This document shows, in pieces, positions 1 through 36,522 of a stretch of DNA of 36,522 nucleotides. The notes under the pieces were generated by a model. The model worked only from the letters and a program-made list of their open reading frames with translations. It was not told the origin of the DNA and made no database searches. This DNA comes from Lutibacter sp. (GTDB lineage: Bacteria > Bacteroidota > Bacteroidia > Flavobacteriales > Flavobacteriaceae). The DNA lies in contig NVWM01000035.1 in assembly GCA_002733665.1 (NCBI GenBank), positions 1-36,522 on the forward strand, in the 5' to 3' direction. The first letter of the stretch is position 1. The number at the start of each line of letters is the position of its first letter. The position numbers and the translations under genes are program-made.

Positions 1-56
1 AGTGAGTAATCTTTTTGAGTACGCTTAACATACCCTGAATTTTCTGATGTTTTCAT
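1..56 (-). CDS. Transposase OrfA-like protein, N-terminus only (partial)
   Basis: The reverse complement of 56-1 starts at ATG and reads MKTSENSGYVKRTQKDYS before leaving the window. The pattern Arg-Thr-Gln-Lys-Asp-Tyr-Ser resembles the N-terminus of IS3-type OrfA helix-turn-helix transposase subunits in Bacteroidota, where this stretch precedes the DNA-binding domain that recognises the IS ends. Only 18 codons are visible, so function rests on this short match and on the adjacent IS-end-like sequence. It could be another DNA-binding protein, but a position just inside a terminal repeat fits a transposase. Confidence 0.4.
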   Translation of the reverse strand, partial: MKTSENSGYVKRTQKDYS

Positions 57-97
57 TACACTAAAGTTTTAGTGTATCGCTATTTCAGGACGGGACA
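1..97 (-). mobile_element. Edge of an insertion sequence (IS3-like), running off the window start
   Basis: The minus strand holds the start of a transposase-like reading frame at 1-56. Before it is a short leader whose outer end reads TGTCCCGTCCTGAAATAGC (about 79-97), which looks like an IS terminal inverted repeat. The end lies only 13 bp downstream of the stop of the next gene. The other end, any direct repeats and the rest of the transposase are outside the window, so the family assignment is from memory of similar Bacteroidota elements and the exact tip is uncertain by a few bases. Confidence 0.5.
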
Positions 98-110
98 TTA
101 TATAAATGTG

Positions 111-707
111 TTAATCTTTACGCTGCTTGTTTAATTCGTCTTGTAATTTTCTTCGTAACTGTTGCTCTCTTTCTAAAGAACGATGTTTGTGCCCTTCATA
201 TTCTCTTTCTAATTCTGTAAAATGATCTTTGGATTCTTTGGTTAGTGAATTACTACGGATATAACGCAATACATAGATAGTTAATGCTGCTAATAAGCCA
301 GCAATAATTGACCATAAAATAGTGTTGTATAGCGATTTAGAAATTAATTTTCCAAAAAGGTTGATGTTATTTTTTTCATTATTGAGTGATGTTACATTTT
401 TATTGGTAACGTCTAAAGTATTTGTTAAACTCTCAATTTGAGATTGCTTTTCAATGAGAATGCTTTTGGTAACTGCCAATTCTTTTCTCATAGTTATTAA
501 AGAATCATTTACTGATTTTTTTAATTGATCTAGCCAAACTCGCTTGACAACTTTAAATTTTTGGTATCTATTGGATTTTTTGATTAAATAATCAAATTGA
601 TTTTCAATAGTTCCTTCTTTAAGAGATTGGGTTTGAAGTTCGTTTTGTGCGTTTATAGATATAGAAAAAAGTACTGCACAAGTTAGTAATAGTTTTATTG
701 CTTTCAT
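111..707 (-). CDS. Signal-peptide, single-membrane-span coiled-coil protein of unknown function
   Basis: This 198-residue protein has an N-terminal signal peptide (about 1-20, ending near INAQ), a long heptad-like helical region (about 50-112, rich in Lys, Glu, Asn and Leu), a transmembrane helix (about 125-147) and a charged C-terminal tail of Glu/Arg/Lys helices. I recall homologues in flavobacteria being labelled tRNA (guanine-N1)-methyltransferase. Nothing here supports that, because no SAM-binding or SPOUT knot motif is visible. The layout suggests a periplasmic coiled coil anchored in the inner membrane with a cytoplasmic helical tail. It appears monocistronic and lies next to the IS edge, which entered just after its stop codon. 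Confidence 0.75.
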   Translation of the reverse strand: MKAIKLLLTCAVLFSISINAQNELQTQSLKEGTIENQFDYLIKKSNRYQKFKVVKRVWLDQLKKSVNDSLITMRKELAVTKSILIEKQSQIESLTNTLDVTNKNVTSLNNEKNNINLFGKLISKSLYNTILWSIIAGLLAALTIYVLRYIRSNSLTKESKDHFTELEREYEGHKHRSLEREQQLRRKLQDELNKQRKD

Positions 708-772
708 TGCTTGGTTGATTGGTAATAAGTTTTAAAGGTATATAACTTTTTTAAAACAATAAAATTGTGTGT

Positions 773-812
773 AAAAAAAACCGTTATATTCAATTGATAT
801 AACGGTTTCATT
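773..812. terminator. Bidirectional intrinsic terminator
   Basis: A 12-bp stem, AAACCGTTATAT (778-789) with ATATAACGGTTT (797-808), has a 7-nt loop. It is flanked by an A-run (773-780) and a T-run (811-818). Read on the minus strand it is a hairpin followed by eight T, placed just after the PUR-family gene that it most likely terminates. Confidence 0.8.
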
Positions 813-836
813 TTTTTTATTAAATATAAAGGCTAA

Positions 837-1229
837 TTATATATCATCAAAACTTACATCAGTAAAACTTTCGCTAGTTTTTTCTTCTGTAGGTGTAGTT
901 TCGACAGTGCTTTCAGACTCTTTTGTGTAATCAGATTGGTGACGTTCGCTAATTACTTCTTCACCTTTTTCATTAATAATATAATCTGTTGCTGCTTTTA
1001 GCATCTCGTTAAACTCTGTAAAGTCTTCTTTGTATAAATAGATTTTGTGTTTCTTATAATGAAAAGAACCATCATCATTTGTAAATTTTTTGCTTTCAGT
1101 AACAGTTAAATAATAATCATCTGCCTTTGTTGCTCTTACGTCAAAGAAGTAAGTTCTTCTTCCTGCTCTTAAAACTTGTGAGAAAATTTCCTCTTGGTCA
1201 TTGTAATTCTTTTCACTCATAATTTCCAC
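837..1229 (-). CDS. PUR-family DNA/RNA-binding protein (DUF3276)
   Basis: This 130-residue acidic protein carries one PUR-like repeat in residues 12-85, including the stretches GRRTYFFDVRATKADDYYLT and HKIYLYKEDFTEFNEML. It has a low-complexity Glu/Thr-rich tail. PUR repeats fold as whirly-like beta-sheet plus helix domains that bind single-stranded purine-rich nucleic acid as dimers. In Bacteroidota this small single-repeat form is near universal and its physiological role is not well defined. An alternative start is the second Met (at 1220). It has a good promoter of its own at 1264-1293 and a terminator at 773-812, so it is a single-gene unit. Confidence 0.88.
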   Translation of the reverse strand: MEIMSEKNYNDQEEIFSQVLRAGRRTYFFDVRATKADDYYLTVTESKKFTNDDGSFHYKKHKIYLYKEDFTEFNEMLKAATDYIINEKGEEVISERHQSDYTKESESTVETTPTEEKTSESFTDVSFDDI

Positions 1230-1263
1230 TAATTTTTTAATAGTTGTTTAAAATTTGTTTTGA

Positions 1264-1293
1264 CAAATCTAAAAAAATAAATTACTTAAACAA
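1264..1293 (-). promoter_or_regulatory. Bacteroidota-type promoter of the PUR-family gene
   Basis: On the minus strand the sequence reads TTG (1293-1291), 19 nt, then TAGATTTG (1271-1264), a perfect match to the -7 box TAnnTTTG with good spacing. Transcription would start near 1258, giving a leader of about 30 nt before the ATG at 1229. Confidence 0.6.
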
Positions 1294-1333
1294 TATTTAA
1301 AACCAAAAAAGACCTACTTATTTTAAAAATCAA

Positions 1334-3085
1334 TTAAATATCTTCTAAAAGTTGCTGATTATACAATTCTGCATAGAATCCTTTTTCAGTAGAAAGCTGA
1401 TTGTGAGTTCCTTGTTGAATTATTTCACCTTCATCTAATACAATAATGCTGTCTGCATGTTTGATAGAAGATATACGATGACTTACAATGATAGTTGTAC
1501 GGTTTTTTGTGATACGTTCTAAATTCTTAAGAATAATTTCTTCAGTTTCAGTATCAACTGCTGATAAGCAATCATCAAAAATTAAAATTTTCGGTTCATT
1601 AATAATTGCTCGTGCTATAGATACACGTTGTTTTTGACCTCCAGAAAGTGTAACACCTCTTTCACCAACATACGTTTTGTATCCTTTCTTGAATTCAATA
1701 ATGTTATGGTGTATATATGCATCTTTTGCAGCATTTTCAATTGTATTAATCGTTGCATTCTCATCTCCAAACCGAATATTATTTTCGATAGTATCAGAAA
1801 ATAAAAAGGCGTCTTGAGGAACAAAACCAATACTTTGCCTCAGATTATTTAGATTTAAGTGTTCTATATTAATACCGTCTATAGTTACTTCACCTTCTGT
1901 AGTATCATACAGTCGAGCAATTAAATTGATAATGGTAGATTTTCCTGAACCTGTTTTTCCTAATATAGCGAGTGTTTTTCCGTTTTCTAAATTGAAATTG
2001 ATATTTTTTAGTGCAGTTATTCCAGTGTCATCATAAGTGAAAGAAACATTATTAAATCTGATAGTTCCATGTATTTTAGATACAGTTTCTGTTTGATTTT
2101 TAATTTCAGGATCCTCGTTTAAAAATTCATTAATTCGCTCTTGTGATGCATCTGCTTGTTGTACGATCGAAGTTACCCAGCCTAATATCGCTACAGGCCA
2201 AGTAAGAATATTGACATACATTATGAATTTTGCAATGTCACCTAAAGTGATATATCCATCTATATAACGTAAGCCTCCAAAATAGATGACGATAAGATTA
2301 CTTATTCCAATAAGTAAAATCATCAAAGGAAAAAATAAGGCTTGAATCTTATAGAGTTCAACGTTTTTCTGCTTACTGTTTTCTGCAACATTATCAAAAT
2401 GTTCGATGCTACTTTGCTCGGTAGTGTATGATTTTATAATACGTATTCCAGAAAATGTTTCTTGCGCAGCTGTAGTTAATTTTGATAGATATTCTTGAAC
2501 TATAGTTGTCTTTTTATGAATCAATCTACTTAAATAATAGATTGAAACAGATAGTATTGGTAAAGGTATAATCGTATAGAGAGTTAGTGTTAAGTCAGTT
2601 CTAATCATTAATATCAACGTTACAATAAACGCAACAACCATATTTAAACTATACATTACAGCTGGACCAAAATACATGCGCACTTTACCAACATCTTCAC
2701 TAATTCGATTCATTAAATCACCAGTTCTATTCTTCTTATAAAAGTTTAGAGATAGTTTTTGATACTGTTGATATATTTCGTTCTTCAAGTCATATTCTAT
2801 CAAACGAGAATTTACAATAATCATTTGTCTGGTAATGAATGTGAAAATTCCTCCTATTAAAGCAACTCCAATAATTAATAAAATATAATATAATAAAATA
2901 GATTTTACAGCATCAATATCCGTATTACCGTTTTCAACCGACCCAACAGCCTCATTTATAGATTTTGAAATCAAATCTGGAATTTGAAGCTTTAATATAT
3001 TTGAAAGCACACAAATAATAATGCCAATAAGATAGCGATATTTGTATTTTGTGAAGTATTTATTGACGTATTTAAGGGCCTTCAT
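1334..3085 (-). CDS. ABC exporter, fused permease and ATPase (MsbA/MdlB type)
   Basis: This 583-residue half-transporter has an N-terminal six-helix exporter domain (about 15-315) and a C-terminal nucleotide-binding domain. The Walker A is GKTGSGKST (about 376-384), the Q-loop lies in GFVPQDAFLFSD, the signature is LSGGQKQR (about 478-485), and the H-loop is VSHR. The Walker B region reads ILIFDDCLSAVD, so the usual catalytic Glu after the Walker B Asp is Asp. That substitution is typical of the degenerate site in heterodimeric exporters such as the TM287/288 and BmrCD classes, which suggests a partner half-transporter elsewhere in the genome. The substrate cannot be told from sequence; lipids or drugs are the family norm. 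It is divergent from nusB. Confidence 0.88.
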   Translation of the reverse strand: MKALKYVNKYFTKYKYRYLIGIIICVLSNILKLQIPDLISKSINEAVGSVENGNTDIDAVKSILLYYILLIIGVALIGGIFTFITRQMIIVNSRLIEYDLKNEIYQQYQKLSLNFYKKNRTGDLMNRISEDVGKVRMYFGPAVMYSLNMVVAFIVTLILMIRTDLTLTLYTIIPLPILSVSIYYLSRLIHKKTTIVQEYLSKLTTAAQETFSGIRIIKSYTTEQSSIEHFDNVAENSKQKNVELYKIQALFFPLMILLIGISNLIVIYFGGLRYIDGYITLGDIAKFIMYVNILTWPVAILGWVTSIVQQADASQERINEFLNEDPEIKNQTETVSKIHGTIRFNNVSFTYDDTGITALKNINFNLENGKTLAILGKTGSGKSTIINLIARLYDTTEGEVTIDGINIEHLNLNNLRQSIGFVPQDAFLFSDTIENNIRFGDENATINTIENAAKDAYIHHNIIEFKKGYKTYVGERGVTLSGGQKQRVSIARAIINEPKILIFDDCLSAVDTETEEIILKNLERITKNRTTIIVSHRISSIKHADSIIVLDEGEIIQQGTHNQLSTEKGFYAELYNQQLLEDI

Positions 3086-3135
3086 TTATTATAAAAAATT
3101 TAGAGAGGCGAAGATAGTAGATTAAAAATTAATAG

Positions 3136-3143
3136 TACTTTTG
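3136..3143 (+). promoter_or_regulatory. Probable -7 box of the nusB operon
   Basis: TACTTTTG matches TAnnTTTG and lies 38 bp before the nusB ATG, in the divergent gap between the ABC exporter and nusB. No clear -33 TTG is seen at the expected distance, so the call rests on the -7 box and its position. Confidence 0.4.
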
Positions 3144-3180
3144 CACATATAATTTAACATATTTTTAAACGTTCTTTAAA

Positions 3181-4119
3181 ATGATAAATAGAAGACATAT
3201 TAGAGTGAAAGTGATGCAATCGGTTTATGCAACATTACAATCTAACAATGATAATCTAACAAAAGAAGAGAAATTTTTAATACAGAGTATTGAAAAAATG
3301 TCAGACTTACATGCGCTTCTTTTAAATTTGTTTGTTGAGGTTCAACAAATGGCTTCAAAATATATTGAAATAGCTAAAAAGAAACATTTAGCTTCTGCAA
3401 CAGAAAAAAACCCAAGTACAAAATTAATCGATAATCAAGTGATTAACACTTTCAAAGAAAGTGTTTCTTTGAATGATTATATCGAAAAGAAGAAATTAAA
3501 AAACTGGAAAAATGATACTGAGTTTGTACGTGTTATTTGGGATTTAATTCGCAATAGTGAAATTTATGATGAGTATTTAAAATCTGAAGAAAACTCTTTT
3601 AAACACGATAAGAAATTTATCCTTAAAATATTTAAAGATATCATAGCTCCAAATGAAAAATTGGCAGATTATTTTGAAGATCAACATATTAGTTGGGTTG
3701 ATGATATTCCATTTGTAAACACTTGGATTGTTAAGGATCTTAATAGTTTAAAAGAATCTAAATCGCTTGTTTTAAGTAGTTTGTATAAGGATGAGGATGA
3801 CGAAAAATTTGTTTTAAACTTATATAGAAAAGTTATCTTAAATCACGAAAAGTACGACAAAGACATTGATGATAAAACGCCAAATTGGGATACAGATCGT
3901 ATTGCAGATATTGATATGATATTGATGAAAATGGCAATTTGCGAGTTTTTAGAATTTCCATCAATACCTACAAAAGTATCTATGAATGAGTATATTGAAA
4001 TATCTAAAGATTATTCATCTCAAAAAAGTAGTTATTTTATTAATGGTGTGCTCGATAAAGTTCTAAAAGAATTAACAACATCAAAAAGAATACAAAAAAT
4101 CGGTAGAGGATTGTTATAA
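3181..4119 (+). CDS. nusB: Transcription antitermination factor NusB (long Bacteroidota form)
   Basis: NusB binds boxA RNA with NusE (ribosomal protein S10) and promotes processive transcription and maturation of rRNA operons. The protein starts MINRRHIRVKVMQSVYA, the standard N-terminus of the family. It carries the C-terminal NusB helices around residues 235-300, including the conserved segment IADIDMILMKMAICEFLEF and the tail stretch FINGVLDKVLKEL. At 312 residues it is about twice the E. coli length because of a charged helical insertion (about 55-210) that is normal in Bacteroidota. It is the first gene of a plus-strand block; the DUF1573 gene follows after 39 bp. Confidence 0.93.
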   Translation: MINRRHIRVKVMQSVYATLQSNNDNLTKEEKFLIQSIEKMSDLHALLLNLFVEVQQMASKYIEIAKKKHLASATEKNPSTKLIDNQVINTFKESVSLNDYIEKKKLKNWKNDTEFVRVIWDLIRNSEIYDEYLKSEENSFKHDKKFILKIFKDIIAPNEKLADYFEDQHISWVDDIPFVNTWIVKDLNSLKESKSLVLSSLYKDEDDEKFVLNLYRKVILNHEKYDKDIDDKTPNWDTDRIADIDMILMKMAICEFLEFPSIPTKVSMNEYIEISKDYSSQKSSYFINGVLDKVLKELTTSKRIQKIGRGLL

Positions 4120-4158
4120 TTTTCTATTTTTACCAAAAATTAATAAACTATAAATATC

Positions 4159-4692
4159 ATGAAAAATTTACCAGTAGTTGCAATTGTTTCTTTTGGATTA
4201 GGAATATTGGCAACTTTAGCTTTTAACTCTGTAACTAAGAAAAGTGCTTTTGATAAAATACAAACAAAAAATGTTGAAGTAGCAGCAGAAAGAGATGCAA
4301 AAATTAGTTTAGGAAGTCCTATTGTTGAATGGGATCGTTTAGAACACGATTTTGGAACGATAGAGCAAGGCGATAAGGTAGAAACAGTTTTTACTTTGAC
4401 TAATGTTGGAAAAGGAGATTTGGTAATTACTAAAGCACTAGGTAGTTGTGGTTGTACAGTTCCTCAATTTCCAAAAGAGGCTGTAAAACCAGGAGAATCA
4501 GCAGAGATTAAAGTAGTGTTTAATTCTAGAGGAAAAAAGAATAAAACTGCAAATACTGTAACGCTAACAACCAATACAGAAAAAGGAAATGAAATTGTTA
4601 GAATTAAGGCATTTGTAAATGCTCCAAATAAACCTGTAAATAAAAACGCTAAAAAGGCGCCAAGTAAAGAAATAAAAATAAGTAAAAATTAA
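4159..4692 (+). CDS. DUF1573 domain protein, membrane-anchored
   Basis: This 177-residue protein has an N-terminal hydrophobic segment (about 5-22) that is a signal anchor or uncleaved signal peptide. A single Ig/MSP-like beta-sandwich of the DUF1573 type (about 56-155) follows, with the family hallmark GSCGCTVP (Cys97 and Cys99) and the stretches HDFGTIEQGD and EIKVVFNSRGK. The tail is Lys-rich. DUF1573 proteins are exported beta-domain proteins of unknown biochemical role, and the conserved CGC pair could be redox active or bind a metal. It sits between nusB and yajC, only 6 bp before yajC, an arrangement I recognise as common in flavobacteria. Confidence 0.85.
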   Translation: MKNLPVVAIVSFGLGILATLAFNSVTKKSAFDKIQTKNVEVAAERDAKISLGSPIVEWDRLEHDFGTIEQGDKVETVFTLTNVGKGDLVITKALGSCGCTVPQFPKEAVKPGESAEIKVVFNSRGKKNKTANTVTLTTNTEKGNEIVRIKAFVNAPNKPVNKNAKKAPSKEIKISKN

Positions 4693-4698
4693 GAAGGA

Positions 4699-5010
4699 AT
4701 GAATTTATCAATATTTTTAGCAGAAAGCGGAGGCATAATGTCAATGTTGCCAATTATCGCAATGATTTTAGTATTTTATCTTTTTATGATTCGTCCACAG
4801 ATGAAACGTCAAAAGAACGAAAAGAAATTTCAAACTACAATCGCTAAAGGAACTAAAGTAATAACTTCAAGTGGTATTCACGGAAAAATTGTAGAAATCA
4901 ATGAAACAACTGGTACAGTAGTTATTGAAACGAGTGCTGGGAAAATAAGATTTGAGAGAACTGCAATTTCAATGGATTTAACTAACAAGTTAAACGCTCC
5001 AAAGAAGTAA
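4699..5010 (+). CDS. yajC: Preprotein translocase accessory subunit YajC
   Basis: YajC is a small inner-membrane protein that binds SecDF near the SecYEG channel and supports protein export. This 103-residue protein has a single N-terminal membrane helix (about 13-32, ending FYLFMIRPQMKRQKNEKKF, the YajC family signature). A small cytoplasmic beta domain follows with KVITSSGIHGKIVEI. Length and layout are typical. It is 6 bp downstream of the DUF1573 gene and is followed by a strong hairpin terminator at 5038-5066. Confidence 0.93.
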   Translation: MNLSIFLAESGGIMSMLPIIAMILVFYLFMIRPQMKRQKNEKKFQTTIAKGTKVITSSGIHGKIVEINETTGTVVIETSAGKIRFERTAISMDLTNKLNAPKK

Positions 5011-5037
5011 TAGAAAATAACTTTAATCAGTTAATTT

Positions 5038-5066
5038 AAAGTGAGCCAATTGGCTCACTTTTTTGT
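5038..5066 (+). terminator. Intrinsic terminator between yajC and ybbR
   Basis: A perfect 10-bp stem, AAAGTGAGCC (5038-5047) and GGCTCACTTT (5052-5061), has an AATT loop and a run of T (5059-5064). It lies 28 bp after the yajC stop. It probably ends or attenuates transcription of the nusB-DUF1573-yajC part before ybbR-coaE. Confidence 0.82.
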
Positions 5067-5095
5067 ATATTTATTTTTTTAAAACTGATATAGTT

Positions 5096-6055
5096 GTGGA
5101 AAGTAAAAAAAAGAAAAGACTTAAAGTGAATTTTAAACTAAGGACATTTCTTGTCTTTATAAGCATCTCTTTGTTCTTCTGGACGCTTATAAAGTTATCT
5201 AAAACCTACTCAAGTGATGTTGTCTTTAATGTAAATTACCGCAACCTTGAAACGTCAAAAACACTTCAGTCAGAACCAATTAAAGAAATTAGTGCTTCTG
5301 TAGTTTCTACAGGATTTAACTTAATTAGTTATAAATTAAGAAAACATAATCTAATTTTAGATTTAAAAAACATAGCACATAAAAATACTTCTAAATACTA
5401 TTATTTACCTAACAATCATTTGGCAGAGTTGCAAAGTCAGTTAGATATTGAAACAAAAGTTAATAGAGTCTTACAAGACACTATCTTTATTTCTTTAGGG
5501 TCTAATAAAACTAAGAAAGTGCCTGTTGAATTAGATGCAGATATTCAATTCAAACTAGGATATAATATTATAGATGAGATATCTATTTCTCCTGCCTTTA
5601 TCGATATTACAGGACCAGAATCGCAATTAGATACAATCGATAAACTCATTACTGAAAGATTAAAATTGTTAGAAATATCAACTGGAATAAATAACACGAT
5701 TGGTCTAAAAATCTCTAAATATAATAACATTTCTTTTTCTGAAAGTGAAGTTTTAGTAACCGCAAAAGTTGATAAATTTACCGAAGGATCACTTACTGTT
5801 CCTTTTTCTATATTGAATTTACCTTCTAATTATTCAATTGCAACGTTTCCAGACGAAGTAGAAGTGATATATCAAGTGGCACTTTCAAATTTTAATAAAA
5901 TCACAAAAGAAAATATGAAGATTGTTTGTGATTTTAAAGATTCAGAAAATAATAGTTTGACCTATTTAATTCCTAAGTTACATGCAAAATCTGGGCTTAT
6001 TACTTCTGTTCGAATTGTTCCAGAAAAGATAGAATTTTTAATAGAAAAAAGATGA
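5096..6055 (+). CDS. ybbR: YbbR-like protein (CdaR-type)
   Basis: This protein of about 319 residues has an N-terminal membrane anchor (LRTFLVFISISLFFWTLIKL) followed by extracytoplasmic YbbR repeats. In Firmicutes, YbbR/CdaR proteins bind and regulate the diadenylate cyclase CdaA. In Bacteroidota the gene sits before coaE and its role is unproven. I chose the GTG at 5096, giving (V/M)ESKKKKRLKV. The earlier in-frame TTG at 5063 lies inside the T-run of the terminator at 5038-5066 and would add an unlikely N-terminus. The stop overlaps the coaE start by 4 bp (ATGA), so the two are translationally coupled. Confidence 0.8.
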   Translation: MESKKKKRLKVNFKLRTFLVFISISLFFWTLIKLSKTYSSDVVFNVNYRNLETSKTLQSEPIKEISASVVSTGFNLISYKLRKHNLILDLKNIAHKNTSKYYYLPNNHLAELQSQLDIETKVNRVLQDTIFISLGSNKTKKVPVELDADIQFKLGYNIIDEISISPAFIDITGPESQLDTIDKLITERLKLLEISTGINNTIGLKISKYNNISFSESEVLVTAKVDKFTEGSLTVPFSILNLPSNYSIATFPDEVEVIYQVALSNFNKITKENMKIVCDFKDSENNSLTYLIPKLHAKSGLITSVRIVPEKIEFLIEKR

Positions 6056-6648
6056 TTGTCGTAGGTCTTACAGGAGGAATTGGTAGCGGGAAAACAACTA
6101 TTTTGAAGATGTTTCAAAATCTAGATATAGAATGCTATATTGCTGATATTGAGGCTAAAAAATTGATGAATTCTTCTAAGAAAATCAAAAAAAAATTGAT
6201 TGAAGAATTTGGAAAGAATGCGTATACTACTCTAGGATTGAACAGAAAATATATTGCGAAAATTGTTTTTGAAAACCCTGAAAGATTAAAAACCCTGAAC
6301 AGTATTGTACACCCTCGAGTACATAAACATTTTGAAAAATTTGTTAAAAAGGTTAAAAGTAGTTATGTTATCTATGAAAATGCTATTTTATTTGAAAGTA
6401 AAGGAGCTAAAAAATGTGATTTTATAATTACAGTTACAGCACCAATTAGTGTTCGGATTAAGCGTATCCTCGCACGAGATACAACAACAAAAGTTGATAT
6501 TTTAAATCGGATGAAAAATCAGTTTTCTGATGAAGAAAAAGCTTCAAAATCTGATTATATCATCAACAATATCGACTTAGAAAAAGCACAAAAAGAAGTT
6601 CAAGAGATACATTTAAATATTCTTCAAAAAATTCAAGAAATACACTAA
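6052..6648 (+). CDS. coaE: Dephospho-CoA kinase
   Basis: CoaE catalyses the last step of coenzyme A synthesis, ATP-dependent phosphorylation of the 3'-hydroxyl of dephospho-CoA. The 198-residue protein begins with the P-loop GLTGGIGSGKTT (residues 5-16, Lys14). It has the substrate region CYIADIEAKKLM (about 28-39), the lid-type stretch IKRILARDTTTKVDILNRM and the C-terminal SDYIINN typical of the family. Length matches the usual 195-205 residues. The start overlaps the ybbR stop by 4 bp. Confidence 0.93.
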   Translation: MIVVGLTGGIGSGKTTILKMFQNLDIECYIADIEAKKLMNSSKKIKKKLIEEFGKNAYTTLGLNRKYIAKIVFENPERLKTLNSIVHPRVHKHFEKFVKKVKSSYVIYENAILFESKGAKKCDFIITVTAPISVRIKRILARDTTTKVDILNRMKNQFSDEEKASKSDYIINNIDLEKAQKEVQEIHLNILQKIQEIH

Positions 6649-6691
6649 AACTCTTAAAATCTTGTTAAAAGTATATTATTTTAGTTAATTA

Positions 6692-6715
6692 TTACAAGAT
6701 ATTTTAATCTTGTAA
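6692..6715. promoter_or_regulatory. Perfect inverted repeat upstream of the sensor kinase gene, possible operator
   Basis: TTACAAGAT (6692-6700) and ATCTTGTAA (6707-6715) form a perfect 9-bp inverted repeat with a 6-nt spacer. No T-run follows, so a terminator is less likely than a protein-binding site. It lies 25 bp before the histidine kinase ATG. A related half-site, AAATCTTGTTAA, lies upstream at about 6658-6668. It could be an autoregulatory site for the response regulator encoded downstream. Confidence 0.4.
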
Positions 6716-6727
6716 GATATTATCAAT

Positions 6728-6735
6728 TAGATTTG
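6728..6735 (+). promoter_or_regulatory. -7 box of the sensor kinase operon
   Basis: TAGATTTG is a perfect TAnnTTTG match. A TTG at 6710-6712 is 15 nt upstream, slightly short of the usual spacing. The box ends only 4 nt before the ATG at 6740, so the transcript would be leaderless or nearly so. The promoter would overlap the inverted repeat at 6692-6715, which would suit repression or autoregulation. Confidence 0.4.
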
Positions 6736-6739
6736 CCCT

Positions 6740-8305
6740 ATGAATAGAAAGGTTTTTATACTTATTATATTTTTAATGAGTATTTCCTTAATCGGAATAA
6801 TTGCTGTTCAGATTTATTGGATTAAAAACTCCATTGAATTATCTGATAATCAGTTTAAGAGTGATGTAAATGCAGCATTAATTAAAGTTTCTGAAAATAT
6901 AAGTGATAGAGAATTGAATGATTTTTATGATTTATATTCAGGTCTCAGTGAAAATAGAGATAGTATCACAGAATCAGAACTGAAAACCTATTTTTATCAG
7001 CAAATTGACACCGCAAAACAAGAAACCTTTGAATATGCACAAACCATACTTGAAGAAAATTATAAGTTTCCAGTTGAGTTCTTTGAAAACGATTCTATTG
7101 AGTTTAAAAAATTGTATAGTAAAGAAGAGATTACTATTGTTAAAAATATAGTTTCAGATAGAGATATAGAAGCCTTAATTCCGACAGAAAGTTTTGTGAA
7201 GCATAAGGAATTGGTAAGTCTTGAAAAACTACTATTAAATAATCAATCCCAAATAATGTATTCTCGATTACCTATTCTTCAAAGAATTAGTAATCAAGAA
7301 ATCACATTAAATTTGAGAAGAGAATTATTGCAAAGAGAAATTAAAACGCCTTTTAAATATGGAGTTTATAATAATGACTTTGCAACAAAATTAAAATCTG
7401 GATATTTTAGAATAGATGCAGATAAAACGTATAAAGTACCGCTATTTGTTAATAATGAAGGGCAAAGTGAGTATCAATTATATGTGAGTTTTCCAGATAA
7501 GAAGAAATATTTGTTATCAACTGTATGGAAAATTTTAGTTCCATCGATGTTATTTATTTTAGTAATAATATTGGCATTTATAAGTTCTTTATATCAAATG
7601 ATAAAGCAAAAACAGATATCAGAAATAAAAACAGATTTCATCAATAATATGACACATGAGTTCAAAACTCCTATTGCAACGATAAATTTAGCTTTAGACG
7701 CCATAAAAAACCCAAAAATAATTGATGAAAAAGAGAAGGTTCTGAGATATGTAAAAATGATAAGAGATGAAAACAAAAGAATGCATGCTCAAGTAGAAAA
7801 TGTATTGCGAATCTCAAAATTAGAAAAGAATCAGTTAGATGTAAGTAAGGAAAAACAAGATATTCACGACTTAATTGAAGAGGCTATTACTCATGTTGAA
7901 CTATTGATAAATAGTAAAAAAGGGAAGATTATTTTGCATTTAGATGCAAGTATGTCAGAAGTTTTAGCAAACGAATTCCATTTTACTAATGTGATTGTGA
8001 ATATGTTAGACAACGCGATTAAATATTCTAATGATGCTCCTACAATTGATATTTTTACTGAAAATACGTCAAAGAATATTATTATAAAAATAAAAGATAA
8101 TGGTATCGGAATGAATAAAAATGTTCAGAAGAATGTTTTTAGAAAATTTTATAGAGAAGAAACAGGAAATATACACAACGTTAAAGGGCATGGTTTAGGT
8201 CTTGCATACGTAAAAAAAATAGTAGAAAACCATCAAGGTATAGTTTTTGTAGAAAGTGAAAAGGGAAAAGGAAGTACCTTTAGTATAAAACTACCATTGA
8301 TATAA
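6740..8305 (+). CDS. Sensor histidine kinase (RprX-like)
   Basis: This is the membrane sensor of a two-component system with the regulator 11 bp downstream. The 521 residues comprise a first membrane helix (about 5-25), an extracytoplasmic sensor region (about 30-262) with no recognised domain, and a second helix (about 264-287). The HisKA H-box NNMTHEFKTPIATI carries His306. The HATPase domain has the N-box NMLDNAIKYS (about 418-428), the G1 box IKDNGIGM (about 450) and the G2 box KGHGLGLAYVKKIV (about 481). All catalytic boxes look intact. It resembles RprX of Bacteroides in layout; the stimulus is unknown. Confidence 0.9.
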   Translation: MNRKVFILIIFLMSISLIGIIAVQIYWIKNSIELSDNQFKSDVNAALIKVSENISDRELNDFYDLYSGLSENRDSITESELKTYFYQQIDTAKQETFEYAQTILEENYKFPVEFFENDSIEFKKLYSKEEITIVKNIVSDRDIEALIPTESFVKHKELVSLEKLLLNNQSQIMYSRLPILQRISNQEITLNLRRELLQREIKTPFKYGVYNNDFATKLKSGYFRIDADKTYKVPLFVNNEGQSEYQLYVSFPDKKKYLLSTVWKILVPSMLFILVIILAFISSLYQMIKQKQISEIKTDFINNMTHEFKTPIATINLALDAIKNPKIIDEKEKVLRYVKMIRDENKRMHAQVENVLRISKLEKNQLDVSKEKQDIHDLIEEAITHVELLINSKKGKIILHLDASMSEVLANEFHFTNVIVNMLDNAIKYSNDAPTIDIFTENTSKNIIIKIKDNGIGMNKNVQKNVFRKFYREETGNIHNVKGHGLGLAYVKKIVENHQGIVFVESEKGKGSTFSIKLPLI

Positions 8306-8316
8306 AATATTAAATT

Positions 8317-9012
8317 ATGGAGAACACAAGAATTTTATTAGTTGAAGACGATCCAAATTTTGGAACAGTATTAAAAGATTACTTAACACTCAACGATTAT
8401 GACGTCACGCTGGCCAAAGATGGTTTAGAAGGTCTTATAGTGTTTAAAAACAACGATTTCGATTTGTGTATTTTAGATGTGATGATGCCTCGTAAAGATG
8501 GCTTTTCACTGGCTAAAGACATAAGAGTGTCAAATACTGAAATACCAATTATCTTCTTAACAGCTAAGACTATGAAAGAAGATGTCTTAAAAGGGTATCA
8601 AGCAGGAGCAGATGATTATTTGAATAAACCTTTTGATTCTGAAGTATTGTTGCATAAGATGAAAGCCATTTTGCAACGTAAAAACGCTAATAAATCTACC
8701 GAAGAAGAAGTATTTGAATTCATTATCGGTAAATTTCATTTGAATTCTAAATTACGTCATTTAGCATTTGATGGAAATGAAGCAATAAAATTATCTCCAA
8801 AAGAGAATAAATTACTGAAGATGTTGGCTCAACACAAAAATGACCTAATGCCAAGAGAATTAGCGTTGACAAAAATATGGAGAGATGATAATTACTTTAC
8901 TTCTCGTAGTATGGATGTATACATTGCTAAATTGAGAAAATATTTAAAATTGGATGATAAAGTTGAAATCTTAAATATTCACGGTGAAGGTTTCCGCCTT
9001 TTGGTGAGTTAA
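8317..9012 (+). CDS. OmpR-family response regulator (RprY-like)
   Basis: This is the DNA-binding output partner of the upstream kinase. The 231-residue protein has a receiver domain with acidic pocket EDD (10-12), phospho-acceptor Asp54 in CILDVMMPRKDG, Thr82 and Lys104 in YLNKPFDS. A winged-helix OmpR/PhoB-type domain (about 133-230) follows, with SPKENKLLKMLA and YIAKLRKYLK. It is translated from an ATG 11 bp after the kinase stop and the pair ends at the terminator 9033-9071. Targets cannot be read from the sequence, though the palindrome before the kinase gene is a candidate autoregulatory site. Confidence 0.92.
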   Translation: MENTRILLVEDDPNFGTVLKDYLTLNDYDVTLAKDGLEGLIVFKNNDFDLCILDVMMPRKDGFSLAKDIRVSNTEIPIIFLTAKTMKEDVLKGYQAGADDYLNKPFDSEVLLHKMKAILQRKNANKSTEEEVFEFIIGKFHLNSKLRHLAFDGNEAIKLSPKENKLLKMLAQHKNDLMPRELALTKIWRDDNYFTSRSMDVYIAKLRKYLKLDDKVEILNIHGEGFRLLVS

Positions 9013-9032
9013 AAATTTAATTAGTTTGAATT

Positions 9033-9071
9033 AAAAACGACGTTATTAAATCTTAATAACGTCGTTTTTTT
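9033..9071. terminator. Strong bidirectional terminator
   Basis: A 17-bp perfect stem, AAAAACGACGTTATTAA (9033-9049) and TTAATAACGTCGTTTTT (9053-9069), has a 3-nt loop and continues into T. It lies between the response regulator (plus) and the esterase (minus), whose stop is at 9075, so it serves both convergent genes. Confidence 0.88.
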
Positions 9072-9074
9072 GTT

Positions 9075-9956
9075 CTAAAAATGAGTTGTGATAAAGGCAC
9101 TTAATTTTAAATTGGTATCTATTGCATTTGCACCTAACCAACCATGGCCTTCACCTGCATATAGCGTAAATTCATTGGTTACACCAAGCATGTCTAACTT
9201 TGCATGCATATCAACACCTTGTGATGTTGGTATTAATGGATCTTCATCTCCATAAAAAAGTATTGTTGGAGGAGCAGGAAAAGTAACAATATGATAGGGA
9301 CTTAAATCTTCATAAAATCCTGGATTATTAATATAATTAACTCCTGTAATTAATTGCATTCCTGGAGCAAAATTTGCAAAAGCAGGATCATTTATATAGG
9401 CATCGTCTGTAAAATTAGTTGGTCCAACAATACTACAAACCATATCTACATCATTTGTATCATCATATTTATAAGAATATAATAAAGATAAGTGTGCACC
9501 AGCACTCACACCAATGAAACCATATTGATCAGTTATTTGATACTCTTCTGATTTAGATTTAAGATCGCTTACAATAGTTTCAATATCATCTATCTGCATT
9601 GGAAAAGGAGAGTTTCCAACACTTGCCAATCTATAATTGATATTTACAATTGCATATTCTGCAAACTGCGTTTTTAATAAATCAACCATATAATTCATAT
9701 CAGTTTTATCTCCAGCTACCCAACTTCCGCCATGTACCAAAATAAAAACCTTTGTTAGTTCATCAGTTCTACCTTCTGGTAGATAGATATCATATTTTTG
9801 TTGAGCATCATTACCATATGAAACATTTAATATTTCAGAAGCCGTCAATGGTAAATCATTGTCTATTCCATCATTATTATCAGAACATGAAGAAATAAAT
9901 AGAATTATAAGTGTATAAATAAGGAATTTACTAAATTTGTTATACTGATGTTTCAT
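9075..9956 (-). CDS. Lipoprotein alpha/beta hydrolase (carboxylesterase family)
   Basis: A secreted esterase anchored by lipid. I chose the ATG at 9956, because it gives MKHQYNKFSKFLIYTLIIL followed by a lipobox ending FISSC, so Cys is the predicted lipidated residue. Catalytic elements of the bem46/carboxylesterase-like fold are visible: oxyanion motif VHGGSWVAGDK, nucleophile elbow GVSAGAHLS (GxSxG), Asp in GDEDPLIPTS and His in GEGHGW. An upstream ATG at 9995 would add 13 residues and spoil the signal peptide. The gene is monocistronic. The substrate is unknown; feruloyl or acetyl-xylan-type esters are possible but not shown. Confidence 0.85.
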   Translation of the reverse strand: MKHQYNKFSKFLIYTLIILFISSCSDNNDGIDNDLPLTASEILNVSYGNDAQQKYDIYLPEGRTDELTKVFILVHGGSWVAGDKTDMNYMVDLLKTQFAEYAIVNINYRLASVGNSPFPMQIDDIETIVSDLKSKSEEYQITDQYGFIGVSAGAHLSLLYSYKYDDTNDVDMVCSIVGPTNFTDDAYINDPAFANFAPGMQLITGVNYINNPGFYEDLSPYHIVTFPAPPTILFYGDEDPLIPTSQGVDMHAKLDMLGVTNEFTLYAGEGHGWLGANAIDTNLKLSAFITTHF

Positions 9957-10079
9957 GTGCTTATATTTATTGTTTTTATTTGTCACATGGTACATTCATT
10001 TAATCATTTCTTTGGGTATCTACCCTAAGTTATGAATGTTTCATGGAAATGAGTTTTATTTCCCCAAATTTACTTTAAA

Positions 10080-10700
10080 ATGGCACAACTACTAAAAATA
10101 TACGAAGAAAATCCAAATTCAAAAGAGATTGACAAGGTTGTTGCTGTGTTAAAAAAAGGCGGTTTAATTATTTACCCAACAGATACAGTCTATGGTTTGG
10201 GCTGTGATATTACCAATAATAAAGCCTTAGAGAAAATTGCTCGGATAAAAGGAGTGAAGTTAGAGAAAGCAAATTTTTCCTTTATTTGTAATGATTTGAG
10301 CCATTTGTCTGATTATGTTCGTCAGATTGACACACCAACTTATAAGATATTGAAACGAGCACTTCCTGGAGCGTATACGTTTATTTTACCTGGAAATAAT
10401 AATCTCCCAAAAGTATTTAAAAAGAAAAAAACAGTCGGAATTAGAGTTCCAGATAACACGATTGCTAGAGCAATTGTTAAAGAACTCGGAAATCCAATTA
10501 TTTCAACTTCTATTCATGATGAAGATGAATTGTTGGAGTACACTACAGATCCTGAATTAATCTTTGAGAAATGGAAAGATTTGGTAGATATTGTTATTGA
10601 TGGCGGTTATGGTGATAACCTTGCGTCAACAATTATTGATCTTACAGATGATGTGCCAATTGTGATAAGAGAAGGAAAAGGGAGTTTAGATATTTTATAG
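10080..10700 (+). CDS. L-threonylcarbamoyladenylate synthase (Sua5/YciO/YrdC family)
   Basis: The enzyme makes threonylcarbamoyl-AMP from threonine, bicarbonate and ATP for the t6A37 modification of ANN-decoding tRNAs. The 206-residue protein is a single YrdC domain, with the N-terminal KKGGLIIYPTDTVYGLGCD (about 26-44), the RIKGVKLEK nucleotide loop, ALPGAYTFILPG, and the segment VGIRVPDN. The C-terminal Sua5 domain is absent, so it is a YrdC/YciO-type short form. YciO paralogues are close relatives, so the exact subclass is not certain. It overlaps the convergent glycosyltransferase gene by 6 bp at their stops. Confidence 0.88.
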   Translation: MAQLLKIYEENPNSKEIDKVVAVLKKGGLIIYPTDTVYGLGCDITNNKALEKIARIKGVKLEKANFSFICNDLSHLSDYVRQIDTPTYKILKRALPGAYTFILPGNNNLPKVFKKKKTVGIRVPDNTIARAIVKELGNPIISTSIHDEDELLEYTTDPELIFEKWKDLVDIVIDGGYGDNLASTIIDLTDDVPIVIREGKGSLDIL

Positions 10701-11690
10701 TTCATTAAATCTTTTTTTGCCCTTTATAAAATGTTGCCAAACAATACTTTTTGTGTAATAATAGTTTTTCATATTGTTTTTTGTCCTCTTTTTAAGGTTA
10801 CGATTTAAGTTTGCATAAAAACTACCATGAGATTTAATAATCATCCAAGTGAAAAACGGTTTCATCTGTAATAAAAATCGAATTCCAGCAATTCCATCAA
10901 GTATTAGTCTGATAAATAAAATTGGAAATAACTGTCTACTAGGTAAGTTTTTAGTCAATGTAAATAAACTGTTTCTGAAATTTAAATATGTTTTCTTTGG
11001 ATTAGATTCTTGTAACGTCGCTCCGCCAATATGATATACAGTAGACGCTCCAACATATTTAATAGTAAAGCCCATGTTTTTTGCACGCCAACATAAATCT
11101 ATTTCTTCTTGATGCGCAAAATAGGTTTCGTCAAAGCCTCCTAAAGTTTCAAAAACTTCCTTTCTAATAAATAAGCAAGCACCTGAAGCCCAAAAAATTT
11201 CTTTGGTATCGTTGTATTGTTGCGTGTCTTTTTCTAACGAATTAAAAATTCGTCCTCTACAAAAAGGGAAACCGTATTTATCTATATATCCACCTCCAGC
11301 ACCAGCATATTCAAAGAACACCTTGTTTTTATAGTCCAATATTTTTGGTTGAACAATGGCTGTTGCTTTATTATTTTTAAACGCTGAAATAATCGGTTGC
11401 AGCCAATCCTTTGTAACTTCAATGTCAGAGTTTACCAACGCATATATATCAGCATCAATATTTATTAAAGCATCGTTGTACCCTTTAGCATAACCTCCAT
11501 TTTTACTATTTTGAATGATTTTAACGGATGTAAAGTTGCTCTTTACATATTCAACCGAAGTATCTGTAGAAGCGTTATCTGCAACATAGATATCACAATA
11601 TTCTGGATTGCTATAACGAACGATACTTGGTAAAAACTGTTCAAGGAGTTTTTGACCGTTCCAGTTTAATATGATAATGGCTATTTTCAA
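10695..11690 (-). CDS. Family 2 glycosyltransferase
   Basis: This 331-residue GT-A transferase of the rhamnosyltransferase-like GT2 group has IIILNWNGQKLLEQFLPS (residues 5-22), the nucleotide-sugar motif VADNASTDTS, NSDIEV as the DxD-like metal site, GGYAKGYNDAL, and the acceptor region WASGACLFIRKEVFETLGGFD with FAHQEEIDLCWRAK. The C-terminus is basic and partly hydrophobic, which fits peripheral membrane attachment. It probably builds surface polysaccharide or glycolipid. It lies 13 bp downstream of the next minus-strand gene and may be cotranscribed with it. The convergent overlap with the YrdC gene leaves no terminator between them. Confidence 0.88.
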   Translation of the reverse strand: MKIAIIILNWNGQKLLEQFLPSIVRYSNPEYCDIYVADNASTDTSVEYVKSNFTSVKIIQNSKNGGYAKGYNDALINIDADIYALVNSDIEVTKDWLQPIISAFKNNKATAIVQPKILDYKNKVFFEYAGAGGGYIDKYGFPFCRGRIFNSLEKDTQQYNDTKEIFWASGACLFIRKEVFETLGGFDETYFAHQEEIDLCWRAKNMGFTIKYVGASTVYHIGGATLQESNPKKTYLNFRNSLFTLTKNLPSRQLFPILFIRLILDGIAGIRFLLQMKPFFTWMIIKSHGSFYANLNRNLKKRTKNNMKNYYYTKSIVWQHFIKGKKRFNEL

Positions 11691-11703
11691 TTGGTAGTTC
11701 TCG

Positions 11704-12285
11704 TTATTTTATATAATCAGATTTCAATAAATTTTTAAACTTATCTCTGTTTTTATATGTATTTGTTTTATGAATTTGGCCATCTTTATATGTTATCCAT
11801 TTACCACTTTTTTTACCATTCACCATAATTCCTTTTTTCCATAAAATTGGTTTTTTATTTTTATCTATGTAATATTCTGAATATTCATAAATTATTGAAA
11901 TACCTTTTCTACTCATTAAGAATTCTTCTACAGAAACTATTTGAGTGTCTATTTCTAACGTTTTTGTTGATGAAAATAATTCTCCACCATAATAGACCTT
12001 TGAACTCAAGGGCATTCCAAACATATCCATAACTCTTTCATAAGTTTTTCTTCCATTCCTCTTATAAGTAGTATATTTTCCTGTATAAAAAGGATATTCT
12101 ATTTCCTCAATGGTATAGGTGGTTAAAGTAGCCTCTCTTTTTATATTTCCATTTTTAAATTTATCAACAATTGAATCAGAACTTGTGGGTATCAATTGAT
12201 TAGCAAGTTTCGTGTAATTTTCTGATTGTTGAGAAAAGGAGTACAGAAAAGAGAATATTATTAGGTAAGAAATTTTAAATTTCAT
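11704..12285 (-). CDS. Secreted protein with MORN-like repeats, unknown function
   Basis: This 193-residue protein has a clear signal peptide (about 1-19, MKFKISYLIIFSFLYSFSQ). The mature part contains several short strand pairs of the pattern polar-Tyr/Trp-Lys-x-Gly-x-Lys, for example YTTYKRNGRKTYERV and GIMVNGKKSGKWITYKDGQI, like the MORN-type or toxin-antitoxin YwqK-like repeats common in Bacteroidota. A periplasmic or outer-membrane-associated location is likely. No catalytic motif is visible and I do not recognise a named family beyond the repeat type. Confidence 0.65.
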   Translation of the reverse strand: MKFKISYLIIFSFLYSFSQQSENYTKLANQLIPTSSDSIVDKFKNGNIKREATLTTYTIEEIEYPFYTGKYTTYKRNGRKTYERVMDMFGMPLSSKVYYGGELFSSTKTLEIDTQIVSVEEFLMSRKGISIIYEYSEYYIDKNKKPILWKKGIMVNGKKSGKWITYKDGQIHKTNTYKNRDKFKNLLKSDYIK

Positions 12286-12374
12286 TTAATCGTTTTTTTT
12301 TGTTAAAATAAATCCAGTTTAAATTTACTTTACCCTGTGATAGCGAAGATAGTATTTAAAAAACAAGCACAAAA

Positions 12375-12402
12375 AAAAGCCTGTAATTTATTACAGGCTT
12401 TT
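12375..12402. terminator. Terminator of the cold shock gene
   Basis: The stem AAAAGCCTGTAA (12375-12386) and TTACAGGCTTTT (12391-12402) has a TTTA loop and is flanked by an eight-base A-run on the left. Read on the minus strand it is a GC-containing hairpin followed by eight T, 25 bp past the cold shock gene stop. Confidence 0.82.
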
Positions 12403-12426
12403 GTCTCGTTAAAAAGTTGAGAAATA

Positions 12427-12618
12427 TTAAATTACTTTAACATCTACTGCGTTTAAGCCTTTTTTTCCTTCTTTTAAGTCAAACTCTACGTTATCTCCTT
12501 CAGCAACTCTGTCAACTAAGCCAGAAATGTGTACGAAATACTCAGTGTTTGAACCTTCTTCTGTAATAAATCCGAATCCTTTAGACTCGTTGAAGAACTT
12601 TACTGTACCTTGTTTCAT
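12427..12618 (-). CDS. Cold shock protein, CspA family
   Basis: This 63-residue single cold-shock domain binds single-stranded RNA and DNA as an RNA chaperone. RNP1 reads KGFGFITEE and RNP2 reads EYFVHISGL; the start GTVKFFNESKGFGFI is standard. Length and the glycine-rich end KEGKKGLNAVDVKVI are typical of the short Bacteroidota forms. It has its own -7 box at 12644-12651 and its own terminator, so it is monocistronic. Which Csp number it corresponds to cannot be said. Confidence 0.95.
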   Translation of the reverse strand: MKQGTVKFFNESKGFGFITEEGSNTEYFVHISGLVDRVAEGDNVEFDLKEGKKGLNAVDVKVI

Positions 12619-12643
12619 TATAATATAATTAATTTTTAAAGTG

Positions 12644-12651
12644 CAAATGTA
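12644..12651 (-). promoter_or_regulatory. -7 box of the cold shock gene
   Basis: On the minus strand 12651-12644 reads TACATTTG, a perfect TAnnTTTG, 25 bp before the ATG. A TTTG (12669-12666) lies 14 nt further upstream, closer than the usual -33 spacing. The short leader argues against a long thermosensor 5' UTR such as that of E. coli cspA. Confidence 0.45.
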
Positions 12652-12768
12652 GTAAATTATAATATCAAAGTTTGGATATTTATATAATATATTTATTTTT
12701 AATTTGTTAGGAGAGTTAATTGTATAGTGTAAATTAATTTACAAGAAACTGATTATAAGCGAAGTGTG

Positions 12769-13218
12769 TCACTGCTTTTCATGTGAGTTAATATCTTCTA
12801 AAAAAATATATTGCTTGTTTTTACTGTCCAATTTGCAATAATAATGACTAATTCCGTTTGTTACAATTAAATATTTAGCATTTAAAGTAAGGTTATATCG
12901 AGCAATTTGATCAAATGTATCTTGAGTTATTTTTATTTTCGGAGATTTACATTCAACTATAATATTGTGATTTCCGTTTTTGTCAAATACAAGAATGTCA
13001 AAACGTTTTTTTAACTTGTTTACAGTTACTTGTTTTTCTACAGCAATTAATGAAAGGGGATATTTTTTTTCTTTCATTAGGTATTCTACAAAGTTTTGAC
13101 GAACCCATTCTTCAGGAGTTAAAACCACATATTTTTTTCTGATTTTATCAAAAATAAGTTGCTTATTTTCGCTACTTTTGATTTCGAATTGATATGTAGG
13201 TAAATTTAAAAGCTGCAT
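12769..13218 (-). CDS. HsdR-N-like nuclease-fold protein
   Basis: This 149-residue protein consists essentially of the type I restriction enzyme R-subunit N-terminal (PD-(D/E)xK nuclease-like) domain. Visible are KRFDILVFDKNGNHNIIVECKSPKI, where the Asp in RFDIL and the Glu-x-Lys in VECKSP form a plausible D...ExK core, and the preceding region TPEEWVRQNFVEYLMKEKKYP. No helicase or methylase gene is nearby, so it is not part of an R-M system. It is a stand-alone family that I recall next to holA in flavobacteria. The role is unknown; a DNA-repair or structural nuclease is possible. Confidence 0.8.
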   Translation of the reverse strand: MQLLNLPTYQFEIKSSENKQLIFDKIRKKYVVLTPEEWVRQNFVEYLMKEKKYPLSLIAVEKQVTVNKLKKRFDILVFDKNGNHNIIVECKSPKIKITQDTFDQIARYNLTLNAKYLIVTNGISHYYCKLDSKNKQYIFLEDINSHEKQ

Positions 13219-13250
13219 ATCACAAAGATGATGAATTTAATTTAAAAGTG

Positions 13251-13314
13251 TGTCATTCTGAGTGAAAACGAAGAATCTTTAAGGAAGAGATTTTTCACGC
13301 TGTTCAAAATGACA
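13251..13314. repeat. Dispersed imperfect palindromic repeat (flavobacterial type)
   Basis: The stretch begins TGTCATTCTGAGTGAAAACG and ends TTCAAAATGACA, so its two ends are inverted copies (GTCATTCTGA against TCAAAATGAC with mismatches), and AGAATCTTT faces AGAGATTTTT in the middle. I recognise this from many Bacteroidota intergenic regions. It fills the gap between the divergent HsdR-N-like gene and holA and would form an imperfect hairpin. Confidence 0.6.
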
Positions 13315-13326
13315 AAAGATTAATTT

Positions 13327-14331
13327 ATGGCTACAGTTGTACAAATAGTTTCTGATATAAAACAAGGAAATATAAAGCCTATTTACTTTTTGATGGGTGA
13401 TGAGTCTTATTATATAGATAAAATCTCTGAGTTTATAGAAAAATCGATCTTAACAGAAGAAGAACGAGGATTCAATCAAATGGTTTTGTACGGTCGAGAT
13501 GTATCGGTTGAAGAAATCATTTCTAATGCCAAACGTTTTCCAATGATGGCTGAGAAACAAGTTATTATTGTTAAAGAAGCACAAGAATTATCTCGAACTA
13601 TTGAAAATTTTGTTCCGTATGCAGAAAATCCACAGCCAACAACTGTATTGGTAATTTGCTATAAATACAAGTCGCTTGATAAACGTAAAAAGTTAGCAAA
13701 AATAGTTACTAAGAACGGTGAACTGTTTGAAAGTAAAAAACTGTATGACAATAAAGTTGCAGAATGGATTCGCAGAGTTTTATCTGGTCAAAAATATCAA
13801 ATAGAGCCTAAGGCTGCACAAATGTTGGTAGAGTTTTTAGGAAATGACTTGAGTAGAATTAATAACGAATTAGAAAAGCTAAAAATTGTTGTTGGTGACG
13901 ATAGAATGATTACTCCAAAACTTATAGAAGAGAATATCGGTATCAGTAAAGATTTTAATAACTTTGAATTGCGTAAAGCAGTAGGAGAGAAGCAAATAGT
14001 AAAGGCCAATCAAATTATCAACTATTTTGCTCAAAACCCAAAAAGTAATCCACTAGTAATGACTATTTCTTTACTCAATAGTTTCTTTACACAACTATTA
14101 CAATATCATGGATTAAAAGACAAGTCAAAAGGAAATGTCGCAAAAGCATTACGTGTAAATCCGTTTTTTGTTGGAGATTACCTAACTGCAGGAAGAAATT
14201 ATCCTATGCGAAAAGTATCACAAATTATTGGGTTATTGCGCGATGCTGATATGAAAAGCAAAGGAGTTGGTGCAAGCAATTTATCGCATAGCGATATTTT
14301 AAAAGAGTTGCTTTTTAAGATTATGCATTAA
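13327..14331 (+). CDS. holA: DNA polymerase III subunit delta
   Basis: HolA opens the beta sliding clamp within the clamp-loader complex. The 334-residue protein has the AAA-like N-terminal fold without Walker A, with the family start IKPIYFLMGDESYYIDKISEFI (residues 16-37), and the middle segment FPMMAEKQVIIVKEAQEL. The C-terminal collar helices include LLNSFFTQLLQYHGLKDK and VNPFFVGDYLTAGRNY. Length is normal (330-345). It is divergent from the HsdR-N-like gene and is not followed by an obvious terminator. Confidence 0.92.
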   Translation: MATVVQIVSDIKQGNIKPIYFLMGDESYYIDKISEFIEKSILTEEERGFNQMVLYGRDVSVEEIISNAKRFPMMAEKQVIIVKEAQELSRTIENFVPYAENPQPTTVLVICYKYKSLDKRKKLAKIVTKNGELFESKKLYDNKVAEWIRRVLSGQKYQIEPKAAQMLVEFLGNDLSRINNELEKLKIVVGDDRMITPKLIEENIGISKDFNNFELRKAVGEKQIVKANQIINYFAQNPKSNPLVMTISLLNSFFTQLLQYHGLKDKSKGNVAKALRVNPFFVGDYLTAGRNYPMRKVSQIIGLLRDADMKSKGVGASNLSHSDILKELLFKIMH

Positions 14332-14423
14332 AAAAGAGGCTCAAAGTTACAAAGGGTCAAAGATTCAAAGTTGAAAGTTTGTTGCATAGTGGGAAATAAT
14401 GAATCTACTTAAACTTTAAAACC

Positions 14424-15464
14424 TTATTCCACATCCACTATCAATCGTTCTTCGCGATTTGCTATTTCCCAAGCAGTATAAAATACTAATTTTGCACGTT
14501 TTGTAAGTAATTCTAAATTTATTTTGTCAGGAGTATCTGTAGGTTTATGATAATCAATATGAACTCCATTAAAGTAAAAAATAATAGGAATGCCATTTTT
14601 TGCGAAATTATAATGGTCTGATCTATAATAATATCTATTAGGATCACTTTCTTCATTATATGTGTAGTCCAAATTCAATTTTGTATAGGTTTCATTTGCT
14701 TTTTCATTGATGTTATGTAATTCAGTACTCATTCTATTAGCACCAATCACATACACATAATTTGTGTCGTTTTCATGTTCTTTTCCAACACGACCTACCA
14801 TATCAATATTAAGATTTGCAACTATGTTTGTTAGCGGTGCTACAGGATTTGTTACAAAGTATTTTGAACCAAGTAATCCTCTTTCTTCACCAGTAAAATT
14901 GACGAACATTATAGAGCGTTTTGGTCCGTTACCATCTTTTTCTGCCATGGCAAATGCTTGTGCAATCTCAAGAACGGCAGTTGTTCCAGAAGCATTATCA
15001 TCTGCTCCAGGATGAAGTTCTCCATTCTCTATTCCCATATGATCATAATGAGAAGAAATAACTAATATTTCATCAGGTTTTTCAGTCCCTTCAATAAATG
15101 CAATAACATTTTCTGATGGATTTTTTGGAGTATAATGTCTTCTTTTATTTGTCAATGCAGAAATAGGTATAGATTGAAAATAACTATTGTTTGAATATTC
15201 TTTTACGCCAAATTCTGAATATTGATTTGCTAAATATTTAGCAGCAAGTTTCTGCCCTTTCTCTCCAGTAGAACGACCTTCAAATTCCTCTGAGGCTAGT
15301 TTGTAAATGTGTTTTTTTACATCTTTTATATTAATTGTCGGAGCATATTCTGATGCTAAATTAAGAGGTTTTTTAGTAGAAGTTTCATTATCTGAAGTTT
15401 CTTTCTTTGATTTACAAGAAATTAAAACTAGAACTAACGTAAATAAAAGTATGATTTTTTTCAT
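14424..15464 (-). CDS. M28-family zinc peptidase, lipoprotein
   Basis: This 346-residue exopeptidase-type protein starts at the ATG at 15464 (MKKIILLFTLVLVLISC), giving a lipoprotein signal with Cys at the lipobox; an upstream ATG at 15494 gives a worse N-terminus. The two-zinc site of family M28 is visible in order: His in SSHYDHMG, bridging Asp in GADDNASGT, catalytic Glu-Glu in FTGEERGLLGS, Asp in NLNIDMVGR, and the last His in GVHIDYHKPTDTPDKI. It probably releases N-terminal amino acids from peptides in the periplasm or at the outer membrane. It is downstream of the ABC ATPase gene on the same strand, separated by 59 bp. Confidence 0.9.
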   Translation of the reverse strand: MKKIILLFTLVLVLISCKSKKETSDNETSTKKPLNLASEYAPTINIKDVKKHIYKLASEEFEGRSTGEKGQKLAAKYLANQYSEFGVKEYSNNSYFQSIPISALTNKRRHYTPKNPSENVIAFIEGTEKPDEILVISSHYDHMGIENGELHPGADDNASGTTAVLEIAQAFAMAEKDGNGPKRSIMFVNFTGEERGLLGSKYFVTNPVAPLTNIVANLNIDMVGRVGKEHENDTNYVYVIGANRMSTELHNINEKANETYTKLNLDYTYNEESDPNRYYYRSDHYNFAKNGIPIIFYFNGVHIDYHKPTDTPDKINLELLTKRAKLVFYTAWEIANREERLIVDVE

Positions 15465-15523
15465 AAAAGGAATATTATTTCTGCGAAAATACAAAATATA
15501 GAATGGGATATATTGAGTTTAAC

Positions 15524-16312
15524 TTATTTTAACGTAAACTGTTGTTTTTCTGAGTCAAACTCGATTTTATCAGAAGAAAAAATCTTTTCAATACTCTTGT
15601 CTTTTATTAGATCTTGAGGATTTCCAGAGATGATTTCATCATCTATCATCAGCCACAATTCATTAGCAGATTGTATGGCCAAATGAATTTCATGCGTAGA
15701 AATAATAATGGTTTTGCCTAATTCATCAACCATTTTTTTTAATAACACAAAAGTTTCCATTTTGTGTTGTACATCAAGGTGTGCAGTCGGCTCGTCTAAA
15801 ATAATAATATCAGTATCTTGCGCTAATGCTCTTGAAATCAATACTTTTTGTAGTTGACCGTCACTCAATTCATAATATTTTTTATTTTCAAGATCCTCAA
15901 TATTGGTAAGTTGCATAGACTCTTTGACCTTATCAATATCGGTTTGTGAAAGTGAGCCAATCCAATTTGTGTACGGTTGTCTTCCTAAAGCAATAAGTTC
16001 AAAAACGGTCAAGTTGCTATCAGGCAATTTTTCAGTTAGTACCAAACTCATCACTTTTGATAAATCATTTGATGAGTATAATTCTAGATTTTTATTTCTG
16101 ATGTCTATTTCTCCACCTAATTTTTGTTGCACCTTTGAGAGTGTTCGTAATAAAGTAGATTTACCAATTCCGTTTTTACCAACTAAGCAGATTAATTTTG
16201 GTTCATTTATTTCAATATCAATATTTGAAGCAATACTTAGTTGCTTCTTTTTAGAAGTGTAACCTATTTGTAGGTCTGTTGTTTTTAAGATAGATTGTTT
16301 TAGCATCTTCAA
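15524..16312 (-). CDS. Iron/cobalamin-type ABC transporter ATPase (FecE/BtuD-like)
   Basis: This 262-residue ATPase energises uptake of iron chelates or cobalamin together with the permease at 17845-18870. Walker A is GKNGIGKSTLL (about 44-54), the signature is LSDGQLQKV, and Walker B reads DIIILDEPTAHLD. The H-loop is STHEI. The second signature residue varies from the usual LSGGQ. It is separated from the permease gene by the SatD and DUF3307 genes, an unusual interruption. The start lies 4 bp downstream of the DUF3307 stop, so these genes are probably one transcript. No substrate-binding protein or TonB receptor gene is in this window. Confidence 0.88.
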   Translation of the reverse strand: MKMLKQSILKTTDLQIGYTSKKKQLSIASNIDIEINEPKLICLVGKNGIGKSTLLRTLSKVQQKLGGEIDIRNKNLELYSSNDLSKVMSLVLTEKLPDSNLTVFELIALGRQPYTNWIGSLSQTDIDKVKESMQLTNIEDLENKKYYELSDGQLQKVLISRALAQDTDIIILDEPTAHLDVQHKMETFVLLKKMVDELGKTIIISTHEIHLAIQSANELWLMIDDEIISGNPQDLIKDKSIEKIFSSDKIEFDSEKQQFTLK

Positions 16313-16316
16313 TTTT

Positions 16317-17036
16317 CTATATATTATTTACCAATACGCCAATAACTATTGCGATTCCAAAACTTAGCATTGTGCCAATAAGTACATACTCAGTTTTATT
16401 AAAACCATCCTCATTTTTAGGACTATATCGCAAAATTGATTTTGCAGCAATTAAAAATCCCACAGCTTTAAATTCTCCTGACAATATAAAAACGATGATT
16501 AACCAACGTTCAAGAATCCCAATTAGGCGTCCTGCTTTTAAAAGTTCATCTTCTTTTTTCACATCAACTTTTATCTCATAAATTTTAAAAATTTCTCTAA
16601 TTAGAATGTTTGAAGGCTTTGTGGTGATTAGAAAAGCGAGAAATATTAGGAGGTATTTTATGTTCAATTCAACATGTAACCACGAATTAATTTCAAATTT
16701 ATTTGAAAATAAAAATGTAACAGTTACCAAGATTAAAAGATGTAAAAATTGATCTATAAAAAAAGCATAGCGACCCAAACTTTTACTTTTATTTATTTTT
16801 GGTTTCAAGCCATCAATCATCCAATGCGTAAACGCGATTAATAGTGAAGCAAAAACAAAATTTAGTTGAAATGAGAGTAACCAAGAACTTAAAAAAACAA
16901 TTAAAATATGCCATTTTAAAAACGAACTTTTAAATCCTTTCTCATTTTTATCAATTGCTTTTTTATCATTTTGCAATGTGTAATCAGCAATTAAATGTGC
17001 AACAAACTGAAGAATTAAAAGATGCGAAAATTCCAT
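16317..17036 (-). CDS. DUF3307 integral membrane protein
   Basis: This 239-residue polytopic membrane protein has about six hydrophobic segments. The N-terminal family signature LQFVAHLIADYTLQNDKKAI is present (DUF3307), followed by HWMIDGLKP, both with conserved acidic and His residues facing the membrane. The function is unknown. It starts 1 bp after the SatD-like gene ends. The same pair occurs together in other flavobacteria as far as I recall, which suggests that the soluble SatD-like protein controls or cooperates with it. Confidence 0.82.
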   Translation of the reverse strand: MEFSHLLILQFVAHLIADYTLQNDKKAIDKNEKGFKSSFLKWHILIVFLSSWLLSFQLNFVFASLLIAFTHWMIDGLKPKINKSKSLGRYAFFIDQFLHLLILVTVTFLFSNKFEINSWLHVELNIKYLLIFLAFLITTKPSNILIREIFKIYEIKVDVKKEDELLKAGRLIGILERWLIIVFILSGEFKAVGFLIAAKSILRYSPKNEDGFNKTEYVLIGTMLSFGIAIVIGVLVNNI

Positions 17037-17037
17037 T

Positions 17038-17718
17038 TTAATGATTTTTTATTAAAGTACTGTATTGATTTACAGTCGTTTCTATAGCGTTCCACCCAAC
17101 ACTTAAAGAATGTTGATTAACAGCAGGTTGAGTGATATTCATGATTTTTGAAATTTCATTTTCACTATAATCTAATAATTTATAATACAGCACTTCGCAT
17201 TGTTTTGCTGTAGCCTTGTTTAATATAAAATCTAATAATTCTATTGAAGCCTTAAAGTGAAAGTTCAAATCATCATTGTTTGACACAAAAAACAATGTGT
17301 TTTTAATAACTATGCGTTCTTTATTATGTGTGCTTTCTTCGTTTATTTTTCTTCCAGACATATATATGGCCTCACCATCTATAATTCCTTTTTTTGCGTC
17401 AAATCGTTTTAAACTCCCCAATCCAATAGCAAGTCGAACACCATAACTTTTGAAATATTTAAAGCGCTTATTTGTGGTTTCGCCTTCAAGTTCAATTGCT
17501 TTTATTGAACACTTGATTAATATGGCGATTTTTAATGCCTCTTCAGGTTTATCAACAACACATTCCAAATAATCACCTTTTACAATTCTGCAAAATGAAT
17601 TGTACTTTTCGGCTAATAAATCAATTAAATGATGAATCCTTTTTTCAAGAATTCCTTTGTTTTTGTTTGATAAGCTCGTGAATGCAACGATGTCTCCTGA
17701 TATTGTTGATCTATTCAT
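17038..17718 (-). CDS. SatD-family protein with C-terminal HTH
   Basis: This 226-residue cytoplasmic protein has an N-terminal region typical of SatD-like proteins (SGDIVAFTSLSNK, then FCRIVKGDYLECVV and GVRLAIGLGSLKRF), a fold reminiscent of a nucleotidyl-cyclase-like domain. The C-terminal helix-turn-helix of sigma-70 region-4/LuxR type lies about 165-210, in CEVLYYKLLDYSENEISKI and MNITQPAVNQHSLSVGWNAI. A DNA-binding role, perhaps autoregulating the SatD-DUF3307 pair, is inferred. It has its own -7 box at 17736-17743. Confidence 0.75.
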   Translation of the reverse strand: MNRSTISGDIVAFTSLSNKNKGILEKRIHHLIDLLAEKYNSFCRIVKGDYLECVVDKPEEALKIAILIKCSIKAIELEGETTNKRFKYFKSYGVRLAIGLGSLKRFDAKKGIIDGEAIYMSGRKINEESTHNKERIVIKNTLFFVSNNDDLNFHFKASIELLDFILNKATAKQCEVLYYKLLDYSENEISKIMNITQPAVNQHSLSVGWNAIETTVNQYSTLIKNH

Positions 17719-17735
17719 ATAAATAATATATAGTA

Positions 17736-17743
17736 CAAATATA
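17736..17743 (-). promoter_or_regulatory. Probable -7 box of the SatD-DUF3307-ATPase unit
   Basis: On the minus strand 17743-17736 reads TATATTTG, matching TAnnTTTG, 17 bp before the ATG at 17718. No clear -33 TTG is at the expected distance. It separates the SatD unit from the permease gene upstream. Confidence 0.35.
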
Positions 17744-17772
17744 TATAAAAATATAATATTTAAAACCTTTTA

Positions 17773-17831
17773 GGCTTTTAAACTACATTTAAAAGCTTTT
17801 AACCCTTTAAACTGCATTTAAAGCCTTTTAA
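17773..17831. repeat. Two tandem palindromic units between the permease and SatD genes
   Basis: Two near-identical units of about 30 bp (17773-17802 and 17803-17831) each contain an inverted repeat: CTTTTAAA-CTACA-TTTAAAAG in the first and CTTTAAA-CTGCA-TTTAAAG in the second. They sit 30-50 bp upstream of the SatD promoter box and just after the permease stop. No T-run follows, so operator sites for the SatD HTH or a transcript-stabilising hairpin pair are both possible. Confidence 0.6.
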
Positions 17832-17844
17832 ACCTTTAAATAAT

Positions 17845-18870
17845 TTACGTTATTTTTTTAGTACGAACTAATAACCAAATAACAATTGGTGCGCCAAATA
17901 ATGATGTGATTGCGTTGATTGGCAGCGTGTATTCACTTGTTGGTAATTGAGCGATCATATCAGCAACAAGCATTAAAATTGCACCAACAATTGCAACAGC
18001 AAACAATAATATTTTATGGTTTGAGGTATGAAAAACTAATTTTGTTAAATGCGGTACAGCAAGACCAACAAAGGCAATTGGACCAGAAAAAGCGGTAATA
18101 ACTCCTGTTAAAATACTTGTTGTGATTAATATAATGTTTCGTGTTCTTTTAATGTTTACACCCATGCTTTTTGCGTAATTCTCACCAAGAAGCATACTAT
18201 TTAATGGTTTGATGATAAAAAACAGTAGCGAAACGCCAATAATAAAAATGACTCCAAAAATAGTAAGTTCATTCCAACTAAGATTTCCTAAACTTCCAAA
18301 TCCCCAAAAAATGAATTGTTGTAACTGTTCGGCACTGCTAAAATATGCTAAAACACTTATAATGGCAGATGTAATACTTCCAAACATCAAACCTATAATC
18401 AAAATTGACATGGTGTTTCTTACTTTGCTTGCGGCAATTAAAACTGCAGACAATACTAAAAATGCTCCTAAACTTGCTGCTATAGCCATAGAAAAACTTG
18501 AAAATGCAAAGGCAGAAATTCCGCCAATAAGTGATGCGCCTAAAATAAGAATGGCAACACCTAGACTCGCTCCAGAACTAATACCTAAAACAAAAGGTCC
18601 AGCAAGTGGATTTCTAAATAACGTTTGCATTAACAGCCCACTAATTGACAATCCTGCACCTACTAAAATTGCTGTAATTGCTTTGGGAACTCTATAATCT
18701 ACAACAATCGTCTGCCAAGTATCTTTGCTTACTTCTCCATTAAAAATAGCAGAAAAAACATCTTTAAAGGGTATAGAAACGGAGCCAAGACTAATGTTTA
18801 AAAACCATAGTACAACTAATAAAAGCAGTAGTAAAATGAAGGTGGTTTTATATGATTTAGTTATGTGCAT
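17845..18870 (-). CDS. FecCD-family ABC transporter permease (iron siderophore or cobalamin uptake)
   Basis: This 341-residue permease has about nine to ten membrane helices. Family segments include VPKAITAILVGAGLSISGLL, NPLAGPFVLGISSGASLG, FSGPIAFVGLAVPHL and ADMIAQLPTSEYTLPINAIT. I chose the ATG at 18870 (MHITKSYKTTF). The frame is open to 19011 but the extra 47 codons cross a REP-like palindrome (18883-18902) and have no membrane or family character. It works with the ATPase at 15524-16312 to bring iron chelates or B12 from the periplasm. It is downstream of rdgB on the same strand. Confidence 0.88.
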   Translation of the reverse strand: MHITKSYKTTFILLLLLLVVLWFLNISLGSVSIPFKDVFSAIFNGEVSKDTWQTIVVDYRVPKAITAILVGAGLSISGLLMQTLFRNPLAGPFVLGISSGASLGVAILILGASLIGGISAFAFSSFSMAIAASLGAFLVLSAVLIAASKVRNTMSILIIGLMFGSITSAIISVLAYFSSAEQLQQFIFWGFGSLGNLSWNELTIFGVIFIIGVSLLFFIIKPLNSMLLGENYAKSMGVNIKRTRNIILITTSILTGVITAFSGPIAFVGLAVPHLTKLVFHTSNHKILLFAVAIVGAILMLVADMIAQLPTSEYTLPINAITSLFGAPIVIWLLVRTKKIT

Positions 18871-18882
18871 AGAAAAATGTCT

Positions 18883-18902
18883 GGTCGAGCGCAGTCGAGA
18901 CC
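18883..18902. repeat. Short REP-like palindrome upstream of the permease gene
   Basis: The 20-bp sequence GGTCGAGCGCAGTCGAGACC has inverted ends (GGTC/GACC) and a TCGA-N6-TCGA core. It is far more GC-rich than its surroundings. Similar TCGACTGCGCTCGA palindromes are scattered between genes in many flavobacteria. It lies in the 112-bp gap between rdgB and the permease start. Confidence 0.6.
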
Positions 18903-18982
18903 TAATAAACCTCTCGTTTTGCTTTGCAAGGTATCTTCGCTCAAAATATATTTTAATCTCAATAATGTTCGAGGAGGCAAAT

Positions 18983-19561
18983 TTAAGATTTATATGTTGA
19001 TAAAAAAGCAATTAATTTTTTAATGGCTTTTCCGCGATGAGAAATGGCACCTTTTTCTGCTAGTGTCATTTCTGCAAATGAAGTTTTGAAACCTGTAGGT
19101 TTAAAAATAGGATCGTAGCCAAAGCCTTTTTCACCTTGCTTTTTTGTAAGTATTTCTCCTTCACAGTTGCCTTCAAACAATTGTTGCTCTCCATTGAGAT
19201 TTAGCGCAACAACAGTTCTAAATTGTGCCTTTCTATTTGTGTTGTTTTTTAATGTTTTGAGTAGTTTTTGCATATTCTTTTCAGAATCTGCATCTTCTCC
19301 AGCATATCTAGCAGAATAAACTCCAGGAGCACCATCTAAGGCTTCAACTTCAAGTCCAGTATCATCTGCAAAACAATCAAAACCGTAGTTTTTGGTAACA
19401 TAATTGGCTTTTAAAATTGCGTTGCCTTCAAGTGTATTTGCAGTCTCAGGAATATCTTTATAACATTCAATATCTTGTAAGGATAAAATTTCTATTTGTG
19501 GTAATAAAGCCTCAACTTCTTTAAGTTTATTAGCGTTATTTGTTGCAAAAACAATTTTCAT
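18983..19561 (-). CDS. rdgB: RdgB/HAM1 non-canonical purine NTP pyrophosphatase
   Basis: RdgB hydrolyses dITP, ITP and XTP to the monophosphate and cleans the nucleotide pool. The 192-residue protein starts [20 protein letters not shown], the substrate-binding signature (T-x-N-x-x-K). It has [25 protein letters not shown] (about 61-85) with the catalytic Asp, [11 protein letters not shown], the segment [19 protein letters not shown], and the His-Arg motif at its end. Length is typical. A TACTTTTG box (19573-19566, minus) sits directly before the ATG, so its transcript may be leaderless. Confidence 0.95.
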
Positions 19562-19605
19562 ATAGCAAAAGTACTGTTAATTAATAAAACTCCATATAAT
19601 TTTCG

Positions 19606-19613
19606 TATTATTG
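19606..19613 (+). promoter_or_regulatory. Weak -7 box for lasso precursor 1
   Basis: TATTATTG differs from TAnnTTTG by one base and lies 18 bp before the ATG at 19632. No convincing -33 element is visible. It is suggested mainly because precursor 1 is the first plus-strand gene after the divergent rdgB. Confidence 0.3.
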
Positions 19614-19631
19614 CGCTAAACTAATAATAAG

Positions 19632-19781
19632 ATGAACAAACCAATAACTAAAAAGAAACAATGGATTACACCTGAGATTGTGGATTTAGATATGCAAAAC
19701 ACTAATGGTGGTGCACTAACAAACTTCATTGAAATGGGTGGACCTGGACCTACTACTCCCACTTGCGCACCTTCATCTTAA
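19632..19781 (+). CDS. Lasso peptide precursor 1 (intact)
   Basis: This 49-codon gene encodes a leader MNKPITKKKQWITPEIVDLD followed by MQNTN, then the core. The leader has a W-x-x-P-x-I recognition motif, equivalent to the YxxPxL motif bound by the RRE protein B1, and Thr24, which fits the conserved Thr at -2 before the cleavage site. The core is then 24 residues: ring segment GGALTNFIE with Glu9 as macrolactam partner of Gly1, followed by a loop and tail rich in Gly, Pro and Thr that ends TCAPSS. There is one Cys only, so no disulfide. The cleavage site is inferred; cutting one residue later would give a Gly1-Glu8 ring. It is the only precursor in the locus with an unbroken standard frame. 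Confidence 0.88.
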   Translation: MNKPITKKKQWITPEIVDLDMQNTNGGALTNFIEMGGPGPTTPTCAPSS

Positions 19782-19846
19782 CTTTTTGTAGTTAGAACAC
19801 TTTTACATCATTAAAAAACTAATTCGTAAAAAGCCGTTTTTTTTTG

Positions 19847-19854
19847 TAACTTTG
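19847..19854 (+). promoter_or_regulatory. -7 box for lasso precursor 2
   Basis: TAACTTTG is a perfect TAnnTTTG match 27 bp before the TTG at 19882. A possible -33 (TTCG, 19823-19826) is 20 nt upstream. Precursor 2 therefore appears to have kept its own promoter although its frame is broken. Confidence 0.4.
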
Positions 19855-19881
19855 CAATTGAATTTTTAAAAACATACAATT

Positions 19882-20026
19882 TTGAATAAGATACAAACTG
19901 CTAAAAAGAAACAATGGGGTTACTCCAGAGATTGTAGATTTAGATGTGCAAAACACAAATAGTGGAACTGTTGTAGGTGCTGTAGAAAATACTACAGTAT
20001 ATGCTGTCTGCGCACCTTCATCTTAG
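19882..20026 (+). pseudogene. Lasso peptide precursor 2, broken by a +1 frameshift
   Basis: From the TTG at 19882 the frame reads MNKIQTAKKKQW and then meets GGGG (19916-19919) where the parallel with precursor 1 needs GGG. With four G the frame ends early (stop within about 15 codons). With one G removed it continues VTPEIVDLDVQNTN, then ring segment SGTVVGAVE, and a tail ending VCAPSS, stopping at the TAG at 20024-20026. Glu is again ten residues after the leader Thr and the CAPSS end matches precursor 1. The start is TTG, not ATG. It may be a real pseudogene, a phase-variable G-tract or a sequencing error in a homopolymer. Confidence 0.8.
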
Positions 20027-20084
20027 TTTAGAGGTTTCTAATTTTTTTGAAAATAATTTGTAATGAAAATATAACACTTATTTT

Positions 20085-21512
20085 ATGATTTTCATTACAT
20101 TAGATTTCGCACTTTTTTTTAGTATATTTTTTATCCTTTATTGGTTTATCTTTCATAAGAATATTAAAATTCAGAATATTTTAATTCTTATAGCGAGCTA
20201 TATTTTTTATGGTTGGTGGGATTGGCGATTTTTAATTCTTATATTTATAAGTAGCCTTGTTGACTATCTGGTTGGTCGGCTATTAATGAAAGAAGATAGG
20301 GAAATTAATAGAAAAATTCTTCTTTGGGTAAGTATAGGAACCAATCTTGGAATTCTAGGGTTTTTTAAATATTTCAACTTTTTCTTAGATAGTTTCAAAT
20401 CGGCTTATGGATTGTTCAATGCTACCGCTGAATTTTCTACATTAGACATTATACTTCCTGTTGGTATTAGTTTTTATACACTGCAGACACTTAGTTATAC
20501 TATTGATATTTATGATAAAAAAATAAAAGCAACCAATGATATTGTAAGTTTCTTTGCTTTTGTAAGTTTCTTCCCTCAACTAGTTGCTGGTCCTATAGAA
20601 AGAGCCAGTAAATTATTACCACAATTTAAAAAGAAGCGTATTTTTAATTACGAGCAAGCAGCAGATGGTATGCGTCAAGTTTTATGGGGTTTATTTAAGA
20701 AGATGGTTATCGCTGATAATTGTGCCAAATATGTGAATATTGGTTTTTCGGATTATGAGTCGCTTGATGGTAGCACCTTATTTTTAACTTTAGTAATTGC
20801 TTGTTTCCAATTTTATTGTGATTTCTCTGGATATACAGATATAGCAATAGGTACTGCAAGAACGTTAGGCTTTAAACTAAGTAAGAATTTTGATTATCCT
20901 TTTTTCTCAAGAAATGTATCAGAATTTTGGCAAAAATGGCACATTTCGCTTATTTCATGGATACGTGATTATGTGTTAAGAAGATTAAAAGGGTTTTCTA
21001 AGATTAAATTATATAGAAATATATTTATAGTATTCATATTGACAGGTTTTTGGCATGGTGCCAATTGGACGTTCATATTTTGGGGTTTTTTACATGCGTT
21101 AACATTTATACCTTTGGTGTTTTGGAAACGCACAAAATACAAGTATACTATTGCGCATAATAAGTTTTTTCCTAGCATTAAGGAATCATTTTTAATGCTT
21201 AAAACATTTTTGATATTTGCATTGGTAGGTGTGTTCTTTCGAATTGATACGGTATTGGATGGGTTTAAGTATTTAGGTAAAATTTTCAGCATATCATTAT
21301 TTTCAATGCCAATGTTACCTGGAAAAAGTGTATTTATTGGAATTGTATTTTTATTATTGGTAGAATGGATGCAAAGAAATAAGGAACATGGATTGTCGTT
21401 GGAAGGACTTAAAATTTCTCCAATAATTAGATGGTCATTTTATATAAGTATTGTATTTATAATCATCCTATTTGGAGGAAGTTCTAATGACTTTATATAT
21501 TTTCAATTTTAA
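20085..21512 (+). CDS. MBOAT-family O-acyltransferase (AlgI-like)
   Basis: This 475-residue polytopic membrane protein of the membrane-bound O-acyltransferase family has about ten helices. Family segments are visible: SYIFYGWWDWRFL, LGFFKYFNF, LPVGISFYTLQTLSYTIDIY, FPQLVAGPIERAS, and the catalytic-His motif ILTGFWHGANWTFIFWG. AlgI/DltB-type MBOATs move acyl groups across the membrane onto extracytoplasmic acceptors, working with an SGNH partner. Such a partner follows 8 bp downstream. It lies between the precursor genes and the peptide-modifying genes on the same strand, so acylation of the exported lasso peptide is conceivable, but acylation of a surface glycan is the usual job. Confidence 0.88.
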   Translation: MIFITLDFALFFSIFFILYWFIFHKNIKIQNILILIASYIFYGWWDWRFLILIFISSLVDYLVGRLLMKEDREINRKILLWVSIGTNLGILGFFKYFNFFLDSFKSAYGLFNATAEFSTLDIILPVGISFYTLQTLSYTIDIYDKKIKATNDIVSFFAFVSFFPQLVAGPIERASKLLPQFKKKRIFNYEQAADGMRQVLWGLFKKMVIADNCAKYVNIGFSDYESLDGSTLFLTLVIACFQFYCDFSGYTDIAIGTARTLGFKLSKNFDYPFFSRNVSEFWQKWHISLISWIRDYVLRRLKGFSKIKLYRNIFIVFILTGFWHGANWTFIFWGFLHALTFIPLVFWKRTKYKYTIAHNKFFPSIKESFLMLKTFLIFALVGVFFRIDTVLDGFKYLGKIFSISLFSMPMLPGKSVFIGIVFLLLVEWMQRNKEHGLSLEGLKISPIIRWSFYISIVFIIILFGGSSNDFIYFQF

Positions 21513-21520
21513 TATTTGAT

Positions 21521-22429
21521 ATGAAGAAATTTCTTATAAAAATTAGTTTTATCATTATACCAGTTATTATTTTCTTAGAGGTTGTAGAATATACAGTAAG
21601 AAAACAAGATAATTCCGTTTTAAAAATAAAGAGAGATTATATAGAAAATAATAATGAGAATATTGAAGGCTTAATTTTTGGTTCATCAACTTTATTGCAA
21701 GGTATAAATCCTGCGATTTTAAAAATGAATACGGCATCACTTGCTATTGCAGGAAATGATGTTAATAGTGGAGTCGTTTTGTTTAATGCAGTTAAAGAGC
21801 AGTTAAAATTAAAGTTTATCATATTTGAATTATCCAATGGTTATTTAGGTAAAAAAAACCCTAAAGGTTCACTGAGGAGTAAAAAGGCTCCATTCTATTT
21901 TAACACTCCCAAAAAAGAAGTCAAAGATTTTTTTCTTGCAAGGTATCCATTAAAAAAACAATTATTAAACAAGAAAAATAGACTATCTAGTTATAATAAA
22001 TGGGGTTTTGATACTAAAGTTAAAACTACTGATTTTGATAGATTTCATTATAATGACAGCATCATATTGAAATCTGAGCAAATGCTTAATGTTTTAAAAT
22101 ATCATAATGTTATCAATGCAAACAACTATATTTTTAATATTAATTTATTGCATGAATTGATTGAAATATGTAAAAACGAAAATATAAAAGTTGTTTTTGT
22201 AAGCCCTCCCAAATATCATCTTTATAACAATGTGTTAATTGATGAGCATTCAAGTCGAAGAAAAGAATTTTTAGAAGATGTTATTGATAATAAAAACGTC
22301 TTTTTTTGGAACTATGAAAGAACATATGAAAATGATTCTCAATCGTTTAGTGATTTAATTCACCTAAATTTGGATGGAGCACAACTGTTTTCTGAAAAAA
22401 TAAATCAAGAGTTGATTAAAATACAATGA
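21521..22429 (+). CDS. SGNH-hydrolase-like partner of the MBOAT protein
   Basis: This 302-residue protein has an N-terminal membrane anchor or signal (about 4-20, FLIKISFIIIPVIIFL) and an extracytoplasmic domain. The domain shows the SGNH/AlgJ-DltD pattern: LIFGSSTLLQGINP near residue 50 with a candidate nucleophile Ser, an Asn in IAGNDVNSG, and a C-terminal Asp-x-x-His in SDLIHLNLDGAQLFSEKI. Length and position beside the MBOAT gene suggest the two form an acyl-transfer pair. Sequence similarity is to the fold only; I do not recognise a named subfamily. Confidence 0.7.
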   Translation: MKKFLIKISFIIIPVIIFLEVVEYTVRKQDNSVLKIKRDYIENNNENIEGLIFGSSTLLQGINPAILKMNTASLAIAGNDVNSGVVLFNAVKEQLKLKFIIFELSNGYLGKKNPKGSLRSKKAPFYFNTPKKEVKDFFLARYPLKKQLLNKKNRLSSYNKWGFDTKVKTTDFDRFHYNDSIILKSEQMLNVLKYHNVINANNYIFNINLLHELIEICKNENIKVVFVSPPKYHLYNNVLIDEHSSRRKEFLEDVIDNKNVFFWNYERTYENDSQSFSDLIHLNLDGAQLFSEKINQELIKIQ

Positions 22430-22516
22430 TTTTTATTTAATTCTTTTTTTGTTATACTTGATATTTCGTTCAAAGATTATCACTCTAAGCATAGGGTTTT
22501 TAAGTATAATTTTATG

Positions 22517-22524
22517 TATTTTTG
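22517..22524 (+). promoter_or_regulatory. -7 box directly before a (CA)16 tract, kinase gene
   Basis: TATTTTTG is a perfect TAnnTTTG. It ends 2 nt before the dinucleotide repeat, so the start site would fall inside the repeat and the leader would be almost pure CA. A -33 element is not evident at the normal distance. Confidence 0.45.
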
Positions 22525-23390
<866 letters not shown>

Positions 23391-23391
<1 letters not shown>

Positions 23392-24275
23392 TGAACGCAA
23401 CTACTATAGACTTGAAAAAAAACATCATGTGGTTGGCTTCTTATCCTAAGTCAGGTAATACGTGGTTTCGCATGTTTTTAGCCAATTATTTAAAAAATGA
23501 TGAAGAACCAGTATCTTTAGATGAAATAGAATCTACACCTATTGCAAGTAGTCCTGTAGATTTTGAAGAAACAATGGGTTTCAATCCTTTTGAAATGGGC
23601 TTGGATGAAGTAGATTTGTACAGACCAGACATGTATAAAATAATCACACAAGATACTGAAGATGAAAATGAAGTTTTTTATAAAAAGATTCACGATGCAT
23701 ATACGCTAAACACTAATAATATTCCAATTTTTCCAGCAGAAGTAAGTATTGGTGCAGTTTATTTTGTTAGAAACCCATTGGATGTTTGTGTATCATATGC
23801 CAATCACAGTTCTTCTAATATTAAGCGAAAGGTAAAACTTATATTAAATGAAAAAGGTGATGTTGCAGGAAGGAAAACTGGGCAATTGCGACAGATAATG
23901 TTATCTTGGAAAAGTCATTATGATAGTTGGAAGTCTCAAACAGAAATACCTGTTCATATTGTTCGTTATGAAGATATGAAACAAACACCTATGGAAACGT
24001 TTGGAGCAATCATAAAATTTTTGAAATTAGATTATGATAAGGAGCGTTTAGGAAGAGCGATTGTTAATAGTGATTTTAAATTATTACAACAAATGGAAGC
24101 TGAAACTGGGTTTAAAGAAAAAGCACAGTTTTGTGAAAACTTTTTTTGGAAAGGAACTATAGGCAACTATAAAGAACATTTATCGGAAAAACAAATTGAA
24201 AGGATAGTGACTTATAGCAAAGAAACTATGATTGAATTGGGATATATAGATAGTAAAGGGAAATTGACAGTATAA
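23391..24275 (+). CDS. PAPS-dependent sulfotransferase in the lasso locus
   Basis: This 294-residue cytosolic sulfotransferase uses PAPS as sulfate donor. The 5'-phosphosulfate loop is ASYPKSGNTWFRM (about 16-28, Lys20) and the 3'-phosphate site is VRNPLDVCVSYANH (Arg127, Ser135), both intact. The C-terminal segment FFWKGTIGNYKEHLS resembles the RKGxxGDWK co-substrate motif. It is translationally coupled to the kinase gene (overlapping TAATG) and followed after 11 bp by the RRE protein gene, so it is embedded in the lasso operon. The likely acceptor is the lasso peptide, for example a Ser, Thr or Tyr hydroxyl, but a small-molecule acceptor is not excluded. Confidence 0.87.
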
Positions 24276-24286
24276 TAAATTAAGAA

Positions 24287-24550
24287 ATGGAGAAATATAG
24301 TAGAAACGATCAAGTTATTGACGGAGAATTAGATGACAACCAAGTAATGATGCATCTTGAAAAAGGAAAATATTATGGACTAAATCCAATTGGAAAAAGT
24401 ATTTGGGCATTATTAGAAACACCAAAAAGTTTTGATGAAATCACAACAGCATTATTATCAGAATTTGAAGTTTCAGAAGAACAATGTATTGAAGAAACAA
24501 AAACCTTTATTGAAAAGGCAACAGAACTTGATATTTTAAAAAAAATATAA
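24287..24550 (+). CDS. Lasso RRE protein B1 (PqqD-like)
   Basis: This 87-residue protein is a complete PqqD-like RiPP recognition element. It has the winged-helix start KYSRNDQVIDGELDDNQVMM, then KYYGLNPIGKSIWALLE, and an amphipathic C-terminal helix ending CIEETKTFIEKATEL. B1 proteins bind the precursor leader and deliver it to the B2 protease and cyclase. The W-x-x-P-x-I motif in the precursors is the predicted ligand. Here B1 and B2 are separate genes, as in most non-proteobacterial clusters, with a 7-bp gap to B2. Confidence 0.9.
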   Translation: MEKYSRNDQVIDGELDDNQVMMHLEKGKYYGLNPIGKSIWALLETPKSFDEITTALLSEFEVSEEQCIEETKTFIEKATELDILKKI

Positions 24551-24557
24551 GAAGAAG

Positions 24558-24971
24558 GTGAAATTATTGCGAAAAGCCATACAAATGCCATTTGATGAGA
24601 AAATACTGTTATTAGAAGCGGTGTTTTTTTTATTTTTTTCAAAAATATTTTTGTTTTTGCCGTTTAAGTTTTGCGTAAGTAAAGCAAAAAACAAAGATGA
24701 ACAAGGTGAAGTTTTAACATTTATTGAATTAAAAAAAATTAGGAATTCAGTATATAGAGCCAATAAATTAGCTTTTTGGAAAAATATATGTTTGGTGAAA
24801 TCTTTTGCAGCAAGATTCATGTTATTAAGAAGGAACGTGCATTCAAAAATGTATTTAGGGTTGGAGTTTAAAAACAATAAAGAGTTGTTAGCACATGCTT
24901 GGCTAGTTTCAAATGATTTTCAAATTACTCCAAAAGGGAAAAAGAAATATAAAGAAATATTTAATTTTTAG
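24558..24971 (+). CDS. Lasso leader peptidase B2
   Basis: This 137-residue transglutaminase-like Cys protease removes the lasso leader. The triad pattern of the B2 family is visible: Cys78 in KNICLVKSFAARFML, His113 in LLAHAWLVSND, and a following Asp (Asp120 is the candidate). Start is GTG at 24558, preceded by the purine-rich AGAAGAAGG that would pair with the 16S tail, which is uncommon in this phylum. An upstream hydrophobic stretch (about 16-35) is normal for the family. A protein of this kind beside B1 and an asparagine-synthase homologue defines the cluster as lasso. Confidence 0.88.
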   Translation: MKLLRKAIQMPFDEKILLLEAVFFLFFSKIFLFLPFKFCVSKAKNKDEQGEVLTFIELKKIRNSVYRANKLAFWKNICLVKSFAARFMLLRRNVHSKMYLGLEFKNNKELLAHAWLVSNDFQITPKGKKKYKEIFNF

Positions 24972-25012
24972 AGAGCTTTTATTAGGTTTCTAAACACCAT
25001 AAAATATTATTA

Positions 25013-26842
25013 ATGAGTTTTATATACGGAATTGTTAATTTAGATAATAAACCTGTAAAAAAAGAAGAAGTTCACCAATTAGCATCTGCAGTTACTGACT
25101 CTGTTTTTATAGAAAACACTACCATTGAAGGATCATATGCATTAGGATATTGTCATAGGCAAGATAGAGATGCAAAAGCAGGTATTTATAAAAGTAAAGA
25201 TGTAACTGTTCTTGCTGATATTAGAATATATAATGTAGATAAACTCAAAGAAATTTTTAGTTTTGAAACCTTTGAAGAGGCCTTCGCTAAAGCATATTTA
25301 AAATGGGGAAACCAATGTGCTAATCATATCAACGGAGATTTTTCGGTAATTGTTATTGATCATAGAAGTGGAGAAGTGTTTATGTTTAGAGATCATATTG
25401 GAGCAAGACCATTGGCATATTCTTTTGAAGGAAGTAAACTTATTTTTGCTTCTCATGAATTTGGAATTGCGAAGTCTAAACTAACAGAGGTGTTGTTATC
25501 TGAAGAAAATTTACTTTCTCAGTATTTCAGATTGCCGAGTACGTATTCTCAGACTGTTTTTCAGAATATTTATAAAGTATTTCCAGGTCACTTTATACAA
25601 TTTGTTACCGATGATAAGAAACATGAAGAAAAATATTGGAAACCAGAGCAAATTGTTGAAAATAAAAAAATAACCTTTAAAGAAGCAGTTGCTCAAGTGC
25701 GAAAATTACTATTGAGTGCAACACACAATCGTATTGAAGAAGGTAAAAATGGTGTACATGTTAGTAGTGGATTAGACTCAACTGGTATTGCATGTATTTT
25801 GGCAGATAAAATTGAAAATAAAGAAAATTTAATAGGTTATTCCTGGACTCCAGAAGAAATTGATGTTTTTGACGGAATTGATGAAAAAGAATTAATAGAG
25901 ATTTTTGCGAAAGAAAAAAATGTAAAAATCAACTATTTAAAACTTTCTAAAAATGAGCATATGAAAAGTACGCTTATTCCTGAATTTGAAAAAATGAACA
26001 TTGAACTTCCTACAATGAAAAATGCAGGAAATGACAATGTAAAAACACTTTTTAGTGGTTGGGGAGGCGATGAATTTTTATCTTTGAGTACGCGTGGTAC
26101 TTTTAACCATCTATTCTTTAAGTTTAAATGGTGGACATTGGCAAAAATGATTCGTTTTAAGGGTATAAAATGGAGCCTTGTTAAAGCCAAAGTAGATATC
26201 CTTCCTTTATTAATTCCTTTTGGTTTGTTATCTCCTTTTAGCGGAGGAAGAAATAAAGTTACAAAATCTAAGTTGTCTGTATTTAAGAAACCATTTGTAG
26301 AAAAGCATAAAAAGCAAATTTTTGAAAAGAACAACAAAAATATTTTTGGATATGGTGACCGAAGACAGTTTGCATTAAACTTGCTATATAATATGCATGT
26401 GACTGAGCGTATAGATAGTTGGGCTATAAATGCAGAACGATATGGAATAGAATATAAATATCCTCTATTGGATAAAGATGTATTAGAATACTGGTTTAGT
26501 TTACCAATTAAACACACCTATCACAAATTTCATTCAAGGTTATTGTATAGAGCTTCTTTAAAAGGCATTTTGACTGAAAAAATACGCATGCGAAGAGATA
26601 AAGGAGAAGGGATGCGTATAGCATATACACAGCAACAAGGACAAAATAGTCAAGAATTTATTAAAAACGAATATTTATCAATTGCTAAAGATGAACATTT
26701 GCCGTATTTTAATATCGAAAAATTAAATGAACTGGCAGAATCAATGTCTAATAAGAGAGTATTAGAAAGAAAACGAGGTAAAATTAATGGTGTACCAGCA
26801 TTATATTTGCGCTATGTTAAATTGGTTAAGAAATATTTATAA
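25013..26842 (+). CDS. Lasso macrolactam synthetase C (asparagine-synthase-like)
   Basis: This 609-residue ATP-dependent cyclase adenylates the side chain of the core Glu and joins it to the new N-terminus. The N-terminal glutamine-amidotransferase domain is degenerate: it starts Met-Ser-Phe where active enzymes have Cys2. The synthetase half has the PP-loop HVSSGLDSTGIACI (about 249-262) and LFSGWGGDEFLS. Degenerate glutaminase with intact PP-loop is the lasso-C pattern. The C-terminus LPIKHTYHKFHSRLLYRASLKGIL is typical. The stop overlaps the next ATG by one base (TAATG). Confidence 0.92.
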   Translation: MSFIYGIVNLDNKPVKKEEVHQLASAVTDSVFIENTTIEGSYALGYCHRQDRDAKAGIYKSKDVTVLADIRIYNVDKLKEIFSFETFEEAFAKAYLKWGNQCANHINGDFSVIVIDHRSGEVFMFRDHIGARPLAYSFEGSKLIFASHEFGIAKSKLTEVLLSEENLLSQYFRLPSTYSQTVFQNIYKVFPGHFIQFVTDDKKHEEKYWKPEQIVENKKITFKEAVAQVRKLLLSATHNRIEEGKNGVHVSSGLDSTGIACILADKIENKENLIGYSWTPEEIDVFDGIDEKELIEIFAKEKNVKINYLKLSKNEHMKSTLIPEFEKMNIELPTMKNAGNDNVKTLFSGWGGDEFLSLSTRGTFNHLFFKFKWWTLAKMIRFKGIKWSLVKAKVDILPLLIPFGLLSPFSGGRNKVTKSKLSVFKKPFVEKHKKQIFEKNNKNIFGYGDRRQFALNLLYNMHVTERIDSWAINAERYGIEYKYPLLDKDVLEYWFSLPIKHTYHKFHSRLLYRASLKGILTEKIRMRRDKGEGMRIAYTQQQGQNSQEFIKNEYLSIAKDEHLPYFNIEKLNELAESMSNKRVLERKRGKINGVPALYLRYVKLVKKYL

Positions 26843-27780
26843 TGAATTTTTCAAGAAAAACTTTACATAAGCGCCATCGGCTCAGTCATCAACAAATAGA
26901 TACTTGGCTTGGAGAAAATAAAAGCAAAGAATTTATTCAAGAAAAAATGAGACGCCTTAAAATGGTTAAAAATTTTTTGTCAGTTACAGATCTTCTGAAA
27001 GAAAATAAGGTCTCATTTATTAACTTTAAAGGACCTTTATTATCACATAGAATATATAATGATGCTTCGGTACGTTATATGAGAGATGTTGATGTCTTAG
27101 TTGATAAAGTAGTTATTGAGGAAGTACTAGAATTACTTTTAAAAAATGGATATCATTTAATGGATGGTGTTTTTTGGCCAAAAACAAAAGTAAAACAACA
27201 AGTATTGGTGAATACATTACATCATTTGGCATTTTATAACAAAGAATTAGGATTTTGTGTTGAAGTACATTGGATGCTTACACAAATGCTACCGATCTCT
27301 AAAGATAAAATGCAAGGTATAATAAAGAACAACTTGACTGAAGCAACAATCTTTAATAGAACTTTTACAGTGTTTACAAAAGAGTTTGAATTGTTATATC
27401 TTTTAATTCATGGCTCTAGTCATGGTTGGCAAAGATTAAAATGGTTGGTGGATATAAATGATTATCCAATCGAAGATATAGATATGGTTGTTTTTGAAAA
27501 ATTGGTAAAACAGTTTAAAGCAGGTAGAATTATTAATCAAACTAATTTTTTATTAAATAAATATTTCCAAAGCAGTTTACCTATATCTTCAATTGATCGC
27601 TTACCAAATCATTTTATTAAGTTTGCAGTAGATTCTATTGAATCTGATATTCAGAGAACAAAAAAGCGTAGTTTACAATCATTTAGAAATAAGGCAACAT
27701 TATTTCCAGGTATATATTATAAATTGAAAATGATTCGTTATTTTGATTTTATGTTATTTTGGAGGATTGCCCATAATTAA
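26842..27780 (+). CDS. Nucleotidyltransferase-family protein (NTP_transf_5) of the lasso operon
   Basis: This 312-residue member of the nucleotidyltransferase-like family found in several kinase-containing lasso clusters has FINFKGPLLSHRIYND and VRYMRDVDVLV (about 52-80), with Asp-x-Asp as metal ligands. ELLYLLIHGSSHGWQRLKW follows around residue 183. In pseudomycoidin biosynthesis a related protein acts on the kinase-modified C-terminal Ser and adds a hexose-like group. A role downstream of the kinase is therefore inferred. It is translationally coupled to the cyclase and followed by the exporter after 9 bp. Confidence 0.85.
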   Translation: MNFSRKTLHKRHRLSHQQIDTWLGENKSKEFIQEKMRRLKMVKNFLSVTDLLKENKVSFINFKGPLLSHRIYNDASVRYMRDVDVLVDKVVIEEVLELLLKNGYHLMDGVFWPKTKVKQQVLVNTLHHLAFYNKELGFCVEVHWMLTQMLPISKDKMQGIIKNNLTEATIFNRTFTVFTKEFELLYLLIHGSSHGWQRLKWLVDINDYPIEDIDMVVFEKLVKQFKAGRIINQTNFLLNKYFQSSLPISSIDRLPNHFIKFAVDSIESDIQRTKKRSLQSFRNKATLFPGIYYKLKMIRYFDFMLFWRIAHN

Positions 27781-27789
27781 AATAATACT

Positions 27790-29490
27790 ATGTATAACAA
27801 TCTTTTTATATTAAAAAGTTTTAACCTGTATTTTAAACACAAACCATTTAGGTTAATACTGTTATTTACAATGACCTTATTTTTAGGTTTTACTCAGGGT
27901 ATTGGTATCGTTTTGTTAATTCCATTGTTACAATTGCTTGCTCCTGAAGGATCGGAAGTGGTTTCAAATAAGTTAACACGTATTTTTGAATCTATATTAG
28001 AACATACAGGTTTAGAAATAAGTTTTGAACTTGTCTTGATTGTATTTTCAGTAACCTTAGTTACTATGGCGTTCTTAAATTATTTCAAGTCCATTATACA
28101 AGCTTCATACCAACAAGAATTTTCATACATTACTCGTAAGCGAATTTTTAAAAAAATACTAACAAGTGATTGGCAGTTTTTAAACGGAAAAAGCAAGCAC
28201 AGCCATATTCAGATTTTAACTTCTGAAATACCCAAAATGACAAGCTACTACTATAATTATGTGGGATTGGCAACAAAAATTATTTTCATAATAGCATATG
28301 GTGTTTTAGCATTACTGGTTTCTGTAAAGTTTACATTGCTCATAGTTGTGATTGGTTTTGTAGTTATGTTGGTATTGAGAAAATATATACATAGAGCTGA
28401 AACACTCGGAGGTGAAAATATTCGTGCTTTTAGAAAAACGCTAAAGCATATTGATGATTTTTGGTTGACAGTAAAAATGGCAAAAGTGCACAATTCTGAA
28501 GTGTTTTATTATGATAAGTTTGATAAGTCTAGTACTTTGATGTTACAATACCAATTCAATCAAATAAAAAACAGGGCTTTCCCTCAATTTTTATTTACCA
28601 TTGCAGGTGTTTTTGCATTGGTATTGATAGTGTATTTGGCGTATAATGTGGCGCAATTACCTTTGGTATCCATCTTTGTATTGATTTTGTTGTTTGGTAG
28701 GATTTTCCCACAATTTAAAGGGATTAATAATGATGTAAATATGTTATATTCTAATGTGCCTTCTGTAAAAATGGTGCTAAAATTAGACAATGAAATAAAA
28801 GAAAGTGCTTTTAAGGTAACTGATGTAAAAACTACAATTCCTTTCGAAAAACAATTAGAAATAAAAAACTTAAATTTTTCGTATGATGTAGATACACCAA
28901 TTTTCACCAATTTTTCTACTTTAATTCCAGCGCATAAAATCACAGGAATTATTGGCGAGTCTGGTAGTGGAAAAACGACGTTGATTGATATAATTACAGG
29001 CTTACAAGATGTGCCTAAAGGAACTATTACTGTTGATGGATTACCACTTACAAAAGATCAATTACCTACTTGGAAGAGCGAGATAGGATACTTACCACAA
29101 GATTCCTTTTTTATTGATGGAACAATAAGAGAGAACTTGGTATGGGATAGTAAACAAAATCCAACGGATAGTGAAATAATGGAAGTGTTAAAACAAGTAA
29201 ATGCCTATGCTGTTGTTGAAAATCAAAAAAAGGGCTTAGATACTTCTATAGCAAATTACCAATATCATTTTTCTGGAGGAGAACGCCAACGACTGGCATT
29301 GGCAAGAGTGTTGCTACGCAAACCAAAATTGTTGTTGCTAGATGAGGCAACTTCTGCGCTTGACCCGCAAAACGAAGAACAAATTATGAAGTGTTTGTTT
29401 CAATTAAAAGAAAAACACACTATTGTGTTTATAACACATCGTGAAAGTTTAAAACCTTCGTTTGATGTCATTATTGATTTGAATAAATAA
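27790..29490 (+). CDS. ABC exporter of the lasso peptide (D)
   Basis: This 566-residue fused permease-ATPase has six membrane helices (about 15-310). The ATPase domain has Walker A GESGSGKTT (about 388-396), signature FSGGERQRLALARVL (about 493-507) and Walker B LLLLDEATSALD with the catalytic Glu intact, unlike the exporter at 1334-3085. It ends the plus-strand operon and would export and give self-protection from the modified peptide. No peptidase C39 domain is present, as leader removal is by B2. Confidence 0.92.
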   Translation: MYNNLFILKSFNLYFKHKPFRLILLFTMTLFLGFTQGIGIVLLIPLLQLLAPEGSEVVSNKLTRIFESILEHTGLEISFELVLIVFSVTLVTMAFLNYFKSIIQASYQQEFSYITRKRIFKKILTSDWQFLNGKSKHSHIQILTSEIPKMTSYYYNYVGLATKIIFIIAYGVLALLVSVKFTLLIVVIGFVVMLVLRKYIHRAETLGGENIRAFRKTLKHIDDFWLTVKMAKVHNSEVFYYDKFDKSSTLMLQYQFNQIKNRAFPQFLFTIAGVFALVLIVYLAYNVAQLPLVSIFVLILLFGRIFPQFKGINNDVNMLYSNVPSVKMVLKLDNEIKESAFKVTDVKTTIPFEKQLEIKNLNFSYDVDTPIFTNFSTLIPAHKITGIIGESGSGKTTLIDIITGLQDVPKGTITVDGLPLTKDQLPTWKSEIGYLPQDSFFIDGTIRENLVWDSKQNPTDSEIMEVLKQVNAYAVVENQKKGLDTSIANYQYHFSGGERQRLALARVLLRKPKLLLLDEATSALDPQNEEQIMKCLFQLKEKHTIVFITHRESLKPSFDVIIDLNK

Positions 29491-29498
29491 TATTTTAT

Positions 29499-29627
29499 TT
29501 ATGATGTAGGTGCTTGATCAAATGTTTGAGAAGTTGATTCAAAGAAACCATTAGGGATAGACGACTTCGTATTTCTCAAATCTAAATCAATAATTTCAGG
29601 CGTTTGCCATTATTTTTTTCTTTTCAT
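29499..29627 (-). pseudogene. Lasso peptide precursor 4, nonsense codon in the leader
   Basis: On the minus strand ATG (29627) reads M-K-R-K-K then TAA (29612-29610), then WQTPEIIDLDLRNTK and the core. In precursors 1, 2 and 3 the codon before Trp is CAA (Gln), so TAA is most simply a C-to-T mutation. The downstream frame is otherwise intact: ring segment SSIPNGFFE has Glu at Thr+10, and the tail ends DQAPTS. The stop is 9 bp past the convergent end of the exporter gene. Either it is silent or Trp and core are made by readthrough or rare reinitiation. Confidence 0.78.
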
Positions 29628-29662
29628 AATAATAGTTAGTATAATATAAGTACAATGATAGT

Positions 29663-29682
29663 AAACAAACAAACAAACAAAC
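29663..29682. repeat. (AAAC)5 tetranucleotide repeat
   Basis: Five perfect AAAC units are followed directly by ATG (29683). The tract lies between precursor 4 and the decayed leader remnant, in the minus-strand 5' region of precursor 4. No usable gene follows on the plus strand (seven codons). Slippage here would alter the spacing upstream of precursor 4. Confidence 0.85.
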
Positions 29683-29689
29683 ATGCTAC

Positions 29690-29745
29690 TGTGTTATTAC
29701 ATCTAAATCAATATTTTGAAAAGGCTTGCCTTGGCATTATTTTTT
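29690..29745 (-). pseudogene. Decayed lasso leader remnant (precursor 5)
   Basis: The minus strand of about 29745-29690 reads AAAAAATAATG, then CCTTTTCAAAATATTGATTT and AGATGTAATAACAC. This parallels AAAAAATAATGG...CCTGAAATTATTGATTTAGAT of precursor 4 and the P-Q-I-I-D-L-D-V leader of precursor 3, with small insertions and a lost frame. No core is recognisable after it; the AAAC repeat stands where the core should be. Alignment was by eye and the limits are approximate. Confidence 0.4.
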
Positions 29746-29880
29746 AAATTTTTTAGTTCTTTTTTGTAACAAACATTAAAAAACATTTTTTTGATTCCCA
29801 TAACAGTAACTTTTATTAAATTGCATTGCTAACCTACTTAACCTAAAATAAAACCTAAAAAAAAACGTTTATCTTCTCTG

Positions 29881-32800
29881 TTGTCAATGTTATTATTTTG
29901 TTTCACAACAGTATTTACATATGCACAAAATTTTGACGAAATTACAACAAACGTAGGTTTAGTGTCTCTAGAGAATAACATGGGAGTGTCTGTTGCAGAT
30001 ATTGATGGAGACAATGACTTAGATGTATTTGTAGTTGCAAGAGCAATGGATGTAGATAGTGACCCAACAACACATAGTCGGTTGTTTTTAAACAATAACG
30101 ATGGTACTTTTGATGATATTACTACTGCTGCAGGATTCACAAATTTACTTCCTTATTCTGCTGATATTACAGCACATGTGCTTAACGGATTTAAAAGAGG
30201 TGCTTCTTGGGGAGATTATGATAATGATGGCTATCCAGATTTATTTTTAACACACAAGTATAAAGTACAACTTTTTCATAATAATGGCGATTTAACTTTT
30301 ACTGATGTAACTGATACTGCAGGTTTTGATATGATCAATACCTGTAATAGTATGTCTTCAACATGGTTTGATTATGACAATGATAGTTTTTTAGACATTA
30401 TTATTGGCGATTGGGATGGTGTTAATATAGCATTCCGTGGATGTGAAGGAAATAAATTTTATAAAAACAATGGAGATGGTACTTTTGAAAAAATATCAAA
30501 TAACATTGGTGCCGAGCCTGATGATACTCATTTTACATATTCTGCAATTCCATTTGATTTTAATCAAGATGGTTGGATGGATTTATATTTAGCCAATGAT
30601 TTTTCGGTTCCAAATCAAGTATTGTTAAATGACACAAGTGGTGATTTTACTGAAAATGCTGCTGATTATAGGGTTGATGTTGTTTTTACAGGTATGGGAT
30701 TAGATTTAGGAGATTATAATAATGATGGCTTTTTTGATTTTGCAGGAACAGCTATAAATAGAAATGTTTTATATACCAATAATGGAGATAATACGTTTAC
30801 AGATTTAGCAGCAGAAAAAGGTGTTTTCAATTCAGATTGGGCTTGGTCTATACATTTTTCAGATTTTGATCTAGATGGTGATGAAGATTTGTATATTACA
30901 AATGGTGCTAATGCGAATAGATTGGAGAAAAATTATTATTATAAAAACCAACTTATTGAAACGGGTGATGCAACATTTTTAAATATTTCTGTTGAAGTAG
31001 GTATAAACAATGAAAACACTTTAACCAATTGCTCTGAAGTATTTGATTATGACAATGATGGAGATTTAGATCTTTTTCAATCAAATGGATTGAGTGCTTC
31101 AAATTTTTATGAAAACAAAACATTAAACTCAACATCCACAACTATTGATTCACCAAATTTTTTAAAAGTTTCACTTCAAGGCACTATCTCAAATAGAGAT
31201 GCTATTGGAACCAAGTTAAGTATCACAACTTCAGAGGGTAGTTTCCATAGATTTTTTACGGGTACAAATTTACAAGGTCAAAGTTTACAACCTGTTCATT
31301 TTGGAGTTGGTAATAGTCAGAGTATTTCAGAACTGGTCATTACTTGGCCTTCAGGTATCATTGAAACACATAATAATATTGCTGTAAATAAAACAATGTT
31401 AGCAATAGAAAATACAAGTTTTACGGATTTGAATATTTCACCTAGTGATAAATTAAAAGGGTGTATGGATCCTACTTCGTGTAATTATAATCCTCTAGCT
31501 TTAGAAGATGATGGTTCTTGTACATATTTAGAATCAAATGCAATTACAGGAAATACCAATGTAGATCCATTGACTTTTGAAACGTATACGTATGCAATTA
31601 TGGCAGGTTCAACAATTGTATGGCAAGTTGAAAATGGAGAAATAACCGATGGTCAAGGTACAAGCACCATTACTGTAGAATGGGAAAACAAAACTACAGG
31701 AAAAGTAACAGTTACTGAAACAAATGGTTGTTCAAGTCCTCCAATTACGCTGGACATTGTAATAAACTATGTGTCAAATATATTGAATCATTCTCACGCT
31801 CGTTTATGGAACGATGCTTTGCTATATGCTATACGAGGGGATTATGCAAGACCAACAGTGCATGCTAGAAATTTATTTCATACAAGTGTTGCTATGTATG
31901 ATGCATGGGCAATTTACAGCTTAGAGGCAAGTCCATATTTAATTGAAAATCGAGATGAACTATTAGGTTACATTGATGTCGATTTATTAACTTCAGATAA
32001 TCTTGAAGCAACAAGAAACAAAACATTGAGTTATGCAATGTATAAACTGTTATGTCATCGTTTTGAAAACTCTCCTAGTGCAATCACAACCAAAGCCGTA
32101 TTTGATGCTTTGATGGTTGAGTTAGGCTATGATATTAGTTATGCATCTATAGATTATACAACAGGAGAGCCTGAAGCAATAGGTAACTATATAGCTGCAA
32201 CAATTATAGATTTTGGACTTACAGATGGTTCTAGAGAAATAAGTGGCTATGACAATAGTTTTTATGAGCCTATAAATGAACCTTTAGATCCTTTTTTAAG
32301 TGGCAACACAACGATTACTGATCCTAATAGATGGCAACCTTTGGCTTTAGATAATTTTATTGATCAGAGTGGAAATACTATTCCAGGAGATACTCCAGAA
32401 TTTTTAAGTCCAGAATGGGGAGATGTAACTCCTTTTGCCATGCAAGATGATGTGAAGCAAACTTTTCAAAGAGATGGTGATAATTATACGGTATATCATG
32501 ATCCACAAGCACCACCATATATTAGTGCTACAGGAAATTATAAAACAGGATTTAATTTTGTTCCAGCTTGGGGAGCTCACCTCGACCCTAATGATGGTGT
32601 CTTGTGGGATATTTCACCAAAAAGTATAGGAAATGTGTCTACAGACACATTCTCAAATGGAATTACAAATTACTTTAGTTTTTATAAGTTTAATGGAGGA
32701 GATAAAGGAGTTGGAAGAGATATAAACCCATCTACTGGCGCTTCATATCAAGAACAAGTAGTTCCTAGAGGAGATTATACACGGGTTTTGGCTGAGTTTT

Positions 32801-33891
32801 GGGCTGATGGACCAGATTCAGAGACACCTCCAGGACATTGGTTTACGTTGTTAAATTATGTAAGTGATCATGATTTAGTTGTAAAAAGATTTGGAGGAGC
32901 AGGAGAAATACTAAATAACTTAGAATGGGATGTAAAATCATATTTTATTTTAGGAGGTGCTATGCATGATTCTGCAATTGCAGCTTGGGGAATTAAAGGT
33001 TGGTATGACTATACACGTCCAATTTCTGCAATTCGATATATGGCAGAAATGGGACAAAGTTCTGATGCGTCATTAGCTAATTACCATGTAGATGGAATTC
33101 AATTGCAACCCAATTATATCGAAGTTGTTGAAGAAGGTGATGCATTGGTAGGAGATACAAATCAACATGTTGGAAAAATAAAACTGTATACTTGGAGAGG
33201 TCACGACTATATAGATGATGTACAAACTGACCAAGCAGGAGTTGGATGGATTTTAGCAGAAAATTGGTGGCCATATCAGCGCCCTACTTTTGTAACACCT
33301 CCATTTGCAGGGTATGTTTCAGGGCACTCCACATTTTCTAGAGCGGCAGCAGAAGTACTTACTTTAATAACAGATGATGAGTATTTTCCTGGAGGTATGG
33401 GAGAGTTTTTAGCAGAAAAGAATGAGTTTTTAGTGTTCGAAGAAGGACCTTCAGTAGATATTACATTGCAATGGGCAACATACAGAGATGCTTCTGACCA
33501 ATGTAGTTTATCTAGAATTTGGGGAGGTATTCATCCTCCAGCAGATGATATTCCTGGACGAATTATAGGAGAGCAAATAGGAATTGATGCTTATAATTAT
33601 GGTATACCATATTTTTCAGGAAATGTTTTAAATACTGTTGATGTTGACCTTCAAAAAGAAATACATAGTGTGTATCCAAACCCTTTGGTAAGTAGAGATT
33701 TATACATCTCAAATACAACAGCATTAACAAGTTTTGAATTGTTTGACTTTACAGGAAAGAAATTAGGGATTTTAGATAAGAGTTTTGATTTTTCTTCTAA
33801 AATTACGCACTTAAAGATGATGCAAGAACTGGCTTCTGGAACTTATTTGATTAAAATAGACAATAGTTCTAAAGTGATACTTGTTAAATAA
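29881..33891 (+). CDS. Secreted FG-GAP / UnbV / vanadium-haloperoxidase-like fusion protein with T9SS tail
   Basis: This multidomain exported protein of about 1336 residues begins with a signal peptide ending VFTYAQ. Seven Asp-rich FG-GAP/VCBS calcium repeats (about 35-430, such as DYDNDGYPDLFL) follow, then an ASPIC/UnbV domain (about 435-510, ITWPSGIIETHNN) and a GCMDPTSCNYNP metal-loop motif (about 527). A PAP2/vanadium haloperoxidase domain runs about 637-1240, with RPTFVTPPFAGYVSGHS and SRIWGGIHPPADD giving the Arg, Ser-Gly-His and Arg...His of the vanadate/phosphate site. A type A T9SS sorting tail starts near 1258 (VYPNPLVSRD). The start is unclear: TTG 29881 is used here, ATG 29887 is possible, and the frame is open to an ATA at 29848 that would add the basic MKPKKKRLSS-like region. 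Confidence 0.85.
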   Translation: MSMLLFCFTTVFTYAQNFDEITTNVGLVSLENNMGVSVADIDGDNDLDVFVVARAMDVDSDPTTHSRLFLNNNDGTFDDITTAAGFTNLLPYSADITAHVLNGFKRGASWGDYDNDGYPDLFLTHKYKVQLFHNNGDLTFTDVTDTAGFDMINTCNSMSSTWFDYDNDSFLDIIIGDWDGVNIAFRGCEGNKFYKNNGDGTFEKISNNIGAEPDDTHFTYSAIPFDFNQDGWMDLYLANDFSVPNQVLLNDTSGDFTENAADYRVDVVFTGMGLDLGDYNNDGFFDFAGTAINRNVLYTNNGDNTFTDLAAEKGVFNSDWAWSIHFSDFDLDGDEDLYITNGANANRLEKNYYYKNQLIETGDATFLNISVEVGINNENTLTNCSEVFDYDNDGDLDLFQSNGLSASNFYENKTLNSTSTTIDSPNFLKVSLQGTISNRDAIGTKLSITTSEGSFHRFFTGTNLQGQSLQPVHFGVGNSQSISELVITWPSGIIETHNNIAVNKTMLAIENTSFTDLNISPSDKLKGCMDPTSCNYNPLALEDDGSCTYLESNAITGNTNVDPLTFETYTYAIMAGSTIVWQVENGEITDGQGTSTITVEWENKTTGKVTVTETNGCSSPPITLDIVINYVSNILNHSHARLWNDALLYAIRGDYARPTVHARNLFHTSVAMYDAWAIYSLEASPYLIENRDELLGYIDVDLLTSDNLEATRNKTLSYAMYKLLCHRFENSPSAITTKAVFDALMVELGYDISYASIDYTTGEPEAIGNYIAATIIDFGLTDGSREISGYDNSFYEPINEPLDPFLSGNTTITDPNRWQPLALDNFIDQSGNTIPGDTPEFLSPEWGDVTPFAMQDDVKQTFQRDGDNYTVYHDPQAPPYISATGNYKTGFNFVPAWGAHLDPNDGVLWDISPKSIGNVSTDTFSNGITNYFSFYKFNGGDKGVGRDINPSTGASYQEQVVPRGDYTRVLAEFWADGPDSETPPGHWFTLLNYVSDHDLVVKRFGGAGEILNNLEWDVKSYFILGGAMHDSAIAAWGIKGWYDYTRPISAIRYMAEMGQSSDASLANYHVDGIQLQPNYIEVVEEGDALVGDTNQHVGKIKLYTWRGHDYIDDVQTDQAGVGWILAENWWPYQRPTFVTPPFAGYVSGHSTFSRAAAEVLTLITDDEYFPGGMGEFLAEKNEFLVFEEGPSVDITLQWATYRDASDQCSLSRIWGGIHPPADDIPGRIIGEQIGIDAYNYGIPYFSGNVLNTVDVDLQKEIHSVYPNPLVSRDLYISNTTALTSFELFDFTGKKLGILDKSFDFSSKITHLKMMQELASGTYLIKIDNSSKVILVK

Positions 33892-33894
33892 TCA

Positions 33895-33912
33895 ATTATT
33901 ATTATTATTATT
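33895..33912. repeat. (ATT)6 trinucleotide repeat at the precursor 3 stop
   Basis: Six ATT units follow the haloperoxidase-type gene stop and reach the stop codon of precursor 3 on the other strand. It is the third simple repeat in the lasso locus. As a trinucleotide outside coding sequence it should have little effect beyond spacing. Confidence 0.75.
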
Positions 33913-34114
33913 AACTAGTAGGATAGTATGTATAACGACCATTATAGGAGACTCCCTCATAAGAACCAGAGCTAAACCCAGACTTAGTATTTTTAACATC
34001 TAAATCAATAATTTGAGGCGTTTGCCATTGTTTTTTAGTGTGTGGTTTATTTTTTATAATACGATGTAGTTTTTGGGTATAGTGTAAAAATAATAAAAAT
34101 AAATTTAAAGTCAT
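33911..34114 (-). CDS. Lasso peptide precursor 3 (start codon uncertain)
   Basis: The homologous part is encoded from about 34057: K-N-K-P-H-T-K-K-Q-W-Q-T-P-Q-I-I-D-L-D-V-K-N-T-K, then ring segment SGFSSGSYE with Glu at Thr+10, and a Tyr-rich tail ending YYPTS. Aligning with precursor 1 puts the expected ATG at 34057-34055, where the sequence is ATA. The nearest in-frame ATG is 34114 and would add 19 mostly hydrophobic residues. So it is made with a longer N-terminus, from a rare AUA or AUU start, or not made. It is 25 bp downstream of the Lrp gene on the same strand and could be read through from it. Five Tyr and several Ser and Thr in the tail are possible sulfation or phosphorylation sites. 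Confidence 0.72.
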   Translation of the reverse strand: MTLNLFLLFLHYTQKLHRIIKNKPHTKKQWQTPQIIDLDVKNTKSGFSSGSYEGVSYNGRYTYYPTS

Positions 34115-34139
34115 ATTTTGATAAGGGAATTCTTAATAA

Positions 34140-34601
34140 TTAATGAACAGGAAGATTGGTTGTAGATTTCACTTCAGTCATTACAAATGCGCTTTGTACT
34201 TGCCCAATATTGTCAATTGATGCCAATTTTTTCGCAACAAATGCTTGGTAATCGTCCATATCTTTTACCATTACCTTGATTAAATAATCATAAACTCCTG
34301 CAGTATGATAGCATTCTATAACTTCATCAAACTGTAAAATGTCTTTTTCAAACTTAGATATAAATAACGCTTCATGACTTTTTAGAGTAACATTTGAAAA
34401 AACAAGGATGGACAACCCAATTTTTTTGCGGTTCAATATGGCTTTGTAAGAATCAATAAAACCATTGTTTTCCAGTCGTTTTATCCGTTCAAAAATAGGC
34501 GTAGAAGTCAAATTTAATTTTGTTGCGAGCTCTTTAATCGTATACTTGCCATTATGCTGTAATAATTTTAAAATGGCTTTGTCTGTGGCGTCAATGTTCA
34601 T
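34140..34601 (-). CDS. Lrp/AsnC-family transcriptional regulator
   Basis: This 153-residue regulator has an N-terminal winged helix (MNIDATDKAILKLLQHNGKY, then TIKELATKLNLTSTPIFERI) and the C-terminal RAM ligand-binding domain (about 66-148, with YHTAGVYDYLIKVMVKD). Lrp/AsnC proteins sense amino acids. It is divergent from a methionine-gamma-lyase-like gene 162 bp away, like the mdeR-mdeA arrangement of pseudomonads, so it probably controls that gene in response to methionine or another sulfur amino acid. Precursor 3 lies directly downstream on the same strand. Confidence 0.92.
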   Translation of the reverse strand: MNIDATDKAILKLLQHNGKYTIKELATKLNLTSTPIFERIKRLENNGFIDSYKAILNRKKIGLSILVFSNVTLKSHEALFISKFEKDILQFDEVIECYHTAGVYDYLIKVMVKDMDDYQAFVAKKLASIDNIGQVQSAFVMTEVKSTTNLPVH

Positions 34602-34699
34602 AGATTTTTATTCTAAAAGTGATATAATTCTGTTTTGATAAAAGATATATTTTCTACAAATATAAATTATATAGAATATATAACCAAATTAATACGTTA

Positions 34700-34732
34700 T
34701 TTGGGAATATTAAACGTTTAAAAGTAACTTTG
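34700..34732 (+). promoter_or_regulatory. Promoter of the methionine-gamma-lyase-like gene
   Basis: TTTG (34700-34703), 21 nt, then TAACTTTG (34725-34732), a perfect -7 box 31 bp before the ATG. The AT-rich stretch upstream contains TTCTA (about 34652) and TAGAA (about 34672) as an inverted pair 15 nt apart, a possible Lrp site shared by the divergent genes. Confidence 0.55.
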
Positions 34733-34763
34733 ACATCAATAAAGAACCTGTAAAATACTAAAA

Positions 34764-36044
34764 ATGGAAAACCATAAATTCAGTCCAGAAAGTTTAATGA
34801 TGTCTCATGGCTACAAGCCAGAATTATCAGAAGGAGCAATAAAATGTCCGATATTTCAAACATCAACATTTGTTTTTAAAACAGCAGAAGAAGGAAAAGC
34901 GTTTTTTGAAATTGCTTATGGTATAAGAGATAAAGATCCTAAAGAAGAGTTAGGGCTTATTTACAGTCGAATAAACAATCCAAACTTAGAGATTTTAGAA
35001 AACAGGTTATGTCTTTGGGATAAGGCAGATGATTGTGCAGTTTTTGAAAGCGGAATGTCTGCAATTAGTACTGTTTTATTAGAGTTTTTGAAACCTGGAG
35101 ATTTGTTGGTATATTCAAATCCAGTGTATGGAGGAACTGATCATTTTATCAATCATTTCTTACCAAGTATAGGAGTTGAAGTTTTAGGATTCCATCCTGA
35201 TGAATCTGTTGAGGATGTTAAGGAAATGATTGAGGGAACAGGTAAAGCAGCAAATTTGGCTATGATTTATATGGAGACTCCAGCAAATCCAACCAATAAT
35301 TTGATTGATATTGAAGCGTTTGTTGATTTAGCAAAACAATTTAGCACATCAGAAAGAAAAGTATTGACAGCAGTTGACAATACATATATGGGACCTTTAT
35401 GGCAACATCCTTTGGAGCATGGTGCAGACTTGGTTTTATATTCAGCAACTAAATATATTGGAGGTCATAGTGATTTGATTGCAGGAGCAGTTCTTGGAAA
35501 TCAAGAAGTAATGGGAAGAGTGAAAGTTTTGAGAACATTTTTAGGAAACATGATAAGCCCAAATACTGCTTGGTTGTTATTGAGAAGTTTAGAAACATTG
35601 AAAATAAGAATGGATAAACAAACTCAAGGAGCACAAGTTGTTGCTGCATATTTGCAAAATCATCCAAAGATAGAAAGTGTAAATTATTTGGGATTACTAA
35701 AAGAAGGAACTGAGCAATACAGAATTTATAAAAAGCAGTGTACTTCTCCTGGAGCCATGATTACGTTGAATGTGAAAGGTGGAGAAAAACAGGCATTTCA
35801 ATTATTGAATAGTTTGAAATTGATAAAATTGGCAGTAAGTCTTGGAGGAACAGAGAGTTTGGCGCAACATCCAAATAGAATGACACATGTTGGTGTTGAT
35901 ATTGAGGAAAGAAAGCGCATGAATATTACTGACAAAATGGTGAGATTATCAATAGGAGTAGAGGATGCGAAGGATATAATTTGGGATTTAAGTCAAGCCT
36001 TAGATAAAATAACTATTGAAGAAAAAGAACTCATATCATTTTAA
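34764..36044 (+). CDS. Cys/Met metabolism PLP enzyme (methionine gamma-lyase / cystathionine gamma-synthase-like)
   Basis: This 426-residue PLP-dependent enzyme of the Cys/Met metabolism class has the cofactor Lys230 in VLYSATKYIGGHSDLIAG. FESGMSAISTVLLEFLKPGD gives the phosphate-binding and Ser region, SNPVYGGTDHF the cofactor-stacking Tyr, and SLGGTESLAQHPN the substrate Arg/carboxylate area. Family members do gamma-elimination of methionine, gamma-replacement with cysteine or beta-elimination; which one is not decidable by eye. Regulation by the divergent Lrp gene favours a catabolic methionine gamma-lyase. Its 3' end is duplicated in pieces downstream (36168-36210 and 36301-36372). Confidence 0.88.
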   Translation: MENHKFSPESLMMSHGYKPELSEGAIKCPIFQTSTFVFKTAEEGKAFFEIAYGIRDKDPKEELGLIYSRINNPNLEILENRLCLWDKADDCAVFESGMSAISTVLLEFLKPGDLLVYSNPVYGGTDHFINHFLPSIGVEVLGFHPDESVEDVKEMIEGTGKAANLAMIYMETPANPTNNLIDIEAFVDLAKQFSTSERKVLTAVDNTYMGPLWQHPLEHGADLVLYSATKYIGGHSDLIAGAVLGNQEVMGRVKVLRTFLGNMISPNTAWLLLRSLETLKIRMDKQTQGAQVVAAYLQNHPKIESVNYLGLLKEGTEQYRIYKKQCTSPGAMITLNVKGGEKQAFQLLNSLKLIKLAVSLGGTESLAQHPNRMTHVGVDIEERKRMNITDKMVRLSIGVEDAKDIIWDLSQALDKITIEEKELISF

Positions 36045-36075
36045 TTTTATAATGAAGTATTCTTAATTTGAATTA

Positions 36076-36167
36076 TTGATGCCAATGTTGGTGTTTTTCA
36101 CCAACAGTTTTTTAAAGGTTGGAGGGTGTCATTGTTTGTTGGTGGAAAACACCAACAAAGGCGAAAA
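36076..36167 (+). repeat. 92-bp double-hairpin repeat, copy 1
   Basis: It begins TTGATGCCAATG and ends AAGGCGAAAA. Hairpin 1 is TGTTGGTG-N5-CACCAACA (36086-36106), followed within a base by six T. Hairpin 2 is TTTGTTGGTG-N5-CACCAACAAA (36135-36159). Both stems share GTTGGTG/CACCAAC, so the arms can also pair with each other. Hairpin 1 with its T-run could serve as an intrinsic terminator for the PLP gene. No reading frame of note lies inside. Confidence 0.9.
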
Positions 36168-36210
36168 TAAAATAACTATTGAAGAAAAAGAACTCATATC
36201 ATTTTAATTT
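36168..36210 (+). pseudogene. Duplicated 3'-end fragment B of the PLP gene
   Basis: This 43-bp segment is identical to 36005-36047 of the original gene and trailer, starting TAAAATAACTATTGAAGAAA and encoding the last residues K-I-T-I-E-E-K-E-L-I-S-F and the stop. It lies between copies 1 and 2 of the 92-bp repeat. The last two bases overlap the beginning of copy 2. Confidence 0.9.
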
Positions 36211-36300
36211 GATGCCAATGTTGGTGTTTTTCACCAACAGGTTTTTAAAGGTTGGAGGGCGTCATTGTTTGTTGGTGGAAAACACCAACAAAGGCGAAAA
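36209..36300 (+). repeat. 92-bp double-hairpin repeat, copy 2
   Basis: Same unit as copy 1 with two substitutions (ACAGG for ACAGT after hairpin 1, and GGGCGTC for GGGTGTC between hairpins). Same orientation, and both hairpins are intact. Confidence 0.9.
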
Positions 36301-36372
36301 GAAAGCGCATGAATATTACTGACAAAATGGTGAGATTATCAATAGGAGTAGAGGATGCGAAGGATATAATTT
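36301..36372 (+). pseudogene. Duplicated 3'-region fragment A of the PLP gene
   Basis: This 72-bp segment is identical to 35911-35982 inside the PLP gene, starting GAAAGCGCATGAATATTACT and encoding K-R-M-N-I-T-D-K-M-V-R-L-S-I-G-V-E-D-A-K-D-I-I. It follows copy 2 and precedes copy 3. Fragment A lies upstream of fragment B in the real gene, so the fragments appear here in reversed order. Confidence 0.9.
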
Positions 36373-36463
36373 TGATGCCAATGTTGGTGTTTTTCACCAA
36401 CAGTTTTTTAAAGGTTGGAGGGTGTCATTGTTTGTTGGTGGAAAACACCAAAAAAGGCGAAAA
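36372..36463 (+). repeat. 92-bp double-hairpin repeat, copy 3
   Basis: Same unit as copy 1 with one substitution that weakens hairpin 2 (CACCAAAAAAGG for CACCAACAAAGG). It is followed by sequence with no similarity to the PLP gene, which is probably the original downstream flank. The remaining 59 bases of the window show no gene I can support. Confidence 0.9.
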
Positions 36464-36522
36464 GAACTTTCTTATTCGTGATGATAAGGCTCATTTTTGA
36501 GAATTGTAAATCCGCGATACAA

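What the first reader, a model, noticed from the sequence alone, without database searches (positions are those of the whole stretch)
19632..34114. A lasso peptide locus with kinase, sulfotransferase, nucleotidyltransferase and possible acyltransferase
Separate B1, B2 and C genes plus an exporter define a lasso cluster, and a precursor with the right leader and a Glu at ring position 8 or 9 is present. The operon also encodes an HPr-kinase-like enzyme, a PAPS sulfotransferase with intact donor motifs, and an NTP_transf_5 protein, all coupled by overlaps or gaps of 11 bp or less. Kinase and nucleotidyltransferase tailoring are known from paeninodin and pseudomycoidin. I do not know of a characterised sulfated lasso peptide, so the joint set could make a phospho-, sulfo- and sugar- or acyl-decorated product.
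Basis: partly seen in the sequence, partly recalled or inferred. Interest (0 to 1): 0.92.

Follow-up and report, generated by a model that had tools for sequence, protein, structure and literature searches.

The report
Lasso peptide kinase–sulfotransferase system, scattered precursors
A bacterial gene cluster appears to knot several different small peptides into lassos and to tag them with phosphate and probably sulfate, using precursor genes that are partly scattered around the genome.

Summary
Observation confirmed. A 14.5-kb insert between rdgB and an AsnC-type regulator, neighbours in 9 of 10 scorable congeners, carries lasso genes B1, B2, C and an ABC exporter, with an HPr-kinase-like enzyme, a PAPS-type sulfotransferase, an NTP_transf_5 protein and an MBOAT/SGNH-like pair. 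The pair co-diverges more than five other gene pairs tested and is fused once; another sulfotransferase family is fused to B2 once. (2) Besides two intact and two broken precursors here, four intact ones lie on three other contigs; one B2 was found. All eight copies have Thr(-2), Glu9 and a final Ser. (3) Tyr cannot be the only sulfate acceptor: 13 of 29 cores lack it. Against: this sulfotransferase has Trp where 43 of 44 aligned have Arg in the donor motif. Sulfation is inferred; the acyltransferase link is weak; sulfotransferase genes in lasso clusters were already noted.

The parts
19632..19781 (+). precursor 1 (intact): leader ...W(-15)xxP(-12)xI...T(-2)N(-1), core GGALTNFIE9MGGPGPTTPTCAPSS
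19898..20026 (+). precursor 2, reading frame broken in the leader relative to precursor 1; same leader family, ends CAPSS
20085..21512 (+). MBOAT-family membrane O-acyltransferase (link to the lasso pathway uncertain)
21521..22429 (+). SGNH/DltD-like partner of the MBOAT (class recalled from its GSS motif; no Pfam match)
22526..22558 (.). perfect (AC)16.5 microsatellite ending on the A of the kinase ATG; possible slippage switch in the 5' leader
22558..23391 (+). HPr-kinase-like peptide kinase; H92, G107, G110, G112-K113-S114, D130-D131 at the same spacing as the lasso kinase BsfK
23391..24275 (+). PAPS-type sulfotransferase; SYPKSGNTW, K99, H101, R127, S135 conserved; last motif FFWKGTIGNY deviates from the family's FFRxGxxGxW; start overlaps the kinase stop by 1 base
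24287..24550 (+). B1, PqqD-type leader-binding protein
24558..24971 (+). B2, lasso leader peptidase; the only one found in this genome
25013..26842 (+). C, lasso macrolactam synthetase (Asn-synthase-like)
26842..27780 (+). NTP_transf_5 protein, the family I take the pseudomycoidin N protein to belong to (recalled)
27790..29490 (+). D, ABC exporter
29502..29624 (-). precursor 3 with an in-frame stop in its leader; ends APTS
33911..34114 (-). precursor 4 (open frame): ...T(-2)K, core SGFSSGSYE9GVSYNGRYTYYPTS; the codon at the usual start is not ATG, an upstream in-frame ATG at 34114 exists

Best explanation
This is a lasso-peptide factory, present in this genome and not found in its 13 sampled congeners, that serves a family of precursors: two intact ones in the cluster and four elsewhere in the genome. 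B1 binds the conserved leader (inferred from known B1 proteins). The HPrK-like kinase phosphorylates the linear precursor, most likely on its invariant C-terminal Ser (inferred from paeninodin-type kinases). The adjoining PAPS-type sulfotransferase sulfates the same peptide, acting with or after the kinase, on a hydroxyl that cannot always be a Tyr: a Ser/Thr of the core, a Tyr where there is one, or a group carried by the phospho-Ser (inferred). B2 then cuts after residue -1 and C closes a nine-residue ring between residue 1 (Gly or Ser) and Glu9. The NTP_transf_5 protein may add sugar to the phosphate, and the ABC protein exports. Shown here: gene content and motifs; the tight kinase-sulfotransferase coupling in related lasso loci of ten phyla; the fusions; one B2 found beside eight precursor copies of one family. 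Not shown: any chemical step.
For: Gene content. Kinase in 59 of 59 named loci that have at least two lasso core genes, ending within 500 bases upstream of the sulfotransferase on the same strand in 58 of 59; NTP5 in only 35 of 59, and in 23 of 32 with 8-kb flanks, so the sulfotransferase goes with the kinase rather than with the sugar step. Kinase-sulfotransferase distance correlation 0.657 against 0.31-0.42 for five other gene pairs; those five are also above all 500 shuffles. Fusions: L159, one 690-aa open frame with kinase and sulfotransferase domains; L180, Sulfotransfer_4+B2. In the closest relative, L082, the same run HPrK-SULT-B1-B2-C (SULT 63% identical) lies beside what I read as cysD and cysN-cysC, a PAPS supply. 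This genome has an APS kinase. Kinase motif spacing equals BsfK. Precursors: 22 of 29 sulfotransferase-locus cores end in Ser, 3 in Thr; all eight copies here have Thr(-2), Glu9 and a final Ser. Leader block 59% identical on average, ring positions 3-8 10% (six intact copies).
Against: No product is known. The window's sulfotransferase and its sister L082 have Trp in place of an Arg that 43 of 44 aligned rows keep; in known SULTs that Arg helps to bind PAPS (recalled), so donor binding in this branch may be altered. The acceptor is open: 13 of 29 cores have no Tyr, but Tyr is commoner than in seven kinase-only cores (16 of 29 against 1 of 7, Fisher p 0.09) and five of six intact cores here have one. 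Final Ser is not significantly commoner than in those seven (22 of 29 against 3 of 7, p 0.17), and 4 of 29 end in neither Ser nor Thr. A lasso kinase that modifies Ser3 is known (PMC10368454). B1, C and kinase score below the lasso- or HPrK-specific cut-offs. The cysDNC genes beside L082 could be an ordinary sulfate-assimilation locus. Two of four cluster precursors are broken. Processing in trans is inferred from leader likeness only. The 80 loci were chosen for likeness to this sulfotransferase.
Confidence: 0.55

Rival explanations
1. The sulfotransferase acts on the sugar that the NTP_transf_5 protein puts on phospho-Ser, giving a sulfoglyco-phospho lasso peptide.
For: All three genes are present here and in L082, and NTP5 occurs in 35 of 59 lasso sulfotransferase loci; many PAPS sulfotransferases use sugars (recalled).
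Against: NTP5 was not found in 9 of 32 such loci with 8-kb flanks on both sides while the kinase was found in all 32. NTP5 could lie further away.
Confidence: 0.2
2. The sulfotransferase is a tyrosine sulfotransferase that decorates only those precursors that have a Tyr in the core.
For: Tyr occurs in 16 of 29 cores of sulfotransferase loci against 1 of 7 kinase-only cores (p 0.09) and in five of the six intact cores here; its best solved relatives TEG12 and SULT1E1 act on phenols.
Against: L082, the closest relative, has one precursor found and its core has no Tyr, and precursor 1, beside the operon, has none either.
Confidence: 0.2
3. Sulfation is a transient activation: the sulfated Ser/Thr is eliminated or displaced, as sulfate serves as a leaving group in retinol dehydratase, CurM and LGS1.
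For: Retinol dehydratase and LGS1 are among the profile and fold matches, CurM among the profile matches.
Against: They are not the best matches, and I see no partner lyase in the operon.
Confidence: 0.07
4. The sulfotransferase modifies an unrelated molecule and only sits in the operon.
For: Related sulfotransferases without lasso core genes nearby exist: 13 of 80 loci.
Against: Ten of those 13 also lack the kinase, and these ten need only two label changes on the tree; 1-base overlap with the kinase, fusions, co-divergence.
Confidence: 0.07
5. The locus is decaying and makes nothing: two precursors in the cluster are broken, the start of precursor 4 is doubtful, and the sulfotransferase's donor motif has changed.
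For: a congener keeps only a relic precursor.
Against: All nine enzyme and exporter genes from MBOAT to ABC are open frames, precursor 1 and four precursors on other contigs are intact, and L082 has the same altered motif.
Confidence: 0.1

Closest known systems
Paeninodin (Paenibacillus dendritiformis) and relatives with a lasso kinase
   Same: separate B1/B2/C, HPrK-like kinase, precursor with C-terminal Ser; four of the six intact precursors give weak NCBIfam lasso_PadeA_fam matches, below its cut-off
   Different: adds a sulfotransferase in fixed pairing with the kinase, an NTP_transf_5, nine-residue ring with Gly or Ser at 1 and Glu9, precursors in trans
Pseudomycoidin (Bacillus pseudomycoides), kinase PsmK and nucleotidyltransferase PsmN
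   Same: kinase and nucleotidyltransferase beside lasso genes
   Different: no sulfotransferase is mentioned for it in the passages seen
bsf cluster of Bradymonas sediminis (PMC10368454, abstract and passages seen)
   Same: kinase with the same motif spacing, nucleotidyltransferase, B1, B2, C, D; also flanked by an FG-GAP gene
   Different: C-terminal Asp, kinase acts on Ser3, Ile(-2), no sulfotransferase mentioned in the passages seen
Firmicute and anaerobe lasso clusters with a putative sulfotransferase gene (noted in PMC8498205 and PMC4289311)
   Same: sulfotransferase next to lasso genes, in the second paper with HPr kinase
   Different: uncharacterised there; the passages seen do not mention fixed pairing with the kinase, spread over phyla, or fusions
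Prochlorosins (lanthipeptides; recalled)
   Same: one modifying machine, many precursors with a conserved leader and variable cores, some far from the enzyme genes
   Different: other chemistry and enzyme class
TEG12 (also Teg14, StaL) glycopeptide sulfotransferases
   Same: TEG12 is the best match among solved structures by profile and by fold; Teg14 and StaL by profile
   Different: TEG12 is 20-22% identical in the fold alignment; acts on a glycopeptide aglycone

Membership tests
Lasso peptide biosynthetic cluster | B1 (PqqD), B2 (transglutaminase-like) and C (Asn-synthase-like) together | tested here: met
   B1 and C below the lasso-specific cut-offs, B2 above
Lasso peptide biosynthetic cluster | precursor with leader motif, Thr(-2) and Asp/Glu at core position 7-9 | tested here: met
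   Thr(-2) and Glu9 in all six intact copies
Lasso peptide biosynthetic cluster | threaded lactam product | not testable with these tools
   needs mass spectrometry and NMR
Lasso peptide kinase (PadeK/ThcoK/BsfK type) | H, G, G, G-K-S, D-D motif | tested here: met
   same spacing as BsfK; H 57, K 58, first D 57, second D 53 of 58 partner kinases
Lasso peptide kinase (PadeK/ThcoK/BsfK type) | C-terminal Ser of the precursor as substrate | tested here: inconclusive
   residue present in all eight copies; activity not tested
PAPS-dependent sulfotransferase (Sulfotransfer_1) | PF00685 above cut-off, fold, 5'-phosphosulfate loop, 3'-phosphate Arg/Ser, catalytic Lys/His | tested here: met
   site names recalled
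PAPS-dependent sulfotransferase (Sulfotransfer_1) | C-terminal RKGxxG-W donor motif | tested here: not met
   window has WKGTIGNY; Arg and Trp are kept in 43 of 44 rows. Filed as a member on fold and the other motifs, with this deviation
PAPS-dependent sulfotransferase (Sulfotransfer_1) | transfer of sulfate to a lasso precursor | not testable with these tools
   no assay
Pseudomycoidin-type NTP_transf_5 tailoring | PF14907 protein in a kinase-bearing lasso operon | tested here: met
Multi-precursor system in trans (prochlorosin-like) | several precursors of one leader family outside the cluster, one machine in the genome | tested here: met
   genome 92.5% complete, so a second machine is not excluded
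Multi-precursor system in trans (prochlorosin-like) | all precursors processed by the one machine | not testable with these tools
   no expression data
Lasso peptide acylation by MBOAT | specific, conserved association of MBOAT with lasso genes | tested here: inconclusive
   3 of 8 related Bacteroidia loci, 0 of 80 named loci

The most novel reading that the evidence does not exclude
A combinatorial, possibly phase-variable lasso system: one machine makes a set of at least six lasso peptides with conserved ring closure and C-terminal Ser but otherwise free sequence, from precursor genes dispersed over the genome. The kinase-sulfotransferase pair decorates them with phosphate and sulfate, and repeats at the kinase start and in one precursor switch parts on and off. 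The pair is a general two-enzyme module of lasso clusters in at least ten phyla.
Probability: 0.37. Interest if true: 0.87.

Novelty: new variant of a known kind. Interest (0 to 1): 0.73.

Why it matters
No characterised sulfated lasso peptide turned up in the papers searched. If the pairing means what it seems to, sulfation joins phosphorylation as a common step in many lasso pathways, and the kinase-sulfotransferase pair gives a simple genome-mining handle and a tool to add charged groups to these stable peptides. A lasso machine that naturally serves precursors in trans with almost free ring and tail sequences would be useful for making libraries, and would raise the question of what the producer does with a set of such peptides.

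Tried and rejected
Tyr as the only sulfation site: rejected, 13 of 29 cores lack Tyr; Tyr as one of several sites stays open. FG-GAP/VCPO-like gene as part of the pathway: rejected, a congener has it at the site without a lasso C found in that genome. MBOAT as an established lasso tailoring enzyme: not accepted. MBOAT matches lie in 7 of 8 genomes searched (11 match rows in G706, nine in G839), the copies near lasso genes are not the closest to the window's MBOAT (43-48% against up to 54%), and 3 of 8 loci have one; by my arithmetic about 0.2 would be expected by chance in those eight loci, so the link is suggestive only, and the test is after the fact. Anti-phage defence: no PADLOC match for seven proteins. 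Sulfotransferase as a common gene of the family: 15 of 299 genomes, this one included, have any match; identities outside this locus are 23-48%, the highest on short stretches. Promoter boxes (TAnnTTTG) are frequent in this AT-rich DNA, 20 on the plus strand of the region, so I draw nothing from them. The first scan with the C protein alone found no relative. A second apparent kinase-sulfotransferase fusion (L108) was set aside because its kinase half does not look like one clean frame. A plasmid search gave 7 weak matches. The count of 29 cores comes from a filter on leader motif, Thr(-2) and ring acid; 21 further leader-like rows of sulfotransferase loci did not pass it, some plausible (L088, L110, L114, L153, L155, L163), some chance frames.
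Full report
What is there. The window is one whole contig of a 2.7-Mb genome, 92.5% complete by the tool's estimate, by neighbour genes and kinship a member of the Bacteroidota, probably Flavobacteriaceae (inference). Between rdgB (18983-19561) and an AsnC-type regulator (34140-34601) lies a 14.5-kb block. In the genus sample of 14 genomes (this one included), 10 other genomes show both flanking genes as clear orthologues; by the ends of the matches the two are 24 to 95 bases apart in 9 of these, and in the tenth (G1023) the FG-GAP/type-IX gene and a relic precursor lie between them. The other three lack one or both as a clear match. A lasso C gene of this kind was found in none of the other 13 (their matches are 25-31% identical Asn-synthase relatives). 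So the lasso block was gained by, or kept in, this lineage.

The cluster. In order: precursor 1; a second precursor with a broken frame; MBOAT; an SGNH-like partner; an HPrK-like kinase; sulfotransferase; B1; B2; C; NTP_transf_5; ABC exporter; a third precursor (other strand) with a stop in its leader; the FG-GAP gene; a fourth precursor (other strand). Kinase stop and sulfotransferase start overlap by one base, the sulfotransferase is 11 bases from B1, B1 7 from B2, B2 41 from C, C overlaps NTP_transf_5 by one, and NTP_transf_5 is 9 from the exporter. B1, C and kinase fall below the strictest family cut-offs; B2 passes.

Enzymes. The sulfotransferase keeps the donor loop SYPKSGNTW, K99, H101, R127 and S135, invariant in a 44-row alignment; its model has pLDDT 93.5, and the best solved matches are TEG12 and SULT1E1. 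One point goes against an 'intact' enzyme: in the last donor motif it has FFWKGTIGNY, with Trp where 43 of 44 rows have Arg and Tyr where 43 of 44 have Trp. The sister L082 has the very same ten letters, L064 the usual ones. A change shared by two species that are otherwise 63% identical looks constrained rather than decayed, but donor binding must be tested. The kinase keeps His, three Gly, Lys-Ser and two Asp at exactly the spacing of BsfK, where His, one Gly, Lys, Ser and the two Asp were shown to matter; its model (pLDDT 93.9) matches PEPCK and HPrK. The genome has an APS kinase to make PAPS.

The kinase-sulfotransferase pair is a lasso module. A first look at 37 fetched stretches, which cover the 39 B2 matches outside this window in 35 of 395 Bacteroidota genomes, found the kinase in 26 and the sulfotransferase in 2; both of these have the kinase next to it. 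The closest, L082, has the same run kinase-sulfotransferase-B1-B2-C, its own precursor with C-terminal Ser, NTP_transf_5 and exporter nearby, and genes that I read as cysD and cysN-cysC beside it. With profiles built from these loci, 59 of the 80 have at least two lasso core genes; all 59 have the kinase, and in 58 it ends within 500 bases upstream on the same strand; NTP_transf_5 is in 35 of 59. With single-sequence searches the figures are lower: kinase adjacent in 63 of 80, at least one core gene in 59 of those 63. Of the 13 without lasso core genes, 3 have the kinase. The 59 loci come from 10 phyla by record title, most of them metagenome bins. Over 58 loci the pairwise distances of kinase and sulfotransferase correlate at 0.657; five other pairs with B1 and C (58 or 48 loci) give 0.31 to 0.42, also above all 500 shuffles. 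One clean fusion of the two is seen (L159). Independently, L180 has a Sulfotransfer_4 domain fused to B2 (PF17784 1.4e-38, PF13471 1.1e-27), and L181 has a Sulfotransfer_4 gene just behind C. The selection is by likeness to this sulfotransferase, so these numbers describe its family, not all sulfotransferases.

Where the groups go. In 29 distinct cores from 23 sulfotransferase-bearing lasso loci, picked by leader motif, Thr(-2) and ring Asp/Glu but not by their ends, 22 end in Ser and 3 in Thr; 13 have no Tyr. The control, seven cores from kinase-only loci, has 3 of 7 ending in Ser (p 0.17 against the 29) and 1 of 7 with Tyr against 16 of 29 (p 0.09). So a final Ser fits kinases that use it but is not proven special to the pair, and Tyr cannot be the only sulfate acceptor although it may be one: five of the six intact cores here have a Tyr, precursor 1 and the L082 core have none. 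The sulfotransferase goes with the kinase and not with NTP_transf_5, so the acceptor is more likely on the (phospho)peptide than on a sugar. This is inference.

Precursors in trans. Searching the genus with precursor 4 alone found, besides the cluster copies, precursors on C11, C6 and two on C35 of this genome (E 4e-9 to 5e-5), and a relic in one congener. A profile of six copies then gave eight precursor matches in this genome, six intact and two broken, plus a weak ninth match (E 0.17) that I do not count; in the other 13 genomes only the G1023 relic was below E 0.01 (the six were in the profile). The copies on other contigs sit singly, or as a tandem pair on C35, among genes such as phosphoglycerate kinase (my reading); no lasso B2 was found there. 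All eight copies have Thr(-2), Glu9 and a final Ser; leaders are 59% identical on average in the last 17 residues, ring positions 3-8 only 10% (six intact copies). The pattern is that of one machine with many substrates. That these are processed is not shown, and precursor 4 has a doubtful start.

Possible switches. The only perfect repeats with units of up to four bases that the finder lists in the window (score 30 or more) are (AC)16.5 ending on the A of the kinase ATG, (AAAC)5.2 at 29663 and (ATT)6.3 at 33895, all in the insert. The precursor C35a carries (AACA)10 right behind its ATG, where a change of one unit would shift the frame. A run of eleven AC occurs in one of the 254 loci held at that time, and that one is a piece of this window. 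Phase variation is a guess.

What is known. A review notes a putative sulfotransferase gene at the start of some Firmicute lasso clusters (PMC8498205, passages), and an anaerobe survey noted HPr kinase and sulfotransferase in some clusters (PMC4289311, passages). A 2022 review of lasso modifications has no word beginning with 'sulf' (PMC9266682, term search and passages), and a 2026 review has no word beginning with 'sulfo' (PMC13352647, term search and passages). No paper in the held library has the phrases sulfated/sulfonated lasso, sulfation of lasso or lasso peptide sulfation (further searches, listings only). For dispersed lasso precursors I saw nothing on point among the titles and abstract starts of the 2 and 20 papers listed by searches. 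The library holds open-licence papers only; Zhu et al. 2016 on paeninodin was not held.

Verdict. A real lasso locus with a real, recurrent kinase-sulfotransferase pair and an unexpected set of precursors in trans. The likely product set is phosphorylated and probably sulfated lasso peptides; the MBOAT's part is open. New variant of a known kind.

Noticed in passing
L237:4860-4988 (G000:C11), L238:4850-4999 (G000:C6), L239:5104-5271 and 5428-5568 (G000:C35): Four intact lasso precursors of the same leader family on three other contigs of the genome; no lasso B2 was found there.
   Followed up: yes
L180:6676-7722: Sulfotransfer_4 domain fused to the lasso peptidase B2; L180 has a further Sulfotransfer_2 gene, and L181 has Sulfotransfer_4 and Sulfotransfer_1 genes near its lasso genes.
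   Followed up: partly
L159:5020-7089: Kinase and sulfotransferase fused in one 690-aa open frame in an uncultured gammaproteobacterium.
   Followed up: partly
window 24141-24170 (end of the sulfotransferase); L082 sulfotransferase: FFWKGTIGNY in place of the family's FFRxGxxGxW in both: a shared change in a donor-binding motif.
   Followed up: partly
L082:12698-15343, also L053, L064, L155, L163, L179: A formyltransferase-like gene and two or three tail-collar-like genes recur beside Bacteroidota lasso clusters; tail-collar-like genes also occur beside lasso clusters of other phyla.
   Followed up: no
window 22526-22558; L239:5107-5146; window 29663-29683: Perfect microsatellites at the kinase start, in a precursor start and near a precursor relic; possible phase variation.
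   Followed up: partly
window 29881-33891: Large FG-GAP/UnbV protein with VCPO-like domain and type IX sorting tail; a congener has it at the same site without the lasso genes. The bsf lasso cluster is also flanked by an FG-GAP gene (PMC10368454).
   Followed up: partly
L089, L110, L114, L153, L165: Several sulfotransferase-bearing lasso clusters carry about three different precursors each.
   Followed up: no
L103:8798-8962, L117:17376-17570, L142:8846-9016: Some precursors in sulfotransferase loci have a ring Asp and no C-terminal Ser; their decoration must differ or their kinase must use another site.
   Followed up: no
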